A stretch of 64,000 nt of DNA from the NCBI RefSeq assembly GCF_017355525.1, contig NZ_CP067395.1, forward strand, positions 1,426,001 through 1,490,000, in the 5' to 3' direction. Position 1 is the stretch's first letter; each line of letters starts with the position of its first letter. Shown one piece after another: positions 1 to 64,000 of this stretch. The notes under the pieces were generated by a model. It was not told the DNA's origin and did no database searches. It saw only the letters and a list, made by a program, of their open reading frames with translations. A program made the position numbers and the translations under genes. Origin of the DNA: Lysobacter enzymogenes. GTDB lineage: Bacteria; Pseudomonadota; Gammaproteobacteria; Xanthomonadales; Xanthomonadaceae.

Positions 1-170
1 GGAACGCTGCGCAAGAGCGGCAACAACGGTATTGCGACTTTCGCCGCGCAACGACCGGCAAGCGGCGATTCGCCCGTCGTCCCCGCCGTTGCGGCGAAAA
101 CCGTACGCCATGCCGGCCTCAGCTCCGCAGCGCCGCCAGACCCGGCGCGCCGCTCGAACGCCGCGCCGCT

Positions 171-818
171 TTACAGCGAATGCGCCGGATCGGCGAGCCC
201 GTACTGCGCCGCCAACCGCGCCAGAGCGATGGTGTCGGTGATCGTCAGCTTCTCGAACAGCCGGGTCTTGTGGGTGTTGACGGTCTTCGCGCTCAGGCTC
301 AGGCGCTTGGCGATTTCTTCCTGGCGGAAGCCCTGCACCAGCAGCAAAGCGATCTCCAGTTCGCGCGGCGACAGCTCGTCGAACGGCGAGGCGCCGCCGT
401 CGAGCGTCGACAGCGCCAGATGCTGGGCGATGTTGCTGGCCAGATAACGCTTGCCGCGGGCCACGTCGCGGATCGCGCGCAGCAGTTCGCTGGCGTCGCC
501 GCCCTTGCCCACGTAACCGGACGCGCCGGCTTCGAGCAGGCGTTTGGGCATCGGCCCGTCCTCGAGCACCGACACGATGATGACGCGGGTGCCGTGGTCG
601 CCCTTGACGATGCGCTCGGTGACCTCCAGCCCGCTGACGCCGGGCAGGTGCAGGTCGCACAGGACCACGTCGGGCTTGAGCTTGCGGATCAGCGGCAAGG
701 CCTCCTCGCCGCTCTCGACATCGCCCAGCACTTCGATATCCGTCTCCGCCGAGAGGATCATGCGCATGCCCGTACGCACCAGCGCATGGTCGTCGACGAT
801 GAATACACGGATGGTCAT
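171..818 (-). CDS. gacA: GacA/UvrY-like response regulator (NarL/FixJ family)
   Basis: This 215-residue protein has an N-terminal receiver domain with acidic residues D9/D10 and the phosphoacceptor D55 (in VVLCDLHLPG). A C-terminal LuxR-type helix-turn-helix begins near residue 148 (SPRELEIALLLVQG, then LSLSAKTVNTH). The linker and the SPF-LS-REL pattern closely resemble E. coli UvrY and pseudomonad GacA, the output regulator of the GacS/GacA system. That system controls small RNAs that titrate RsmA/CsrA and often switches on secondary metabolism. No GacS-type kinase is adjacent. The gene is read away from the NRPS locus, so a link to NRPS control is inference. The ATG at 818 gives the full family length. 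It could also be a paralogous NarL-type regulator. Confidence 0.85.
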   Translation of the reverse strand: MTIRVFIVDDHALVRTGMRMILSAETDIEVLGDVESGEEALPLIRKLKPDVVLCDLHLPGVSGLEVTERIVKGDHGTRVIIVSVLEDGPMPKRLLEAGASGYVGKGGDASELLRAIRDVARGKRYLASNIAQHLALSTLDGGASPFDELSPRELEIALLLVQGFRQEEIAKRLSLSAKTVNTHKTRLFEKLTITDTIALARLAAQYGLADPAHSL

Positions 819-1213
819 ACCGTCCCCAGAACTGCCTTGAAGCCCACGCCAGCGAGGCTACGCGGCGCCCAGGGGGCCGCGCAAGGCATTGATATTTATT
901 GGCTCACTGCCGGCGCCCGGACTCGCACCCAGTCCGGCATGGCCCGCGCCGAAAAGGCGCACGCCGGCCGCAACGGCGCCCGCTACCGATGAACTGGGTC
1001 ACAACTTGGCAATCCCTAGGCTGAGTTGCTAGCGCGAGCGCGCGGCAATGGTATCTCAGCGCCGCGCGATTGAACGCAATCGGCGGCGCAAACTCGGGAA
1101 AAAGCGGGCATTCGCACAGGCCGGGCGTCGCCGTCCGAAAACGGCCGGTCGCGCGAGCGCGCGCATGCGATGCTGCGCCGCGCAGTTCCCCACTCCTCAT
1201 GCCAGGACCGTCC
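819..1213. other. Divergent intergenic region, no gene seen
   Basis: This 395-base gap separates the divergently read response regulator and the isocitrate lyase-family gene. It must hold both promoters. The most AT-rich stretch is around 885-903, but I could not assign -35/-10 boxes with confidence. The open frames across it have no supporting ribosome binding site or family resemblance. Confidence 0.5.
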
Positions 1214-2026
1214 ATGACCAGCCAAAGCGAACGCGCCGAACGATTCCGCCGACTGCACGCCGACGGCCTGCTGCTGCTCGCCAACGCCTGGGACGCCGGC
1301 AGCGCGCGCCTGATCGAGAGCCTCGGCGCGCAGGCGGTGGCGACCACCAGCGCCGGCGTGGCCTGGGCGCACGGCTTCGCCGACGGCGACCGGCTGCCGG
1401 TGCCGCGCCTGATCGCCACCGTCGCCGATATCGCGCGCGCGGTGCGGGTGCCGCTGAGCGTGGACATGGAAGGCGGTTATTCCGACGATCCCGACACCGT
1501 CGCCGACCATGTCGCCGGCGCGATCGACGTCGGCGCGGTCGGCATCAACCTCGAAGACGGCGGCGGCGCGCCGGACGCGCTGTGCGCCAAGATCGAACGG
1601 ATCAAGCGCGCGGCGGCGCGGTTGGGCGCGGACGTGTTCGTCAACGCGCGCACCGACGTCTACCTGCGCGGCCTGGTTCCGCCCGAACGGCGGGTCGAGG
1701 AAACCCTGGCGCGCGCCGCGCGCTACCGCGCAGCCGGCGCCGACGGATTGTTCGTGCCCGGGCTGACCGACGAAACCCAGGTGCGCGCGATCGCCGCCGG
1801 CGGCGGCCTGCCGCTGAACCTGCTCGCCCGCGCCGCGCTGCCGCCGGCCGCGCGACTGCGCGACTGGGGCGTGCGCCGGCTCAGCGCCGGCTCCGATCTG
1901 GCCCAGTCGGCGCACGCGCGCGTGCGCAGCCTCGCCGCAGGTTTCCTGCACGACGGCGACAGCAAGCCGCTGGCGGCCGAGGCGATGGCGTATACCGAAC
2001 TCAATGCGTTGTTCGAGCCGCGTTGA
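1214..2026 (+). CDS. Isocitrate lyase/PEP mutase family protein
   Basis: This 270-residue protein belongs to the isocitrate lyase/phosphoenolpyruvate mutase TIM-barrel superfamily. Signatures are LLLLANAWDAGSARL near residue 17, the SVDMEGGY metal-binding region around residue 80, and GINLEDGG around residue 109. A later VNARTDVY segment fits the barrel. Members make or break C-C or C-P bonds in 2-oxo acids, but the substrate of this COG2513-like subgroup cannot be read from sequence. The start at 1214 (MTSQSE) has an AGGA box about 8 bases upstream; an in-frame ATG at 1199 is less likely. It stands alone and is followed by a tandem repeat array. Confidence 0.8.
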   Translation: MTSQSERAERFRRLHADGLLLLANAWDAGSARLIESLGAQAVATTSAGVAWAHGFADGDRLPVPRLIATVADIARAVRVPLSVDMEGGYSDDPDTVADHVAGAIDVGAVGINLEDGGGAPDALCAKIERIKRAAARLGADVFVNARTDVYLRGLVPPERRVEETLARAARYRAAGADGLFVPGLTDETQVRAIAAGGGLPLNLLARAALPPAARLRDWGVRRLSAGSDLAQSAHARVRSLAAGFLHDGDSKPLAAEAMAYTELNALFEPR

Positions 2027-2091
2027 GGTTGCTTGCGGCGTGGACGGCGGGCGGTCGCGCGTCGAGGCTTCGTCGGTACGGCGGCGGAAAC

Positions 2092-2187
2092 GCTCGATAA
2101 AGAGCAGGCTCGACGAAGGACTTACCCGCTAAAAGGCCGGCCCGCTAAAGAACCGGCTCGATAAAGAGCCCGTTCGATGAAAGCCGC
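2092..2187. repeat. Six tandem 16-bp degenerate hairpin repeats
   Basis: Six units of exactly 16 bases run head to tail, starting at 2092, 2108, 2124, 2140, 2156 and 2172. The consensus is close to GCTCGATAAAGAGCCG. Units 1 and 5 are almost identical and the others differ at several positions. In register GGCTC-GATAAA-GAGCC, a unit is a 5-bp inverted repeat around a 6-base AT-rich loop. The array lies between the convergent ends of the isocitrate lyase-family gene and the DUF4180 gene. Confidence 0.75.
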
Positions 2188-2262
2188 TTCCATGGAACGC
2201 CGGATCGAGCGGTTTGCGGCTCAGGCCGCAGCGAGGGCGCACGAGCCTGCGCCGGCAGCGGC

Positions 2263-2652
2263 TTACTCGCGGCCGAGAATCCGCGCCAGCGCGTCGAGAT
2301 CGTCGACGAACATCACCGCGCGCCCTTCGCCGCATTCGCGCACCCAATCGCGCAGCGGCGCGCTGCGCCGCAGATGCGCCTGGATGTCGCCGACCACCGC
2401 CAGGCGCAGGCGATAGTTCACCGCCTTCTGCGCGATCTCGCCCGCCAGTCCGCTGGCCAAGCGGAAGAACGAAACGTCCAGCCGCGCCACCGGCAACGCC
2501 AGCACCGTCGCGCCCGCGAACGAGGCTGCGCCGATCAGATCGGTCGCCGCGCGCGCGTCGGCGATCGGCGCGCCTTCGGCCGCGCACAGCAACACGCGTT
2601 CGCTGCCGATCGGCAGCACGGTGAAGGCGGATTCGTCGGCGGCGTCGTTCAT
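2263..2652 (-). CDS. DUF4180 domain protein
   Basis: This 129-residue protein matches the DUF4180 pattern: a beta-strand-rich N-terminus, then a central ARLDVSFFRLASGLAGEIAQ segment and NYRLRLAVVGD. A C-terminal SAPLRDWVRECGEG/VMFVDDLDALARIL stretch follows. No biochemical function is known for the family. The chosen ATG at 2652 (MNDAADES) gives the usual family length. The same frame stays open upstream to 3087, but that extension is arginine/alanine-rich GC-bias translation and is not included. The gene is read away from the NRPS locus and is probably unrelated to it. Confidence 0.8.
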   Translation of the reverse strand: MNDAADESAFTVLPIGSERVLLCAAEGAPIADARAATDLIGAASFAGATVLALPVARLDVSFFRLASGLAGEIAQKAVNYRLRLAVVGDIQAHLRRSAPLRDWVRECGEGRAVMFVDDLDALARILGRE

Positions 2653-3326
2653 ATCGGTAAATTCGCAGCAAAGACCGCACAGTTCCGCACGCTGCGCGCG
2701 GATGCAAGCGCGTAGGCGCAGCGGCCCCATACCGGCCCGCTTCGGCACATCGGTTCGGCGCCAGAATGACGGCACGGATCGATGCGGATCCGATCCGTGC
2801 GGGTTCCGCCGAACGCACGCGCGAGCGCGGAAAACCGCGGAAAAACCCGCGGCGCCGATCCGGCCGCGAGGTTGCGCGCGCACTGCGCGCCGCCGCGCGT
2901 GAGCGCCGCAACGCCGACCACGCCGAAACGAAAACGTGACCGCGCACGCAATCGCTGCCGAAGCGCAAGCGTTCTCACGCTTTGGGACTCGCCGCCGCCA
3001 AGCTAAACGGCCATGACAACACTCACTTCGGAAGCATCGCATTCGTTGCCAGACTGCGCCGGCGCGACCGGCTCTGCGGCGCGCCATGAGCGTCGCCGGC
3101 GGCCGCGAAACGGAACCCGATCACGTTCATTTCAACGCGAACGGATGCCCGATGGTTCCGCGGCGATCGCGCCGTCCGAGCCGAGTGACCGCCCGACCGC
3201 CATCGCACTTGCCTCTCCCCCCGTTCACGAGTCGCCCGCTGCGACGTTGCATCCGGACCGTCGCGCCGCGACCCGGACGCCGTCGCGCGGCCTCGTCCGT
3301 CGCCGTTTCCGGAGCCCGTCGCACCC
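2653..3326. other. Long intergenic region upstream of the NRPS genes
   Basis: This 674-base gap lies between the DUF4180 gene and the first NRPS start. Open frames on both strands translate to arginine/proline-rich sequence with no recognisable family, so I call no gene. It should contain the NRPS operon promoter and a long leader. The only clear element is a GGAG box at 3311-3314 before the ATG at 3327. Confidence 0.5.
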
Positions 3327-6300
3327 ATGTCCCGATTCGAACCCACCTCCCCGTTGAATCCCGCCGCGGCGGGCCACGACGCCGCGCACGAGCGCGCCGC
3401 GTTCGCCGGCCTGCAGCACCGGTTCGAACGTCACGCGCAGCGCCGTCCCGACGCGATCGCCCTGGTCCACGACGGCCGGCGCATGCGCTACGGCGAACTC
3501 AACGCGCGCGCCAACCGGCTGGCGCAGCGACTCATCGATGCCGGCGCCGGCCCCGACGGTCTGGTCGCGCTGTGCGTGCAGCGCGGCTTCGCCCTGCCGG
3601 TGGCGGTGCTGGCGGTGCTCAAGGCCGGCGGCGCGTACGTACCGTTCGATCCCGACTATGCCTCGGCGCGGCTCGCGGCGATGCTGGCCGACGCCGCGCC
3701 GCCGATCGCGCTGTGCGACGAGGCCGGCCGCGCCGCGCTCGGCGCGCACGCGCTGGCCTCGCTGCGCGTGCTCGATCCGCTGGCCGATTCGACCTGCGAT
3801 CCGGCCTGCGATCCGGACGGCGGCGACGAACGCGTCTGGGCCGCGCGCGACCCGCAGGTGGCCGGATTGCGCCCGCATCATCTGGCCTATGTGATCTACA
3901 CCTCCGGCTCCACCGGCGCGCCGAAGGGCGTGATGGTCGAACACCGCAACCTGATCCACCTGTGCGCGACCGAAACCGCGCGCCTGGGCATCGACGCCGA
4001 CAGCCGCATCGCCCAGTTCGCCTCGCCGGGCTTCGACGCCAGCGTGCTGGAACTGACGATGGCGCTGGCCCACGGCGCGCAACTGCATCTGGCCGCTGCG
4101 GCGCAGCGCGCCAGCGCCGAAGCGTTCAACCGATGGTTCGAGGACGAAGGCCTGACCCACGCGTTGTTGCCGCCGGCGTTCCTGCAAGGACGCGCGCTGC
4201 GCTTCGGCCGACGGCCGGTGCTGATCCTCGGCGGCGAGGCGCCCGGCCCCGCGCTGGTGCGCGAACTGGCCGCGCAGGCGACCGTGGTCAACGCCTACGG
4301 CCCGACCGAGATCACCGTGTGCGCGACGCAATGGATCGCCCCGGAGTCCGCCGCCGTCGGCGACGCGCCGGTGCCGATCGGACGCGCGCTCGCCGGCACC
4401 CGCGTGTACCTGCTCGATGCCGACGGCCGGCCGGTGGCGCGCGGCGAAACCGGCGAGATCCACATCGGCGGCGGCGGCGTGGCGCGCGGTTATCTGGGCC
4501 AGCCCGAACTCAGCGCCGGGCGCTTTCTCGCCGATCCTTTCGCCGCCGAGGACGGCGCGCGCATGTACCGCAGCGGCGATCTGGCGCGCGAACTCGACGA
4601 CGGCGCGCTGCTGTTCCTCGGCCGCAACGACGATCAGATCAAGCTGCGCGGCTACCGCATCGAACTCGGCGAAATCCAGGCGCGCCTGGACGAGCATCCG
4701 CAGGTGCGCGAATGCGCGGTGCTGGCGCGCGAGGACGGCGCGGGCGAGCCGCAGTTGCTCGCCTACTACGCCGGCGCGGCCGCGCCGGCGGCGTTGCGCG
4801 CGTTCCTGGCCGAACGCCTGCCCGGCTACATGCTGCCGGCCGCGTACGTGGCGCTGCCGACGCTGCCGCTGACCGGCAACGGCAAGCTCGATCGCGCCGC
4901 CCTGCCCGCGCCCGCCGACGGCGACCGCGCGCGCGCCGATTACCGGCCGGCGCAAGGCGCGGACGAACGCGCGCTGGCGCAGTTGTGGTGCGAGTTGCTC
5001 GGCGTCGGACGGGTCGGCCGCGACGACGACTTCTTCGCCCTCGGCGGCCATTCGCTGACCGCCGCGCGGCTGCGCGTGCGGCTGCGCGAACGCGACGGAG
5101 TCGAATTGCCGACCGCGGCGCTGTTCGATCATCCGACCCTGGCCGCGCTGGCGGCGCAGATCGGGCATCTGCGCGCGCACGACGCCGGCGCGCCGCCGCT
5201 GCCGCCGATCGAACCGGCGCCGCGCGGGGCGACGCTGGCGGTCTCGCACGCGCAGCAGCGCCTGTGGTTCCTGCACCAGCTCGAGCCGGGCGAGGTGCGC
5301 TACAACATGCCGCTGCGCCTGGAGCTGGACGGCGAGCTCGACCTCGCCGCGCTGCGCCGCGCGCTCGACGCGGTCTACGCGCGCCATGAGGCGCTGCGTA
5401 CGGTGTTCGCGGCGCAAGACGGCGAGGTCCGCGCGAGGCTGCTGCCGGCGGCGTCCGGCTTGCGCTTGTGCGAACACGATCTGCGCGGGCTGGACGATCA
5501 CGCGGCGCGGTTGCGCGAACTGTGCGAAGTCGACGCGCGCACGCCGTTCGATCTGGCCGCGGGGCCGCCGATCCGCGCGCGCCTGATCCGCACCGGCGAA
5601 TGCCGCCACGTGCTGATGCTGACCCAGCACCACATCGCCTGCGACGGTTGGTCGCTGCACCTGCTCGGCCGCGAACTCGGCGCCCTGTACGCGGCGGCGC
5701 GCGCCGGCGAGGCCGATCCACTGCCGCCGCTGCGCGTGCAATACCCCGACTACGCCGCCTGGGAGCAGCGCTGGCTGCACGGCGAGCGTCTGGCGCCGCA
5801 GGCGGAGTACTGGCGCGCGACCCTGGCCGGCGCACCCGGGCTGCTGGCGCTGCCGACCGATCGCCCGCGCCCGCCGCGGCCCGCGCACGCCGCCGGCGCG
5901 CTGCCGCTGCGGGTGGATGCGGCGCGGGTCGAACGCCTGCAACGGCTGTGCCGCGACCACGGATGCAGCTTGTTCATGGCCGTGGCCGCGGCCTGGTCGC
6001 TGGTGCTGGCGCGCCTGTCCGGGCAAGACGAAGTGGTGATCGGCACGCCCTCGGCCAATCGCGAGCGCGCCGAGATCGAACCGCTGCTGGGTTTCTTCGT
6101 CAACACCCTGGCCTTGCGCGTGGACTTCGCCGACGAACCCGACACCGCGCGCCTGCTGCAACGCGTACGCGCCGCCGCGCTCGGCGCGCAGGCGCACCAG
6201 GACCTGCCGTTCGAGCAAGTGGTGGAACTGGCCCAACCCGAGCGCCGGGTCGACCGCACGCCGCTGTTCCAGGCGCTGCTGGCCTGGCAGAGCAACGAAA

Positions 6301-9300
6301 CCGGGCGCTTCGAGTTGCCCGGCCTGAGCGTGCGCGCGAGCCAGCCGTTCGCCGCGGTGCGCTTCGAACTGGAACTGCACGTGCGCGAGCACGACGGCGA
6401 GCTGATCGGCGAACTCGGCTACGCCAGCGAGCTGTTCGACGCGGCCACCATCGAGCGCCAGCTCGGCGGCCTGCACGCGGCGCTGGACGCGATGTGCGCG
6501 CAGCCCTCGCTGGCGGCGACGCGGATCGACCTGCTCGACGCGGCGCAACGCGCGCACGTGCTCGGCCCGCTTGGGCGCGGCGAACCCGAGGCGGACGCCG
6601 CTGCGCCCGAGTGCGTGCACCGGCTGTTCGAGCGGCAGGCCCGCGCGACCCCGCACGCGACCGCGCTGATCCACGGCGAGCGGCGCATGGACTATGCCGA
6701 ACTCGACGCCCGCGCCGAACGCCTCGCGCGGCGGCTGCGCCGCTGCGGCGCCGGCGCCGACGAACGCATCGGCCTGTGCGCGCAGCGCGGCTTCGGCGTA
6801 GCGGTCGGCGCGCTGGCCGCGCTCAAGGCCGGCGCCGCCTACGTGCCGCTCGACCTGAGCCATCCGCGCGAGCGTCTGGCCCAGGTGCTCGCCGACGCCG
6901 CGCCGGTGGCGCTGCTGGCCGACGGCGCCGGACGCGAGGCGCTGGCCGGCGCCGTGCCCGGCGGCGCGCGCGTGCTGGACCTGGACGCGTACGCGTTCGG
7001 TCCGCTCGACGCGACCGAAAAGGACGCCGCCGGCGATCCGCCGCACGCCGGACCGGGCCCCGAACATCCGCACCCCGAAGGCCTGCACCCCGAAGGCCCG
7101 CGCCCCGAACATCTGGCCTACGTCATCTACACCTCCGGCTCCACCGGCGCGCCCAAAGGCGTGACGATGCCGCATGCGCCGCTGGCGCAACTGCTGCATT
7201 GGCAGCGCAGCGCGCTGGCGCCGGCGCGGCGGGTGCTGCAGTTCGCCGCGACCGGCTTCGACGTGGCGTTCCAGGAAATCTTCGGCGCCCTGTGCAGCGG
7301 CGCGGCGCTGGTGTTGATCGACGCGCCGCAGCGCCTGGACATGGCCGCGCTGCCGGCGCTGCTCGGCGCGCACGAGGTCGATCGCCTGCATCTGCCCTAC
7401 ATCGCCGCGCAAAGTCTCGCCGAAGCGATCGAGGACTGCGACGACGCGGCGCTGGCCGGAGTGCGCGCGCATTTGCGCGAAGTGATCGTCGCCGGCGAGC
7501 AACTGCGGCTCACGCCGCAACTGCGGCGGATGCTGCGGCGCCTGCCCGACTGCCGCCTGCACAACCACTACGGCCCGACCGAAACCCATGTCGCGGTCGC
7601 CTGCGCGCTCGGCCCCGACCTCGACGCCGAGCCCGACCATGCGCCGATCGGCCGGCCGATTTCCGGCAGCCGCGTCTACCTGCTCGACCGCCACCGCCAG
7701 CCGGTCCCGCGCGGCGCGGCCGGCGAGCTGTATCTGGCCGGGGCCTGCGTGGCGCGCGGTTATCTGCGCCGGCCCGGGCTCGAAGCCGAACGCTTCCTCG
7801 CCGATCCCTTCGCCGGCGGCGCCGCGCGCATGTACCGCACCGGCGACCTGGCCCGCTTCCGCGCCGACGGCCGCCTCGAGTTCCTCGGCCGCAACGACCA
7901 GCAGATCAAGATCCGCGGTTTCCGCATCGAACCGGGCGAAATCGAAGCGCGTCTGGCCGAGCATCCGCAGGTGCGCGAATGCGCGGTCATCGCGCGCGAA
8001 CGGCCCGACGGCCAGACCGCGCTGGTGGCTTACGCCGCGCCCGCCTGCACGGTCGGCGCCGACTGGCCGGCGGCGCTGCGCGCGCATCTGGCCGCGCGCC
8101 TGCCCGATTACATGCTGCCGTCGGCGTTCGTAACGGTGACGGCGCTGCCGGCGACGGCCAACGGCAAACTCGACGCCCGCGCCCTGCCCGCGCCGGATCC
8201 GTCCGCGTTCGCGCACGCCGCGTTCGAGGCCGCGCGCGGCGCCACCGAAACCACGCTGGCGCGGTTGTGGCAGGAACTGCTCGGCGTGGCCCGGGTCGGC
8301 CGCGGCGACCATTTCTTCGACCTCGGCGGGCATTCGCTGATCGCGGTGCGGCTGCTCAGCCGGATCGGCCGCGCGTTCGCGATCGAGCTGCCGCTGGCCG
8401 AGTTGTTCGCGCGCCCGCGCCTGGCCGATCTGGCCGCGGCCATCGACGCGCTGGCGGCGCGAACCGACGGCGGCGCGGCCGCGCCGATGCGGCCGCGCGA
8501 ACCCGGCGACGACGACGGCGCGCTGCCGCTGTCGCCGGCGCAGCAGCGCTTGTGGTTCCTCTCGCAGTTCGACGGCAACGGCGCCAACTACCACATCCCG
8601 CTGGCCCTGCGCCTGCGCGGCGCGCTCGATGCCGCCGCCCTGCGCCGCGCGCTGGATCGGGTGTTCGCCCGCCACGAAGGCCTGCGCAGCGTGTTCGTCG
8701 ACCGATCCGGCGCGCCGCATGCGCGCCTGCTCGACCCCGACAGCGGCATCGACTGGGCGCAGTGCGACCTGCGCGGCGACGACGACGGCGAGGCCCGGCT
8801 GCGCGAACGCATGGACCAGGCCGCGGACGCGCCGTTCGATCTGCAACGCGGGCCGCTGCTGCGCGCGCGCCTGTTCCGCCTGCGCGACGACGAGCACGTG
8901 TTGTCGCTGGTGGCGCACCACATCGTCGCCGACGGCTGGTCGCTGGGCGTGCTGATGGACGAGCTCGGCGCGCTCTACGCCGCGTTCGCCGCCGGCGCCG
9001 CCGATCCGCTGCCGCCGCTGCCGCTGCAATACCCCGACGTCGCGATCTGGCAGCGCCGCCACCTCGACCCCGCGCGCCTGCGCGCGCAGGCCGACTATTG
9101 GCGCGGCGCGCTGGCCGATGCGCCGGCGCTGCTGGAACTGCCGGCGGACCGGCCGCGGCCGGCGCAGCAATCCTTCGCCGCCGGCTTCGTGCCGCTGCGC
9201 CTGGACGCCGCGCTGACCGCCGCGCTCAAGCGCTGCGGCCAGCGCCACGGCGCGACCTTGTTCATGACCTTGCTGGCGGCGTGGAGCGCGGTGCTGGCGC

Positions 9301-12300
9301 GAGTGTCGGGCCAGGACGACCTCGTCGTCGGCGCCGCCACCGGCGGCCGCAACCGCCACGAAACCCAGACGCTGATCGGCTTTTTCGTCAACACCCTGGC
9401 GCTGCGCATCGATCTGTCCGGCGCGCCCGACGCGGCCGCGCTGCTGGCGCGCGTGCGCGCGGCCGCGCTCGATGCGCAGGCGCACCAGGACCTGCCGTTC
9501 GAACAAGTGGTCGACGCGCTGCAACTGCCGCGCCGGCTCGACCGCACGCCGCTGTTCCAGGCCATGTTCGCCTGGCAAAACGAGGAAGACCCGGTGCCGC
9601 GCCTGCCGGGGCTGGACGCGCGCGCCGAGCCGCTGCGCCTGCGCTGGACCAAGTTCGACCTCGAACTGGTGCTGGGCGAACGCGACGGCATCGTCGAAGG
9701 CGGGCTCAACTACGCCGCCGGCTTGTTCGACCGCGCCACCATCGAGCGCCATCGCGACTATCTGCTGGCCGCGCTGCGCGCGTTCGCCGCGCAAGACCCG
9801 GGCGCGGTGGCGCACTGGCCGCTGCTGCCGCCGCACGAGCGCGCGGCGCTGCTGCACGAACGCAACCGCGGCGAAGCCGCGTTCGACCGCGAGCAGTTGT
9901 TGGACGCGGCCTTCGCCCGTCAGGCCGCGCGCACGCCGCAGGCCGACGCGGTGGTCCACGCCGGCGCGCGGCTGAGCTACGCCGAACTCGATGCGCGCGC
10001 CAACCGTCTCGCCCATGCGCTGATCGAGCGCGGCGTCGGCCGCGGCGACCGGGTCGCGCTGGGCGCGCAACGCGGGTTCGGCCTGATCGCCGGCGTGCTC
10101 GCCATCCTCAAGGCCGGCGCGGTGTACCTGCCGTTCGACCCGGTCTATCCCTCGGCCCGGCTCGGCCGCATCCTCGCCGACGCCGCGCCGGCGCTGGCGC
10201 TGTGCGACGCTGCCGGCCGCGCCGCGCTGGACGCCGTCGCCGGCGACAGCGACGGCGCCGTCGCGCCGCCGCGCCTGCACCTGGACGACGAAGCGCTGTG
10301 GTCGCAAGGCGTCGCGTACGCGCCGCAGGTGCCCGGCCGCAGCGGCGCGGACCTGGCCTACCTGATCTACACCTCCGGCTCCACCGGCGCGCCCAAGGGC
10401 GTGATGGTGGAACACCGCAACGCGGCGCAACTGGCCGCGGCGCAAGTGCGGCGCTTCCGCCTGGGCCGACGCAGCCGGGTGCTGCAATTCAATTCGATCG
10501 GTTTCGACGCCAGCGTGTTCGACCTGCTGATGGCGTTCGTGCGCGGCGGCGCGCTGTATCTGCCGGAACCGGCCGAGCGCGCGTCGGCGCAGGCGGCGAT
10601 GGCGTTCGTGCGCCGCCACCGCATCACCCACGCGACCCTGCCGCCGGCGCTGTTGCAAGGCCAGCCGGTGCCGCGCTTCGAGCACCGTCCGACGCTGCTG
10701 TTCGGCGGCGAGGCGCCGAATCCGGCGCTGATGCGCGCGCTGTCGGCGCATGCGCGCGTGGTCAACGCCTACGGCCCGACCGAAACCACGGTCTGCGCCA
10801 GCGCCTGGACCGCGCCGCGCGATTTCGCCCAGGCGCCCGACGCGCCGCTGCCGATCGGCCGGCCGCTGGCCAACGTGCGCCTGTACCTGCTCGACGCGCA
10901 GCGGCAACCGGTGCCGACCGGATCGGTCGGCGAGCTGTACATCGGCGGCGCCGGCGTGGCGCGCGGCTATTTCGGCCGTCCCGACCTGACCGCCGAACGT
11001 TTTCTCGACGATCCCTTCGATCCGCGGCCGGGCGCGCGCATGTACCGCAGCGGCGATCTGGCCCGCTATCTGTCCGACGGCGAACTGCTGTTCCTCGGCC
11101 GCAACGACGAACAGATCAAGCTGCGCGGCTTCCGCATCGAACCGGGCGAGATCCAGGCGCGGCTGAGCGAACATCCGGCGGTGCGCGATTGCGCGGTGAT
11201 CGCGCGCGAGGACCGCGCCGGCGAGCCGTATCTGGCCGCGTATCTGGTCGCCGACCGCACCCACCCCGCCGCGCAGGGCGAGGACGCGCTCGCCGCGACC
11301 TTGCGCGCGTTCCTGGCCGAACGCCTGCCCGACTACATGCGCCCGACCGCGTTCGTACGCATCGACGCGCTGCCGCTGACCGCGCACGGCAAGCTCGACC
11401 GGCGCGCATTGCCCGCCCCCGGCGGCGACGACTTCGCCCACGCCGCCTACCAACCGCCGCAGCCCGGCGAGGAACGGCGGCTGGCGGCGCTGTGGCGGGA
11501 ACTGCTGGGCGTGGAGCGGGTCGGCCGCCACGACGATTTCTTCGAACTCGGCGGCCATTCGCTGCGCGCGGTGCAATTGGCCGCGCGGCTGGGCGAAGAA
11601 TTCGACGCGCAGGTGCCGGTGCGCGAACTGTTCGCGCATTCGCGCCTGGACCGGATGGCCGCGCTGCTGCATGCGCACGCCGGCGCGGCGGTCGGCGACG
11701 CGGCGTTCGACGGCGTGGCGGCCGACGGCGCGGACCTGGACGCCGAAGCGGCGCTCGACCCGGCCATCGACGGCGCCGGGCTACGCGCGGCGGCGGCAGC
11801 CGCGGATTGCCGCGAGCTGTTGCTGACCGGCGCCACCGGCTTCCTCGGCGCGTTCTTGTTGCAGGCCTTGTTGCAGGCCACTTCGGCGCGCGTGCACTGT
11901 CTGGTGCGCTGCGCCGACCCGGCCGACGGCCGGCGCCGTCTCGAAACCGCGCTGGCCGCGCTCGGTCTCGACGGCGTCGCCGACCCGGCGCGGGTCGCGA
12001 TCGTGCCGGGCGATCTGGCCCAGCCGCGGCTGGGCTTGAGCGAGTCGGGATTCGATGCGCTGTCCGAACGCATCGACGCGATCTACCACAACGGCGCCTG
12101 GGTCAATTCGCTGCACGGCTACGCCGCGCTCAAGCCGGCCAACGTCGGCGGCACGATCGAGGTCATGCGCCTGGCCGCGCGGACGCGGCGCAAGCACGTG
12201 CACTACGTTTCGACCCTGAGCACCGTGCCCGCGCCCGCGCAGGTGCGCGCGCTGGGCGCGCCTGCCGGCGACGAGGAAGCGCTGGCGCGGTGCTGGCGCG

Positions 12301-12896
12301 CGCTCGGCAGCGGCTACGCACGCAGCAAATGGGTGGCCGAACGGCTGCTGCGCGCCGGCGGCGAGCGCGGGCTGCCGTTCACCGTCTACCGTCCGACCCA
12401 CATCGCCGGCGCCGGCGGCGACGGCGCCTGCAACCTCAGCGACGCCTGGAGCCTGTTCGTGCAGGCGTGCTACCGGCTCGGCAACGCGCCGGACATCGAC
12501 CTGCGCATGAACTCGCTGGCGGTGGACCGCATGGCCGCGGCGATCGTCGAGCTGTCGCTGCGCGGCGACAGCGACGGCCGCAGCTTCAACCTCGCCGACC
12601 CGCACGGGTACCGGTTGGCCGACTGGATCGATTGCGCGTTGGAACAAACCGGCATGGCCGCGGCCAAGCGTCCGTACCCGCAGTGGTTGCGCGATTGCGC
12701 GGCGCACCCGGCGACTGCGGCGATCGCCTCGATCCTGCCGCCCGAGCTGAGCCCGCACGCCGACGCGGACGGCGAACCCGAGCAAAGCCCGATCGCCAAT
12801 GCCGTGGCCGAACGGCTCGATCCGGCGCGCTTCCCCGCTCTCGATCGCGACCACCTGCGCCGCTGCGCGCAGTGGTTGCGCCGCCACTGCGACTGA
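3327..12896 (+). CDS. Three-module NRPS with terminal reductase (A-T-C-A-T-C-A-T-R)
   Basis: This 3189-residue synthetase starts directly with an adenylation domain, so module 1 is a loading module. Approximate domains are A1 30-525 (YTSGSTG at 191), T1 (GGHS serine 576), C1 632-1065 (HHIACDG at 768), A2 1090-1615 (YTSGSTG at 1268) and T2 (Ser1670). They continue with C2 1730-2165 (HHIVADG at 1864), A3 2185-2705 (YTSGSTG at 2348), T3 (Ser2745) and R 2825-3189. The R domain has TGATGFLG at 2834 and Y2997-xxx-K3001, as in NAD(P)H thioester reductases that release aldehydes or alcohols. My hand-read specificity codes are A1 D-A-L-L-I-G-A-V-C, A2 D-V-Q-H-I-A-H-V-A (proline-like) and A3 D-A-F-T-L-G-A-V-C (unassigned, perhaps aromatic). 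There is no epimerase or MbtH. A GGAG box sits 12 bases before the ATG. Confidence 0.95.
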   Translation: MSRFEPTSPLNPAAAGHDAAHERAAFAGLQHRFERHAQRRPDAIALVHDGRRMRYGELNARANRLAQRLIDAGAGPDGLVALCVQRGFALPVAVLAVLKAGGAYVPFDPDYASARLAAMLADAAPPIALCDEAGRAALGAHALASLRVLDPLADSTCDPACDPDGGDERVWAARDPQVAGLRPHHLAYVIYTSGSTGAPKGVMVEHRNLIHLCATETARLGIDADSRIAQFASPGFDASVLELTMALAHGAQLHLAAAAQRASAEAFNRWFEDEGLTHALLPPAFLQGRALRFGRRPVLILGGEAPGPALVRELAAQATVVNAYGPTEITVCATQWIAPESAAVGDAPVPIGRALAGTRVYLLDADGRPVARGETGEIHIGGGGVARGYLGQPELSAGRFLADPFAAEDGARMYRSGDLARELDDGALLFLGRNDDQIKLRGYRIELGEIQARLDEHPQVRECAVLAREDGAGEPQLLAYYAGAAAPAALRAFLAERLPGYMLPAAYVALPTLPLTGNGKLDRAALPAPADGDRARADYRPAQGADERALAQLWCELLGVGRVGRDDDFFALGGHSLTAARLRVRLRERDGVELPTAALFDHPTLAALAAQIGHLRAHDAGAPPLPPIEPAPRGATLAVSHAQQRLWFLHQLEPGEVRYNMPLRLELDGELDLAALRRALDAVYARHEALRTVFAAQDGEVRARLLPAASGLRLCEHDLRGLDDHAARLRELCEVDARTPFDLAAGPPIRARLIRTGECRHVLMLTQHHIACDGWSLHLLGRELGALYAAARAGEADPLPPLRVQYPDYAAWEQRWLHGERLAPQAEYWRATLAGAPGLLALPTDRPRPPRPAHAAGALPLRVDAARVERLQRLCRDHGCSLFMAVAAAWSLVLARLSGQDEVVIGTPSANRERAEIEPLLGFFVNTLALRVDFADEPDTARLLQRVRAAALGAQAHQDLPFEQVVELAQPERRVDRTPLFQALLAWQSNETGRFELPGLSVRASQPFAAVRFELELHVREHDGELIGELGYASELFDAATIERQLGGLHAALDAMCAQPSLAATRIDLLDAAQRAHVLGPLGRGEPEADAAAPECVHRLFERQARATPHATALIHGERRMDYAELDARAERLARRLRRCGAGADERIGLCAQRGFGVAVGALAALKAGAAYVPLDLSHPRERLAQVLADAAPVALLADGAGREALAGAVPGGARVLDLDAYAFGPLDATEKDAAGDPPHAGPGPEHPHPEGLHPEGPRPEHLAYVIYTSGSTGAPKGVTMPHAPLAQLLHWQRSALAPARRVLQFAATGFDVAFQEIFGALCSGAALVLIDAPQRLDMAALPALLGAHEVDRLHLPYIAAQSLAEAIEDCDDAALAGVRAHLREVIVAGEQLRLTPQLRRMLRRLPDCRLHNHYGPTETHVAVACALGPDLDAEPDHAPIGRPISGSRVYLLDRHRQPVPRGAAGELYLAGACVARGYLRRPGLEAERFLADPFAGGAARMYRTGDLARFRADGRLEFLGRNDQQIKIRGFRIEPGEIEARLAEHPQVRECAVIARERPDGQTALVAYAAPACTVGADWPAALRAHLAARLPDYMLPSAFVTVTALPATANGKLDARALPAPDPSAFAHAAFEAARGATETTLARLWQELLGVARVGRGDHFFDLGGHSLIAVRLLSRIGRAFAIELPLAELFARPRLADLAAAIDALAARTDGGAAAPMRPREPGDDDGALPLSPAQQRLWFLSQFDGNGANYHIPLALRLRGALDAAALRRALDRVFARHEGLRSVFVDRSGAPHARLLDPDSGIDWAQCDLRGDDDGEARLRERMDQAADAPFDLQRGPLLRARLFRLRDDEHVLSLVAHHIVADGWSLGVLMDELGALYAAFAAGAADPLPPLPLQYPDVAIWQRRHLDPARLRAQADYWRGALADAPALLELPADRPRPAQQSFAAGFVPLRLDAALTAALKRCGQRHGATLFMTLLAAWSAVLARVSGQDDLVVGAATGGRNRHETQTLIGFFVNTLALRIDLSGAPDAAALLARVRAAALDAQAHQDLPFEQVVDALQLPRRLDRTPLFQAMFAWQNEEDPVPRLPGLDARAEPLRLRWTKFDLELVLGERDGIVEGGLNYAAGLFDRATIERHRDYLLAALRAFAAQDPGAVAHWPLLPPHERAALLHERNRGEAAFDREQLLDAAFARQAARTPQADAVVHAGARLSYAELDARANRLAHALIERGVGRGDRVALGAQRGFGLIAGVLAILKAGAVYLPFDPVYPSARLGRILADAAPALALCDAAGRAALDAVAGDSDGAVAPPRLHLDDEALWSQGVAYAPQVPGRSGADLAYLIYTSGSTGAPKGVMVEHRNAAQLAAAQVRRFRLGRRSRVLQFNSIGFDASVFDLLMAFVRGGALYLPEPAERASAQAAMAFVRRHRITHATLPPALLQGQPVPRFEHRPTLLFGGEAPNPALMRALSAHARVVNAYGPTETTVCASAWTAPRDFAQAPDAPLPIGRPLANVRLYLLDAQRQPVPTGSVGELYIGGAGVARGYFGRPDLTAERFLDDPFDPRPGARMYRSGDLARYLSDGELLFLGRNDEQIKLRGFRIEPGEIQARLSEHPAVRDCAVIAREDRAGEPYLAAYLVADRTHPAAQGEDALAATLRAFLAERLPDYMRPTAFVRIDALPLTAHGKLDRRALPAPGGDDFAHAAYQPPQPGEERRLAALWRELLGVERVGRHDDFFELGGHSLRAVQLAARLGEEFDAQVPVRELFAHSRLDRMAALLHAHAGAAVGDAAFDGVAADGADLDAEAALDPAIDGAGLRAAAAAADCRELLLTGATGFLGAFLLQALLQATSARVHCLVRCADPADGRRRLETALAALGLDGVADPARVAIVPGDLAQPRLGLSESGFDALSERIDAIYHNGAWVNSLHGYAALKPANVGGTIEVMRLAARTRRKHVHYVSTLSTVPAPAQVRALGAPAGDEEALARCWRALGSGYARSKWVAERLLRAGGERGLPFTVYRPTHIAGAGGDGACNLSDAWSLFVQACYRLGNAPDIDLRMNSLAVDRMAAAIVELSLRGDSDGRSFNLADPHGYRLADWIDCALEQTGMAAAKRPYPQWLRDCAAHPATAAIASILPPELSPHADADGEPEQSPIANAVAERLDPARFPALDRDHLRRCAQWLRRHCD

Positions 12897-12938
12897 TCCG
12901 CTGTCATTCCCCTTCCAACCACCGATCGTGACGACACC

Positions 12939-15677
12939 ATGGACGAGCTGCGTACGAATCCCAACCCGGCGCCCGCCGGCGCCACCCGCGCCGATCGCGG
13001 CGACGTTGCCGCCGGTGCGCCCGCACCGCGATGCGAAACCGACATCGTCGGGTTCGCGCACGGCGAATCCAGCCCGATGCGCGCCGAGACCGACGCGTCC
13101 GCGGCCGACGCAGCGCTGGCGTATTGGCGCCGCGCGCTGAGCGGCGCGCCGGCGCGGCTGGACTTGCCGACGCGGCAACCGCGCCCGGCGCAAGCGTGCA
13201 TCGACGGCGCGATGCTGCCGCTGCGGATCGACGCCGCGCTCGCCGACGCGCTGCGGCGGCGCGCGGACCGCGACGGCAGCGGTCTGTTCGCGCTGGTGCT
13301 GGCCGCGTGGGCGTTGGTGCTCTCCCGGCTTTCCGGCCAGGACGATATCGTCGTCGGCGCGTCCGACGCGCAGCGCGAACCGGCCGGCGGCCCGCCGCCC
13401 GACGAGGTCTGCGCCGACGCCCTGGCGCTGCGCATCGACCTGTCCGGCGATCCCGAAGCCGGCGAACTGATCGCCCGCGTCCGCCGCTGCGCGCTCGAAG
13501 CCCGGGATCGCGCGTTGCCGCTCGAGCGCGTGGCCGAAGCGCTGATCCCGCCGCACCGCGCCGACCGCGCGCCGCTGTTCCAGGCCCTGTTCGCCTGGCA
13601 GGACGGGCACGCCGCAGCTGCGACGCCGTCGGGCACCGACGCGTCGGCGCACAGCGCCGGACTCGATCTCGAACTTCGGCTCGGCGAACGCGACGGCGGC
13701 CTGACCGGCGGCTTGCGCTACGCCACCGCGTTGTTCGATGCCGCGATGATCGAACGCCACCGCGGCTACCTGCTCGCCGCGCTGCGCGCCTTCGCCGACG
13801 ACGTCGCCGGGCCGGCCGCCGGCATCGACCTGCTCGACGCCGACGAGCGCAGGCTGCAATTGCACGATTGGAACCGCACCGACGCCGACTATCCGCGCGA
13901 CGCCTGCTTCCACGCCTTGTTCGAACAGCAGGCGCGGCGCACGCCGGACGCGGCCGCGCTCGAACACGCCGGCGCCGCACTGAGCTACGCCGCGCTCGAC
14001 GCCGCCGGCAATCGTCTGGCCCGGCGCCTGCTCGCCGCCGGCGTGGCGCCCGACCGGCGCGTGGTCTTGTGCGCGCGGCGCGGCTTCGACGCGATCGTCG
14101 CGATCCTGGCCGTGCTCAAGGCCGGCGGCGCCTACGTGCCGCTGGATCCCGCCCACGTCAGCGCACGCAGCCTGCGCGTGCTCGCCGACGCCGCGCCGGT
14201 GTGCGTGCTGACCGATGCCGAAGGCGGCCGCGCCCTGGCGGCAGTCGGCGATATCGGCGCGTGGCCGCAGCTGACGATCGACGGTGCGGCAGCGGCGAGC
14301 GACGGCGACGCGGCGCCGCTGCGAACCGACGTCCGCCCCGAGCATCTGGCCTACATCGTCTACACCAGCGGCTCCACCGGCGAGCCCAAGGGCGCGATGA
14401 TCGAACACCGCAACCTGGTCCAGTTCGCCCACAGCCAGGCCGAACGCTTCGGCATCGGCGAACGCAGCCGGATCGGTCAGTTCGCGTCGCTAAGCTTCGA
14501 CGCCAGCCTGATCGAGATCGGCCTGAGCCTGATCCGTGGCGCGACGCTGTGCATCCCCAGCGAGCGCGAACGCGCCGACGCCGACGCGTACCTGGACTGG
14601 ATCGCGCGCGAACGCATCGGCTTGAGCTATATGCCGCCGGCGTTCCTGCAGGGACGCGATCGCTTCCCCGACTTCGCGGCCGCGCCGACGTTCCTGGTCG
14701 GCGGCGAAGCGGTGCCGCCGGGCCTGCTGAGCGCCTTGCGACGCGGCGGCGCGCGCCCGGTGAACGTGTACGGCCCGACCGAAACCACGGTGCTGGCCAC
14801 CGCCTGGGAACCGCCGCCGCACTGGCCCGGCGACGCGCCCACACCGATCGGCCGGCCGCTGGCCAACACCCGCGCCTATGTGCTCGACGCGCAGCGCCGG
14901 CCGTTGCCGCTGGGCGCGCCGGGCGAGCTGTATCTCGGCGGCGCCGGGGTCGCGCGCGGCTACCTCGGCCGCCCCGACCTCGACGCCCAACGCTATTTTC
15001 CCGATCCCTTCGACCCGGCGCCGGGCGCGCGCATGTACCGCAGCGGCGATCTGGTGCGCTATCGCGACGACGGCGAACTGATGTTCCTCGGCCGCAACGA
15101 CGGCCAGGTCAAGCTGCGCGGCTACCGCATCGAACTGGGCGAAATCGAAGCGCGCCTGCGCGAACACGCGGCGGTGCGCGAGGCCGCGGTGCTGCTGCGC
15201 GAGGACGAGCCCGGGCGTAAACGACTGGTGGCCTATGTGGTCGCCGCCGCGGCCGGCGAAGGCGAGCTCGCGACCGCGCTGCGCACGCATCTGATCCCGC
15301 GCCTGCCCGGCTACATGCTGCCGGCCGCGTACGTGCGCCTGGACGCGCTGCCGCTCAATCCGAACGGGAAGCTCGACCGCCGCGCCCTGCCCGCCCCCGG
15401 CGCCGATGCGTTCGCGCGCCGCGCTTACGCGCCGCCGCAAGGCGAGCTGGAAACCCTGCTCGCGCAGTGGTGGCAGGAGTTGCTGCACAGCGACCCGGTC
15501 GGCCGCGGCGACGACTTCTTCGAACTCGGCGGCCATTCGCTGCTGGCGATGCGGCTGCTCGCGCGCTTGCGCGAGGAACTCGGCGTGGCGGTGGCGCCGT
15601 CGCTGCTGTTCCGCCGCCCGCGCCTGGCCGGTTTCGCCGAGGCGCTGTTGGCCGCGGCCCTGCAGGATCACGACTGA
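12939..15677 (+). CDS. NRPS with half condensation domain (C-terminal lobe)-A-T
   Basis: This 912-residue protein starts 42 bases after the upstream NRPS stop. About 60 linker residues lead into condensation-domain sequence only from the YWRRALSGAP motif (Y62) onward, residues 62-295. The N-terminal lobe with the HHxxxDG catalytic motif is absent, and the 42-base gap cannot hold it. The A domain (310-815) has YTSGSTG at 475 and a complete core, and T has its phosphopantetheine serine at 867. The hand-read code is D-A-I-Y-L-G-V-V-L, which I cannot assign. Functionally this should be an initiation module with a vestigial or structural half-C. The short C-terminus could dock with the next NRPS. 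An assembly error removing about 600 bases is a less likely explanation. Confidence 0.92.
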   Translation: MDELRTNPNPAPAGATRADRGDVAAGAPAPRCETDIVGFAHGESSPMRAETDASAADAALAYWRRALSGAPARLDLPTRQPRPAQACIDGAMLPLRIDAALADALRRRADRDGSGLFALVLAAWALVLSRLSGQDDIVVGASDAQREPAGGPPPDEVCADALALRIDLSGDPEAGELIARVRRCALEARDRALPLERVAEALIPPHRADRAPLFQALFAWQDGHAAAATPSGTDASAHSAGLDLELRLGERDGGLTGGLRYATALFDAAMIERHRGYLLAALRAFADDVAGPAAGIDLLDADERRLQLHDWNRTDADYPRDACFHALFEQQARRTPDAAALEHAGAALSYAALDAAGNRLARRLLAAGVAPDRRVVLCARRGFDAIVAILAVLKAGGAYVPLDPAHVSARSLRVLADAAPVCVLTDAEGGRALAAVGDIGAWPQLTIDGAAAASDGDAAPLRTDVRPEHLAYIVYTSGSTGEPKGAMIEHRNLVQFAHSQAERFGIGERSRIGQFASLSFDASLIEIGLSLIRGATLCIPSERERADADAYLDWIARERIGLSYMPPAFLQGRDRFPDFAAAPTFLVGGEAVPPGLLSALRRGGARPVNVYGPTETTVLATAWEPPPHWPGDAPTPIGRPLANTRAYVLDAQRRPLPLGAPGELYLGGAGVARGYLGRPDLDAQRYFPDPFDPAPGARMYRSGDLVRYRDDGELMFLGRNDGQVKLRGYRIELGEIEARLREHAAVREAAVLLREDEPGRKRLVAYVVAAAAGEGELATALRTHLIPRLPGYMLPAAYVRLDALPLNPNGKLDRRALPAPGADAFARRAYAPPQGELETLLAQWWQELLHSDPVGRGDDFFELGGHSLLAMRLLARLREELGVAVAPSLLFRRPRLAGFAEALLAAALQDHD

Positions 15678-15687
15678 GGAACATGCC

Positions 15688-18600
15688 ATGACCTTGATCA
15701 AAGCCATCCTCGGCCGGCTCGATCCGGCGCAGATCGAACACCTGCGCGAACTGCGCCGCGAGCTCGGCCTGGACGCCGCCGGCACCGCCGAACCGGCGTT
15801 GGCGCCGCGCGCGCACGACGGCGACGCGCTGCCGATGTCGTCGGCGCAACAGCGGCTGTGGTTCCTGACCCAGCTGGACGGCGCAAGCGCCAGCTACCAC
15901 GTGCCCTTGGCCGTGCGTCTGCGCGGCGCGCTCGACCGCGCGGCGCTCGCGCGCGCGCTCGATGCGTTGTTCGCCCGCCAGCAGGCGCTGCGCAGCGTAT
16001 TTCCCGCGCGCGACGGCGAGCCGGTCGCGCAGTTGCTGCCGGCCGCGCACGGCCTGCCGCTGCGCGAGCGCGACCTGCGCGCAGGCGGCGATCCCGAGGT
16101 CGCCCGCGCGGCGCTTGCCGCTGCGGAACTGCACGCCCCGTTCGATCTCGCCGCCGGCCCGCTGGTGCGCGCCACGCTGTTCCGTCTGGGCGACGAGGAT
16201 TACGAACTGCTGCTGATCCAACACCACATCGTCTGCGACGGCTGGTCGATGGACGTGCTCGCGCGCGAACTCAGCGCGCTCTACAACGCGTTCGCCGCCG
16301 GCCGCGCCGATCCGCTGCCGCCGTTGGCCCTGCACTACTGCGATTACGCCGCCTGGCAGCGCGGCGGCGCCGACAGCCCGCGGCTGCGCGCGCAAAGCGA
16401 CTACTGGCAACAGCGTCTCGCCGGCGCGCCGCAGCGCCTGGAACTGCCCACCGACCGGCCGCGTCCGGCGCAGCAGTCCTTCGCCGCCGCGAGCGTGCCG
16501 CTGCGCCTGGACGCGCACGACACCGCCGCGCTCAAGCGGCGCGCCCGCAGCCGCGGCGCCAGCGCGTTCATGGCCGTGCTGGCGGCGTGGTCGGCGCTGC
16601 TCGCGCGCCTGTCCGGCCAGGACGAAGTCGTCGTCGGCACGCCCGCCGCCAATCGCAGCCAGGCCTTGCTGCAGCCGCTGATCGGTTTCTTCGTCAATAC
16701 CCTGGCCCTGCGCGTGGACGTGGCCGGCTGGGCCAGTCTGGGCGAATTGCTCGAACGCGCGCGCGACGCCGCGCTGGAAGCGCAGGACCGCCAGGATCTG
16801 CCGTTCGAGCGCGTGGTCGAGCGCTTGCAGCCGCAGCGCCGGCTCGACGCCACGCCGCTGTTCCAGGTCATGCTGGCCTGGCAGAGCAACGCGCCGCCGG
16901 TGTTCGCCTTCGACGGCGTGCGCGCCGATCCGCCGCGGCTGACCGGCGACACGCTCAGGGTCGACCTGGAACTGCATCTGCACGAGGACGACGACGGCAT
17001 CGTCGGCGAACTGCAGTACAGCACCGCGCTGTTCGACGCCGCCACCATGCGCCGCCACGTCGGTTATCTGCTGACCCTGCTGCGGGCGATGAGCGCCGAC
17101 GACAGCCGCGCGCCGGCGTCGGTGGAACTGCCGGATGCGGCCGAGCTCGCGTTGCAGTTGCACGAATTCAACCGCAGCGCCGCGGCGCCGGCGACGCACG
17201 AGGGCGTGCACCGCGCGTTCGAGCGGCAGGCCCGCGCCACGCCCGCGGCGATCGCGCTGGTCCACGGCGAGCAACGGCTCGACTACGCCGCGCTCGACCG
17301 CCTCGCCGAACGCCTGGCGGCGCGCCTGTGCGCGGCCGGCCTGGGCCGCGGCGGCATCGTCGCGTTGTGTTTGCAGCGCGGCATCGCGCCGGTGGTGGCG
17401 ATGCTGGCTACGCTCAAGGCCGGCGGCGCGTATTTGCCGCTGGATCCTGATTATCCACGCGAACGTCTCGGACGGATCCTCGCCGATGCCGGCGCGACGC
17501 TGCTGCTCGCCGACGAAGCCGGGCGCGACGCCTTGGCCGACTGCGGCGCGGCGCTGCCGCCGATGCTCGATCCGCACGACCGGGACTTCGCGGATGGCGC
17601 CATTGCCGACGACCGCTTCGGCGACGATCCCGAAGCGCCGGCCTACCTCATCTACACCTCCGGCTCCACCGGCGTACCCAAAGGCGTGCTGATGCCGCAC
17701 CGCCCCTTGCTCAACCTGCTGCGCTGGCAGGCGCGCACGCTGCCGCCGGCGCAAACCACGCTGCAATACGCCGCGCTCGGCTTCGACGTGGCGTTCCAGG
17801 AAATCTTCGGCTGCCTCGGCCAGGGCGGAACGCTGGTGCTGGTCGACGCGCCGCTGCGCTTCGATTTCCCCGCCCTGCTCGCGCAGCTGTGCGCGCAGCG
17901 GGTGCAGCGTCTGCATCTGCCGTACATCGCGCTGCAAGGGCTGGCCGAAGCCGTCGTCCAGTGCGATGCGGCGCAGGCGCAGGAACTCGACCGGCACTTG
18001 CGCGATGTCGCGGTGGCCGGCGAAGCGCTGCGGATCACTCCGCAGATCCGCCGCATGTTCGAACGGCTCGGCAGCGCGCGCCTGCACAATCATTACGGGC
18101 CCAGCGAAACCCACGTCGCTACCGCCCACACCTTGCCGCGCGAGCCCGCGCATTGGCCCGAGCTGCCGCCGATCGGCCAGCCGATCGACCGCGCGCGCGT
18201 CTACCTGCTCGATCCGCAGCGACGCCCGGTGCCGCTCGGCGCGGCCGGCGAGCTCTACATCGGCGGCGACGCGGTCGCGCAAGGCTATCGCGGCCAGCCG
18301 CAGCTTACGGCCGAACGCTTCCTCGCCGATCCCTTCGCCGCGACCGGCGACGACGCCGCGCCGCGCATGTACCGCAGCGGCGATCTGGCCCGCTACCGCA
18401 ACGACGGCAGCCTGCTGTTTCTCGGCCGCAACGACCGCCAGATCAAGATCCGCGGCTTCCGGGTCGAACCCGGCGAAATCGAAGCGCAGCTGGCCGGCCA
18501 GCCCGGCGTCGCCGAGACCGCGGTCGTCGCGCGCGAAGACCGGCCTGGCGAAACCCGTCTGGTCGCCTACGTGGTGCCGACCGATCCTTCGCTTCCGCAT

Positions 18601-20205
18601 GCGCAACTCGCCGCCGAACTGCGCGCCGCGGTCGCCGCGGCGCTGCCCGACTACATGCGGCCGGCGGCCTTCGTCGCCTTGCCGCGGCTGCCGCTGACGC
18701 CGAACGGCAAGCTCGACCGCGATGCGCTGCCGGCGCCGGACGGCAGCGATCTGGCCCGGCGCAGCGCGCAGCCGCCGCGGCCCGGCGCAGAAACCGAACT
18801 GGCGCAGATCTGGCGCGCCCTGCTCGGCGTCGAAGCGATCGGCCGCGACGATCACTTCTTCGAGCTCGGCGGGCACTCGCTGCTGGCCGCAAGGCTGGCC
18901 GCGCAACTGAGCCAGCGCGCGAACGCGCCGGTGCCGGTGCGTCAGGTGTTCCTGCGCCCGCTGCTGCGCGAGATGGCCGCGCTGCTGACATCGGCCGCGC
19001 CTGCGTCCGCGCATTCGCCGCTCGACCTCGCCGCCGAAGCGAGGCTGCCCGACGACCTGCGCGGCCACGGCCCGGCGCGCGCGCAGAGCGCACCGCAACG
19101 GGTGCTGCTGACCGGCGCCAACGGTTTCCTCGGCGCTTATCTCTTGCGCGAATTGCTGCGGCGCACGCCGGCGCGCGTGCACTGCCTGCTGCGTTGCGCC
19201 GATGCCGCGCAGGGCCGCCTGCGCCTGCGCAACGCGTTGAGCGCATTCGGCCTGGACGCGGACTGCGACCTCGATCGGATCGACATCGAACCCGGCGACC
19301 TCGCCGCGCCCGCGCTGGGTTTGACGCCCGAGCGCTTCGACGCGCTCGGCGAACGCCTCGACGCGATCTACCACAACGGGGCCTGGGTCCACTCGCTGCA
19401 TCCTTACCGCACGCTCAAGCCGGCCAATGTGCTCGGCACGCTGGAGGTGATGCGGCTGGCCGCGCGCGGCGCGCCGACCCGCGTGCACTACGTGTCCACC
19501 GTCGCCGCGCTGTCGCCGCGCGATCCGCTCGCGGACGCCGATCTCGACGAAGAAACGCTGCTCGCGCGCTGGCAAGGCCTGCGCACCGGTTACGCGCAAA
19601 GCAAATGGACCGCCGAACGGCTGCTGCGCGCCGGCGCCGCGCGCGGCCTGCCGTTCGCGGTGTACCGCCCCACCCACATCAGCGGCGACAGCGCCACCGC
19701 GCTCGGCAACGACCGCGACAGCTGGAGCCTGTTCGTCGACGCCTGCCTGCGCCACCGCTGCGTGCCGACGCTGGAGGCCGCGCTGAACTGGCTGCCGGTG
19801 GACTGGATGAGCGCGTTCCTGGTCGAGCTGTCGCTGCGCGAGGGCCTGGACGGACGCAGCCTCAACCTGATCCATCCGCATTCGTTCCCGTTCGCGCGCC
19901 TCGCCGACGCCATCGCCGCCAGCGACGGCGCGCGGGTGCGGCGGGTCGATTATCGCGACTGGCTCGCGCTCGTCGCCGCCGACCCGGCCAGCGCCGAGGT
20001 CGCCGCGGTGCTGTCGGCCGATGCGGCCGACGCGACCGGCGCGACCGGCGTAACCGCCGCGACCGCCGCGTTCGAAGATCCGCGCATCGGCAACGCCGTC
20101 GCCGAACTGATCGGGCAGGCGCGCTGCCCGCCGCTCGACGACGCGCTGCTGCGCGCCTACGTGGACGGCCGCAACCACGCGCTGGCTGCGCGCCGCGGGG
20201 GCTGA
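15688..20205 (+). CDS. NRPS elongation/termination module C-A-T-R
   Basis: This 1505-residue synthetase begins 10 bases after the previous stop, with a GAGGA box overlapping that stop. A short, partly helical N-terminal tail (residues 1-35) may be a docking element. Domains are C 50-485 (HHIVCDG at 179), A 505-1010 (YTSGSTG at 656), T (GGHS serine 1064) and R 1135-1505. The R domain has TGANGFLG at 1142 and Y1302-xxx-K1306. The A-domain code reads D-V-Q-H-A-A-H-V-A, very close to the second A domain of the first NRPS and to published proline codes. With the preceding half-C-A-T protein it resembles the two-protein A-T plus C-A-T-R design that makes dipeptide aldehydes, such as the NpsA/NpsB tilivalline system. 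It is convergent with a LysR gene. Confidence 0.95.
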   Translation: MTLIKAILGRLDPAQIEHLRELRRELGLDAAGTAEPALAPRAHDGDALPMSSAQQRLWFLTQLDGASASYHVPLAVRLRGALDRAALARALDALFARQQALRSVFPARDGEPVAQLLPAAHGLPLRERDLRAGGDPEVARAALAAAELHAPFDLAAGPLVRATLFRLGDEDYELLLIQHHIVCDGWSMDVLARELSALYNAFAAGRADPLPPLALHYCDYAAWQRGGADSPRLRAQSDYWQQRLAGAPQRLELPTDRPRPAQQSFAAASVPLRLDAHDTAALKRRARSRGASAFMAVLAAWSALLARLSGQDEVVVGTPAANRSQALLQPLIGFFVNTLALRVDVAGWASLGELLERARDAALEAQDRQDLPFERVVERLQPQRRLDATPLFQVMLAWQSNAPPVFAFDGVRADPPRLTGDTLRVDLELHLHEDDDGIVGELQYSTALFDAATMRRHVGYLLTLLRAMSADDSRAPASVELPDAAELALQLHEFNRSAAAPATHEGVHRAFERQARATPAAIALVHGEQRLDYAALDRLAERLAARLCAAGLGRGGIVALCLQRGIAPVVAMLATLKAGGAYLPLDPDYPRERLGRILADAGATLLLADEAGRDALADCGAALPPMLDPHDRDFADGAIADDRFGDDPEAPAYLIYTSGSTGVPKGVLMPHRPLLNLLRWQARTLPPAQTTLQYAALGFDVAFQEIFGCLGQGGTLVLVDAPLRFDFPALLAQLCAQRVQRLHLPYIALQGLAEAVVQCDAAQAQELDRHLRDVAVAGEALRITPQIRRMFERLGSARLHNHYGPSETHVATAHTLPREPAHWPELPPIGQPIDRARVYLLDPQRRPVPLGAAGELYIGGDAVAQGYRGQPQLTAERFLADPFAATGDDAAPRMYRSGDLARYRNDGSLLFLGRNDRQIKIRGFRVEPGEIEAQLAGQPGVAETAVVAREDRPGETRLVAYVVPTDPSLPHAQLAAELRAAVAAALPDYMRPAAFVALPRLPLTPNGKLDRDALPAPDGSDLARRSAQPPRPGAETELAQIWRALLGVEAIGRDDHFFELGGHSLLAARLAAQLSQRANAPVPVRQVFLRPLLREMAALLTSAAPASAHSPLDLAAEARLPDDLRGHGPARAQSAPQRVLLTGANGFLGAYLLRELLRRTPARVHCLLRCADAAQGRLRLRNALSAFGLDADCDLDRIDIEPGDLAAPALGLTPERFDALGERLDAIYHNGAWVHSLHPYRTLKPANVLGTLEVMRLAARGAPTRVHYVSTVAALSPRDPLADADLDEETLLARWQGLRTGYAQSKWTAERLLRAGAARGLPFAVYRPTHISGDSATALGNDRDSWSLFVDACLRHRCVPTLEAALNWLPVDWMSAFLVELSLREGLDGRSLNLIHPHSFPFARLADAIAASDGARVRRVDYRDWLALVAADPASAEVAAVLSADAADATGATGVTAATAAFEDPRIGNAVAELIGQARCPPLDDALLRAYVDGRNHALAARRGG

Positions 20206-20215
20206 GCGGCTTCGC

Positions 20216-21145
20216 TCAGGCCTGCGCGCGCAACCACGCCGCCAGCCGCGCCGCCGGCGAACCGGCGCGCGCCGGCGCCGGCGCCAGCAGGTAGTACGCG
20301 CTGCCGTCGGCGACGAAGCCCAGCGGCGCGGCCAGCACGCCGGATTCGACGTCGTCGCGCACCAGCTGCCACGGCCCGATCGCCGCGCCGACGCCGGCCG
20401 CGGCGGCCTGCAGGCTGAAGTAGAAATGCTCGAACGTCTGCGCCGTCGCCGCCGCGGGACGCTTGCGCCGCGCCGCGCGCGCCCAGTCGTCCCAGGCGCC
20501 GGCGCGGGTGGCGCTGTGCAGCAGGCAGGCGCCGGGCGCGAAGCGCGCGCTGCGGCCGCTGCCTTCGACGTGGGCGTCGCGATAGGCCGGGCTGCACACC
20601 GGGCCGACCCGTTCGTCGAACAAGTGCAGCGCGTGCACGCCGCGGCCCCAGGCGAAATCGTTGCGGCGGATCGCCAGGTCGACCTCGCCGAAGCCGACCG
20701 CGCCGCCGCCGGCCACCCATTGCAGGGCGATCTGCGGATGCGCGGCCTGGAACGCCGGCAGGCGCGGGATCAGCCAGCGCATCAGCAGGGTCGGTTCGCA
20801 CGACACCACCAGCGCCGGTTTGCGCGGCGGCTCGCGCAGTTCGCGCACGGTCGCGGCGAGCAGTTCGAACGCGCCGGCCGCGGCGTCGCGCAGGCGCTCG
20901 CCGGCTTGGGTCAGGTGGACGCGCTGGTTGCGGCGTTCGAACAACTGCACGCCGAGCGCGTCCTCGATCGAACGCACGGCGCGGCTGACCGCGCCGTGGG
21001 TCAGGTGCAGTTCCTGCGCGGCGCGGGTGAAGCCGCCCAGGCGCGCGGCCGCCTCGAAGCAGCGCAGCGCGCCCAGCGGCGGCAGCGCGGTCCGCGCGCG
21101 CCATGCGGGCAGTGAGTTTTGCTCACCATCGTCGTGAGAATCCAT
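20216..21145 (-). CDS. LysR-family regulator (GcvA-like)
   Basis: This 309-residue protein has an N-terminal winged helix-turn-helix at about residues 22-80, with LGALRCFEAAARLGGFTRAA and THGAVSRAVRSIEDALGVQL. A LysR substrate-binding domain follows. The PPLGALRCFEAAARL opening and the fold order resemble the GcvA/AmpR subgroup. It is divergent from the LysE-type exporter at 21211 and is the obvious candidate to control it. A perfect 9-bp inverted repeat lies between them. The effector is unknown and any link to the NRPS genes is speculative. Confidence 0.88.
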   Translation of the reverse strand: MDSHDDGEQNSLPAWRARTALPPLGALRCFEAAARLGGFTRAAQELHLTHGAVSRAVRSIEDALGVQLFERRNQRVHLTQAGERLRDAAAGAFELLAATVRELREPPRKPALVVSCEPTLLMRWLIPRLPAFQAAHPQIALQWVAGGGAVGFGEVDLAIRRNDFAWGRGVHALHLFDERVGPVCSPAYRDAHVEGSGRSARFAPGACLLHSATRAGAWDDWARAARRKRPAAATAQTFEHFYFSLQAAAAGVGAAIGPWQLVRDDVESGVLAAPLGFVADGSAYYLLAPAPARAGSPAARLAAWLRAQA

Positions 21146-21147
21146 CG

Positions 21148-21186
21148 TTTGCGGCTCGGCTGGCCCGCATCTAATTTAGCCGCAAA
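21148..21186. promoter_or_regulatory. Inverted repeat, candidate LysR operator
   Basis: TTTGCGGCT at 21148-21156 and AGCCGCAAA at 21178-21186 form a perfect 9-bp inverted repeat with a 21-base spacer. It lies between the divergent LysR and LysE starts, where such regulators normally bind. It is longer-spaced than the classic T-N11-A box, so it may be two half-sites. Confidence 0.45.
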
Positions 21187-21210
21187 CCGACCCGACCGTG
21201 CGGACCGCCC

Positions 21211-21831
21211 ATGCAGGAATTGTTAGCCGTAGTCACCATCACCGCGCTGGCGGTGATCAGCCCCGGCCCGGACTTCGCGATGGTCTCGCGCAACGGCCTG
21301 CTGCGTTCGCGTCGCGCCGGCGTGCTGACCGCGCTCGGCATCGCCCTGGGCGTGTGGGTGCACGTGGGCTATACCCTGCTCGGGGTCGGGCTGGTGATCC
21401 GCGAATCGATCCAGTTGTACGCCGCGCTCAAGCTGCTCGGCGCTTTGTATCTGCTGTGGCTCGGCGTGAAGATGCTGCGCTCGCGCGACGCCGACGACAC
21501 CGCGGCCGCGGCGCCGCCGGCCGCGGCCGGCGATTTCGCCGCCTTGCGCACCGGTTTCCTGACCAATGCGCTGAATCCCAAGTGCACGGTGTTCGTGGTC
21601 AGCCTGTTCCTGCAGGTGGTGGGGCCGGACACGCCGTTGAGCGTGAAGCTCGGCTACGGCGCGTTCGTCTCCGGCGCCCACCTGCTGTGGTTCGCGCTGG
21701 TCGCCCTGCTGTTCTCGCAGGGCGCGGTGCGGGCGCGGCTGCTGCGCTGGCGGCGCGGCATCGACCGCGCGTTCGGCGTCTTGCTGATCGGCTTCGGCGC
21801 GCTGCTGGCGGGCTCGGCGCTGCGGCGCTGA
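21211..21831 (+). CDS. LysE/RhtB-family amino-acid exporter
   Basis: This 206-residue inner-membrane protein has the LysE signature SPGPDFAMVSRNGL at about residue 17. It also has the KLLGALYLLWLGVKMLRS segment and roughly five or six hydrophobic helices. Family members export amino acids such as lysine, threonine or homoserine lactone, or small metabolites. The ATG at 21211 gives normal length. It lies downstream of and co-directional with the NRPS genes but beyond a convergent LysR gene. Export of the NRPS product is possible, though a generic amino-acid efflux role is more likely. Confidence 0.88.
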   Translation: MQELLAVVTITALAVISPGPDFAMVSRNGLLRSRRAGVLTALGIALGVWVHVGYTLLGVGLVIRESIQLYAALKLLGALYLLWLGVKMLRSRDADDTAAAAPPAAAGDFAALRTGFLTNALNPKCTVFVVSLFLQVVGPDTPLSVKLGYGAFVSGAHLLWFALVALLFSQGAVRARLLRWRRGIDRAFGVLLIGFGALLAGSALRR

Positions 21832-21844
21832 GCGCGCTTCGCGC

Positions 21845-22447
21845 TTACGCCGCGCGCAACTGCCCGACCTGCTCCAGCGCGCCGGCCACGGCGCGTTCGG
21901 CGTGTTCGGCGCCCAGGCGCACGCCTTCGGCGCGCACGAACTCGAGCCGGGTCACGCCGAGGAAACCGAAGAACGCGCGCAGATAGTTCTCATGGTGCTC
22001 CAGCGCCGCCATCGGCGACTCCGGCGCGTACACGCCGCCGCGGCTGGAGGCGACGATCACGCGCTTGGCCCCGAGCAACCCCTGCGGCGCGCCGCCGTCG
22101 TAGCTGAAGGTCTTGCCGGGCACGGCCAGCGCATCGAGCCAGGCCTTGAGCGGCGCGGGCACGCTGAAGTTGTACATCGGCGCGCCGATGACGATGGCGT
22201 CGGCCGCCAGCACCTGCGCCAGCGCCGCGTTGAGCGCGCGCACCTCGTCGTTGCCGGCCGGCGCGGACGCGTCCAGCGCATGCGCGTTGGCCGTGCTCAA
22301 CTGCGGCAGCGGCTCGCGGTTGAGGTCGCGGTAGATCACGTTCGCGCCGGGCGTCAGCGCGCTGAGTCTGGACACGATCGCCGCCGACAGCTTGCGGCTG
22401 ACCGACTGGTCCTCGAGGATGCTCGAATCGATGTGCAGGATGTTCAT
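21845..22447 (-). CDS. azoR: FMN-dependent NADH-azoreductase
   Basis: This 200-residue flavodoxin-fold protein opens with MNILHIDSSILEDQSVSRKL. It carries GAPMYNFSVPAPLKAWLD (FMN site) and the ASSRGGVY loop typical of AzoR. These enzymes reduce quinones and azo compounds using NADH. It is divergent from a HxlR regulator 134 bases away, a common pairing for redox and electrophile defence. A second azoR lies at 36369. It is convergent with the LysE gene with only 13 bases between them. Confidence 0.92.
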   Translation of the reverse strand: MNILHIDSSILEDQSVSRKLSAAIVSRLSALTPGANVIYRDLNREPLPQLSTANAHALDASAPAGNDEVRALNAALAQVLAADAIVIGAPMYNFSVPAPLKAWLDALAVPGKTFSYDGGAPQGLLGAKRVIVASSRGGVYAPESPMAALEHHENYLRAFFGFLGVTRLEFVRAEGVRLGAEHAERAVAGALEQVGQLRAA

Positions 22448-22516
22448 GGTCGGGTCGCCAGTGAATGCCTAAAGGAAGGGGGGGCGCGAAAAACCCCTGC
22501 AAACGCAGGCGTTTCG

Positions 22517-22546
22517 CGCTTGCCGGGCAATCTATTGGCGTATAGT
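22517..22546 (+). promoter_or_regulatory. Candidate hxlR promoter
   Basis: A TATAGT box at 22541-22546 lies in the AT-richest part of the azoR/hxlR gap, about 36 bases before the hxlR start. A poor -35 candidate (TTGCCG) lies 15-16 bases upstream. The regulator probably binds here to control both genes. Confidence 0.35.
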
Positions 22547-22581
22547 GATCCTCACAAGAAGGATGATTTTCCGGACTGGGT

Positions 22582-22956
22582 ATGCCCGACCATACTGACC
22601 CCTGCAGCCAGCACGCCGACCGCGTCGACGAGGCGCACGCCGAAATCCGCGCCGCGTTCGCGGTGTTCGCCGGCAAATGGAAGCTGGAAATCCTGTGGCT
22701 GCTGAGCCAGCGCATGCATCGCTTCAACGAGCTCAAGCGCGCGATCCCCGGCGTCACCCAGCACATGCTGACCCAGCAGTTGCGCGAGCTGGAGAGCGAC
22801 GGCGTGGTCCGCAGAACGGTCTATCCCGAAATCCCGCCGCGGGTGGAATACGAAATCACCGAAGACGCGCGCCGGCTGCGGCCGGTGTTCGAGGCGATCT
22901 TCGCCTGGTCGCGCCAGCGCGGCGCGGCGCCCGGCGCCGAGGATGCGGCGGCCTGA
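22582..22956 (+). CDS. HxlR-family transcriptional regulator
   Basis: This 124-residue winged-helix protein contains FAGKWKLEILWLLSQRMHRF, then ELKRAIPGVTQHMLTQQLRE and VRRTVYPEIPPRVEYEITE. These are the diagnostic HxlR segments. Such proteins often sense electrophiles or quinones through an N-terminal cysteine; here one cysteine (residue 7) lies in the N-terminal tail. It is divergent from azoR, which it probably regulates. A clear terminator follows the gene. Confidence 0.92.
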   Translation: MPDHTDPCSQHADRVDEAHAEIRAAFAVFAGKWKLEILWLLSQRMHRFNELKRAIPGVTQHMLTQQLRELESDGVVRRTVYPEIPPRVEYEITEDARRLRPVFEAIFAWSRQRGAAPGAEDAAA

Positions 22957-22968
22957 AGGCCGCGCCGG

Positions 22969-22995
22969 ACGGGCCTTCGGGCCCGTTTTTGTTTT
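22969..22995 (+). terminator. Rho-independent terminator after hxlR
   Basis: A 7-bp perfect stem (ACGGGCC/GGCCCGT) closes a TTCG tetraloop and runs into TTTTTGTTTT. This is a textbook intrinsic terminator 13 bases after the hxlR stop. Confidence 0.85.
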
Positions 22996-23093
22996 CAGGG
23001 CCGGAAAAGACTGATTTGGAGCCCGACAAGAGCGCCCGACCTTCTCGGCGGGAGGGCCTGACGGCCTTCCCGCAACGGCCCGTGCCCGGGATT

Positions 23094-23110
23094 TGTATCC
23101 CAATGTATCC
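23094..23110 (+). promoter_or_regulatory. TGTATCC direct repeat upstream of the RiPP operon
   Basis: TGTATCC occurs at 23094-23100 and again at 23104-23110, with a 10-base period. It lies about 115 bases before the DoxX start in an otherwise GC-rich leader. A one-turn direct repeat fits an activator or ECF-sigma -35 region, but no matching -10 box is clear. Confidence 0.3.
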
Positions 23111-23225
23111 GCCGCCTCCCAGGCCACATTAGGCGACAAAAGCGCCGCTGCGCCGACACGTTGCCGATACCCCGCCGCTCCGAAATAGCGCCACACCCAC
23201 CGGGCGCCACCTTCAGGAGCGAATC

Positions 23226-23942
23226 ATGCGGACTGCCACTGCCACCCTCACCCACGCCACCTCGCCGCTGTCGAGCGCACTGTTCCCGCGCATCGACGCG
23301 GTCGGCGCCTGGATCGCGCCGGTCGCGCTGCGCGCGCTGTTGGCCTGGGAGTTCGTCGAATCCGGCCTGGAGAAGTTCAACGGCGAAAACTGGTTCGCCG
23401 AACTCGGCGACAAGTTCCCTTGGCCGTTCTCGCTGTTCGGCGCCGATGCGTCGTGGTTCGCCGCGACCTGGCTGGAACTGATCGGCGGTCTGGCGCTGCT
23501 GATCGGCTTGGGCACGCGCTGGTTCGCGTTCGCGCTGTGGGTGCTGACCGTGGTCGCGATCTACACCGTGCACTGGCCCGAGCACTGGTCGAGCCTGGCC
23601 GAGCTGTGGCAGGGCTATGCGATCAGCGACCAGGGCCACGGCAACTACAAGCTGCCGCTGATCTATCTGGCGATGCTGCTGCCGCTGATCCTCGGCGGCG
23701 GCGGGCGCTTCAGCCTGGATCATCTGATCGCGCGCTCCTTCCAAGGTTTTTCGCTGCGCAACGCAGCCGACGCCGACGCCTGCACCTGGGCCTTGGTCGC
23801 GCTCGGCTTCGGCCTGCCGAGCGCCCTGCTGCTGCCGTGGTTCGGCGGCGCGCTGATCGCGCTGGCCGCGGCGCTGGCGCTGGCCGCGCAGTGGCGACGC
23901 GTCCGCCTGCCGCGCAACGCCGTCGTCGCCGCGCACGCCTGA
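23226..23942 (+). CDS. DoxX-family membrane protein, first gene of the metallophore RiPP operon
   Basis: This 238-residue protein has about four or five hydrophobic helices and the DoxX pattern: LLAWEFVESGLEKFNGENWF, then WLELIGGLALLIGLGTRW. It is a longer DoxX variant with an additional C-terminal hydrophobic segment. DoxX proteins commonly accompany MNIO-modified RiPPs, as the fourth gene of hvfABCD-type or bufferin clusters, where their role is unsettled. An AGGAG box lies about 7 bases before the ATG. It precedes the EF-hand precursor by 106 bases in the same direction. Confidence 0.85.
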   Translation: MRTATATLTHATSPLSSALFPRIDAVGAWIAPVALRALLAWEFVESGLEKFNGENWFAELGDKFPWPFSLFGADASWFAATWLELIGGLALLIGLGTRWFAFALWVLTVVAIYTVHWPEHWSSLAELWQGYAISDQGHGNYKLPLIYLAMLLPLILGGGGRFSLDHLIARSFQGFSLRNAADADACTWALVALGFGLPSALLLPWFGGALIALAAALALAAQWRRVRLPRNAVVAAHA

Positions 23943-24048
23943 GCATCCGTTTCCCGCAGCGCGCCTGCGCTCGCATCTCCCTTTCGTTTCCGCGCCGCCA
24001 CCGCGGCGCTCATCCCCGCGGCCCGTCCGCACCTTCAGGAGTACCACC

Positions 24049-24471
24049 ATGTCGCGCAACCACAACGCTGCCGCCCGTCCCGTCCGCACTCTCGGCCTGC
24101 TCGGCGTCGCCCTCGGCGGCGGCCTGCTGCTCGCCGGCCAGGCGTTCGCTTCGCAACCGCTGGCCCAGGGCTATCTGGTCTCCGCCGGCCACGCCGCCAA
24201 GGCCGCCGAAGGCAAATGCGGCGAGGGCAAGTGCGGCGAAGAAAGCTTCGCCCAGACCGACCGCAACCACGACGGCAAGGTCTCGCGCGAGGAGTTCGTC
24301 GCCCGCGCTCCGGATCGCGCCGCCGAGTTCGACGGCATCGACAAGAACCGCGACGGCTCGATCTCGCTGCCCGAAGCGCTGGAGTCGGTGAAGGCCGCGC
24401 GCAAGGCCGCCGGCAAGCCGGTCGGCGAAGGCAAGTGCGGCGAGGGCAAGTGCGGCGCCGGCAAGCGCTGA
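24049..24471 (+). CDS. hvfA: EF-hand HvfA/bufferin-type RiPP metallophore precursor
   Basis: This 140-residue secreted precursor has a signal peptide of about residues 1-35 (GLLLAGQAFA, then S). Tandem EGKCG motifs (Cys57, Cys62) come next. Two EF-hand loops follow (D71-E82, DRNHDGKVSREE, and D98-E109, DKNRDGSISLPE). A second EGKCG pair (Cys130, Cys135) sits at the C-terminus. In the Haemophilus HvfA family, EGKCG cysteines are converted by an MNIO enzyme with its partner into copper-binding oxazolone/thioamide groups. The maturase and partner genes lie immediately downstream. Four modifiable sites bracketing a calcium-type EF-hand pair suggest a combined copper and second-metal binder in the periplasm; calcium binding is inference. 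An AGGAG box lies about 8 bases upstream. Confidence 0.88.
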   Translation: MSRNHNAAARPVRTLGLLGVALGGGLLLAGQAFASQPLAQGYLVSAGHAAKAAEGKCGEGKCGEESFAQTDRNHDGKVSREEFVARAPDRAAEFDGIDKNRDGSISLPEALESVKAARKAAGKPVGEGKCGEGKCGAGKR

Positions 24472-24508
24472 GCTCGATCGGCTTCGTTCGTCCGCATCGT
24501 TGAACCAC

Positions 24509-24545
24509 GACGCCCCTTCCTCTCCCTCCCCCGGGAAGGGGCGTC
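24509..24545 (+). terminator. Intergenic hairpin between precursor and maturase
   Basis: A perfect 12-bp inverted repeat (24509-24520 with 24534-24545, 13-base loop) follows the precursor stop by 38 bases and ends in CTTTCC. The T-run is weak. It probably acts as a leaky terminator or mRNA-stabilising element that keeps precursor expression above maturase expression. Confidence 0.55.
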
Positions 24546-24567
24546 CTTTCCGCCACGAGGCTCCGTC

Positions 24568-25437
24568 ATGACCGCACTCCCCGCCCCCATCCGCGCCGGT
24601 CTCGGCCTGCGCCGCGCGCTGCTCGCGCAACTCGCCGCGATGGACGACGGCGCCGTCGACGTCCTCGAATGCGCGCCCGACAACTGGATCGGCGTCGGCG
24701 GCCGCGCCGGCGCGGCGCTGGCGCAGCTGGCCGCGCGCTTCCCGCTGACTTGCCACGGCCTGTCGCTGTCGCTCGGCGGCAGCGCCCCGCTCGACCGCGA
24801 GCTGCTGCGCCGCACCCGCGAATTCCTCGACCGCCACCGGGTCGCGCTGTACAGCGAACACCTGAGCTATTGCAGCGACGACGGCCATCTCTACGACCTG
24901 TTGCCGATCCCGTTCACCGACGAAGCCGTGCGCCACGTCGCCGCGCGCATCCGCCAGACCCAGGACGCCTTGGGCCGGCGCATCGCGGTGGAGAACGTGT
25001 CCTACTATGCCGCACCGCATCAGGCGCTGGCCGAGATCGATTTCATCCTGGCCGTGCTCGCCGAAGCCGATTGCGACCTGCTGCTGGACGTCAACAACCT
25101 CTACGTCAACGCCCACAACCACGGCTACGACGCGCAGGCCTTCCTGGCGCGGCTGCCGGCCGCGCGCATCGCCTCGCTGCACATCGCCGGGCATTACGAC
25201 GACGACAGCGGCCTGAAGGTCGACACCCACGGCGCGCCGGTGCGCGGCGACGTGTGGCAGTTGCTGGCCCAGGCGTATGCGCGCTTCGGCGTGCGCCCGA
25301 CCCTGCTGGAACGCGACTTCGGTTTTCCGCCGCTGGGCGAATTGCTGGCGGAAGTCGAACGCATCCGTTCGTTGCAGGCCGCGGCCGACGGCGTTGCCGC
25401 GGGCCTCGTCGCGAACCGGGAGCCGGCCCATGTCTGA
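24568..25437 (+). CDS. hvfB: MNIO (DUF692) metallophore maturase, HvfB/BufB type
   Basis: This 289-residue TIM-barrel enzyme belongs to the multinuclear non-heme iron oxidase family. Probable metal or catalytic residues visible in order are H63 (CHGLSLS), E97/H98 (SEHLSY), E142/N143 (VENVSYY), D174/N175/N176 ([10 protein letters not shown]), H205/H209 (HIAGH), D219/H221 (DTHGAP) and E248 (ERDF). Relatives use mixed-valent iron and O2 to rearrange cysteine backbones. The expected substrate is the EGKCG protein 96 bases upstream. The start ATG at 24568 follows a GAGG box, and the stop overlaps the next gene by 8 bases, implying translational coupling. Confidence 0.93.
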
Positions 25438-26215
25438 GCGCCTGCGCCGCCAGCAGTTCGCCCTGACCCGGCACCTGCGCGACCCGGAGCGTTATCCGCC
25501 GCCGCCGGGCATCGAGGAGCGCCGCCTGCGGATCTATCGCGAGCTGTTGATCGGTTCGGTCGAAGGCCTGCTCGCCGGCGGTTTCCCGGTGCTGCGCGAA
25601 ACGCTCGGCGAGGCGCAATGGCGCGCGCTGGTGCGGCGCTTCTACGCCGCGCACCGCTGCGCCACGCCGTTGTTCCCGCAGGTCGGCGGCGAGTTCGTCG
25701 CGTTCCTGCAAAGCCGTCGCGGCGCAGTGCGCGGCGCGCCGTGGCTGGCCGAGCTGGCGCACTACGAGTGGGCCGAAGCGGCGCTGCTGGCCTGCGACGA
25801 CGCCGCGCCGGCGCACCGCGGCGACGGCGACCTGCTCGAAGGCGCACCGTTGCTGGCGCCGTGGGCGTGGCCGCTGGCGTATCGCTGGCCGGTGCAGCAA
25901 ATCGGCCCGGACTTCCAGCCGCGCCGCGCGCCGGCCGCGCCGACCCTGCTGCTGGTGCACCGCGACCGCGACGGCGATGTGCGCTTCGCGCAACTGGCGC
26001 CGCTGTCGTATCGCCTGCTCGATGCGCTGCGCCAGCACCGCCGCAGCGGCGCCGGGCATCTGCGCGCGCTCGCCGCCGAAGCCGGCGCGCCGGCCGATGC
26101 GCTGCTCGCCGAAGGCCGCGCCGCGCTCGAACAGTGGCGCGAGCAAGGCGTGGTGCTCGGCGTCGCCGAAGACCTCGTTGCGTCCCAACCGTCCGCCGCC
26201 AGGAGCCGCGCATGA
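25430..26215 (+). CDS. hvfC: DUF2063 partner protein of the MNIO maturase, HvfC/BufC type
   Basis: This 261-residue protein has the DUF2063 N-terminal pattern: [15 protein letters not shown], then [20 protein letters not shown] and [20 protein letters not shown]. Older annotation calls this a putative DNA-binding domain. In hvf, buf and methanobactin-like systems it is the obligatory partner that delivers the precursor to the MNIO. It overlaps the maturase by 8 bases and the following membrane gene by 4 (ATGA), so the block is translationally coupled. The C-terminal half is the variable region thought to contact substrate. Confidence 0.9.
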
Positions 26216-26859
26216 ACGCTTATCGCCCCTACTTCAGCGGCTGGTCGCTGCTGAGCCTGATCGCCGTCGCGGTGCTGGCCATGACCGGCCTCACCCTCGC
26301 TTCGCAGGCCGACCTGGTCGAAGGCGTGCACAGCGCCGTGCGCGCGACCGCGCGCAGTTCGTTCGCGCTGTTCCTGCTCGCCTTCACCGCCTCGGCCTTC
26401 GCCGTCCTGCTGCCCGGACCGGCCAGCGCGGCGCTGCTGCGCGAGCGGCGCTACATCGGCCTGGGCTTCGCGTTCTCGCATCTGGTCCATGCCGTCGTCA
26501 TCTACGCCTACGGCCGGCTCGCTCCGGAGTTCTGGCCCGGCCGCACCGGGCTGGCCAACGTCCCCGGCAGCATCGGCTATCTGTTCCTGCTGGCGATGAC
26601 CGTCACCTCGTTCAAGCCGGTCGCCCGGCGCATGAGCGCGAACGCGTGGAAGCGCCTGCACACCGCCGGCATGTGGGTGCTCGCCGCGGTGTTCGCGCTG
26701 TCCTACTTCAAACGCATTCCGATGAACCCCGCCTATGCCCTGCCGTTCGCGCTGCTGATCGCAGCGACGGCGGTGCGGCTGGTCGGCAAGTTCGCGCTGC
26801 GCAACAAACGCCGCCAGCGCGCGACCTCCGGCGCAGCCGCCGCGCTGCGCGCGTCCTGA
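26212..26859 (+). CDS. Ferric reductase-like/heme b transmembrane protein
   Basis: This 215-residue protein has about six hydrophobic segments. Histidines in FSHLVHAVVIYAYGRL and WKRLHTAGMWVLAAV sit where ferric reductase-like transmembrane proteins bind heme b. It is similar in organisation to MsrQ/YedZ but is a different gene from the msrQ at 46807. Its ATG overlaps the DUF2063 stop, making it part of the metallophore operon. A plausible role is moving electrons across the inner membrane, for example to reduce copper or periplasmic thiols. That is inference. Confidence 0.75.
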   Translation: MNAYRPYFSGWSLLSLIAVAVLAMTGLTLASQADLVEGVHSAVRATARSSFALFLLAFTASAFAVLLPGPASAALLRERRYIGLGFAFSHLVHAVVIYAYGRLAPEFWPGRTGLANVPGSIGYLFLLAMTVTSFKPVARRMSANAWKRLHTAGMWVLAAVFALSYFKRIPMNPAYALPFALLIAATAVRLVGKFALRNKRRQRATSGAAAALRAS

Positions 26860-26889
26860 CCCTTCCCACCCTCACCAGGAGTCGTACTC

Positions 26890-27315
26890 ATGACCCACAC
26901 TCTCGAAGAAGTCCTCTACACCGCCCGCACCCGCACCACCGGGGGCCGCGAAGGCAACGGCCGCAGCGACGACGGCGCACTCGACGTGCGCCTGGCCACG
27001 CCCGGTTCCGGCCGGCCCGGCAGCAATCCCGAACAGCTGTTTGCGGTCGGCTATTCGGCCTGTTTCATCGGCGCGATGCAGCTGGCGGCCGCGCAGCACA
27101 AGCTCCGGCTGCCGGCCGACACCGCGATCGAAGCCGAAGTCAGCCTCGGCCGCATCGACGGCGGCGCGCACTACCAGCTCGCGGCCAAGCTGCGCATCGC
27201 CCTGCCGGGCCTCGACGACTCGCTCAAGCGCACGCTGGTGGAAACCGCGCACGCCACTTGCCCGTATTCGCGAGCCATCGGCAGCAACATCGATGTCGAA
27301 TTCGAGCTGATCTGA
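26890..27315 (+). CDS. ohr: Organic hydroperoxide resistance protein (Ohr/OsmC family)
   Basis: This 141-residue Ohr-type protein has the peroxidatic cysteine C58 in NPEQLFAVGYSACFIGAM and the resolving C124 in ATCPYSRAIGSNIDV. R20 and E48 fit the conserved active-site pair. Ohr reduces organic hydroperoxides using lipoylated proteins. It lies 30 bases after the membrane gene with a CAGGAG box, so it probably belongs to the same transcript. No OhrR regulator is adjacent, which supports control by the operon promoter. Confidence 0.92.
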   Translation: MTHTLEEVLYTARTRTTGGREGNGRSDDGALDVRLATPGSGRPGSNPEQLFAVGYSACFIGAMQLAAAQHKLRLPADTAIEAEVSLGRIDGGAHYQLAAKLRIALPGLDDSLKRTLVETAHATCPYSRAIGSNIDVEFELI

Positions 27316-27343
27316 CTTTCTGCTTTTTCAACGAGACCTCCCC

Positions 27344-28126
27344 ATGCTCCGCACCGCCCTGTTCCTCGCGCTCGCCGTCGCAGCGACCGCGCCCGCAAGC
27401 GCCGCCGAAATCCGCGACGCCGACGCTCCGACCGTGATCCTCGCCCACGGCGCCTTCGCCGACGGCGCCAGCTGGGACAAGGTCGTCCCGATCCTGCACA
27501 GTTGGGGCGTGCGCGCCGTCGCCGTGCACGAGCCCTTGAGCTCGCTGCACGACGACGCCGACGCGGTGCGCCGCGCGATCCGCGCCGCGCCGGGCCCGGT
27601 GGTGCTGGTCGGCCACTCCTGGGGCGGCAGCGTCATCACCGAGGCCGGCGCGGATCCGAAAGTGAAGTCGCTGGTCTACGTCGCCGCGTTCGCGCCCGAT
27701 GTCGGCCAGAACAGCGCCCAGCAAGGCCAGAACTATCCGCAGCCGCCTGGGCTGGCGGGCCTACGCGAACGCGAGGGTTGGCTGTGGCTCGACGAGGCCA
27801 ACGTGGTTCGCGACTTCGCCCCCGACCTGAAACCGCGTCAGGCGCGAGTGCTGGCGAGCCTCCAGGCGCCGATCAAGGCCAGCGCCTTCGCCGAACCGCT
27901 GACCCAGGCCGCGTGGCGGCTGAAGCCGAGCTGGTACGTGATCGCGCGCAACGACCGCATGCTGTCGCCGCAATTGCAGGCCGACACCGCCCGCCGCATC
28001 GGCGCGCAGGTGCGTTCGGCCGGCTCCGGCCATGCGGTGCCGCTGGCGCAGCCGCGCGAAGTCGCCTTCGCCATTCTCGAAGCCGCCGGCATTTCCACCC
28101 AGGACGAAGCGCAGAGCGGCGGCTGA
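27344..28126 (+). CDS. Secreted alpha/beta hydrolase
   Basis: This 260-residue protein has a signal peptide (residues 1-21, ending ASA-A). The alpha/beta-hydrolase core shows VILAHGAFADGASW (oxyanion hole), the nucleophile S92 in GHSWGG, an acid in the ARNDRMLSP segment and a histidine in GSGHAV. It resembles EstC-like or salicylate-esterase-like hydrolases of unknown substrate. It follows ohr by 28 bases in the same direction. No transmembrane anchor is seen, so it is probably periplasmic. Confidence 0.85.
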   Translation: MLRTALFLALAVAATAPASAAEIRDADAPTVILAHGAFADGASWDKVVPILHSWGVRAVAVHEPLSSLHDDADAVRRAIRAAPGPVVLVGHSWGGSVITEAGADPKVKSLVYVAAFAPDVGQNSAQQGQNYPQPPGLAGLREREGWLWLDEANVVRDFAPDLKPRQARVLASLQAPIKASAFAEPLTQAAWRLKPSWYVIARNDRMLSPQLQADTARRIGAQVRSAGSGHAVPLAQPREVAFAILEAAGISTQDEAQSGG

Positions 28127-28159
28127 GCCCGCCCGCCGCATCCCACCGGAGACACCGTC

Positions 28160-28717
28160 ATGCCCAAGACTCCCATCGCGATCAAACCGCTGCTGCTGGC
28201 GCTGAGCCTGTGCCTGGGCGCGGTGGCCTGCACGCCGGGCGCGCAGGCCGAGCCGGTCCAGCCGACCGCGCGCCAGCCGGCGCCGCCGGCGCCCGACTTC
28301 CAGGGCATCCACCGCTGGATCAACAGCCCGCCGCTGCGCATGAGCCAGTTGCGCGGCAAGGTGGTGCTGGTCGAGTTCTGGACCTACGCCTGCATCAACT
28401 GCCTGCACGTGCAGCCGCACGTCAACGACTGGCATCGCCGCTACGCGCCGCAAGGCCTGGCCGTGGTCGGCGTGCACACGCCCGAATACGATTACGAGCA
28501 CCTCAGCGGCAACGTCCAGGCCGCGGTGAAGCGCTTGGGCATCGAGTATCCGGTCGCGCAGGACAACGATTACGCGACCTGGAACGCCTACAACAACCGC
28601 TTCTGGCCGGCGCTGTACCTGATCGACCGCGACGGGCGCATCGTCTACCGGCATTACGGCGAGGGCGATTACGCGCAGACCGAGGCGATGATCCAGGAGT
28701 TGCTGGCGCGCGGTTGA
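28160..28717 (+). CDS. Periplasmic thioredoxin-like protein with CINC active site
   Basis: This 185-residue redoxin has an N-terminal export signal with a cysteine at residue 24 (AVAC, a weak lipobox) and a possible cleavage at AQA-E near residue 30. The thioredoxin-like core has VVLVEFWTYACINCLHVQP, with the redox pair C78-I-N-C81, as in the TlpA/DipZ C-terminal class. It probably reduces periplasmic disulfides. Adjacency to a cysteine-modified metallophore and Ohr suggests keeping EGKCG cysteines reduced before or after export, but this is inference. GGAG box before the ATG. Confidence 0.85.
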   Translation: MPKTPIAIKPLLLALSLCLGAVACTPGAQAEPVQPTARQPAPPAPDFQGIHRWINSPPLRMSQLRGKVVLVEFWTYACINCLHVQPHVNDWHRRYAPQGLAVVGVHTPEYDYEHLSGNVQAAVKRLGIEYPVAQDNDYATWNAYNNRFWPALYLIDRDGRIVYRHYGEGDYAQTEAMIQELLARG

Positions 28718-28824
28718 GCCCGCGGGCGGCGGCGCGCCGCCGCCCGCGCCCGCTTCGCCCCACCCGCGCGAGTGCATAATCGCAACGCGAACGTATCCGC
28801 ACCCGCAATGCCCCAGGACCCGCC

Positions 28825-29565
28825 ATGAAGCCCAGCGACCACATCCTGATCGTCGACGACGACCGCGACATCCGCGACATGGTCGCCGACTACCTGCGCA
28901 AGAACGGCCTGCGCGCCAGCACCGCCGCCGACGGCCGCGACATGCGCGCGGCGCTGGACGCGCAGGACATCGACCTGATCGTGCTCGACCTGATGCTGCC
29001 CGGCGACGACGGCCTGGTGCTGTGCCGCAACCTGCGCGCCGGCCCGCACAAGGCGATTCCGGTGCTGATGCTGACCGCGCGCGACGACGCCACCGACCGC
29101 ATCGTCGGCCTGGAAATGGGCGCCGACGACTACCTCGCCAAGCCCTTCTCGCCGCGCGAGCTGCTGGCGCGGATCAACGCGGTGATCCGGCGCACGCGCA
29201 TGCTGCCGCCGAACCTGCGGGTCAGCGAAGCGGTGCGCCTGATCGCGTTCGGCAGCTGGCGCCTGGACACTACCGCGCGCCATCTGCTCGACCGCGACGG
29301 CACCGCCATCGCCCTGAGCGGCGCCGAGTTCCGCCTGCTGCGGGTGTTCCTCGACCATCCGCAGCGCGTGCTCAGCCGCGACCAACTGTTGAACCTCACC
29401 CAGGGCCGCGACGCCGAGCATTTCGACCGCTCCATCGACCTGCTGGTCAGCCGCCTGCGCCAGCGCCTGCAGGACGACGCGCGCGACCAGTCCTACATCA
29501 AGACCGTGCGCAGCGAAGGCTATGTGTTCTCGCAGGCGGTCACCCTGGTCGGCGAAGACGCATGA
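28825..29565 (+). CDS. OmpR-family response regulator
   Basis: This 246-residue protein has an N-terminal receiver domain with DDD at 11-13, phosphoacceptor D55 (LIVLDLMLPG) and K in YLAKPFSPRELL. A C-terminal winged helix (LSGAEFRLLRVFLDHPQRVLSR, then IDLLVSRLRQRL and IKTVRSEGYVF) completes an OmpR layout. The stop overlaps the sensor-kinase start by 4 bases. It lies about 107 bases after the thioredoxin-like gene, so it may be in the same operon or have its own promoter. Target genes are not evident. Confidence 0.92.
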   Translation: MKPSDHILIVDDDRDIRDMVADYLRKNGLRASTAADGRDMRAALDAQDIDLIVLDLMLPGDDGLVLCRNLRAGPHKAIPVLMLTARDDATDRIVGLEMGADDYLAKPFSPRELLARINAVIRRTRMLPPNLRVSEAVRLIAFGSWRLDTTARHLLDRDGTAIALSGAEFRLLRVFLDHPQRVLSRDQLLNLTQGRDAEHFDRSIDLLVSRLRQRLQDDARDQSYIKTVRSEGYVFSQAVTLVGEDA

Positions 29566-30902
29566 ACGCCGCGGCCGCTCCCGTCGGGAAACGCAAGCGC
29601 GGCTGGCTGCCGCGCAGCATGGCCTCGCGCTTGTACCTGATCCTGTTCGCCGGGCTGGCGCTGGCGCACACGCTGTCGTTCGGGCTGCTGTTCTACGAGC
29701 GCTACGTCACCGCCACCTCGATGATGCTCGGCAATCTCGAACTGGACGTGCGCACCGCGGTCGCGGTGATCGACCGCCTGCCCGCGGACGAGCGCGCTCA
29801 GTGGCTGCCGCAGTTCAAGCGCCGCACCTACCATTACATCCTCGGCCCCGGCGAACCCGGGACGCCGCAGCTCAGCGAGCGCGCGCAGGACATCTCGCGC
29901 TTGATCGGCGGCGTGCTCGGCTCGCGCTATGCCATCCGCACCGAAACCGTCGAGCAACGGCCCGAGCGTTTTCAACTCCACCTCACCCTCAGCGACGGCC
30001 GGCCGCTGACCATCGAGGTGATGCCCTCGACCATGCCGATCGCGCAATGGCTGCCGTATGTGCTGGCCGCGCAGCTGGCGCTGCTGGTGCTGTGCGCGTG
30101 GCTGGCGGTGCGGCTGGCGACGCGGCCGCTGGAGCAACTCGCTCAGGCCGCGCAATCGCTGAGCCCCGGCGGCGCCGGCCAGCGCATGGGCGAAACCGGG
30201 CCGACCGAAGTCGCCCAGGCCGCGTCCGCGTTCAACGCCATGCAGGACCGCATCGCCGCTTACCTGCGCGAGCGTCTGCAGATCCTCGCCTCGATCTCGC
30301 ACGACCTGCAGACCCCGATCACGCGCATGCGCCTGCGCACCGAGGCGATGGACGAATCGCCCGAGCGCGCGCGGCTGCTCGACGATCTGGCCCAGATCCA
30401 GCACCTGGTGCGCGAAGGCGTCGACTACGCGCGCAGCGCGCACAGCAGCGCCGAGGCGCCGATCAAGCTCGACCTCGACGCGTTCCTCGACAGCGTGGTC
30501 TGCGACTACCAGGACACCGGCAAGGCGGTGACCCTGTCCGGCCGCGCCGCCGCGCCGCTGGTCGCGCGCGCGCATGCGCTGCGGCGGGTCGCGACCAACC
30601 TGATCGACAACGCGGTCAAGTACGCCGGCGCCGCCGAAGTCGCGGTGACGCCCGACGGCGGCGGCTTCCGCATCGACGTGCTCGACCGCGGCCCCGGCAT
30701 TCCGGCCGAAGAACTCGACGCGGTGATGCAGCCGTTCTACCGCCTGGAAAGCTCGCGCAACCGCGACACCGGCGGCACCGGGCTCGGGCTGGCCATCGCC
30801 CAACAGCTGGCGCTGTCGCTGGGCGGGCGCCTGAGTCTGTCCGCGCGCGAAGGCGGCGGCCTGCGCGCGTCGCTGTGGTTGCCGGCGCAGGGCCGCGAAT
30901 AG
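29562..30902 (+). CDS. EnvZ-like sensor histidine kinase
   Basis: This 446-residue inner-membrane kinase has transmembrane helices at about 23-45 and 165-185 enclosing a periplasmic sensor of roughly 120 residues. HAMP follows (LATRPLEQLAQAAQSL), then a DHp domain with H247 (SISHDLQTPITRM), an N-box (NLIDNAVKYA) and G boxes (DRGPGIP, GGTGLGLAIAQQL). The layout matches EnvZ-like kinases that phosphorylate an OmpR partner, here encoded immediately upstream with a 4-base overlap. The signal is unknown; proximity to the metallophore operon makes metal or envelope stress a reasonable guess only. Confidence 0.9.
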   Translation: MNAAAAPVGKRKRGWLPRSMASRLYLILFAGLALAHTLSFGLLFYERYVTATSMMLGNLELDVRTAVAVIDRLPADERAQWLPQFKRRTYHYILGPGEPGTPQLSERAQDISRLIGGVLGSRYAIRTETVEQRPERFQLHLTLSDGRPLTIEVMPSTMPIAQWLPYVLAAQLALLVLCAWLAVRLATRPLEQLAQAAQSLSPGGAGQRMGETGPTEVAQAASAFNAMQDRIAAYLRERLQILASISHDLQTPITRMRLRTEAMDESPERARLLDDLAQIQHLVREGVDYARSAHSSAEAPIKLDLDAFLDSVVCDYQDTGKAVTLSGRAAAPLVARAHALRRVATNLIDNAVKYAGAAEVAVTPDGGGFRIDVLDRGPGIPAEELDAVMQPFYRLESSRNRDTGGTGLGLAIAQQLALSLGGRLSLSAREGGGLRASLWLPAQGRE

Positions 30903-30918
30903 GCGCGGCCCGCGCGGG

Positions 30919-31950
30919 TCATTCCTGCGGCAGATACAGACGCAGCGGCTCCGGCGCCAGCGCGGCGAAAAAATCCCCGGCATCGAAGGCGTCGCCGGGC
31001 GCGCGCACGCCGCGCGCGCTCGAGCGTCCGTCGAGCAACCGTTCCATCGCTTCGACCAGCAACGGCGCGGTCACCGCGTAGATGTCGCGCCCGCTCGCGC
31101 CGAGGCGCCGCGTCTGCGTCCCGCGCCGCACCGCGGCCTCGATCGCGAACCGCTGCGCCGAGCGCCCGCTGGCGTCGGCCGCGACCGGCGCCGGCGTGTG
31201 CGGGTCGCGCACATCGCGCAGCGAGCCCTGGTCGAGGTAAGCCCTGGCGCTGCGCGTGCGCAGGTGGCGCGACAGCAGCGCGATCTCGCTCATCGGCACG
31301 GTCGCAACCGCCTGTGCGCCGAACGGCACCGGGAACGTCCAATCGCGCGACGGCGACGGGCTCGCCACTTCCGCCAGCGCGCCCTCGTCGATCACCAGCC
31401 GCTTGGCGGTATTGCGCGCCCCGGTGATGCGCGTGCCCGCGGTCGGATGCCACCCGTCCAGCGCCACCGCGATCTCGACCGCATCGGCGTCGATCCAGTC
31501 GCCCATCGCCGCGGTCGCGAGCAAGTCGCCGAGGCCGCCGTAGAACGCCATCGCCGGAACCACCGCGATGCCCGTCGCGCGCGCGTCCGCGTCGTAGCGC
31601 GCGAATGCCGTCAACACCGGTTGCTGCTCGGCGGCGGTGTCGAGGTAGTGGATACGCGCGCGCAGGGCCGCTTCGATCAAGGGCGCGGTGGTATCGCTGA
31701 ACGGGCCGGCGCAGTTCAGCACTGCCGCGCAACCAGCCAGGGCATCGTCGAGCGAGGCGGGATCGTCCGCCTGCGCGACCTGGATGTCGCTGCCCGGCCA
31801 CTGCGCCGCCAGCGCCGCTAACCGCTCGCCATCGCGCCCGCACAGGCGCGGCCGCCAGCCGCGTTCGCACAGGCGCGCGACGACGAAGCGGCCGGTGTGG
31901 CCGTAGGCGCCGAAGACGGCGATGGAGTGGGATTGGGCGTTTGCGGTCAT
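30919..31950 (-). CDS. Saccharopine dehydrogenase-like NAD(P)-binding protein
   Basis: This 343-residue protein has a Rossmann N-terminus (IAVFGAYGHTGRFVVARL) and LNCAGPFSDTTAPLIEAAL followed by HYLDTAAEQQ. This is the pattern of saccharopine dehydrogenase-like or trans-acting enoyl-reductase-like proteins. The substrate cannot be inferred. It is convergent with the sensor-kinase gene (16 bases apart). The start at 31950 (MTANAQS) gives the expected length. No partner genes point to a pathway. Confidence 0.82.
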   Translation of the reverse strand: MTANAQSHSIAVFGAYGHTGRFVVARLCERGWRPRLCGRDGERLAALAAQWPGSDIQVAQADDPASLDDALAGCAAVLNCAGPFSDTTAPLIEAALRARIHYLDTAAEQQPVLTAFARYDADARATGIAVVPAMAFYGGLGDLLATAAMGDWIDADAVEIAVALDGWHPTAGTRITGARNTAKRLVIDEGALAEVASPSPSRDWTFPVPFGAQAVATVPMSEIALLSRHLRTRSARAYLDQGSLRDVRDPHTPAPVAADASGRSAQRFAIEAAVRRGTQTRRLGASGRDIYAVTAPLLVEAMERLLDGRSSARGVRAPGDAFDAGDFFAALAPEPLRLYLPQE

Positions 31951-32149
31951 GGGCGGGTTCCGGGCGATTGCGATGATGCGTATTGCACCCGCTTCGCCCC
32001 GGCCGCGCTGTCGGAATCTTTAGCGTCCGCGCTGCGGCGCCGACACGCCGAGGCCCGCGCGCCCTACCGGACTCAGTCTTAGTCTTCGCTGAACTTTCCC
32101 GACTCTATATGCTGCCGCACGAACCGGCGCCATGGTGCGGAAGGCCCGA

Positions 32150-32809
32150 CTAACCCCGATACCCGGTACCCGGCCGCCGCCTCGCATGTTCGGAACAAAG
32201 ATGCGTTTCCTGCACGAATTCCGTTGCCGTATCCCAGATCCGGAACAGATCGCCTTTGGAGCGCACGTCGCGATAGGCTGCCTTGTTGCCGCGGAAACAA
32301 GCCAGGTCGCCGAATAATCCGTGGCCATAGGGGCTGTAGTCGGAGAACGCGCAGGTGATGCATGCCTTGAGAGACAGCCCGTCCGGCAGTTTGGATTGAA
32401 GCTCGATGAGTTCGTCCTCGAACCATCCCGAGTCGCCGGCGCTGTGGAAGTCGCCGAACGCCGTGCTCAGCGCCAATGAGACGGATTGGGAGACGAGGCC
32501 GCCGCGCTCCGGATCGGGATCTCCGAGGGCGATCGTTGCGCGCAGTTGCGCCGGCGTCGTCGTGCCGTCGGCGAGAGCGATCGGCAGCGGGATCGTGCAT
32601 TCGATCGTGCAGGAGCACAGATCGCCCTGGCACATCGTGAAAGACGACAGCCCGTCTGCGGGCTGGTCCGGCGCAGGCGACAAAAGATCGAAATCGGTAC
32701 CTGCGAATACGATTCCGCGGACCGTCATCTCAAGCCTATGGCCGTCGTTGCGGATCGTCGTATTTACCGTATCGAACCGATCCCGGTAAATCGTTGCCCA
32801 AGTGACCAT
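32150..32809 (-). CDS. Conserved hypothetical protein with Cys-rich motifs (possibly DUF6304)
   Basis: This 219-residue protein is cysteine-rich in blocks: MCQGDLCSCTIECTIP near residue 60, ACITCAFSDYSPYGHGLFGD near 150, and LCSEHARRRPGTGYRG at the end. I recall similar sequences under DUF6304, but I am not certain. No transmembrane helix or signal is seen. I chose ATG 32809 (MVTWATIYRDRF) because a GAGG box precedes it; the frame stays open to 32968, but that extension lacks support. Base composition is visibly less GC-rich than its neighbours, suggesting acquisition. The cysteine pattern could bind a metal. Confidence 0.65.
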   Translation of the reverse strand: MVTWATIYRDRFDTVNTTIRNDGHRLEMTVRGIVFAGTDFDLLSPAPDQPADGLSSFTMCQGDLCSCTIECTIPLPIALADGTTTPAQLRATIALGDPDPERGGLVSQSVSLALSTAFGDFHSAGDSGWFEDELIELQSKLPDGLSLKACITCAFSDYSPYGHGLFGDLACFRGNKAAYRDVRSKGDLFRIWDTATEFVQETHLCSEHARRRPGTGYRG

Positions 32810-32895
32810 GGCCTTGCCTCGTGTCGGCTTGCGAAACTGTGGCGCTACTGCAGCGGCAGCCCCGCCCGGCACGCCGCGACCAGCATCGGCAACAT

Positions 32896-33318
32896 TCAAT
32901 CCCGCAGAATCGCCGCACCTGTGCGCGGATTCGTCAACGTCACGTTTTCGAGCGCCTTGATGAGCCAACCCGCGCCAGCGCGGCTCAACACGGCGAGCAC
33001 CAACGTATCGACCGAATGCGCGCCTGCCGGATGCGCGTCGCCTACAGTGAGGCGGCTCCAGAAGTGAACGACAGCGGCTTCCTCGCCGATGGCGACGACA
33101 TCGATCAATTCGTTGGCGAGCGTAGAGTCGCGGTAAATCGTCTCGTGAATCGGCGCATGCAGCGCGACGATTTCGGCGACGCCCTTCACGTAGTGCCCGA
33201 ACCGATTCACGAACGTGGCATCCGGGTGAAAGAGCGATCCCAAGGCCGCCATGTCATGCGCGTTCCAGGCAGCCTGGAACCCCTGCGCTGCGTCTTCCGG
33301 TCGTGGCATCCCAGACAT
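32896..33318 (-). CDS. SgcJ/EcaC-family SnoaL-like protein (DUF4440)
   Basis: This 140-residue alpha+beta-barrel protein reads as a DUF4440/SgcJ member: FQAAWNAHDMAALGSLFHPDATFVNRFG near the N-terminus, then TVGDAHPAGAHSVDTLVLAVL and a closing WLIKALENVTLT. Family members are small NTF2-fold proteins found with antibiotic clusters and stand-alone; most have no proven activity. It shares the lower-GC stretch with the downstream cysteine-rich gene. A one- or two-gene unit is likely (86 bases apart). Confidence 0.82.
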   Translation of the reverse strand: MSGMPRPEDAAQGFQAAWNAHDMAALGSLFHPDATFVNRFGHYVKGVAEIVALHAPIHETIYRDSTLANELIDVVAIGEEAAVVHFWSRLTVGDAHPAGAHSVDTLVLAVLSRAGAGWLIKALENVTLTNPRTGAAILRD

Positions 33319-33399
33319 GAAATCGCCTCACTTCAGAAGGAGACCACAGATTAAGCTCAACTACGCGTTTGTCGACAGGTTCCAAGCGCCAGGGAAAGG

Positions 33400-33966
33400 T
33401 CATCCGCTCCGCTGGGACGACGCGGCTCCGCTCGTCGAATCGGGCTGGCCGCCGCTCCGGTCCCCGGCCAATTCCAGCACCACCGAAGTTTCGATCTGCC
33501 GCTCTGGAATCCGCCAATAGCGGCGCAGCAACGCATCCGCGCGCGCCGGCGGCGCCAACTCGAAACCGTTGCGGCGATAGAACGCGATCGCCCACGACGC
33601 ATCGGCCCAGGTGCCGACCAGCACCGGACGCTGCGCATGTTCGCGCAGATGCCGCAGCAATGTCGCGCCCACGCCCGAGCGCTGCCGGCCCGGCCGCACG
33701 TAGGCGTGACGGATCAGATCGACCTCGCGCACGGCCTGGATCCCCATCACTCCGAGCAGCGCGCCGTCGGCCTGGAATCCCGAGAACGCCACGCCCGCGG
33801 CGATCTCGGCGCGCAGGTCCTGCGCCGACATGTACGGCTCGCGCCAGCGATCGGCCGGAATTACTCCGCGGTAAGCCTCGGCGGCGGCGTTGACGATCTC
33901 CAGGATGGTGTCGGCTTCGTCGTCGCGGCACGGCCGGATCGCGCCGGTCGAGGCGGCGGCGCTCAT
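33400..33966 (-). CDS. GNAT-family N-acetyltransferase
   Basis: This 188-residue acetyltransferase has the acetyl-CoA binding motif RPGRQRSGVGATLLRHLRE and a C-terminal WADASWAIAFYRRNGFELAP typical of the GNAT fold. Acceptor specificity is not predictable. The start at 33966 (MSAAASTG) gives the normal length; a longer frame to 34068 has no support. It is followed by the lower-GC pair and preceded by an AraC regulator in the same direction, which may control it. Confidence 0.85.
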   Translation of the reverse strand: MSAAASTGAIRPCRDDEADTILEIVNAAAEAYRGVIPADRWREPYMSAQDLRAEIAAGVAFSGFQADGALLGVMGIQAVREVDLIRHAYVRPGRQRSGVGATLLRHLREHAQRPVLVGTWADASWAIAFYRRNGFELAPPARADALLRRYWRIPERQIETSVVLELAGDRSGGQPDSTSGAASSQRSG

Positions 33967-34120
33967 CGAGCCGCTCCGGCGGCGCGCTGCGAAAGGCTCT
34001 GGATCGAAGCGGAAAACGAAGGTTCGCGAACAGGCTGCATATGAAGCTCCTGAAAGTCGGAGCCCCACTGTCGCCGCGGCGGCGCCGCGGGTCTTGGATA
34101 AAAGTGCGCGCGGCGCCCGT

Positions 34121-34924
34121 TCAACCCAGGCTTTGCGCGTACCGATGCGGAGTGACGCCGAACTGGCGCACGAAGCAACGATTGAGATGGCTCTGATCGT
34201 AGAACCCCGCCTGCGCCGCCGCCTCGGCGGCGCCCTGCCCGGCGCGGATCAGGCGCCGCGCCAAGGCGATGCGGCGCTGCACGATGTAGGCATGCGGGGT
34301 CAGGCCGAGTTCGCGGGCGAAACCGCGGATCAACTGATAGCGGCTGACGCCGGCCTCGCCGGCGAGATCGAGCAAGGACAACGGCGCGCCCGGCTCGGCG
34401 TCGATGCGTTCGCGCGCGCGCCGCACCGACGCGACCGTCTTGGCGTCCGCGCGGCGCGGTTCGGCGGCATTGACGCTGGCTCCCGCGATCAAACGCAGCA
34501 ACGCGGTCTCGCACGCCATCGGCGCGTCCGCCGCGAGCAGATCGGCGAATGCGGCTTCGAGCAATCCGCGCAAGCGCGGATCGGCGAACACCGCGGCGGC
34601 GAAGGTCAACGGCCGCGCCGCGCCGTCGCCGATATCCCGGCACGCGCGCGCAACCAGTTCCGGATCCAGATACAGCATCCGCCACGCGCGCGGACGCCCG
34701 CCGATCGCGCGGCCGTCGTGCACTTCGCCGGGATTGACGAAGATCAACTGCCCCGGCCCGGCCTCGACCTGACGCCGGTCGCTGGCCGACACGTGCCCGC
34801 CCGCATCGACCACGCCGATGCCGTACTGATCGTGCACATGCCGCGGATACGCGCGCGCGGTGGCCGCGCTCATCGCATCGACGCCGGGCATGGCGGTGGG
34901 CAGATAGCGGATCGATTCGGGCAT
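34121..34924 (-). CDS. AraC-family regulator with cupin-like sensor domain
   Basis: This 267-residue protein has an N-terminal arabinose-binding-like cupin domain (HVHDQYGIGVVDAGG, then GQLIFVNPGEVHDG). A C-terminal double helix-turn-helix follows (LSLLDLAGEAGVSRYQLIRGFARELGLTPHAYI, in two parts, and AAQAGFYDQSHLNRCFVRQF). It is the kind often found controlling LysE-type or GNAT neighbours. The GNAT gene 154 bases downstream is the likely co-transcribed partner. Ligand unknown. Confidence 0.9.
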   Translation of the reverse strand: MPESIRYLPTAMPGVDAMSAATARAYPRHVHDQYGIGVVDAGGHVSASDRRQVEAGPGQLIFVNPGEVHDGRAIGGRPRAWRMLYLDPELVARACRDIGDGAARPLTFAAAVFADPRLRGLLEAAFADLLAADAPMACETALLRLIAGASVNAAEPRRADAKTVASVRRARERIDAEPGAPLSLLDLAGEAGVSRYQLIRGFARELGLTPHAYIVQRRIALARRLIRAGQGAAEAAAQAGFYDQSHLNRCFVRQFGVTPHRYAQSLG

Positions 34925-35029
34925 GACGTTCGTATCCTACCCGCCACAACGACGGACCGAACGCTGTCGCCGAAGCAGCGCGGGCCACGGCAAGGATGCC
35001 GTCCCAGGGGAACGGCCGCGATGCGGAAG

Positions 35030-35119
35030 TGGCGGAGAGAGTGGGATTCGAACCCACGGAAGGTTTGACCCTTCGGCGGTTTTCAAGACCGCTGCCTTAA
35101 ACCACTCGGCCATCTCTCC
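35030..35119 (-). tRNA. tRNA-Ser (anticodon UGA)
   Basis: On the minus strand, a 90-nt molecule including an encoded CCA folds with acceptor stem GGAGAGA/TCTCTCC and discriminator G. The anticodon loop CTTGAAA gives UGA. A long class II variable arm and a TTCGAATCC T-loop are present. The anticodon and variable arm identify serine. Its cognate synthetase gene serS lies about 2.5 kb away. Confidence 0.97.
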
Positions 35120-35225
35120 GTAAACGGATCGCGCAGCGGGTCGCCGACCCGTGCGCGGACGCTTGCAGCGTCCGCGCCGCCCGAAGCGGCACCGCACCCG
35201 GCCTTGCGCCGGGCGCGGCATTGTC

Positions 35226-36245
35226 TCACGCCTGGGCCGGGACGCCAGCGGGCTTGTCGGCCTTCTTCGGCGCCTTGGCGTCGCGGCCGGCGATGCCGTC
35301 GGGGCACGGCTGGCCCTTGATGTCGCTGCATTGCAGGCGCGCGGATTCGACCAGCGACGGCGCCTTCTCGGCCAGGAAGTCGATGAACACCCGCACCGCC
35401 GGCAGCAGGCCGCGGCGCGAGGCGAACACGGCGTGGAAGATGCCCTGCGGCAGGCGCCAGTTCGGCAGCACCACTTCCAGTTCGCCGCGGCGCACGGCTT
35501 CGGCGCAGACGGTTTCCGGCAGCAGGGTGATGCCGACGCCCTGCTCGGCCAGCGCCATCAGCATCGGGAAGTCGAAGCCCATGACCCGCGGCTTGAGCTC
35601 GACCTTGCGCACTTCGCCGTCGGGGCCGTGCAGTTCCCAGCGCTGGCGCGCGTCGTCTTCGCTGATGCTCAGGGTGACGTGGTCGGCCAGTTCGTCGGGA
35701 TTGGTCGGCCGGCCCATGCGGTTGAGGTACTTGGGGCTGGCGACCAGCAGTTCCTGGATCTGGCCGAAGCTGCGCATCACCAGGCTGCCGTCGTCGTCGA
35801 GCTTGGAGCGCACGCGCAAGGCCACGTCGACGCCTTCGTTGATGATGTCGACGCGGCGGTTGCTGACGTTGAGCTGGACCCGAACCTGCGGGTACTTGGC
35901 CAGGAATTCCGGCAGCAGCTTGGGAATCTGCTGTTGGGCCAGGCCGACCGGCACGCTGACGCGGATCACGCCGCGCGGTTCGGCGCTGAGCCGGTCGACC
36001 ACTTCGCGCGCGGCCTGGGCCTCGGCCAGCATCGATTGGGCGTGGCGATAGACGCTGTTGCCGACCTCGGTGACCGCGAAGCGGCGGGTCGAGCGTTGCA
36101 GCAGGCGCACGCCCAGGTCGGTTTCGAGTTGGCTGATGCGCCGGCTCAGGCGCGACTTGGGAATGCCGAGCGCGCGCTCGGCGGCGGCGAAACCGGCGTG
36201 GTCCACGACCATCGCGAAGTAGTACAGGTCATTCAGATCGTGCAT
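35226..36245 (-). CDS. LysR-family regulator divergent from azoR
   Basis: This 339-residue protein has a LysR winged helix-turn-helix at about residues 3-60 (DLNDLYYFAMVVDHAGFAAA, then SRLSRRISQLETDLGVRLLQRS). A substrate-binding domain follows (RGVIRVSVPVGLAQQQIPKLL). A charged alanine/lysine tail of about 25 residues (GRDAKAPKKADKPAGVPAQA) is unusual. It is divergent from azoR2, with a 16-base palindrome 8 bases from its start codon. This pairing usually means the regulator senses quinone or azo-type electrophiles and controls the reductase. Confidence 0.92.
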   Translation of the reverse strand: MHDLNDLYYFAMVVDHAGFAAAERALGIPKSRLSRRISQLETDLGVRLLQRSTRRFAVTEVGNSVYRHAQSMLAEAQAAREVVDRLSAEPRGVIRVSVPVGLAQQQIPKLLPEFLAKYPQVRVQLNVSNRRVDIINEGVDVALRVRSKLDDDGSLVMRSFGQIQELLVASPKYLNRMGRPTNPDELADHVTLSISEDDARQRWELHGPDGEVRKVELKPRVMGFDFPMLMALAEQGVGITLLPETVCAEAVRRGELEVVLPNWRLPQGIFHAVFASRRGLLPAVRVFIDFLAEKAPSLVESARLQCSDIKGQPCPDGIAGRDAKAPKKADKPAGVPAQA

Positions 36246-36252
36246 GACGATA

Positions 36253-36268
36253 GTTCCAAAATTAGAAC
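36253..36268. promoter_or_regulatory. Palindromic LysR operator GTTC-N8-GAAC
   Basis: The 16-base element GTTCCAAAATTAGAAC is an AT-rich palindrome in a GC-rich region, immediately upstream of the LysR start in the LysR/azoR gap. Its position suggests autoregulation plus control of azoR. Confidence 0.5.
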
Positions 36269-36368
36269 AGCGAGTGATATTGAACCAGCTTTATCCCATT
36301 GTCGCAACGATCCAGACTTTGCTCCAACGCGGCAACGCCCGCACAGAACGACCTTGCGAGGTCCCGAC

Positions 36369-36947
36369 ATGAAGCTTCTGCACATCGATTCAAGCGCCCT
36401 CGGCGCAAATTCCGTGACCCGCGAACTCACTGCCGCGGTGGCGGCGCGCTGGCAGGACGATCTGCCGGGCCTGCAGGTCGAGCACCTCGACCTGGACGCC
36501 GACCCGATCCCCCATCTTACCGGCCGTTCCCTGGCAAAGGACGATCCGGCCGAATCCGGGCGATCCGAGCGCATCCTGCAACAATTCCTGGAATCCGACG
36601 TGATCGTGATCGGCGCGCCGATGTACAACTTCGGCATTCCCTCGACCCTGAAGGCCTGGATCGACCGCATCGCGGTGGCCGGCAAGACCTTCCGCTACAC
36701 CGCCGAGGGCCCGGAAGGCCTGGCCAAGGGCAAGAAGGCGATCGTGGCCAGCGGCCGCGGCGGCCTGCACAGCGGCCAGCCCAGCGACTTCCAGGAGACG
36801 TATCTGCGCCACGTGCTGGGCTTCATCGGCGTGACCGATGTCGAGTTCGTGCGCGCCGAGGGCGTGTCGTACTCGCCGCAGCACCGCGCCGATGCGCTGG
36901 CCGCGGCGCACGCCTCGATTCCGCGGCCGCAGCGTCTGGCGGCCTGA
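36369..36947 (+). CDS. azoR: FMN-dependent NADH-azoreductase (second copy)
   Basis: This 192-residue AzoR paralogue opens with MKLLHIDSSALGANSVTREL. It has GAPMYNFGIPSTLKAWIDRI and an ASGRGGLHSG loop, the FMN-binding elements of the family. It is roughly parallel to the azoR at 21845 but differs throughout, so it is not a recent duplicate. A GAGG box precedes the ATG at 36369. It is expressed divergently from a LysR gene. A weak terminator hairpin follows. Confidence 0.93.
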   Translation: MKLLHIDSSALGANSVTRELTAAVAARWQDDLPGLQVEHLDLDADPIPHLTGRSLAKDDPAESGRSERILQQFLESDVIVIGAPMYNFGIPSTLKAWIDRIAVAGKTFRYTAEGPEGLAKGKKAIVASGRGGLHSGQPSDFQETYLRHVLGFIGVTDVEFVRAEGVSYSPQHRADALAAAHASIPRPQRLAA

Positions 36948-36967
36948 GGCGCCGGCCCGGCTTCGAC

Positions 36968-37044
36968 GCCGGGCCCGCATCGAATTCCGGCGGCCCCTCT
37001 CCCACGCCGGCATTGGCGGGGTCCCGACGGGCCCGGCTTTTTTA
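36968..37044 (+). terminator. Probable terminator after azoR2
   Basis: Inverted arms GCCGGGCCCG (36968-36977) and CGGGCCCGGC (37028-37037) are followed by TTTTTTATT. The 50-base loop is long, so the fold may be interrupted by smaller internal stems. Confidence 0.45.
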
Positions 37045-37112
37045 TTGGGTCATCGACGGCGGCCGGTCGCTATCGCCCGGCCCGACCGGTCGCGCCGCCC
37101 TCGAGGCGAGGA

Positions 37113-37508
37113 TTACGCCTCGCCCGGATCGTCCGCCACGGGCTCGGCTTGCGGCGCCGGCGCGGCGCCGGGCTGCGCTCGCAGCACCCACCGGCGCGCC
37201 AGCTTGAACCCGCACAGCACGGCGACCGCCAAGCCGACCGGCAGCGACAGCAGGATCAGGAAAAAGCCCGCATCGGTAAGTTCGCCGCCGATCGAGAGGA
37301 TCACCGCCCCCGCCAGCGCCAGACAGGCCGCACCGGCCAGAACCCCGACGCCGGCGCCGAGCAACGCGCGTGCGAACAGGCGCCCGTTCGACAGCGGCTG
37401 CACCCGGCGGCGATTGGCCGGGCCGAGCGCCGCGTACTGCACCACCGCCCACAGCGCCAACGCCAGCAGCGCCTTGCTGACGATGGCGAACAGGAAGAAC
37501 GAATCCAT
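37113..37508 (-). CDS. Small membrane protein of unknown function
   Basis: This 131-residue protein has about three hydrophobic helices (residues 2-25, 47-70 and 78-100 roughly) and a proline/alanine-rich, acidic C-terminal tail. I do not recognise the family. The ATG at 37508 (MDSFFLFA) has a GGAGG box 9 bases upstream; an in-frame ATG at 37523 is possible. It lies 86 bases downstream of serS on the same strand and might share its transcript. No functional clue beyond membrane location. Confidence 0.65.
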   Translation of the reverse strand: MDSFFLFAIVSKALLALALWAVVQYAALGPANRRRVQPLSNGRLFARALLGAGVGVLAGAACLALAGAVILSIGGELTDAGFFLILLSLPVGLAVAVLCGFKLARRWVLRAQPGAAPAPQAEPVADDPGEA

Positions 37509-37594
37509 GCCACAACCCTCCATGGTTGCGCGCGGCGCGGGCAGCGGACGCCGGCCCGGCCGCGCTTAATCCAGAGCGCCGAAACCGGCCGCGA

Positions 37595-38926
<1,332 letters not shown>

Positions 38927-39059
38927 TTATCGCGTCGCGCGGGCTTTTTCGCGAATCTTCGCGTCCGCGTCGCCCGCGCGCGCCGCCGCGGCCGACGCGG
39001 CGCGGCGTTTCGTAGCAGAATGCACGCCACCCCGGATGGACCTGCGAGCCTGCCGCCCT

Positions 39060-39731
39060 ATGTCGACGCCCTCCCCCGCACCGCGCCGTTCCTTCGACTT
39101 CGCCGCCTGGCTCCCCTCGGGCAAGGCCTGGCTGTGGGTGCTGGGCGCGTTCGCGATCGGTCTGGCGCTGTTCGCCTGGGTCTGGCAGAGCAACCGCCAC
39201 CGCAGCGACGGCTTCTACCGCGCCGACGGCGCGCCGCCGACCAGCGAGCAGCCGTTCTACGCGCCGCTGCCGGCGCCCGCGCCGGCCGACGGCAGCGCCA
39301 GCCCCGCGCCGGCGCCGCAACAGGCGCCCGAGGCCGCGTCGGCCGCGGACGAGGAACGTCCGCAACTGGTCGAGAACCCGCGTCCGCCGGCCGCGCCGCA
39401 ATCGCTGCCGGGCCCGAACGCGCCGCCGGCGCCGGCCGCCGCGCCCGCCGGCGCCCACGTCGGCGCCGCGCCGCTGCCCGGCAACCGCGCGCCGCAGTAC
39501 CCCGCGGCCTCGCTGCGTCGCGGCGAAGGCGGCACGGTGCGGGTGCAGGTGCAGATCACCGAACAGGGCGATGTCGCCGACGCCGAAGTGGTCCAGGGCA
39601 GCGGCTCGCGCGCGCTCGACCGCGCCGCGCTGAGCGCCGTGCGCGGCTGGCGTTTCAAACCCGCCACGCGCGGCGGCCGCCCGGTCGCCGATACGGTGCT
39701 GGTGCCGATCACGTTCAATCCGAATCAGTAA
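39060..39731 (+). CDS. TonB-family energy transducer-like protein
   Basis: This 223-residue protein has a short cytoplasmic N-terminus and one transmembrane helix (about residues 20-42). A proline/alanine-rich periplasmic linker follows (about 60-135). The C-terminal TonB domain has NRAPQYPAASLRRGEGGTVR and GSGSRALDRAALSAVRGWRF. TonB links proton-motive force from ExbBD to outer-membrane transporters. No exbB or exbD lies nearby, and a second, shorter homologue follows at 39905. I chose ATG 39060 because it leads straight into the membrane anchor. Confidence 0.88.
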   Translation: MSTPSPAPRRSFDFAAWLPSGKAWLWVLGAFAIGLALFAWVWQSNRHRSDGFYRADGAPPTSEQPFYAPLPAPAPADGSASPAPAPQQAPEAASAADEERPQLVENPRPPAAPQSLPGPNAPPAPAAAPAGAHVGAAPLPGNRAPQYPAASLRRGEGGTVRVQVQITEQGDVADAEVVQGSGSRALDRAALSAVRGWRFKPATRGGRPVADTVLVPITFNPNQ

Positions 39732-39904
39732 CGGCGAGCAGCGAGCGCAAGCGATGTCGCTCGCTGCCGACGCCTCTGCGCCCGCGTTGCGCTTTTGAAT
39801 CGCTACTGAACCGAATCGACGCGGCGTTCACCCACGGGTAACGCCGGCGCTTGGAAGCTCGCCCTCCGCGAACCATCCCCCGGGTTCGTCGAACGGAGGC
39901 CGGC

Positions 39905-40489
39905 ATGAGCACTGCATCACATTCCATCGATCCTCAGGCGCGCGAAACCGAGCCGCAGCCGACTGTCGCTACCGATTCTCCGCGCAGCATCGGCGTGTGG
40001 TTGTTGCTGATCCTGCTCGGCGCGACCTTCCTCGGCTGGTATCTGTACGGCAAGCGCCCGGCGCAGCCGGCGCCCGCGCCGATGGCCCCGGTGCTGGCGC
40101 TGCCGCCGGTCGAACGCGCCCCGGCCGGCGACGAGGCCGCCAAGGCCCAGGCCGGCAGCAGCAACAAGAGCGTGGCCAAGGCCGCGACCGAGAAGAAGGC
40201 CGCCGCCAAGCCGCGCGCGACCGACGCGCTGGCGCTGAGCAATCCGGCCCCGCGTTATCCGGCCTCGGCTTTGCGCCGCGGCGAAGGCGGCACCGTGGTG
40301 TTGCGGGTCAACGTCGGCGCCGACGGCCGCGCCGACGAGGTCGCGGTGAGCCGCCGCAGCGGTTCGCGCGAGCTCGACCGCGCGGCGATGACCGCGGTGC
40401 GCGATTGGCGCTTCAAGCCGGCTACGCGCAATGGGCGCGAGGTGGCTTCGGTGGTGGAGCAGCCCGTTGAGTTCCGCCCGATGCAATAA
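39905..40489 (+). CDS. TonB-family protein, second tandem copy
   Basis: This 194-residue protein has the same layout as its upstream neighbour: an anchor helix (about residues 27-47), a lysine/alanine linker and a C-terminal TonB domain with NPAPRYPASALRRGEGGTV and SGSRELDRAAMTAVRDWRF. The C-terminal domains are clearly paralogous, while anchors and linkers differ. It starts 174 bases after the first copy, so it may have its own promoter. Without ExbBD neighbours its partner transporter is unknown. Confidence 0.88.
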   Translation: MSTASHSIDPQARETEPQPTVATDSPRSIGVWLLLILLGATFLGWYLYGKRPAQPAPAPMAPVLALPPVERAPAGDEAAKAQAGSSNKSVAKAATEKKAAAKPRATDALALSNPAPRYPASALRRGEGGTVVLRVNVGADGRADEVAVSRRSGSRELDRAAMTAVRDWRFKPATRNGREVASVVEQPVEFRPMQ

Positions 40490-40597
40490 GCCTTGCGTCG
40501 AGACCTGAGCGGAAAGCGTCGGGACTGAGGTTCCTCTGACAAAGAGCTTCCGTCGCTGCCACAAAAGCCAAGCGCCTTCCACAGAAGCCGAATCCTC

Positions 40598-40641
40598 GCA
40601 GCGCCTGTGGCAGGGCCTTTGAAGCCCAACGCTTTTCGGCC
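40598..40641. repeat. Copy of a dispersed CTTTGAAGCCC-type intergenic repeat
   Basis: The segment reading CCTGTGGCAGGGCCTTTGAA then GCCCAACGCTTTTCGGCC closely matches 62447-62491 (TGTGGGAGGGTCTTCAGGCC, then CGATGCCTTTCGGCC). It lies between convergent genes. A partial inverted relative is at about 40548-40590. Confidence 0.6.
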
Positions 40642-40664
40642 AGATCCCCTATCGCCCAGCTACG

Positions 40665-40692
40665 AAAAAGGCGGCCCGCGGGCCGCCTTTTT
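40665..40692. terminator. Bidirectional terminator between tonB2 and aroA
   Basis: A 28-base perfect palindrome has AAAAAGGCGGCCCG as left half and its complement as right half. It gives a strong stem with an A-tract on one side and a T-tract on the other. It serves both the TonB-like gene (+) and the aroA operon (-). Confidence 0.9.
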
Positions 40693-40713
40693 CTTGCGCC
40701 GACCACGCAGGCT

Positions 40714-42033
40714 TCAGGCCGCGCCGACCCGCATGCCCGCCTTCGCCGCCAAGTCCTCGAACCCCGGAAACGACGTCGCCACATTCGCCACATCGCCGAT
40801 CCGCACCGGACCTGCGGCCAACTGCGCCGCGACCGCGAAGCTCATCGCGATGCGGTGATCGCCGTGGCTCTCGACCGTGCCGCCGCCGAGCGCGCCGCCG
40901 TCGACGATCGCGCCGTCCGGCGTTTCTTCGATCGCGACGCCGAGCGCGCGCAAGCCCGCGGCCATCGTCGCGATGCGGTCGGACTCCTTGACCCGCAGCT
41001 CGGCCGCGCCGCTGACCACGGTGCGGCCTTCGGCGACCGCCGCGGCCACGAACAGCGCCGGGAATTCGTCGATCATGTCCGGCACCAGCGCCTGCGGCAC
41101 CTCGATCCCGCGCAGCCGCGCATGCCGCACGCGCAGGTCGGCGACCGGTTCGCCGCCTTCGCTGCGCGGGTTCTCCTCGACGATGTCCGCGCCCATCAGC
41201 CGCAGCGCCGACAGCAGGCCGGTGCGGCGCGGATTCATGCCGACCGCTTCGAGCAACAACTCCGAACCCGGCACCACGCTCGCGGCGACCAGGAAGAACG
41301 CGGCCGAGGAGAAGTCGGCCGGCACCGCCACCTCGGTCGCGCGCAGCGCGTGGCCGCCGCTCAGGCGCGCGTAGCCGGGCGAGAACTCGATCGGCCAGCC
41401 GAACGCGGCGAGCATGCGCTCGGTGTAGTCGCGGGTCGGATGCGGCTCGCGCACCACCGTCTCGCCTTGCGCGTACAGGCCGGCCAGCAGCAGCGCCGAT
41501 TTCACCTGCGCGCTGGCGACCGGCAAGGTGTAGTCGATCCCGCTCAGGGCGCGGCCGCCGTGGATGCGCAGCGGCGGCAGACCGCCCTCCTCGCTGTCGA
41601 TGCGCGCGCCCATCGCCGCCAGCGGCTCGGTCACCCGCCGCATCGGCCGCTTCGACAGCGAGGCGTCGCCGATCAGCACGCTGTCGAAGGCCTGCCCCGC
41701 CAGCGCGCCGGCGAGCAGGCGCATGCCGGTGCCGGCGTTGCCGCAGTCCAGCGCCGCGTCGCTGCCGCGCAGGCCGTGCAGGCCGACGCCGTGGACGATG
41801 CGTTCGCTCGCGCTCGGCGTTTCGATGCGCACGCCGAGCTGTTCGAACACCCGCGCGGTGGCGCGGGTGTCCTCGCCTTCGAGAAATCCGGTGACCCGGG
41901 TGACGCCCTCGGCCAGCGCGCCGAGCATCACCGCGCGGTGCGAAACCGACTTGTCGCCCGGCACGCGGATCGAACCGCGCAGCGGCGCGCCCGGCGCCGC
42001 GGTCCAGGCCTGGGGAGAATCGCTTGCGCTCAT
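40714..42033 (-). CDS. aroA: 3-phosphoshikimate 1-carboxyvinyltransferase (EPSP synthase)
   Basis: This 439-residue enzyme joins shikimate-3-phosphate and PEP, the sixth shikimate step. Visible motifs are VPGDKSVSHRAVMLGALAEG (in two parts), LDCGNAGTGMRLLAG, SAQVKSALLLAGL, PDMIDEFPALFVAAA, and RVKESDRIATMAAGL with SHGDHRIAMSFAVA. Its ATG overlaps the hisC stop by 4 bases, making it the last gene of serC-pheA-hisC-aroA. A bidirectional terminator follows. Length is typical. Confidence 0.97.
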   Translation of the reverse strand: MSASDSPQAWTAAPGAPLRGSIRVPGDKSVSHRAVMLGALAEGVTRVTGFLEGEDTRATARVFEQLGVRIETPSASERIVHGVGLHGLRGSDAALDCGNAGTGMRLLAGALAGQAFDSVLIGDASLSKRPMRRVTEPLAAMGARIDSEEGGLPPLRIHGGRALSGIDYTLPVASAQVKSALLLAGLYAQGETVVREPHPTRDYTERMLAAFGWPIEFSPGYARLSGGHALRATEVAVPADFSSAAFFLVAASVVPGSELLLEAVGMNPRRTGLLSALRLMGADIVEENPRSEGGEPVADLRVRHARLRGIEVPQALVPDMIDEFPALFVAAAVAEGRTVVSGAAELRVKESDRIATMAAGLRALGVAIEETPDGAIVDGGALGGGTVESHGDHRIAMSFAVAAQLAAGPVRIGDVANVATSFPGFEDLAAKAGMRVGAA

Positions 42034-43187
42034 GCCAGCACTTGGTCCAATGCCGCCAGCAGGCGGCGGTTTTCGTCGGCCGAGCCGACGCTGATGCGGA
42101 TGCAGTCGCCGAGGCCGTAGCCGGCCATCGGCCGCAGGATCACCCCGCGTTCGACCAGCGCGGCCTCGACCTGCGGCGTGCGCGCGCCGAATTCGGCGAG
42201 CACGAAGTTGGTCTGCGACGGGAACGCGCGCAGGCCGCGGCGGTTCAACGCCTCGCTCAAGGCGGCGCGCTGCTCGGCGTTGCGCGCGCAGGCCCAGCGC
42301 AGGTGATCTTCGTCGCCGAGCGCGGCCTCGCACGCGGCCAGCGCCGGGCCGTTGACGTTGAAGCTTTCGCGCAGGCGCTCCATCACCGCGATCAGCCCCG
42401 GCTGCGCGATCAGATAGCCCACGCGCAAGCCGGCCAGGCCGTAGGCCTTGCTGAAGGTGCGGGTGACCGCGACGTTGGGATAGCGATCCAGCACGCTCAG
42501 CGCGCTGGCGTAGTCCGGCGCGTCGGCCATCTCGGCGTACGCCTCGTCCATCACCACGATGACGTGCGGCGGAATCTTGTCGAGGAACGCCACCAGCGCG
42601 TCGCGACCGAACCAGGTGCCGGTCGGATTGTTCGGATTGGCGACGAACACCAGCTTGGTGTCCGCGCCGACCGCCGCGGCGATCGCGTCGAGGTCGTGGC
42701 CGCACGGCATCGCCGCCTCGCGCGGCAGCGCGTCGACGATGGTCATGCGCGCGCCGGCCGCCTGGGTCGACAGCGCGAACACCGCGAAGCCGTAGCGCGA
42801 GAACACCACTTCCTCGCCGGGGCCGGCGAACACTTGCCCGAGCTGCATCAGCAGCTCGTGCGAGCCGTTGCCGAGCATGATCCGGCCGGCGTCGACGCCG
42901 TGCTTGCGCGCCAGCGCGCGCTTGAGGTCGCCGCCGAGCGGATCGGGATAGCGGTGCAGCGCGTGCAGCGAATCCAGGATCGCCGCGCGCGCGGCCGGCG
43001 ACGGGCCGTACGGATTCTCGTTCGACCCGAGCTCGACCAGGTTCGCCTCGCCGTAGCGGCGCCGCAGCGCGACCAGATCGTGGCCCGGATCGTAGGCCTT
43101 GAGCCGCTGCACGCCCGGCTGGGCGCGCGCGGCGAACCAGGCTTCGTCGAACGCCTGCTGCGGCGCTTGCGCGGCCGCCTGGCTCAT
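42030..43187 (-). CDS. hisC: Histidinol-phosphate/aromatic aminotransferase
   Basis: This 385-residue fold-type I aminotransferase has NENPYGPSPAARAAI, NGSHELLMQL, FVANPNNPTGTW, VVMDEAYAEM and the PLP lysine in TRTFSKAYGLAGLRVGY. It is the HisC-type enzyme placed between pheA and aroA, where in relatives (hisC2/hisH) it often works on phenylpyruvate or hydroxyphenylpyruvate. Both roles are possible. The operon setting favours aromatic amino-acid transamination. It overlaps pheA upstream and aroA downstream by 4 bases each. Confidence 0.93.
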   Translation of the reverse strand: MSQAAAQAPQQAFDEAWFAARAQPGVQRLKAYDPGHDLVALRRRYGEANLVELGSNENPYGPSPAARAAILDSLHALHRYPDPLGGDLKRALARKHGVDAGRIMLGNGSHELLMQLGQVFAGPGEEVVFSRYGFAVFALSTQAAGARMTIVDALPREAAMPCGHDLDAIAAAVGADTKLVFVANPNNPTGTWFGRDALVAFLDKIPPHVIVVMDEAYAEMADAPDYASALSVLDRYPNVAVTRTFSKAYGLAGLRVGYLIAQPGLIAVMERLRESFNVNGPALAACEAALGDEDHLRWACARNAEQRAALSEALNRRGLRAFPSQTNFVLAEFGARTPQVEAALVERGVILRPMAGYGLGDCIRISVGSADENRRLLAALDQVLA

Positions 43188-44419
43188 GCGATCGCCACCG
43201 GGTAGGAACCGAGCACCTTGACCTCGTGGGCCAGTTCTTCGAGTTCCTCCAGCGCCTCGCGCATCGCGTCCTCGCCGACGTGGCCGCCGATGTCGACGAA
43301 GAACGCGTACTGCCAGCGGCCGGTATGGCCCGGGCGCGATTCGATCCGGTTCATGCTCAGGCCGCGCTTGGCGAACGGCGACAACACGTTGTAGAGCGCG
43401 CCGGGCTGGTCCTTGATGAAGATCAGCAGCGAGGTGCGGTCGTTGCCCGACGGCGAGAACAGCTCGCGGCCGATCACCAGGAAGCGGGTCGTATTGTCCG
43501 GCCGGTCCTCGATCGGCCCGGCCACGCTGCGCAGCCCGTACACGTTGGCCGCGGCGACGCCGGCGATGGCCGCCGCGTCGTCGGCGTTGCGCGCGCGGCG
43601 CGCGGCTTCGGCGTTGCTCGACACCGGGATCTTCTCGGCCTTCGGCAGGTACTCGCGCAGCCACGCCTTGCACTGGGCGAAGGATTGCGGATGCGAGTAC
43701 ACGCGCTCGATGTCTTCGATGCGGCCGCCGCGCGAGAGCAGGTGCTGGTGCACGCGCAGTTCGACTTCGCCGCAGATTTTGAGCCCGGAGGTCAGGAACA
43801 TGTCCAAGGTCGACTGGATCGTGCCCTGGGTCGAGTTCTCCACCGGCACCACGCCGAAATCGGCGCTGCCGGCCTCCACTTCCTGGAACACTTCCTCGAT
43901 GCTGGCCAGCGGCAGGCCGTGGATCGAATGGCCGAAGTGCTTGTACACCGCCTGCTGCGAGTGGGTGCCTTCCGGGCCGAGGAAGCCGATCTTCAGCGGC
44001 TCCTGCTGGGCCAGGCAGGCCGACATGATTTCGCGGAACAGCCGCACCAGCACTTCGTCGTTGAGCGGACCGTCGTTGCGGTCGACCACCCGGCGCAGCA
44101 CCTGCGCTTCGCGTTCGGGGCGGTAGTAGTCGACCGCCGCGGCCAGCTTGCCCTTGGCCTTGCCGACCTGGTTGGCGAACTGGGCGCGCTCGGCGATGAG
44201 CTGCTGGATGTGGCGGTCGATGCCGTCGATGCGCGTGCGCAGCGTGGCGAGGTCGGGGACGGCGGCGGCGGGAGCGGCCGCTTCGGCGACGGCTTCGGTC
44301 TTGCCGGCGGCCTTTTTCTTGCTTGCGCCTTTATCCGCGGCGGTCTTCGCGGCGGGCTGGGTCTTCGCGGCGGCCGGCTTGTTCTTGGCGGGCGCGGTCT
44401 TGCTGGATTTGGTGGTCAT
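43184..44419 (-). CDS. pheA: Bifunctional chorismate mutase/prephenate dehydratase
   Basis: This 411-residue protein has an unusual lysine/alanine-rich N-terminal tail of about 50 residues. The AroQ chorismate mutase follows (about 55-135; LRTRIDGIDRHIQQLIAERA), then prephenate dehydratase (about 140-315; GPEGTHSQQAVYKHFG, VPVENSTQG, DNTTRFLVIG) and a C-terminal ACT domain (SLLIFIKDQPGALYNVLSPF). It converts chorismate to phenylpyruvate and should be inhibited by phenylalanine. Its stop overlaps the hisC start. The ATG at 44419 lacks a strong ribosome binding site, so it may depend on translational coupling to a mini-ORF (44416-44460) that ends on it. Confidence 0.96.
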   Translation of the reverse strand: MTTKSSKTAPAKNKPAAAKTQPAAKTAADKGASKKKAAGKTEAVAEAAAPAAAVPDLATLRTRIDGIDRHIQQLIAERAQFANQVGKAKGKLAAAVDYYRPEREAQVLRRVVDRNDGPLNDEVLVRLFREIMSACLAQQEPLKIGFLGPEGTHSQQAVYKHFGHSIHGLPLASIEEVFQEVEAGSADFGVVPVENSTQGTIQSTLDMFLTSGLKICGEVELRVHQHLLSRGGRIEDIERVYSHPQSFAQCKAWLREYLPKAEKIPVSSNAEAARRARNADDAAAIAGVAAANVYGLRSVAGPIEDRPDNTTRFLVIGRELFSPSGNDRTSLLIFIKDQPGALYNVLSPFAKRGLSMNRIESRPGHTGRWQYAFFVDIGGHVGEDAMREALEELEELAHEVKVLGSYPVAIA

Positions 44420-44492
44420 ATGCGTGTCGTTGTGTCCGAACCAAGCGCGTTGCCGTCCATGGCGCCACTCGCTGCCTCCTTCGGATCGTCCG

Positions 44493-44563
44493 GCCCGGCC
44501 ATCCCTGGCCGGGCGTTCGCGACCGCAGCCGATGCCGATAGGGCATCGGCTAAGCGCGGTCGC
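44493..44563 (-). other. Two strong hairpins in the serC-pheA gap
   Basis: Immediately after the serC stop, a bulged hairpin (outer 8-bp arms 44519-44526/44556-44563, inner 10-bp arms 44527-44536/44542-44551) is followed by a perfect 9-bp stem (44493-44501/44506-44514). No T-run follows on the minus strand, so they look like RNA-stabilising or processing structures rather than terminators. Confidence 0.6.
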
Positions 44564-45649
44564 TCACCCGTGTCTTTGTTGGAAATCGCGCATGAACGAA
44601 GCCAGGGCCTGGACCCCCGCTTCCGGCATCGCGTTGTAGATCGACGCGCGCATGCCGCCGAGGGCGCGGTGGCCCTTCAGCGAGATCAGCCCGGCCGCTT
44701 CGGCTTCCTTGAGGAAGGGCTTGTCGAGCGCTTCGTCCTTGAGGAAGAACGGCACGTTCATGCGCGAGCGCGCGGCGACGGCGACTTCGTTGCGGTAATA
44801 GCCGCCGGAGTTGTCGATCACGTCGTACAGCAGACCGGCCTTGCGCGCGTTGCGCTTGGCGAATTCTTCCACGCCGCCTTCGGCCAGCATCCACTTGAAC
44901 ACCAGCCCGGCCAGATACCAGTTCCAGGTCGGCGGGGTGTTGAGCATCGACTCGCCCTTGACGTGCGAGCGGTAGTCGAAGATGTCAGCGCGCGGCTGGC
45001 CGGCGCGCTCGAGCAGATCGCGGCGCACGATCACCACGCTGACGCCGACCGGGCCGAGGTTCTTCTGCGCGCCGGCGTAGATCACCCCGAACTTGGACAC
45101 GTCGACCGGCTCGGCGGCGATCGAGGACGAGAAGTCGGCGACCAAGGGAACGTCGCCGGTCTGCGGAATATCGCGGAACTCGACGCCGTGGATGGTCTCG
45201 TTGGCGGTGTAATGGACGTAGGCCGCGTCCTTGGACAGGTTCCACTCGGCCCGCGCCGGAATGTCGCGGAAGCCGCCGGCCTCGCCGTTGGCGGCCACGT
45301 TCGCGCTGACATAAGGCTTGACCTGCTTCAATGCGGTCTTGCCCCAGTGGCCGGTGACCACATAGTCCACCGCCTGGCCCGGGTCGGCGAAGTTCAGCGC
45401 GATCAGCGCCTGCTGCGCGGTCGCGCCGCCCTGCAGGAACAGCACCGCGTAATCGTCCGGGATCGACATCAGCGAACGCAGGTCGCGATCGGCCTCGGCG
45501 GCGACCTGGATGAACTCGGGCCCGCGGTGGCTGAGCTCGACGATCGAGGCCCCGGCGTTGTTCCACTCCAGCAGCTCCGACTGCGCCTGCAGCAGGACCG
45601 GTTCGGGCAGGGTCGCGGGACCGGCACTAAAGTTGAAAGCGCGGGACAT
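44564..45649 (-). CDS. serC: Phosphoserine aminotransferase
   Basis: This 361-residue PLP enzyme has [30 protein letters not shown], and the region [20 protein letters not shown] then [12 protein letters not shown] with the PLP lysine. [20 protein letters not shown] segment is near the C-terminus. It makes phosphoserine and also 4-phosphohydroxythreonine for vitamin B6. It is the first gene of the serC-pheA-hisC-aroA operon, an order known from proteobacteria. The gene is divergent from msrP. Confidence 0.97.
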
Positions 45650-45753
45650 CGGTAGCTCCGTGGTGTGGGGGGTGGCCCCGCAGTATGCCGCAGTGCAGCA
45701 CCGTGTGTACGTGTCGTTACCCGCGCAACTTTTGCCGCCCGGGCTGCCTCTAT

Positions 45754-45778
45754 GGAATGAAACGGTTCGTAGATCGTC
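45754..45778 (+). promoter_or_regulatory. ECF-sigma-type promoter for msrPQ (GGAAT-N16-CGTC)
   Basis: GGAAT at 45754-45758 and CGTC at 45775-45778 are separated by exactly 16 bases, the layout of many ECF sigma promoters. It lies about 55 bases before the msrP ATG, on the correct strand. msrPQ is under ECF control in several proteobacteria facing hypochlorite stress. Confidence 0.5.
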
Positions 45779-45833
45779 TTATGACCGGTACCCTACGCGC
45801 CGCCCCTGCGTCCCACCGCTTTTGGAGCCCCCC

Positions 45834-46805
45834 ATGTCGTTGCGCCGAGTTCTGCAAATTCCCGCATCGTCGATTACCGACGAGGCTGTCTACCGCGAGC
45901 GCCGGCGGTTGCTGACGGCGCTCGCGCTGAGCCCGGCCCTGGGACTCGCCGGCTGCGCCGCGGCCGAGGCGCCGCCGCCGCCGAACGCCCGGCCGGCCAG
46001 CCCTGAGCAGATCAAGGCCGGTTTCCACGCCAGCGAGACGTTGACCACTTACGCCGACGTCACCAGCTACAACAATTTCTATGAATTCGGCACCGACAAA
46101 CGCGACCCGTCGTCGGCCCGCAAGACCTTGCGCCTGAGTCCGTGGACGGTCAGCGTGGGGGGCGAATGCGCCAAACCGGGCAAGCTGGGGCTGGAGGATC
46201 TGATCAAGGGCCTGGCGCCGCAAGAACGGGTCTACCGGCTGCGTTGCGTGGAAGGCTGGTCGATGGTGATCCCCTGGCTGGGGGTCCCGCTGGCCGATGT
46301 TCTGCGGCGCTTCGAACCCAGTTCCAAGGCCAAATACATCGCCTTCACCACGCTCGCCGACCGCGCCCAGATGCCCGGGATGGCCTATCCGTCGATTCCC
46401 TGGCCTTATCGCGAGGGCCTGCGCATCGACGAAGCGATGCACCCGCTGACCCTGCTCGCCACCGGCCTGTACGGCAAGCCGTTGTTGCAGCAGAACGGCG
46501 CGCCCTTGCGGCTGGTGGTGCCGTGGAAGTACGGCTTCAAGAGCATCAAGTCGATCGTCGCCATCACCTTCGTCGAACGCCGCCCGGCCACCGCCTGGAA
46601 TTCGCTGCAGCCGGAGGAGTACGGCTTCTTCGCCAACGTCAATCCGGCGGTGGACCATCCGCGCTGGAGCCAGCGGACCGAGCGCCGAATCTCCGGCAGC
46701 GCGAGCAAGATGTTCCCGGAGCGGGTGCCCACTCAGCCGTTCAATGGCTATGCCGAACAAGTGGCGAGCCTGTACGCGGGCATGAACCTCAGGACCTGGT
46801 TCTGA
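45834..46805 (+). CDS. msrP: Periplasmic methionine sulfoxide reductase, molybdopterin subunit
   Basis: This 323-residue protein matches MsrP/YedY: ETLTTYADVTSYNNFYEFG, then WTVSVGGECAKPGKLGLEDL and the molybdenum-ligand cysteine in YRLRCVEGWSMVIPWLGVPL. The N-terminus has paired arginines (RERRRLLTALALSPALGLAGC), compatible with Tat export. It repairs oxidised methionines in periplasmic proteins. A GGAG box lies before the ATG at 45834; a longer open frame from 45510 is not needed. msrQ follows after one base. Confidence 0.96.
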   Translation: MSLRRVLQIPASSITDEAVYRERRRLLTALALSPALGLAGCAAAEAPPPPNARPASPEQIKAGFHASETLTTYADVTSYNNFYEFGTDKRDPSSARKTLRLSPWTVSVGGECAKPGKLGLEDLIKGLAPQERVYRLRCVEGWSMVIPWLGVPLADVLRRFEPSSKAKYIAFTTLADRAQMPGMAYPSIPWPYREGLRIDEAMHPLTLLATGLYGKPLLQQNGAPLRLVVPWKYGFKSIKSIVAITFVERRPATAWNSLQPEEYGFFANVNPAVDHPRWSQRTERRISGSASKMFPERVPTQPFNGYAEQVASLYAGMNLRTWF

Positions 46806-46806
46806 G

Positions 46807-47499
46807 ATGAGCGACGCTGCCCCCGCTTCCGGCCGCCCCGCCACCGCCCGTCGTCCCGTCGCTCCGCGCAAGACTCCGCCTTGGCTGCTCGTCGCCAAAT
46901 CGGCCGCCCACCTGCTGGCGTTGGCCCCGGCCGCGGCCCTGGCCTGGCAGATCCGCGCCGAGATGGTGAGCGGCCACAGCGACCTCGGCGCCGACCCGGT
47001 GGCCGAGATCGAGCACCGCCTGGGCCTATGGGCGCTGCGTTTCCTGATGATCGCGCTGGCGATCACTCCGCTGCGCCAGCTCACCGGCCAGCCCGCGCTG
47101 CTGCGCTTCCGCCGCATGTTGGGGCTGTATGCGTTCTTCTACGCCACCTTGCATCTGGCCGCTTACCTGGGACTGGACCTGCGCAGCTACTGGACCCAGA
47201 TCTTCGAAGAAATCGCCAAGCGCCCCTACATCACCGTCGGCTTCGCCGCGTGGCTGCTGCTGGTGCCGCTGGCGATCACCTCGACCCAGGGCATGATGCG
47301 GCGCCTCGGGCGGCTGTGGGGAAAGTTGCACCAACTGGTCTACGTCATCGCCGTGCTGGCGGTGCTGCACTTCTGGTGGCTGGTCAAATCCGACATCCGC
47401 GAACCGGCGCTGTACGCCGGCATTCTCGTGGCGCTGCTCGGCTGGCGCGTGTGGAAGAAGCTGTCCAAGTCCAGGACGAAGCGGCCGCAGCCCCTGTAG
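46807..47499 (+). CDS. msrQ: Heme-binding membrane subunit of the MsrPQ system
   Basis: This 230-residue inner-membrane protein has about six helices and the ferric reductase-like pattern: LGLWALRFLMIALAITPLRQ, LLRFRRMLGLYAFFYATLHL, and LHQLVYVIAVLAVLHFWW with heme-ligand histidines. It passes electrons from the quinone pool or flavin to MsrP. It starts one base after the msrP stop. Its final codons (Pro-Leu-stop) lie inside an intergenic palindrome that begins at 47492, so the repeat supplies the stop codon. Confidence 0.94.
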   Translation: MSDAAPASGRPATARRPVAPRKTPPWLLVAKSAAHLLALAPAAALAWQIRAEMVSGHSDLGADPVAEIEHRLGLWALRFLMIALAITPLRQLTGQPALLRFRRMLGLYAFFYATLHLAAYLGLDLRSYWTQIFEEIAKRPYITVGFAAWLLLVPLAITSTQGMMRRLGRLWGKLHQLVYVIAVLAVLHFWWLVKSDIREPALYAGILVALLGWRVWKKLSKSRTKRPQPL

Positions 47500-47583
47500 G
47501 AGCGACGCGAGTCGCGACCGCGAAACCTCGCTTGCGGCGGAGCTGGCGACCCCGCGGTCGCGGCTCGCGCCGCTCCTACAGGG
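47492..47583. repeat. GTAG-ended palindromic repeat, copy 1
   Basis: A 92-base element starts CCCTGTAGGAGCGACGCGAG and ends with the complementary CGCTCCTACAGGG, with inner arms CGCGACCGCG/CGCGGTCGCG. It is the same family as 49195-49287 and 53948-54038. It resembles REP/SMAG elements of Stenotrophomonas and relatives, and overlaps the msrQ stop codon. Confidence 0.85.
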
Positions 47584-47614
47584 AGCTACCGAGTCTCGCG
47601 TGGGTGCGACGGAA

Positions 47615-48418
47615 TCAGCGCGCGCCGTACAGCAGCAGCAACCCCAGCAACCCCGCCATCACCACCGCCGCCAACAGCAGCCACGGCATGCGCCGCACCG
47701 ACGACGGCAAGGCCGACGGCGGCGTCGGCCGCTCCTCGTTCGCCGCCTGCTCCTGCGCGAGCTGCGCCTGCAGCGCGTCGGCAGCGCTCAGCCGCCGGGT
47801 CGGCGCTTCGATCACGAAGCGGTGCTGACCGTCGAGCAACAACTGGTCGCCCGGCTTGAGCAGCGCGTGGCGCACCGCCTGGCCGTTGACCACGCTGCCG
47901 TCGAGCGAACCCACGTCGCGCAGCACCACGCCGTCGGCGTGCGCTTCCAGCCGCGCGTGGCGGTCGGCGAAGGCCGGTTCGTTGATGCGTATGTCGCAAT
48001 CGCCGGCGCGGCCGATCACCTTGGGCTGCTCCAGGGTGTAGCAACGGCCGTGGTGCATGCCGCCGACGCCGCGCACGACCATGCGCGAATCGGCCGGAAT
48101 CTCGACCCCGAACGGCGGCGCCGGCTCCGGCTTGTCGGCCACCAGCAGCAGTTCGACCCCGTCGATGAAGATCGCATCGCCGGGCCGCAGCATCGCCATG
48201 CGCTTGACCGGCCGGCCGTTGACGTGCAGACCGTGCAGGCTGTCGCGCACCTGCAGCCAGACGCCGCGGCGGTCGACGCTGAACTGCGCGATCGCCGCGT
48301 CGGCGTCGTCGACCAGCACGGTGCGGCCGGCCGAATCGCGGCCGATGGCATGCACGCCCGGCTTCAACGCCAGGTCGCCATGTTCGCGGTTGGGGTATCG
48401 CAGTTTGAGGGCGCTCAC
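47615..48418 (-). CDS. Double FHA-domain protein with C-terminal membrane anchor
   Basis: This 267-residue protein has one degenerate FHA-like half (about 10-90; LKPGVHAIGRD, GLHVNGRPVKRMAML). A canonical FHA domain follows (about 130-215; KVIGRAGDCDIRINEPAFADRHARLE, in parts, and DGSVVNGQAVRHALL). The last 20 residues form a transmembrane helix (WLLLAAVVMAGLLGLLLLYG). FHA domains bind phosphothreonine; here the protein would be a tail-anchored reader. A GTG start at 48418 (VSALKLRYP) fits best. No kinase or phosphatase gene is adjacent. Confidence 0.8.
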   Translation of the reverse strand: MSALKLRYPNREHGDLALKPGVHAIGRDSAGRTVLVDDADAAIAQFSVDRRGVWLQVRDSLHGLHVNGRPVKRMAMLRPGDAIFIDGVELLLVADKPEPAPPFGVEIPADSRMVVRGVGGMHHGRCYTLEQPKVIGRAGDCDIRINEPAFADRHARLEAHADGVVLRDVGSLDGSVVNGQAVRHALLKPGDQLLLDGQHRFVIEAPTRRLSAADALQAQLAQEQAANEERPTPPSALPSSVRRMPWLLLAAVVMAGLLGLLLLYGAR

Positions 48419-48583
48419 CCGGCGGAAATCTAGCAGGTTGGCGCGCCCGGCACACCTCGCCGCGCGCGGTCGCGCATGAACGACGGCAACGCCGGCGTCG
48501 ACGCCGCCCGCGCGGCGCCGGCGGCGGACTTGGATGCGCCCGCCCCTGCCCGCACAATAGCCGGCTTCCAGGGAGACCCAGAC

Positions 48584-48859
48584 ATGTCCAGCATCGATAT
48601 CCGCCACCCGCATTCGCTGGCCCCGGCCAAGGCCCGCAAGGCCGTCGAAGACGTGGCCAAGAAGCTCGCCGAACGCTTCGACGTCGAATACAACTGGGAC
48701 GGCGACGTGCTGAACTTCGCCCGCAGCGGCGTCGACGGCAAGATCGCGGTCGGTCCCGAACACCTGCGCGTGACCGCCCAGCTCGGCTTCCTGCTCGGCG
48801 CGATGAAGGGGCCGATCGAGGCCGAGATCCGCCGCGTGCTGGAAGAAAAGTTCAAGTAA
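48584..48859 (+). CDS. Polyhydroxyalkanoic acid system family protein
   Basis: This 91-residue protein has SIDIRHPHSLAPAKARKAVE and a VTAQLGFLLGAMKGPIEAEI tail, the signature of the small PHA-granule region family. The function is unproven but members sit near PHA and phasin genes, as here. The ATG at 48584 has a GGAGA box 8 bases upstream; a longer frame from 48476 is arginine/alanine-rich and unsupported. Confidence 0.82.
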   Translation: MSSIDIRHPHSLAPAKARKAVEDVAKKLAERFDVEYNWDGDVLNFARSGVDGKIAVGPEHLRVTAQLGFLLGAMKGPIEAEIRRVLEEKFK

Positions 48860-48869
48860 GCCCGGCCGC

Positions 48870-49202
48870 ATGACCCGGGCCCGCCTCGACCAGCTGCGCG
48901 ACGCGCTCGAACGCGCGGGCTGGCGGGTCGAGGGCGAGTCCGGCGCGGACGGGTTGTTCGACGTCGAAGGCGAACGCATCGCCTGGCGGTTGAGCCGCGA
49001 CGACGGCGCGCGCGAGCGGCTCGAGTTCTTCCTGTTCGCGCCGCTCGGCGGCCCGACCCAGCGGCTGGCCGACCTGGCCCGGGTCGATGCGCGACACAGC
49101 GGGCGCAGCCTGTATTTCGACAAGATCGGCAGCGCGCAGTGGCGGCGGGAGCTGCCGGCGTTCGTGCAAGCCCTCAGCGACAGCGGCCGCAAGCCCCTGT
49201 AG
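48870..49202 (+). CDS. Small hypothetical protein
   Basis: This 110-residue protein follows the PHA-system gene after 10 bases and is probably co-transcribed. It is predicted to be soluble and alpha/beta (ERAGWRVEGE, then ERIAWRLSRDDGARERLEFF and DARHSGRSLYFDKI). I do not recognise the family. Its last codons (Lys-Pro-Leu-stop) fall in a palindromic repeat starting at 49195, so an earlier stop may have been replaced when the repeat inserted. Confidence 0.7.
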   Translation: MTRARLDQLRDALERAGWRVEGESGADGLFDVEGERIAWRLSRDDGARERLEFFLFAPLGGPTQRLADLARVDARHSGRSLYFDKIGSAQWRRELPAFVQALSDSGRKPL

Positions 49203-49287
49203 GAGCGGCGCGAGCCGCGACCGCGACACCGCGCTTGCGACGCCGGCCTGCAACCCCGCGGTCGCGGCTCGCGCCGCTCCTACAGGG
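49195..49287. repeat. GTAG-ended palindromic repeat, copy 2
   Basis: A 93-base element with the same ends (CCCTGTAGGAGCG...CGCTCCTACAGGG) and the same CGCGACCGCG/CGCGGTCGCG inner arms as copies 1 and 3. The central segment differs. It supplies the stop codon of the preceding small gene. Confidence 0.85.
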
Positions 49288-49319
49288 AGTTGCCGCGACA
49301 ATTGCTGCGACCTGATCGG

Positions 49320-50042
49320 CTAGTCGAGCCCCGGAAACGGATCGTCCTCGCCGTCGAACAAACGCCGCGCCACCTCGCGCTCGTCGGCGCCGATCTCGGC
49401 GATGAACTCGCGCACATCGCCGAGTTGCGCGAACGCGGCGAAGCCGCGCTCCAGGAATCCCTGCAGCTCCGACAGCCCGGCCGCCTTGGCCGGGCCGCGC
49501 GAAAGCTTGAGCAGGGTCATGATCCCCGGCATGCGCAGCGCCTTGCCCAGGCCCAGGCCGACCGCCTCGATCAATTCGATCTGCCGCTCGCGCAAGCGCG
49601 GCAGCCCGCAGGCGCGGTAGGCCTGCGCGTACAGCGCGCCGTCGAGTTTGCGCCGGCGCGGCGCCAGCGCGTGCAGGCGCTCGCTGATGCGCAGGTCGAA
49701 GGCCTGGGTCAGCAGGCCGAGCTCGATCGCATCGGCGACCGTGGCCAGCAGCGGGCCCGGCAACAGCTTCTGCATCATCGGCAGCACCCGCGCGATGTCG
49801 GCGTCGCGGCGGCTGAAGTCGCGGTCGTTGTAGACATCGCTGAGGAAGAACCGCGCCGCCGGACGCCGGCGCGGATCGCGCAGGAAGCGGTCGAAGCTGG
49901 CTTCCAGCCGGCGCGCCTGCCATTGCCGCAGCTCCGGCAGCCAGCGCAGGCGGTTGCGCGGCTCGCGCTCGGGATCGTGCAAGGCCTGGTGGCGGGCCAG
50001 CAGGCAGGCCATGCGGCGGTTGAGGTCGGATGTTCTGGACAT
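49320..50042 (-). CDS. Conserved hypothetical protein (FFLxDVY motif)
   Basis: This 240-residue, largely helical protein has FFLSDVYNDRDFSRRDADIA around residue 66 and repeated Arg/Leu-rich helices. I recognise it only as a conserved hypothetical of the group with FFLxxxY/DxxRD motifs. No signal or membrane segment. The first codons (MSRTSDL) are part of a 134-base tandem duplication, so a second copy of its start region lies upstream, which could alter its 5' end or translation. Confidence 0.7.
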   Translation of the reverse strand: MSRTSDLNRRMACLLARHQALHDPEREPRNRLRWLPELRQWQARRLEASFDRFLRDPRRRPAARFFLSDVYNDRDFSRRDADIARVLPMMQKLLPGPLLATVADAIELGLLTQAFDLRISERLHALAPRRRKLDGALYAQAYRACGLPRLRERQIELIEAVGLGLGKALRMPGIMTLLKLSRGPAKAAGLSELQGFLERGFAAFAQLGDVREFIAEIGADEREVARRLFDGEDDPFPGLD

Positions 50043-50287
50043 CGAAGGCGATGATCGCGGGCGCCCGAAGAACCCGCAAGAGCGAGCCCCTCAGACGCGA
50101 CGCAAGCCCCGGAGCCGAGGGCACCCCGCGGGCTTTTGCCGAAGGCCTTGCCCGTGAGGTCGGATGTTCTGGACATCGAAGGCGATGATCGCGGGCGCCC
50201 GAAGAACCCGCAAGAGCGAGCCCCCAGACGCGACGCAAGCCCCGGGGCCGAGGGCACCCCGCGGGCTTTTGCCGAAGGCCTTGCCCG
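50021..50287. repeat. 134-base tandem duplication
   Basis: Bases 50021-50154 are repeated at 50155-50287 with one single-base deletion (CCCCTC versus CCCCC) and a few substitutions. The first copy includes the start codon and first codons of the reverse gene at 50042. The near identity points to a recent event. The unit contains the left arm of a strong hairpin. Confidence 0.85.
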
Positions 50288-50309
50288 CGGGGTGCCCTCG
50301 GCCCCGGGG
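50240..50309. repeat. 27-bp perfect inverted repeat (strong hairpin)
   Basis: Bases 50240-50266 and 50283-50309 are perfect reverse complements (27 bp, GC-rich) around a 16-base loop that itself contains GCCGAAGGC. It has no T-run and lies between divergent genes, so it is probably not a terminator. The first copy of the adjacent duplication has only a truncated right arm. Confidence 0.9.
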
Positions 50310-50442
50310 CGTTCCTTCCCGGAGAGTTCCGCCCAAAGCCCCCAGAACCGCACCGCCTTCGACCTTCGTACGCCCCCGCTCGACGCCCCGCCCCGCTGGG
50401 CTACACTCGACCGACTACCGCCAGGGCCGTGCCGCCGATCAC
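50310..50442. other. Remainder of patatin promoter region
   Basis: This is the rest of the 400-base divergent gap after the duplication and hairpin. No gene is seen. It should contain the promoter of the patatin gene but no boxes stand out. Confidence 0.4.
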
Positions 50443-51807
50443 ATGCTGTCACTCCATTCCGCCCGCAATCGGGCGAGCCGCAAGCCGGCGGCGAAGGGAA
50501 GCCAGTCCAACGGCGGCGCCGATCACGGCACCTCCACCAACGGCACTGCAAAACGCGCCTCCAGACGCAACAGCGCCGCCGCGCCGGCGCGGCCCCCGCG
50601 CATCGGCCTGGCCATCGCCGGCGGCGGCCCGATCGGCGGCATGTACGAACTCGGCGCGCTGCGCGCGCTCGACGAAGCCATCGAAGGCCTCGACCTGACC
50701 CGGCTGGATTGCTACGTCGGCGTCAGCAGCGGCGCCTTCCTCGCCGCCGGCCTGGCCAACCGCATGGACACCGCCGAGATGTGCCGCATCTTCGTCACCG
50801 GCGACAGCGCCGACGTCGAATTCCGGCCCGAAACCTTCATGCGCCCGGCCTTCGTCGAATACCTCAAGCGCGCCGCCAGCTTTCCGCGCCTGGCCACCGA
50901 ATGGTGGCGCGAACTGCTGTTCTCGCCGCTGGAAGCGCGCTGGTCGGACCTGATCACCCGCTTCGGCGGCCTGATCCCCAACGGCCTGTTCGACAACCGC
51001 GAAGTCGAACGCTTCCTGCGCGAAGTGTTCACCCGCCGCGGCCGCAGCAACGACTTCCGCGAACTCGACGCCGAGCTGTACGTGGTCGCGGTCGACATCG
51101 ACAGCGGCGACGCGGTGCGCTTCGGCGGCGAAGGCTGGGACGACGTGCCGATCTCCAAGGCGGTGCAGGCCAGCGCCGCATTGCCCGGCCTGTACCCGCC
51201 GGTGCAGATCGAAGGCCGCCATTTCGTCGACGGCGCGCTGCGCCGGACCATGCACGCCTCGGTCGTGCTCGACCGCGGCATCGACCTGCTGATCGGCCTC
51301 AACCCGCTGGTCCCGTTCAACCACCACCACGGCGCCGCCGTAGCCGAAGACAACAGCCTCGCCGCCGGCGGCCTGCCGGCGGTGCTGTCGCAGACCTTCC
51401 GCACCCTGCTGCAATCGCGCATGCAGGTCGGCCTGGCCCGCTACGCCCAGCAATACCCCGACATCGACCAACTGGTGTTCGAACCCAACGCCGAAGACCG
51501 CGAACTGTTCTTCACCAACGCCTTCAGCTTCTCCGCGCGCCGGCGCATCTGCGAAATCGCCTACCGCAACACCCTGGCCGACCTGCGCGCGCGCGCCGAG
51601 CAACTGGCGCCGATCCTGGCCGCGCACGGTCTGCGCCTGCGCGAAGACGTGCTGGCCGATCCCGAGCGCTCGATCCTCGACGGCATCGCCCCGCCCGCGC
51701 GCGACAGCGAGACCACCGCGCGCCTGCGCCGCGCGCTCGACGACGTCGACCGCCTGGTCGCGCGGCGGCGGCCGGGCAAGCGCCGGCAGGCGACCGCGCC
51801 GCACTGA
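50443..51807 (+). CDS. Patatin-like phospholipase
   Basis: This 454-residue protein has the patatin core after a basic, low-complexity N-terminal tail of about 50 residues. The oxyanion loop is GGGPIGG (60-66), the nucleophile elbow GVSSG (S95), and the catalytic Asp lies in FVDGAL. The C-terminal helical part includes RRICEIAYRNTLADLRARAEQ (in parts). It is probably a lipid acyl hydrolase; relatives act on membrane lipids or, in some bacteria, as PHA depolymerases. The phasin gene downstream suggests storage-lipid metabolism. ATG at 50443 taken because the preceding frame is repeat sequence. Confidence 0.88.
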   Translation: MLSLHSARNRASRKPAAKGSQSNGGADHGTSTNGTAKRASRRNSAAAPARPPRIGLAIAGGGPIGGMYELGALRALDEAIEGLDLTRLDCYVGVSSGAFLAAGLANRMDTAEMCRIFVTGDSADVEFRPETFMRPAFVEYLKRAASFPRLATEWWRELLFSPLEARWSDLITRFGGLIPNGLFDNREVERFLREVFTRRGRSNDFRELDAELYVVAVDIDSGDAVRFGGEGWDDVPISKAVQASAALPGLYPPVQIEGRHFVDGALRRTMHASVVLDRGIDLLIGLNPLVPFNHHHGAAVAEDNSLAAGGLPAVLSQTFRTLLQSRMQVGLARYAQQYPDIDQLVFEPNAEDRELFFTNAFSFSARRRICEIAYRNTLADLRARAEQLAPILAAHGLRLREDVLADPERSILDGIAPPARDSETTARLRRALDDVDRLVARRRPGKRRQATAPH

Positions 51808-51956
51808 GCCGCGCGAACGCGCGCACCCGATCCGATCGACGAGCGAAGGCCGCGCGCCTTCGCTCGCTTCCGCGCATCCGTCGCTCGCTGGTGTGAATAC
51901 TCTAGACAGCGGGCCCATCGTGACGGCACAGCACTAACCTTAATCACAGGACGTCC

Positions 51957-52538
51957 ATGGCCGCCAAGTTCAAGAAGACCGCGAAGAAGACCTCGGGCAA
52001 GACCCGCTCCGCCGGCGCCGCCGGCAAGGGCGCGGGCGCGCAGGAACAGGCCGAGCGCCTGTCCAAGACCCTGAGCGAATCGGCGCAGCAGATCTGGCTG
52101 GCCGGCGTCGGCGCGTTCGGCCGCGCCCAGGCCGAAGGCACCAAGCTGTTCGAAGGCCTGGTCAAGGAAGGCTTGAGCCTGGAGCAGACCGCGCGCAAGT
52201 TCACCGGCGGCCAAGCCGGCGCCCTGCGCGATGCGGTCGAGTCCAAGGTCGGCCAGGCGCGCGAGCGCGCGACCGACACCTGGGACCGCCTGGAAAAGGT
52301 GTTCGAAGAACGCGTGCAGCGCGCCCTGGTCAAGCTCGGCGTGCCGGGCCGCGACGATCTGGCCGAACTCAGCGAGCGCGTCGACGCGCTGACCGCCGAG
52401 CTGCGCCGCCAGGGCGGCGCCGCCCCGGCGCGCAAGGGCACCGCCAAGAAGGCCGCCAAGCCCGCCGCCGCCAAGCCGGCCAAGGCCCGCGCGCCGCGCA
52501 AGGCCGTGGCCAAGCCCAAGCCGCCGGTCGCCCCCTGA
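51957..52538 (+). CDS. Phasin-family protein with lysine/alanine tail
   Basis: This 193-residue protein has a central phasin-type amphipathic helix region (LSESAQQIWLAGVGAFGRAQ, then LVKEGLSLEQTARKF) and a coiled coil (about 95-150). A C-terminal PhaF-like AAKP/AKAR-rich tail can bind DNA. Phasins coat PHA granules. Length and layout fit PhaF/PhaI-type proteins. A smaller phasin-like gene at 58013 shares the Ala/Lys/Arg tail, but no PHA synthase is in the window. Confidence 0.85.
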   Translation: MAAKFKKTAKKTSGKTRSAGAAGKGAGAQEQAERLSKTLSESAQQIWLAGVGAFGRAQAEGTKLFEGLVKEGLSLEQTARKFTGGQAGALRDAVESKVGQARERATDTWDRLEKVFEERVQRALVKLGVPGRDDLAELSERVDALTAELRRQGGAAPARKGTAKKAAKPAAAKPAKARAPRKAVAKPKPPVAP

Positions 52539-52634
52539 TTCACGCCGCGGTCGCGCCGGCGTCCTGAACGCTGACACGAAACTTCGGTAGTACTACCCGC
52601 TGTACCGCGCCGCGCCGCCAGCGCGCGGCGCCGC

Positions 52635-52700
52635 TTAAGCCCGCCAGTCCGCGCTTCCGTATGCTCCCCTCCCCTTACGGTTTCGGACTGGCGGGCTTTC
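52635..52700 (+). terminator. Possible terminator hairpin after the phasin gene
   Basis: Perfect 15-bp arms AAGCCCGCCAGTCCG (52635-52649) and its complement (52682-52696), separated by 32 bases, lead into TTTCTT. The loop is long for an intrinsic terminator, but the stem and T-rich end support that role. Confidence 0.55.
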
Positions 52701-52843
52701 TTATGCCCGAACGCCGCGTATCGCAGGGTTTGCGCTGTTTTTGCGCGCACTTCACTACCCTCTCGGCGCCACGTTCTGCCATGAACGGCACACTCTGCAC
52801 ACATCATTTTCGCGAACTGCGTCGCAATTCGCGAGGAATTCAT

Positions 52844-52885
52844 ATGTCTGAAGCCGTATATCCTCAGCGTCTTTTATGGGCTTAG
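52844..52885 (+). CDS. 13-codon leader peptide before the membrane protein gene
   Basis: A GAGGAATTCAT sequence precedes ATG at 52844, which encodes M-S-E-A-V-Y-P-Q-R-L-L-W-A and stops at 52885. The next gene starts 6 bases later (52892). The strong Shine-Dalgarno and tight spacing suggest a translational-coupling leader. It is too short to assign a function. Confidence 0.4.
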   Translation: MSEAVYPQRLLWA

Positions 52886-52891
52886 CGTTGC

Positions 52892-53935
52892 ATGTCGAGT
52901 TTCTCCCTGTGGGCCGCTGCCGCCGTCGCGCTTACGCTCGGCCTGGGGTCCACCGCCTACCTGTGGTCGTATCGCCGCCATCGCACTGAAGTCGCCACCG
53001 GCATCGCCGGGCTGGCCAAGATGCGCTGGCGCGAATTCGCGCGCCTGATCGTCGAGGCGTTGCGCGATCGCGGTTTCGAGGCCGAATCGGTGGAGGAATC
53101 GCTAGCCCGCGGCACCCAGGCCGAACTGCGCCTGCTGCGCGCCGGCAAGCCCTGGCTGCTGTCGTGCAAGCTCGGCGACGGCGACTACAAGGTGCCCGCC
53201 GCGACCGTCGCCGAACTCGCCGACGCGGTGCGCTTCCACGGCGCCGCCGGCGGCCTGCTGGTCACCACCGGCCGCTTCGACACCCATTCCGAGCGCGTCG
53301 CCGACGGCCTCGACCTGTACAGCGGCGAGACCTTGTGGGAACTGGTCGAACCGCAACTGCCGGCCTCGACCCGCCACGACATCATCGCCGCGGCGCAGAA
53401 GCGCAGCATCCAGACCATCGTCGGCGCCTGGGGCGCGGCGATCGTGCTGGCCCTGATCGTCGGCTTCGCGGTGCCGCAGTTGCTGCCGGACGAACCGGAG
53501 GCGCCGGCCGCGCCGGTCGCAGCGAACGCGCCTGCGGACGGCAACGACAGCGACGCGAACGACAGCGACGCGCCGGCGCAACCGCCCGCATCGCCGGCGG
53601 CCGCCGCGCCCGAGCCGGCGACTGCGACGCCCGCCGCGCCCGTCGCCGCGCCGCATCCGGCCACGCCAGCGGCCTCGGCGTCCAGCGGCAACGCCGCCGC
53701 CGACCGCGCCGAAGTCATCCGCACCGTCGCGCGCCTGCCCGGCACCGAGCGCGCGCTGTGGTCGACCCCGTCGAACCTGCTGATCTACCGCCTCATCGAC
53801 GCCGAAAAAGCCGACGTCGACGCGATCTGCCAGGTCCTGGAGCGTTATCCGGAACTGCGCTCCTCGCGCGTGCAACTGCAACCGCCGCCGGGCAGCAACA
53901 CCCGCGTGCGTTTCTTCCAGTGCAAGGCCTACTGA
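52892..53935 (+). CDS. Membrane protein with degenerate Mrr-type restriction endonuclease domain
   Basis: This 347-residue protein has an N-terminal membrane helix (about 5-25) and an Mrr-like nuclease-fold domain (about 42-150; WREFARLIVEALRDRGFEAE, LLSCKLGDGDYKV). A second helix lies at about 178-200, then a long Pro/Ala/Asp linker and a small C-terminal domain. Active Mrr domains have D...(E/Q)xK. Here the Asp site reads Glu (AELRL) and the (E/Q)xK site reads S-C-K, with only the Lys kept. It is probably a catalytically inactive, membrane-anchored binder. Function unknown. Confidence 0.75.
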   Translation: MSSFSLWAAAAVALTLGLGSTAYLWSYRRHRTEVATGIAGLAKMRWREFARLIVEALRDRGFEAESVEESLARGTQAELRLLRAGKPWLLSCKLGDGDYKVPAATVAELADAVRFHGAAGGLLVTTGRFDTHSERVADGLDLYSGETLWELVEPQLPASTRHDIIAAAQKRSIQTIVGAWGAAIVLALIVGFAVPQLLPDEPEAPAAPVAANAPADGNDSDANDSDAPAQPPASPAAAAPEPATATPAAPVAAPHPATPAASASSGNAAADRAEVIRTVARLPGTERALWSTPSNLLIYRLIDAEKADVDAICQVLERYPELRSSRVQLQPPPGSNTRVRFFQCKAY

Positions 53936-53947
53936 TCCGGCTGCAAC

Positions 53948-54038
53948 CCCTGTAGGAGCGACGCGAGTCGCGACCGCGGGGTTGCAAGCTTGCGTCGCAA
54001 GCGCGATGCCGCGGTCGCGGCTCGCGCCGCTCCTACAG
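53948..54038. repeat. GTAG-ended palindromic repeat, copy 3
   Basis: A 91-base element with the same CCCTGTAGGAGCG...CGCTCCTACAGGG ends and CGCGACCGCG/CGCGGTCGCG arms as copies 1 and 2. It starts 12 bases after the stop of the Mrr-like gene and does not alter its stop codon. Confidence 0.85.
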
Positions 54039-54072
54039 GGAGCGCAGGCGGATCTCGCAAGAGCTTGAAACG

Positions 54073-54099
54073 ACGAAGCCCGGCAGCGCCGGGCTTCGT
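54073..54099. terminator. Hairpin between convergent genes
   Basis: A perfect 12-bp stem (54073-54084 with 54088-54099) closes a 3-base loop, 21 bases past the end of the minus-strand acyl-reductase gene. T-runs are short, so the terminator role is tentative. Confidence 0.5.
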
Positions 54100-54120
54100 G
54101 CGTTGCGCCGGACGGCGCGC

Positions 54121-56109
54121 TTACCAGTGCACGCCGCGCATCAGCGCCGCGAACGCGATCTGTTCGTTGCTGGCGTGTTCGTCCTTGAGCCCCTTGCGGT
54201 CGCCCTTGGCCGCGGCCGAGTCCGGGAACAGTTCGAACGCGGTGCTCATGACCACCTCGTAGGCCTTCGGCGCCAGCGCGTTGACCACCGAGGCGAAGAT
54301 GCCCAGGCGGGTGGCGATGCGGCTCGGCCGTTCGATGATGCCCTTGACCACCAGGTCGGCGGCCTCGTCCGGGCTCAGCGTCGGGATGCTGTCGTACATC
54401 TTGGTCGGCGCGATCATCGGCGTCTTCACCAGCGGCATGTTGATGGTGGTGAAGCTGATGCCCTTGCCCGACAGCTCGCCCTGGGCGCAGCGGCTGAACG
54501 CGTCGAGCGCGGCCTTCGACGCCACGTAGGCCGAGAACCGCGGCGAATTGGCCAGCACGCCGATCGAGGAGATGTTGATGATGTGGCCCTTGCGGCGCTC
54601 GGTCATCTTCGGCATGAAGCCCATGATCAGGCGCAGGCTGCCGAAGTAGTTCAGCTGCATGGTCCGCTCGAAATCGTGGAAGCGGTCGTAGCTGAGCTCG
54701 ATCGAGCGGCGGATCGAACGGCCGGCGTTGTTGACCAGGATGTCGACGTGGCCGTGTTCCTTGAGGATGGTCTCGACCAGGCGGTCGCAATCGCCCATGT
54801 CGGCCAGGTCGGCGGTGTAGGCGAACACCTTGCCGCCGGCGGCCTTCATCGCGTCGCGCGCCTTGAACAGCTCGTCCTCGCCGCGCGCGACGATGATCGT
54901 GACCGCGCCGGCCGCGGCGACCTTCTCCGCCGTCGCCAGGCCGATGCCGGACGAACCGCCGGTGATCACCACGACCTTGTTGCGCACCTTGCCCTTGAGG
55001 GTGCGGTCGACGAACAGGTCCGGATCGAGATGGCGTTCCCAGTAATCCCACAAGCGCCACGCATAGCTGTCCAGGTGCGGCACCTTGATCCCGCTGCCGC
55101 GCAGCGCGCGCTCGGTTTCGCGGTTGTCGAAGCGGGTCGGATAGGTGATGAACTTCATCACCTCCTTGGGAATCTTGAAGTCGCGCAGCAGCATGCCGAT
55201 GAAGCGCTTGACCGGCGGCAGGTTGCTGACCGCGCCGCGGATGCCGGACGGCACGAACGCGAACATGCGCGCGTCGATGCGCATGGTCATCTCCGGCGTG
55301 TGGCCGGCGCGCGCGAAGGTGTTGAGCACCTCGCCGACGCGCTGCGGCTCCGGATCGGTCAGATGGAAGCAATGGCCGTCGAGCTTGGGCTTGTGCGCGA
55401 TGTGGTCCATCGCGTCGACCACGTAGTCGACCGGGATGATGTTGATGCGGCCGCCTTCCAGGCCCAGCATCGGCATCCACGGCGGCAGCATTTCGCGCAG
55501 TTTCTTGAGGAAGGTGAAGAAGTAGTACGGCCCGTCGATCTTGTCCATCTCGCCGGTCTGCGAATGGCCGACGACCATGCCGGGGCGGTAGATCCGCCAC
55601 TTGATCCGCTTCTCCGCGCGCACCAGCCCTTCGGAATCGTGCTTGGTGCGCAGGTAGGGATCGTCCAGGCCTTCGGCCTCGTCGAACATGTCCTCGCGGA
55701 ACACGCCCGGGTACATGCCGGCCGCGGCGATCGAGCTGGTGTGGTGGAAGCAGCCGGCGTTGAGCGCGGCGGCCAGGTCCAGCGCATGCTGGGTGCCGTC
55801 GATGTTGGCCGCGCGCTGCGCCTGCGCGCTGGCGGTCAGGTCGTAGATCGCGGCGAGATGGAAAAAGTGCCGGATCTTGCCGCTCAACGCGCGCAGCTGC
55901 GCCGGCGTCAGCCCGCACTTGGGCTGGGTCATGTCGCCCGCCACGGGGATCACCCGCTTGAGGTCCCAGCCCATCTTCTTGGCCGTGGCGTCGAACTTCT
56001 TCTGCGAATCCTTGCGCACCAGCACGTGGATCGTGCCCTTGCGTTTCAGCAGGTTGCTGACGAGGAAGCGACCGATGAAACCCGTCGCGCCGGTGACGAA
56101 ATAGCTCAT
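54121..56109 (-). CDS. Two-domain SDR, fatty acyl-CoA reductase-like
   Basis: This 662-residue protein fuses two reductase domains. The N-terminal extended SDR has TGATGFIGRFL (from residue 6) and Y152-xxx-K156 (YLRTK), as in FAR-type acyl reductases. The C-terminal classical SDR has TGGSSGIG (383-390), NNAGRS and Y528-xxx-K532 (YVASK). Length and order match bacterial fatty acyl-CoA reductases such as that of Marinobacter, which make fatty alcohols. An acyl-CoA-binding protein gene is divergent next door, supporting an acyl-CoA substrate. The start at 56109 (MSYFVTGATG) is chosen over a longer unsupported frame. Confidence 0.8.
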   Translation of the reverse strand: MSYFVTGATGFIGRFLVSNLLKRKGTIHVLVRKDSQKKFDATAKKMGWDLKRVIPVAGDMTQPKCGLTPAQLRALSGKIRHFFHLAAIYDLTASAQAQRAANIDGTQHALDLAAALNAGCFHHTSSIAAAGMYPGVFREDMFDEAEGLDDPYLRTKHDSEGLVRAEKRIKWRIYRPGMVVGHSQTGEMDKIDGPYYFFTFLKKLREMLPPWMPMLGLEGGRINIIPVDYVVDAMDHIAHKPKLDGHCFHLTDPEPQRVGEVLNTFARAGHTPEMTMRIDARMFAFVPSGIRGAVSNLPPVKRFIGMLLRDFKIPKEVMKFITYPTRFDNRETERALRGSGIKVPHLDSYAWRLWDYWERHLDPDLFVDRTLKGKVRNKVVVITGGSSGIGLATAEKVAAAGAVTIIVARGEDELFKARDAMKAAGGKVFAYTADLADMGDCDRLVETILKEHGHVDILVNNAGRSIRRSIELSYDRFHDFERTMQLNYFGSLRLIMGFMPKMTERRKGHIINISSIGVLANSPRFSAYVASKAALDAFSRCAQGELSGKGISFTTINMPLVKTPMIAPTKMYDSIPTLSPDEAADLVVKGIIERPSRIATRLGIFASVVNALAPKAYEVVMSTAFELFPDSAAAKGDRKGLKDEHASNEQIAFAALMRGVHW

Positions 56110-56264
56110 ACCCCTCTCCTGGATGGCCCCGATCGGCCGCCGTTGCGGCGGCATGACGCTACGGTGCCAGAGCGCGGCCGCGGTAACAATTCCTTTCCGT
56201 ATTGACCCACCCCGGCACGCATGGTGAGATGCCGCCTCAGCCTGGCGCCCAGGAGAGGCCCAAC

Positions 56265-56522
56265 GTGTCCGATATCCAAGCCGCATTCGAACAAGCCGCC
56301 AAGGACGTCCAGTCCCTGCCCGAACGCCCCGATAACGACACCCTGCTGCGCCTGTACGCGATGTACAAGCAAGGCGCCGAGGGCGACGTCAGCGGCCCCA
56401 AGCCGGGCTTCTTCGACTTCGTCGGCACCGCCAAGTACGAGGCCTGGGAAAAGCTCAAGGGCACCGACCAGAACGAGGCCAAGAAGAAGTACGTCGACCT
56501 CGTCAAGAAACTGCGCGGCTGA
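56265..56522 (+). CDS. Acyl-CoA-binding protein
   Basis: This 85-residue protein matches the ACBP family: AAFEQAAKDVQSLPERPDND, LLRLYAMYKQGAEGDVSG, and KYEAWEKLKGTDQNEAKKKY. ACBPs carry long-chain acyl-CoA. A GTG start at 56265 with an AGGAGAGG box and normal family length is preferred over the upstream ATG at 56202. It is divergent from the acyl-reductase gene and 38 bases before a TetR regulator. Confidence 0.93.
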   Translation: MSDIQAAFEQAAKDVQSLPERPDNDTLLRLYAMYKQGAEGDVSGPKPGFFDFVGTAKYEAWEKLKGTDQNEAKKKYVDLVKKLRG

Positions 56523-56560
56523 CGCCGCGCCCCGCCCCGCTCCCCCGCCCGGGCCCCACG

Positions 56561-57187
56561 ATGGCGAAACAGACCCGCCAGCGCATCCTCGATGCCGCGT
56601 TGATCATGTTCAACGCGCAGGGCGAACCCAACGTCACCACCAACCACATCGCCGACGAGCTGGAAATCAGCCCGGGCAATCTGTACTACCACTTCCGCAA
56701 CAAGGACGACATCATCGAGCAGCTGTTCGCTCGGTTCGAGGAGCGCATGGACGCCGCGCTGGCCGCGCCGCAAGGGCGCCTGCCGGGATTGGAGGACATC
56801 TGGCTGCAGCTGCACCTGGTGTTCGAGTGCATCTGGGACTACCGCTTCCTGTACCGCGACCTGGTCGAGATCCTCAGCCGCAACCGCCGCCTGCGCATGC
56901 GCTTCGCGCGCATCCTCAAGCGCGCCGACGAACAGGCCCACCTGGTCATGCGCGGGCTGTCGCAGGCCGGGATCATGCGCGCCTCCGGCGACGAGCTGGC
57001 CGCGACCGCGACCAACGTGCTGGTGATCGCCACGTTCTGGCTCAACTACGCCGCCGCGCGCGGCGACAAGGACGAGCACGCGGCGATCCGCGACGGCATC
57101 GTCCAGGTGATGATGCTGCTGTCGCCGTTCCTGCGCGACGCCGAGCGGATGCACCTGAACACGCTGACCCGCGCCTACCTCGACTGA
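56561..57187 (+). CDS. TetR-family regulator
   Basis: This 208-residue protein has an N-terminal TetR helix-turn-helix (TRQRILDAALIMFNAQGEPN, then TTNHIADELEISPGNLYYHF). A ligand domain follows, with IWLQLHLVFECIWDYRFLYRDLVEI (in parts). It is similar to regulators of fatty-acid metabolism with acyl-CoA ligands. It follows the ACBP gene after 38 bases, so it likely controls the ACBP/acyl-reductase pair. A clear terminator follows. Confidence 0.9.
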   Translation: MAKQTRQRILDAALIMFNAQGEPNVTTNHIADELEISPGNLYYHFRNKDDIIEQLFARFEERMDAALAAPQGRLPGLEDIWLQLHLVFECIWDYRFLYRDLVEILSRNRRLRMRFARILKRADEQAHLVMRGLSQAGIMRASGDELAATATNVLVIATFWLNYAAARGDKDEHAAIRDGIVQVMMLLSPFLRDAERMHLNTLTRAYLD

Positions 57188-57206
57188 ACGCGGCGGGTGT
57201 CGGCCA

Positions 57207-57232
57207 AAAAGGGCGCCGCATGCCGCCCTTTT
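57207..57232 (+). terminator. Rho-independent terminator after tetR
   Basis: A 9-bp stem AAAAGGGCG/CGCCCTTTT (57207-57215 with 57224-57232) with an 8-base loop ends in TTTT, 19 bases after the tetR stop. It may act in both directions. Confidence 0.75.
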
Positions 57233-57242
57233 CGTCGGCTCG

Positions 57243-57295
57243 GGCCTTGCGCGTGCGGCGCGCCGCCGGCTTGCGCGGCGCACGCCGCGGCGCTG
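57243..57295 (-). pseudogene. Duplicate fragment of the phasin-like gene's 3' end
   Basis: About 53 bases here nearly match 58016-58068, the last codons of the phasin-like gene (APRRAPRKPAARRTRKA on the minus strand). Only a few substitutions differ. No intact gene remains around it. It is best read as a leftover of a duplication that now flanks the reductase gene. Confidence 0.6.
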
Positions 57296-57351
57296 ACAAA
57301 CCGCACCGCCCGCGGCGCACACTGGCCCGCACCGCCCGCCGGAGCCGCGCC

Positions 57352-57933
57352 ATGCGCCCGTTGATCGTGCAGATGCAGATGTCCGTCGACGGCCGCGTGG
57401 CCTCGTCCGGACCGCCGTGGAGCTTGTGGAATTTCGGCTGGGACGGCGACTGGCCGTGGGACGCGCAGCTCAAGCGCCGCTTCAACGCCGGCTTCGAACG
57501 CGCCGATGCGATCGTGCTGAGCCGGCCGATGGCCGAGGAAGGCTATATCGAGCACTGGACCCGCGCCGGCGAACGACGCCCCGAGCCGGAGTTCGAATTC
57601 GCCCGGCGCATCGCCGCGCTGGAGAAGATCGTGGTCAGCCAACGCATCGAGCGCGCGCCGTGGCCGCGCACGCGCATCGCCGGCGGCGCGCTGGCGCAAG
57701 CGGTGAATGCGGCCAAGGCCGAACCCGGGCGCGGCCTGCTGTGCTTCGGCGGCACGCGGTTCGTCGCGGCGCTGACCGCGGCCGGGCTGGTCGACGAGTT
57801 CGAGTTCTACCTGAATCCCGCCGCGGCGGGATCGGGCGATTCGATCTTTCCCGAGGCCGGGCTGGCGCTGGAATTGCTGGATTCGCAGGCTTACGCCTGC
57901 GGGATGGTGGTCAACCGTTACCGTCCGCGCTGA
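57352..57933 (+). CDS. Dihydrofolate reductase/RibD C-terminal-fold protein
   Basis: This 193-residue protein has the RibD-C/DHFR-like pattern: MQMSVDGRVASSGPPWSLWN, DAIVLSRPMAEEGY, and GRGLLCFGGTRFVAALTAAG followed by LVDEFEFYLNPAAAG. Family members are NAD(P)H reductases of varied substrate, and this one is unassigned. A GGAG box precedes the ATG at 57352. It lies between the tetR terminator and the phasin-like gene (convergent). Confidence 0.85.
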   Translation: MRPLIVQMQMSVDGRVASSGPPWSLWNFGWDGDWPWDAQLKRRFNAGFERADAIVLSRPMAEEGYIEHWTRAGERRPEPEFEFARRIAALEKIVVSQRIERAPWPRTRIAGGALAQAVNAAKAEPGRGLLCFGGTRFVAALTAAGLVDEFEFYLNPAAAGSGDSIFPEAGLALELLDSQAYACGMVVNRYRPR

Positions 57934-58012
57934 ACGCACGGCGCCGCCGTCGGCCGCGGCGGCGCGCAACGCGGCGGAGCGCGCATCGCTCCGCCGGGTC
58001 CGATGCGGGTCG

Positions 58013-58438
58013 TCAGGCCTTGCGCGTGCGGCGCGCGGCCGGCTTGCGCGGCGCGCGGCGCGGCGCTGCGGCCTTCTTCGCCGCCGGCTTGCGGCCCTTG
58101 CGCTGCGCGCGCGGCTTGCGCTGGCCCTTGAGGCCGAGCTTGTCGAGCACCGGCGCCAGCCGCGCCTCGACTTCGGCGCTGAACTGCATCACTTTCGGCT
58201 CGACCTGACCGCGCACGTTCTCGATCCCGCCGACGACGTTGCCACGCGCGTCCGCGGCGATGCCGCGCACCCGCTGCTGCAGCGCCTCGACCTGTCCGGC
58301 GGCGCGGCCGGCGCCGGCCAGCGCCTCGCGGCGGGCGACCGCGGCCAGGCCCAGACCGGCCAGCCACAGGTGCCGCAGCGTGGTGGCCTGATTGACGGCC
58401 GGCTCGGCCGCCTGCTTGTTGCGTTTGCCCACTGCCAT
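58013..58438 (-). CDS. Phasin-like protein with arginine/alanine tail
   Basis: This 141-residue protein has a short N-terminal phasin-type region (LRHLWLAGLGLAAVARREAL), a coiled coil (VEALQQRVRGIAADARGNV) and an AKKAAAPRRAPRKPAARRTR tail like that of the phasin at 51957. It is probably a PHA-granule or DNA-associated phasin. The ATG at 58438 is used because it gives the start of the helical region; the frame to 58501 is unsupported. A copy of its 3' end lies at 57243. Confidence 0.75.
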   Translation of the reverse strand: MAVGKRNKQAAEPAVNQATTLRHLWLAGLGLAAVARREALAGAGRAAGQVEALQQRVRGIAADARGNVVGGIENVRGQVEPKVMQFSAEVEARLAPVLDKLGLKGQRKPRAQRKGRKPAAKKAAAPRRAPRKPAARRTRKA

Positions 58439-58613
58439 CGTTGCGCTCCGTCGACCGCCCGGAATGGACGGTTTCGCCCGCGCACTATCGCCAGCGCGCA
58501 TCGAGCAATGGCACTAGCGCGTTCAGCCGCACACCCTCGCGCGCGCCCTCTTGCCAGCGCCCCCGCCGCGGCGGGATGCTGCCGGTCCGATCCCGTTCGA
58601 ACAAGGACAGTAC

Positions 58614-59468
58614 ATGGCCGCCAAGACCGCCTGGGCCGCTTTTCCGCACGACGCCAAGGCCTACGCCTACGCCGGCGACGCCCTCAAGAAAGCCTGGCCC
58701 AAGCTGCACGCCGGCGATGCCGAGGCCTTCCCCGACGCCAAGCGCGCCGCCGCGCTGATCAAGGCCGCGGGCAAGGCCGCGCCCAAGGGCGTGGACGCGG
58801 ACGCGTTGGCCGAGGCGCTGCAGGAGGCCTGGCGCGCGTTCCATCGCGGCGATTTCAAGGCCGCGTTCGATGCCGGCGAAAAGCTCGGCCCGGTCGGCGC
58901 GTCGGTCGCGGTCAAGGCGCTCGGCATCCACGCGACCTATCTGGTCGACGACGAAGCCGAGCAGCTCAAGCGCTACCAGCAGGCCGCCAAGATCGCCGAA
59001 GCCGCGGTCGCCGCGCTGCCGGACGAGGCCAACAGCCATTACCGCTACGCCTTCGCCTTGGGCCGCTACAGCCAGGGCCTGAGCATCGCCAAGGCGCTCA
59101 AGGACGGCATCGCCGGCAAGGTGCGCACTGCGCTGGACGCGACCCTGGAACTCGAGCCCAAGCACGCCGAAGCGCATACCGCGATGGCGCTGTACCACGC
59201 CGAGATCATCGACAAGATCGGCGGCATGATCGGCGGCCTCACGTACGGCGCCAAGGCCAGCGAAGCCGAGAAGCACATCAAGACCGCGCTGAAGCTGACC
59301 CCGGACTCGCCGATCGCCCATATCGAACACGGCAACGTGCTGATGCTGCTGCACGGCGACAAGCAGGAAGCCGCGGCCGCGGCGGCATATGAGAAGGCCG
59401 CCAAGCTCAAACCGGTGGATGCGATGGAAGCGCTGGATGCGGCTTACGCCAAGGAACAGATCGAGTGA
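58614..59468 (+). CDS. TPR-like helical protein
   Basis: This 284-residue protein contains tetratricopeptide-like helix pairs: AAVAALPDEANSHYRYAFAL, LELEPKHAEAHTAMALYHAE, and TALKLTPDSPIAHIEHGNVL. A basic/alanine-rich N-terminal third is also helical. It is probably a cytoplasmic scaffold; no partner is known. An AAGGAC box precedes the ATG at 58614. It is divergent from the phasin-like gene. Confidence 0.75.
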   Translation: MAAKTAWAAFPHDAKAYAYAGDALKKAWPKLHAGDAEAFPDAKRAAALIKAAGKAAPKGVDADALAEALQEAWRAFHRGDFKAAFDAGEKLGPVGASVAVKALGIHATYLVDDEAEQLKRYQQAAKIAEAAVAALPDEANSHYRYAFALGRYSQGLSIAKALKDGIAGKVRTALDATLELEPKHAEAHTAMALYHAEIIDKIGGMIGGLTYGAKASEAEKHIKTALKLTPDSPIAHIEHGNVLMLLHGDKQEAAAAAAYEKAAKLKPVDAMEALDAAYAKEQIE

Positions 59469-59783
59469 CTTGAGCCCGAGCGTGGCGCGCGCTGGAGCCG
59501 GCCGCAGGATTCGGCCAGGATGCGCGGCCGCGCGGCTTAGGCTTCAGCTTCGCGCGCCGGCGGCGCCCCGTTCGCGGGGACGGCCGCCCGGCCCGGAGTC
59601 GCGGCCGGCGCGCGGAATCGTCGCGAATCGGGCTGTTTTCAGGGCGATTCGCGGCCAGGGCGCAAGCCTTGCGGCCCCGTTTTCGCAGACGGGGCCGGGC
59701 CGCAAGGCCGCTTCGAACCGCGATGCCCGCAAAGGCTTGTCAGTTCGCGAAGGCCCGATTACAATTTGCGACCCGATTACATC
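59469..59783. other. Intergenic region before tRNA-Val
   Basis: This 315-base gap has no supported gene. An imperfect inverted repeat pairs 59666-59676 (GCCTTGCGGCC) with 59698-59708 (GGCCGCAAGGC), with an additional CCCCG/CGGGG inner pair. It may terminate the TPR gene. The tRNA promoter should lie in the last 60 bases. Confidence 0.45.
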
Positions 59784-59858
59784 GGGCGGTTAGCTCAGCG
59801 GTAGAGCATCGCCTTCACACGGCGAGGGTCGCAGGTTCGAACCCTGCACCGCCCACCA
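59784..59858 (+). tRNA. tRNA-Val (anticodon CAC)
   Basis: A 75-nt molecule with acceptor arms GGGCGGT/ACCGCCC, discriminator A and encoded CCA. The D-arm is TAGCTCAGCGGTAGAGC, the anticodon loop TTCACAC gives CAC, and the T-loop is GGTTCGAACC. A terminator follows 13 bases later. Confidence 0.97.
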
Positions 59859-59871
59859 GTTGCAAGAAACG

Positions 59872-59894
59872 AGCCGGCGAAAGCCGGCTTTTTT
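59872..59894 (+). terminator. Terminator after tRNA-Val
   Basis: AGCCGGC-GAAA-GCCGGCT forms a perfect 7-bp stem with a GNRA-type tetraloop, followed by TTTTT. It is a textbook intrinsic terminator. Confidence 0.9.
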
Positions 59895-59998
59895 CGTTGC
59901 GGCGCCGATCGCTCGCAACCGCGTTCCCGCGAACGCGCGCGTGCGCATCCGAGCCGCCGCGCGCGCCTCGCCCGACTTTGGTTTGCAGGAGTCCGTCC

Positions 59999-60364
59999 AT
60001 GACCGACGCGCATCGCGCCCCTACCCGCCTCTACCACAACCCGCGCTGCTCCAAGTCGCGCGGCGCGCTGGAGCTGCTGCGCGAACGCGGCATCGAGCCG
60101 GAAGTGATCGCGTATCTGGAAACGCCGCCGGACGCGGCGCAGTTGCGCGAGCTGCTGGGCTTGCTCGGCGTCGACGCGCGCGCGCTGCTGCGCACCGGCG
60201 AGGACGAGTATCGGCAGCTCGGGCTCGACGATGCCGCGCTCGGCGAAGATGCCTTGATCGCGGCGATGGCCGCGCATCCGCGGTTGATCGAACGGCCGCT
60301 GTTCGTGCACGGCGGACGCGCGGTGATCGGGCGGCCGCCGGAGCGGGTGCTGGAACTGTTGTAA
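59999..60364 (+). CDS. arsC: Glutaredoxin-dependent arsenate reductase (ArsC family)
   Basis: This 121-residue thioredoxin-fold protein has the catalytic C17 in YHNPRCSKSRGALELL. C-terminal ERPLFVHGGRAVIGRPPERV supplies the conserved arginines of the glutaredoxin-coupled ArsC family. It reduces arsenate to arsenite. No arsR, arsB or acr3 gene is adjacent, so it could also be a YffB-like member with a different role. A CAGGAG box precedes the ATG at 59999. Confidence 0.88.
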   Translation: MTDAHRAPTRLYHNPRCSKSRGALELLRERGIEPEVIAYLETPPDAAQLRELLGLLGVDARALLRTGEDEYRQLGLDDAALGEDALIAAMAAHPRLIERPLFVHGGRAVIGRPPERVLELL

Positions 60365-60410
60365 GCGGTCCGGCGCTGCGCGGCTGCCTGCGCAGCGCCC
60401 ACAAAAACCG

Positions 60411-60442
60411 AAACGGGTTCCGGCTTGCGCCGGAACCCGTTT
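60411..60442. terminator. Bidirectional terminator between arsC and the glutamate synthase-like gene
   Basis: AAACGGGTTCCGGC (60411-60424) and its perfect complement (60429-60442) close a 4-base loop, with A-rich and T-rich flanks on both sides. It serves the convergent genes. Confidence 0.85.
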
Positions 60443-60487
60443 TCGTTTCGCTGCCGCGCAACGCCTCGGAGCGCTGCGCCGCCGCGA

Positions 60488-62113
60488 TCAGAACGACTTG
60501 CTCGCCCGCATCGCCAGCACCCGCTCCGGCGCGGCGAACGAATCGCTGCGCGCGCCGGCCCAGAACGACTGGAATACCGCATGCGCCGGAATCTTGCCGA
60601 TCAGGTCGCCCGGGGCGAGGAAGTTGTACAGCGCGCCGAGCGAGCGCACTTCGGTCGGCGACACCCGGCGCAGGATGTGCTCGGGGCCGATCTCCGAAGT
60701 GTGGCGCAGGCCGGCCGCGCACAGCAGGTCGCGCAGCGCCTTGAGCGTGTTCTCGTGGAAGTGGAACACGCGCGCGGATTTGTCCGGCACGTCGAGCTTG
60801 TTCCAGCGGCTCGGGTCCTGGGTCGCGATGCCGGTCGGGCAGCGGTCGGTATGGCAGCTCTGCGCCTGGATGCAGCCCAGCGCGAACATGTAGCCGCGCG
60901 CGGCGTTGCACCAGTCCGCGCCCATCGCCAGGGTGCGGGCGATGTCGAACGCGCTGGTGATGCGGCCGGCCGCGCCGATGCGGATCTTGTCGCGCAGCTC
61001 CAGCCCGACCAGGGTGTTGTGGACCAGCATCAACGCCTCGTGCATCGGCACGCCGACGTGGTCGATGAACTCCGCCGGCGCTGCGCCGGTGCCGCCCTCG
61101 GCGCCGTCGACGACGATGAAGTCCGGCAGCAGCCCGCTTTCGTGCATGGCCTTGGCGATGCCGAACCATTCCCAGGGATGGCCGATGGCGAGCTTGAAGC
61201 CGACCGGCTTGCCGCCGGACAGCTCGCGCAGCCGCGCCACGAACTTCAGCAGGCCCAGCGGCGAGTCGAACGCGGTGTGCGCGGCCGGCGACACGCAGTC
61301 CTGGCCCATCGGCACGCCGCGCGTGGCCGAGATCTCGGCGCTGACCTTGGCCGCCGGCAATACCCCGCCGTGGCCGGGCTTGGCGCCTTGCGAGAGCTTG
61401 ATCTCGATCATCTTCACTTGCGCGTCGGTCGCGTTGGCGACGAAGCGTTCTTCGCTGAACAGTCCGCGCTCGTCGCGGCAGCCGAAATAGCCCGAGCCGA
61501 TTTCCCAGACCAGGTCGCCGCCGTTCTCGCGGTGGTACGGCGAAATCGAGCCTTCGCCGGTGTCGTGGTAGAACCCGCCGAGCCTGGCGCCCTTGTTGAG
61601 CGCGCGGATCGCGTTGGCCGACAGCGAGCCGAAGCTCATCGCCGAGATGTTGAACACGCTGGCCGCATACGGCTGCGCGGTGTTTTCGCCGATGCTGACG
61701 CGGAAGTCGTGGGCGACGTGCGCGCTCGGCGCCAGCGAATGGTTGATCCATTCGTAGTCCAGGCTGTAGACGTCGACCTGGCTGCCGAACGGGCGCACGT
61801 CGTTGACCGACTTGGAGCGCTGATAGACCAGCGCGCGCTGCTGGCGCGAGAACGGGACCTCGGCGGTGTCGGCCTCGATGAAGTACTGGCGCATTTCCGG
61901 GCCGATCGACTCCAGGCCGTAGCGGAAGTGGGCCATCACCGGGTAATTGCGGCGCAGGGTGCTTTTGGTCTGCAGCAGGTCGGCGGTGCCGAGCGCGGCG
62001 ACCGCGCCGAACGCGGCCAGGCCCCACAGCCAGTACGGGTGATGCAGGAAGACCAGAATCGCGCAGACCACGGTCAGGACCAGGCTGGCGACGTACACGG
62101 AATAGCGCGTCAT
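60488..62113 (-). CDS. FMN-binding glutamate synthase-family protein
   Basis: This 541-residue protein has two N-terminal membrane helices (about 5-45). The GltB FMN domain follows: MSFGSLSANAIRALNKGA, GEGSISPYHRENGGDLVWEI, GAKPGHGGVLPAAKV and DGAEGGTGAAP. A CIQAQSCHTDRCPTG segment has the C-x5-C-x4-C spacing of the [3Fe-4S] site of glutamate synthases. It lacks the amidotransferase and central domains, so it is a stand-alone FMN/FeS oxidoreductase of unknown reaction. The start at 62113 precedes the first helix. Confidence 0.9.
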   Translation of the reverse strand: MTRYSVYVASLVLTVVCAILVFLHHPYWLWGLAAFGAVAALGTADLLQTKSTLRRNYPVMAHFRYGLESIGPEMRQYFIEADTAEVPFSRQQRALVYQRSKSVNDVRPFGSQVDVYSLDYEWINHSLAPSAHVAHDFRVSIGENTAQPYAASVFNISAMSFGSLSANAIRALNKGARLGGFYHDTGEGSISPYHRENGGDLVWEIGSGYFGCRDERGLFSEERFVANATDAQVKMIEIKLSQGAKPGHGGVLPAAKVSAEISATRGVPMGQDCVSPAAHTAFDSPLGLLKFVARLRELSGGKPVGFKLAIGHPWEWFGIAKAMHESGLLPDFIVVDGAEGGTGAAPAEFIDHVGVPMHEALMLVHNTLVGLELRDKIRIGAAGRITSAFDIARTLAMGADWCNAARGYMFALGCIQAQSCHTDRCPTGIATQDPSRWNKLDVPDKSARVFHFHENTLKALRDLLCAAGLRHTSEIGPEHILRRVSPTEVRSLGALYNFLAPGDLIGKIPAHAVFQSFWAGARSDSFAAPERVLAMRASKSF

Positions 62114-62259
62114 GGCGATCGGAAGGTTCACGGGCTGGGGTCGAGCATAACCGCGGCCGGGTGCAGGATTTGTACGGGGCCGGGCGGGATGCGGCGGCGG
62201 AGCGAACGGCGGCGGGGCTGGAGGCCCTGCCGCCATCGCTTCGCTGGCGGGTGCGCGGC

Positions 62260-62434
62260 GGCTCTGGATCCCCGCTTTCGCGGGGATGACGTTCTGGAGG
62301 AGGCGTGGCGGACCTTTGTCGACCGATCGCGGCGCCGGAGCGAAACGCGTCGGGGCCGAAGCCCCTCCCACCGTCGTTTTGTCCGCAGGTACGCTGCGGC
62401 TCTGGATCCCCGCTTTCGCGGGGATGACGTTCTG
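62260..62434. repeat. Two identical 37-base GGATCCCCGC-type repeats
   Basis: The 37 bases at 62260-62296 recur exactly at 62398-62434. Each contains the self-complementary core ATCCCCGCTTTCGCGGGGAT (8-bp arms) and runs into GACGTTCTG. Between them lies a segment related, in reverse orientation, to the 62447 repeat. Confidence 0.85.
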
Positions 62435-62446
62435 CGAGGTGCGCCT

Positions 62447-62491
62447 GCTCTTGTGGGAGGGTCTTCAGGCCCGATGCCTTTCGGCCCGGTC
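62447..62491. repeat. Second copy of the dispersed CTTCAGGCCC-type repeat
   Basis: TGTGGGAGGGTCTTCAGGCC followed by CGATGCCTTTCGGCC matches 40598-40641 closely. Part of an inverted relative is at about 62352-62373. It is a dispersed family of unknown function. Confidence 0.65.
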
Positions 62492-62521
62492 GCCGCGATC
62501 TGCGGACCTACGCCCCCGACC

Positions 62522-63811
62522 TCACAAGCGCCCGTCGACCTCGTCGCGCGGATACAGGCTCTTGATGTCGTACAGCAACGCCCCGGGCTTGCCGTAAGCG
62601 CGCGCGCCGGCGGCGCCGAGGGCGCGGAACTGCTCGTGCGCGACCGCCACCACGATCGCGTCGTAGGCGCCTTGCGCGGGCTCCTCGACCATGTCCAGTC
62701 CGTATTCGCGCCGCGCTTCCTCGGCGTTGGCCCAGGGGTCGCAGATCTCGACCCGGGCGCGGTATTCGCCGAACTCGCGCGCCAGGTCGATGACCCGGGT
62801 GTTGCGCAGGTCGGCGCAGTTTTCCTTGAAGGTCAGGCCGAGGATCAGGATGCGCGACTCGGCCACGGCGATGCCGCGCTGGATCATGCGCTTGATCACT
62901 TCGGCCGCCACGTGTCCGCCCATCGCGTCGTTGATGCGCCGGCAGGCGAGCAGGATGTCGGGGTAGTAGCCGGCGCTCTGCGCCTTCTGGATCAGGTAGT
63001 ACGGGTCCACGCCGATGCAGTGGCCGCCGACCAGGCCGGGCCGGAACGGCAGGAAATTCCACTTGGTTCCGGCCGCTTCCAGCACTTCGGTGGTGTCGAT
63101 GCCCAGGCGCTGGAAGATCAGCGCGAACTCGTTGATGAGCGCGATGTTGGCGTCGCGCTGGGTGTTCTCGATGACCTTGGAGGCTTCGGCCACGCGCAGG
63201 CTGGAGGCGCGGTGGGTGCCGGCGGGAATGATGCTGCGGTACAGCGCGTCGACCCGCTCGGCGGTGTCCGGGGTCGAGCCCGAGGTCACTTTGGGAATGT
63301 CGACCAGCTTGCGCTGGCGGTCGCCGGGATTGATCCGCTCCGGGCTGTAGCCGACGAAGAAGTCTTCGTTGCAGCGCAGGCCCGACGCGCGTTCGAGCTC
63401 GGGCACGCAGATTTCCTCGGTCGCGCCGGGATACACGGTCGACTCGTAGATCACCGTGTCGCCGCGCTTGAGCACGCCGGCGAGCGCGCGGCTGGCCAGG
63501 ATCAGCGGGGTGAAGTCCGGGCGCTTGTGCTCGTCGACGGGCGTGGGCACGGTGACCACGAAGGTGTCGCGGTCGTCGAGGTCTTCGAGCGCGGCGCTGA
63601 AGCGCAGGCGCGCGGCGCTGCGGATCTCGTCGGCATCGTGCTCGTGATGGCGGTCCTCGCCGGTGCTGAGCTGGGCCACGCGCACCGGGTCGATGTCGTA
63701 GCCGACGGTGTCGTAGACCTTGCCGAATTCCAGCGCCAGCGGCAGGCCGACGTAGCCCAGGCCGATCACGCCGATGCGCGCCTGCGCGACGCTGTTGTCG
63801 TTGTCTGCCAT
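62522..63811 (-). CDS. tviB: UDP-N-acetylhexosamine 6-dehydrogenase (TviB/WbpO type)
   Basis: This 429-residue UDP-sugar dehydrogenase has the Rossmann motif IGVIGLGYVGLPLALEFGKV. TVPTPVDEHKRPDFTPL and the catalytic cysteine in LVGGHCIGVDPYYLIQKAQ follow, then LGLTFKENCADLRNTR. It oxidises a UDP-N-acetylhexosamine to a uronic acid for surface polysaccharide. The nearby partial gene on the same strand may belong to the same polysaccharide locus. ATG at 63811 (MADNDNS). Confidence 0.9.
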   Translation of the reverse strand: MADNDNSVAQARIGVIGLGYVGLPLALEFGKVYDTVGYDIDPVRVAQLSTGEDRHHEHDADEIRSAARLRFSAALEDLDDRDTFVVTVPTPVDEHKRPDFTPLILASRALAGVLKRGDTVIYESTVYPGATEEICVPELERASGLRCNEDFFVGYSPERINPGDRQRKLVDIPKVTSGSTPDTAERVDALYRSIIPAGTHRASSLRVAEASKVIENTQRDANIALINEFALIFQRLGIDTTEVLEAAGTKWNFLPFRPGLVGGHCIGVDPYYLIQKAQSAGYYPDILLACRRINDAMGGHVAAEVIKRMIQRGIAVAESRILILGLTFKENCADLRNTRVIDLAREFGEYRARVEICDPWANAEEARREYGLDMVEEPAQGAYDAIVVAVAHEQFRALGAAGARAYGKPGALLYDIKSLYPRDEVDGRL

Positions 63812-63926
63812 ACCCTGCCTTGATGGGAACCGCGGCCCCGGCGAGGCTCGCTGCGGCGTGCGGGGATTCTAGAGAGCGGGCTCGCGCGCTGGCAAATGCC
63901 GGCGCCGCGGTCGCCGGCGGCCGCGC

Positions 63927-64000
63927 CTAGCCGGCGGCGGGCGTTCGCGCGGTCAGGCCGAACGGCGCGGCGATCGCGAGCAGATGCCGCAGCGCGCCGC
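63927..64000 (-). CDS. 3' end of an unidentified gene
   Basis: The last 74 bases read on the minus strand as an open frame ending in TAG at 63927 (C-terminus GLTARTPAAG), cut by the window edge. It could be a polysaccharide-locus gene by position. Too short to identify, and might be a shadow frame. Confidence 0.35.
   Translation of the reverse strand, partial: GALRHLLAIAAPFGLTARTPAAG

Follow-up and report, generated by a model that had tools for sequence, protein, structure and literature searches.

The Le-pyrrolopyrazine (led) cluster family has already been described, and a cluster of this name is listed for Lysobacter enzymogenes CX03. According to the abstract of the founding paper, the cluster reportedly has six modules, which agrees with a distribution of three, two, and one modules over its genes. 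The available text of PMC12701797 likewise assigns three, two, and one modules to the NRPS genes of the described led cluster. LedA of this cluster is annotated as an isocitrate lyase, and in the available text of PMC10445470, an isocitrate lyase has LedA listed as its closest match. The led cluster paper (Li et al. 2017, Org. Lett. 19:5010) names a module/domain portable mechanism in its title, which may refer to cross-talk between assembly lines; in the accessible parts of the literature searched, the founding paper aside, we found no statement on which of the led modules are used. Table 1 of PMC9410377, a source available in part, contains a Le-pyrrolopyrazines region of the type "NRPS; RiPP-like" for the strains CX03, CX06, C3, and M497-1, with the locus tags JHW38_05710-05915 for CX03 and the printed coordinates 2,518,673-2,576,673. 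Since antiSMASH matches to Le-pyrrolopyrazine are also listed in excerpts of two papers for the other genera Pectobacterium and Serratia, the label alone can be loose.

The window analyzed here comprises 64,000 nucleotides of a genome assembled as a single contig of 5,947,018 bases. Pfam and motif scans identified three co-directional NRPS genes with the domain order A-T-C-A-T-C-A-T-R / half-C-A-T / C-A-T-R, bearing out the layout given in the preliminary description; no internal stops occur across the three genes, and the intergenic gaps amount to 42 and 10 bp. Gene 1 (3327..12896, + strand, 3189 aa) combines three A domains with the codes DALLIGAVCK, DVQHIAHVAK (Pro-like), and DAFTLGAVCK (motif scan), three T domains with GGHSL at aa 573, 1667, and 2742, and two C domains with HHxxxDG at aa 768 and 1864. 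It ends in an R domain (11823..12545, +; PF07993, E = 2.3e-56) with intact TGATGFLG (aa 2834), YVST, and YxxSK motifs (GYARSKW at aa 2996), which would form the first release point. Gene 3 (15688..20205, +, 1505 aa) has the layout C-A-T-R, the C domain motif HHIVCDG, and the Pro-like code DVQHAAHVAK. Its R domain, the putative second release point (19108..19815, +; PF07993, E = 2.0e-56), has likewise retained TGANGFLG, YVST, and YxxSK (GYAQSKW). The start of gene 3 had been placed at 15406, i.e., inside gene 2; the ATG at 15688, located 10 bp past the gene 2 stop and preceded by a ribosome-site-like GAGG 8 bp upstream, is the likelier one. Both R domains are C-terminal and possess TGAxGFLG and YxxxK, as had been stated before, and both are predicted to release an aldehyde or alcohol. 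GGHSL is kept in all five T domains of the locus, and HHxxxDG in all three complete C domains; none was detected in gene 2 (motif scan).

Gene 2 (12939..15677, +, 912 aa; Pfam) consists of the C-terminal lobe (C-lobe) of a condensation domain (13110..13853, +), an A domain with the code DAIYLGVVLK (13920..15371, +; PF00501, PF13193), and a T domain with intact GGHSL (15459..15647, +; PF00550, motif scan). The match to the Condensation profile (PF00668, 456 positions) begins only at position 193, extends to position 453, and is devoid of HHxxxDG. This is the layout of a C*-A-T loading module, in which an N-terminal C domain without its HHxxxDG half is followed by A and T, and gene 2 is predicted to load the first residue of a product.

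For comparison, we used L. enzymogenes ATCC 29487 (G002), Lysobacter sp. yr284 (G004), and L. enzymogenes CX06 (G009), to which the window is linked by colinear DNA matches of 81-87% identity; the gene 1 orthologues are 81-85% identical. Judged against these relatives, the window shows the same succession of orthologous NRPS genes, preceded by a LedA-like gene, and two R domains are found in each of the four copies. All three relatives have the 3, 2, 1 arrangement of modules, in contrast to 3, 1, 1 in the window. Their gene 2 products comprise 1697, 1704, and 1715 aa (ATCC 29487, yr284, and CX06, respectively) and are organized as A-T-C-A-T, with two A domains, two T domains, and one complete C domain. 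As the window is without about 2.3 kb of this gene (A, T, and the N-lobe of C), its "half-C" is a deletion scar. The net loss of about 2.3 kb relative to ATCC 29487 left the reading frame intact. Colinearity with the relatives ends at approximately 12959-12989, in the first codons of gene 2, and restarts at 13110-13125 in the middle of C, leaving a junction zone at 12990..13109 (+). Residues 18-57 (approximately) of the window protein align poorly to the relatives, and a 16-nt exact match to ATCC 29487 within the N-lobe, at 13008-13023, may represent the right-hand edge of the break. In the relatives, the A domain missing from the window carries Pro-like codes, namely DVQHVAHVVK (ATCC 29487 and yr284) and DVQHIAHVVK (CX06); the code of the kept A domain is DAIYLGVVLK in all four copies. 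A hidden in-frame N-lobe upstream of gene 2 was ruled out, the open frame measuring 926 aa from stop to stop.

By these sequence comparisons, the window locus is orthologous to the described led cluster and constitutes its L. enzymogenes CX03 form, shortened in gene 2. The CX03 tags in the table of PMC9410377, as far as its available text goes, presumably denote this locus, and the CX06 cluster core (2,538,558-2,558,044) falls inside the range printed there. The preliminary description knew of no described cluster with exactly this gene order and regarded a close match to a characterized cluster as evidence against its reading. Such a match exists at the family level, in the led cluster named for CX03 (PMC9410377, available in part); what stands of the claim is the module order, in which 3-1-1 differs from 3-2-1.

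In the Txo2 chain, the C-lobe remnant has its counterpart, by alignment, in residues 195-448. An AlphaFold2 model of the gene 2 protein, built from an input alignment of 27 rows with proteins picked from those retrieved, reached a mean pLDDT of 80 and had the C-A structures of Txo2 and Txo1 as its top solved-structure matches. Values below 50 were confined to residues 1-51, 145-159, and 224-237, of which the latter two stretches are loops in the C-lobe; the remaining C-lobe was mostly above 70. Because the remnant corresponds to Txo2 195-448 and is modelled mostly confidently, we assign the cut to the lobe boundary of the C domain.

A similar truncation was found outside the L. enzymogenes group. 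A protein search with window gene 2 scored 7989 candidates and found 3684, the best 120 of which were listed; truncation was inspected in P0012 and P0074 among the matches listed, which did not include the window protein itself, and truncated copies number at least two. P0012 (Pseudomonas sp. CGJS7, 864 aa) starts with MDDI like gene 2 of ATCC 29487 and then leads directly into the C-lobe. It shares the C-lobe-A-T layout with window gene 2 and has nearly the same code (DAIYFGVVLK), whereas P0148 (Lysobacter sp. CA199) has the A-T-C-A-T form of the three relatives; both are about 60% identical to window gene 2. In a tree of the shared C-lobe-A-T part, calculated from 12 rows picked from the matches (P0128, which has an R domain, was left out), window gene 2 falls together with three full-length rows of the L. 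enzymogenes type (98/97), and P0012 with full-length CA199 (95/97). Since the two truncated proteins are on separate branches, two independent losses are the simplest history, and the truncation probably arose twice independently. The tree does not favor a shared ancestry of both truncations: an intact ancestor requires two losses, a truncated ancestor more changes. The junctions lie about 10 residues apart (BLASTP alignments start at window residue 70 for P0012 vs. 52-59 for the three relatives), which argues weakly in the same direction. Two motifs of the C domain, which we take to be those called C5 and C6, are eroded in both remnants and kept in the three full-length rows aligned. Judging by its sequence, the CGJS7 gene probably also belongs to a led cluster. 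Its source is named Pseudomonas, yet in the tree it pairs with Lysobacter sp. CA199; a mislabeled genus or a transfer of the gene may account for this.

With P0012 as query (E 1e-250), matches were obtained in 5 of 395 family genomes (the source genome, the three relatives, and G090) and in 6 of 396 relatives (the same five and G551), the two sets overlapping; CGJS7 and CA199 were not among the matches in either set. Six loci were detected in a scan of genome contigs, two of them led copies. G090, which belongs to another genus, encodes a gene-1-like A-T-C-A-T-C-A-T-R protein with one R domain (L062 2406-12140), and genes 2 and 3 are absent from the 20 kb around it. The occurrence of such a gene without genes 2 and 3 in this stretch supports the view that gene 1 forms a separate line.

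Regarding the neighboring genes, a LedA-like protein of the PEP-mutase/isocitrate-lyase family is encoded at 1214..2026 (+; PF13714, E = 7e-71), and its DNA has been conserved in all three relatives, again ahead of the NRPS genes. Its presence qualifies the earlier statement that no thioesterase, MbtH, or tailoring enzyme is adjacent, the rest of which holds: PF00975 (thioesterase) had no match in the window, its 15 matches in the genome all lying outside, and PF03621 (MbtH) had none in the whole genome, with positive profile controls in E. coli and B. subtilis. A DUF4180 protein is encoded at 2263-2652 (-), in the interval that separates gene 1 from the LedA-like gene, and this DNA, too, is conserved in all three relatives. 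A LysR regulator (20216-21145, -) and a LysE-type exporter (21211-21831, +) lie immediately after gene 3; they are divergently oriented and may serve the NRPS cluster or be plain neighbors. A RiPP-type neighborhood including a DoxX protein follows on the 3' side (23226-26215, +). It contains an MbnB/TglH/ChrH (DUF692-type) RiPP enzyme gene at 24568-25437, 4.4 kb after gene 3, and beside it a DUF2063/NGO1945-type partner at 25277-26215; the "RiPP-like" label of the published table region fits with this enzyme gene adjoining the NRPS genes. Further away, at 54121-56286 (-), a 721-aa protein combines an N-terminal, R-like NAD_binding_4 domain with a C-terminal short-chain dehydrogenase, and open frames of 755-760 aa with an NAD_binding_4 domain occur in the three relatives as well. 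A far larger NRPS locus lies elsewhere in the genome (G000:C1:870000-908000); its open frames measure 9812 and 3889 aa, and the former ends in two thioesterase domains.

It is established chemistry that a dipeptide aldehyde with a free amine, once released by an R domain, forms an imine. From the orthology, the deletion, the intact motifs, and the missing catalytic half of C, all of which can be read from the sequence, we consider it likely that the locus is a led orthologue with a shortened gene 2 and two assembly lines side by side; activity, substrates, and products of both lines are predicted as follows. Gene 1 alone would build X-Pro-Z, and its R domain would free a tripeptide aldehyde (or alcohol). 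Gene 2 (C-lobe-A-T) would act as the loading module for one amino acid, which gene 3 would join to Pro, and the R domain of gene 3 would free an X-Pro-aldehyde. In the latter, the aldehyde could react with the amine of the same molecule, giving a six-membered cyclic imine joined to the Pro ring and hence the skeleton of a pyrrolopyrazine. In ATCC 29487, yr284, and CX06, the second line would begin with the extra Pro-like loading module and yield Pro-X-Pro. Proline is the probable substrate in the window by way of the code family DVQxxAHVxK. The available text of PMC9113097 lists DVQYIAHVVK and DVQYVAHVVK as Pro codes; compared with the first of these, the two Pro-like codes found in the window have two and three deviating residues among the ten.

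We calculated branch-specific dN/dS values by the Nei-Gojobori method from the window, ATCC 29487, and yr284 for 17 domain segments. The point estimates for gene 2 on the window branch were 0.99 for the C-lobe, 0.47 for A, and 0.14 for T, as compared to 0.48, 0.28, and 0.24 on the ATCC 29487 branch. The gene 2 C-lobe had the highest window-branch value of all 17 segments, followed by T3 of gene 1 (0.86, a short segment) and the C-lobe of gene 3 (0.51). Its dN was 0.131 (0.097-0.171) in the window vs. 0.087 (0.058-0.120) in ATCC 29487, the window being higher in 474 of 500 bootstraps; C-lobes of the complete domains in genes 1 and 3 had window-branch dN values of 0.032, 0.033, and 0.078. This pattern is moderate evidence for a C-lobe released from its catalytic role next to A and T domains that continue to be used. 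However, the C-lobe of the intact gene 2 in ATCC 29487 is also fast, the A domain of the window is somewhat faster too (dN above ATCC 29487 in 447 of 500 bootstraps), and the value of 0.86 for T3 of gene 1 weakens the contrast as well; the truncated gene 2 could be on its way to decay. A deletion that crippled the second line, with gene 2 decaying in CX03 and gene 1 alone still productive, would account for a C-lobe dN/dS that comes close to 1 in the window, for the terminal branch of window gene 2 (0.21, the longest of the 12 tree rows), and for the C5 and C6 motifs eroded in the alignment. It would not explain why gene 2 retains its frame, its start, its A and T motifs, and the substrate code of the three relatives, why the A and T point estimates are well below 1, why the C, A, T, and R motifs of gene 3 are intact, or why the truncated form survives in a second lineage (P0012), and we regard it as unlikely.

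The preliminary description had favored two release points and had offered, as an alternative, that the internal R domain is bypassed and the three genes together make one longer peptide. The co-directional orientation and the close spacing (gaps of 42 and 10 bp) would suit such a bypass, for which, however, no condensation domain was seen that could pass the gene 1 peptide onto gene 2. Because a complete N-terminal C domain is missing from gene 2 in all four copies, we consider a bypass very unlikely; gene 2 begins with A-T in the three relatives and is without the catalytic half of C in the window, and the 20 kb examined of G090 include a gene-1-like line but neither gene 2 nor gene 3. With gene 1 ending in R, two release points are supported. 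An assembly error that collapsed repeats is scarcely more probable as the cause of the short gene 2. NRPS modules are repetitive and the window represents one strain only, but the genome is a single contig, the frame is kept, and the junction joins non-equivalent sites (the gene start and mid C) instead of equivalent repeat positions.

Returning to two lines in operation, a wider proposal is made tentatively and with some doubt: within the led family, an elongation module may have been converted into a loading module at least two times by a cut at the lobe boundary, turning a second line for the tripeptide aldehyde Pro-X-Pro into one for the dipeptide aldehyde X-Pro, able to close to a pyrrolopyrazine, and leaving the kept C-lobe no role other than to support the A domain as a platform. 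The locus amounts to a module deletion made by nature, with full-length sister clusters at hand for comparison, and if gene 2 works, it lets one test which of the led modules really make pyrrolopyrazines. If the truncated gene 2 works, an elongation module can become a starter when cut between the C-domain lobes, and the lobe-boundary cut would be a practical rule for NRPS engineering.

A related arrangement is known from the thermoactinoamide synthetase ThdA. In the available text of PMC7253712, a truncated C domain ahead of its loading A-T is described as probably inactive, with a suggested influence on the selectivity of the A domain. A loading module behind a truncated C domain is what ThdA shares with window gene 2; it differs in that it belongs to another cluster, its product is a cyclohexapeptide, and the same text mentions no R domain. 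As far as the accessible literature searched shows, the 3-1-1 deletion form of the CX03 copy is new, as is the finding that a similar truncation arose elsewhere. With the described led cluster, as represented by the three relatives, the window shares the order of the NRPS genes, the LedA-like gene upstream, and the two R domains, and it differs in having 3-1-1 instead of 3-2-1 modules because of the deletion in gene 2.
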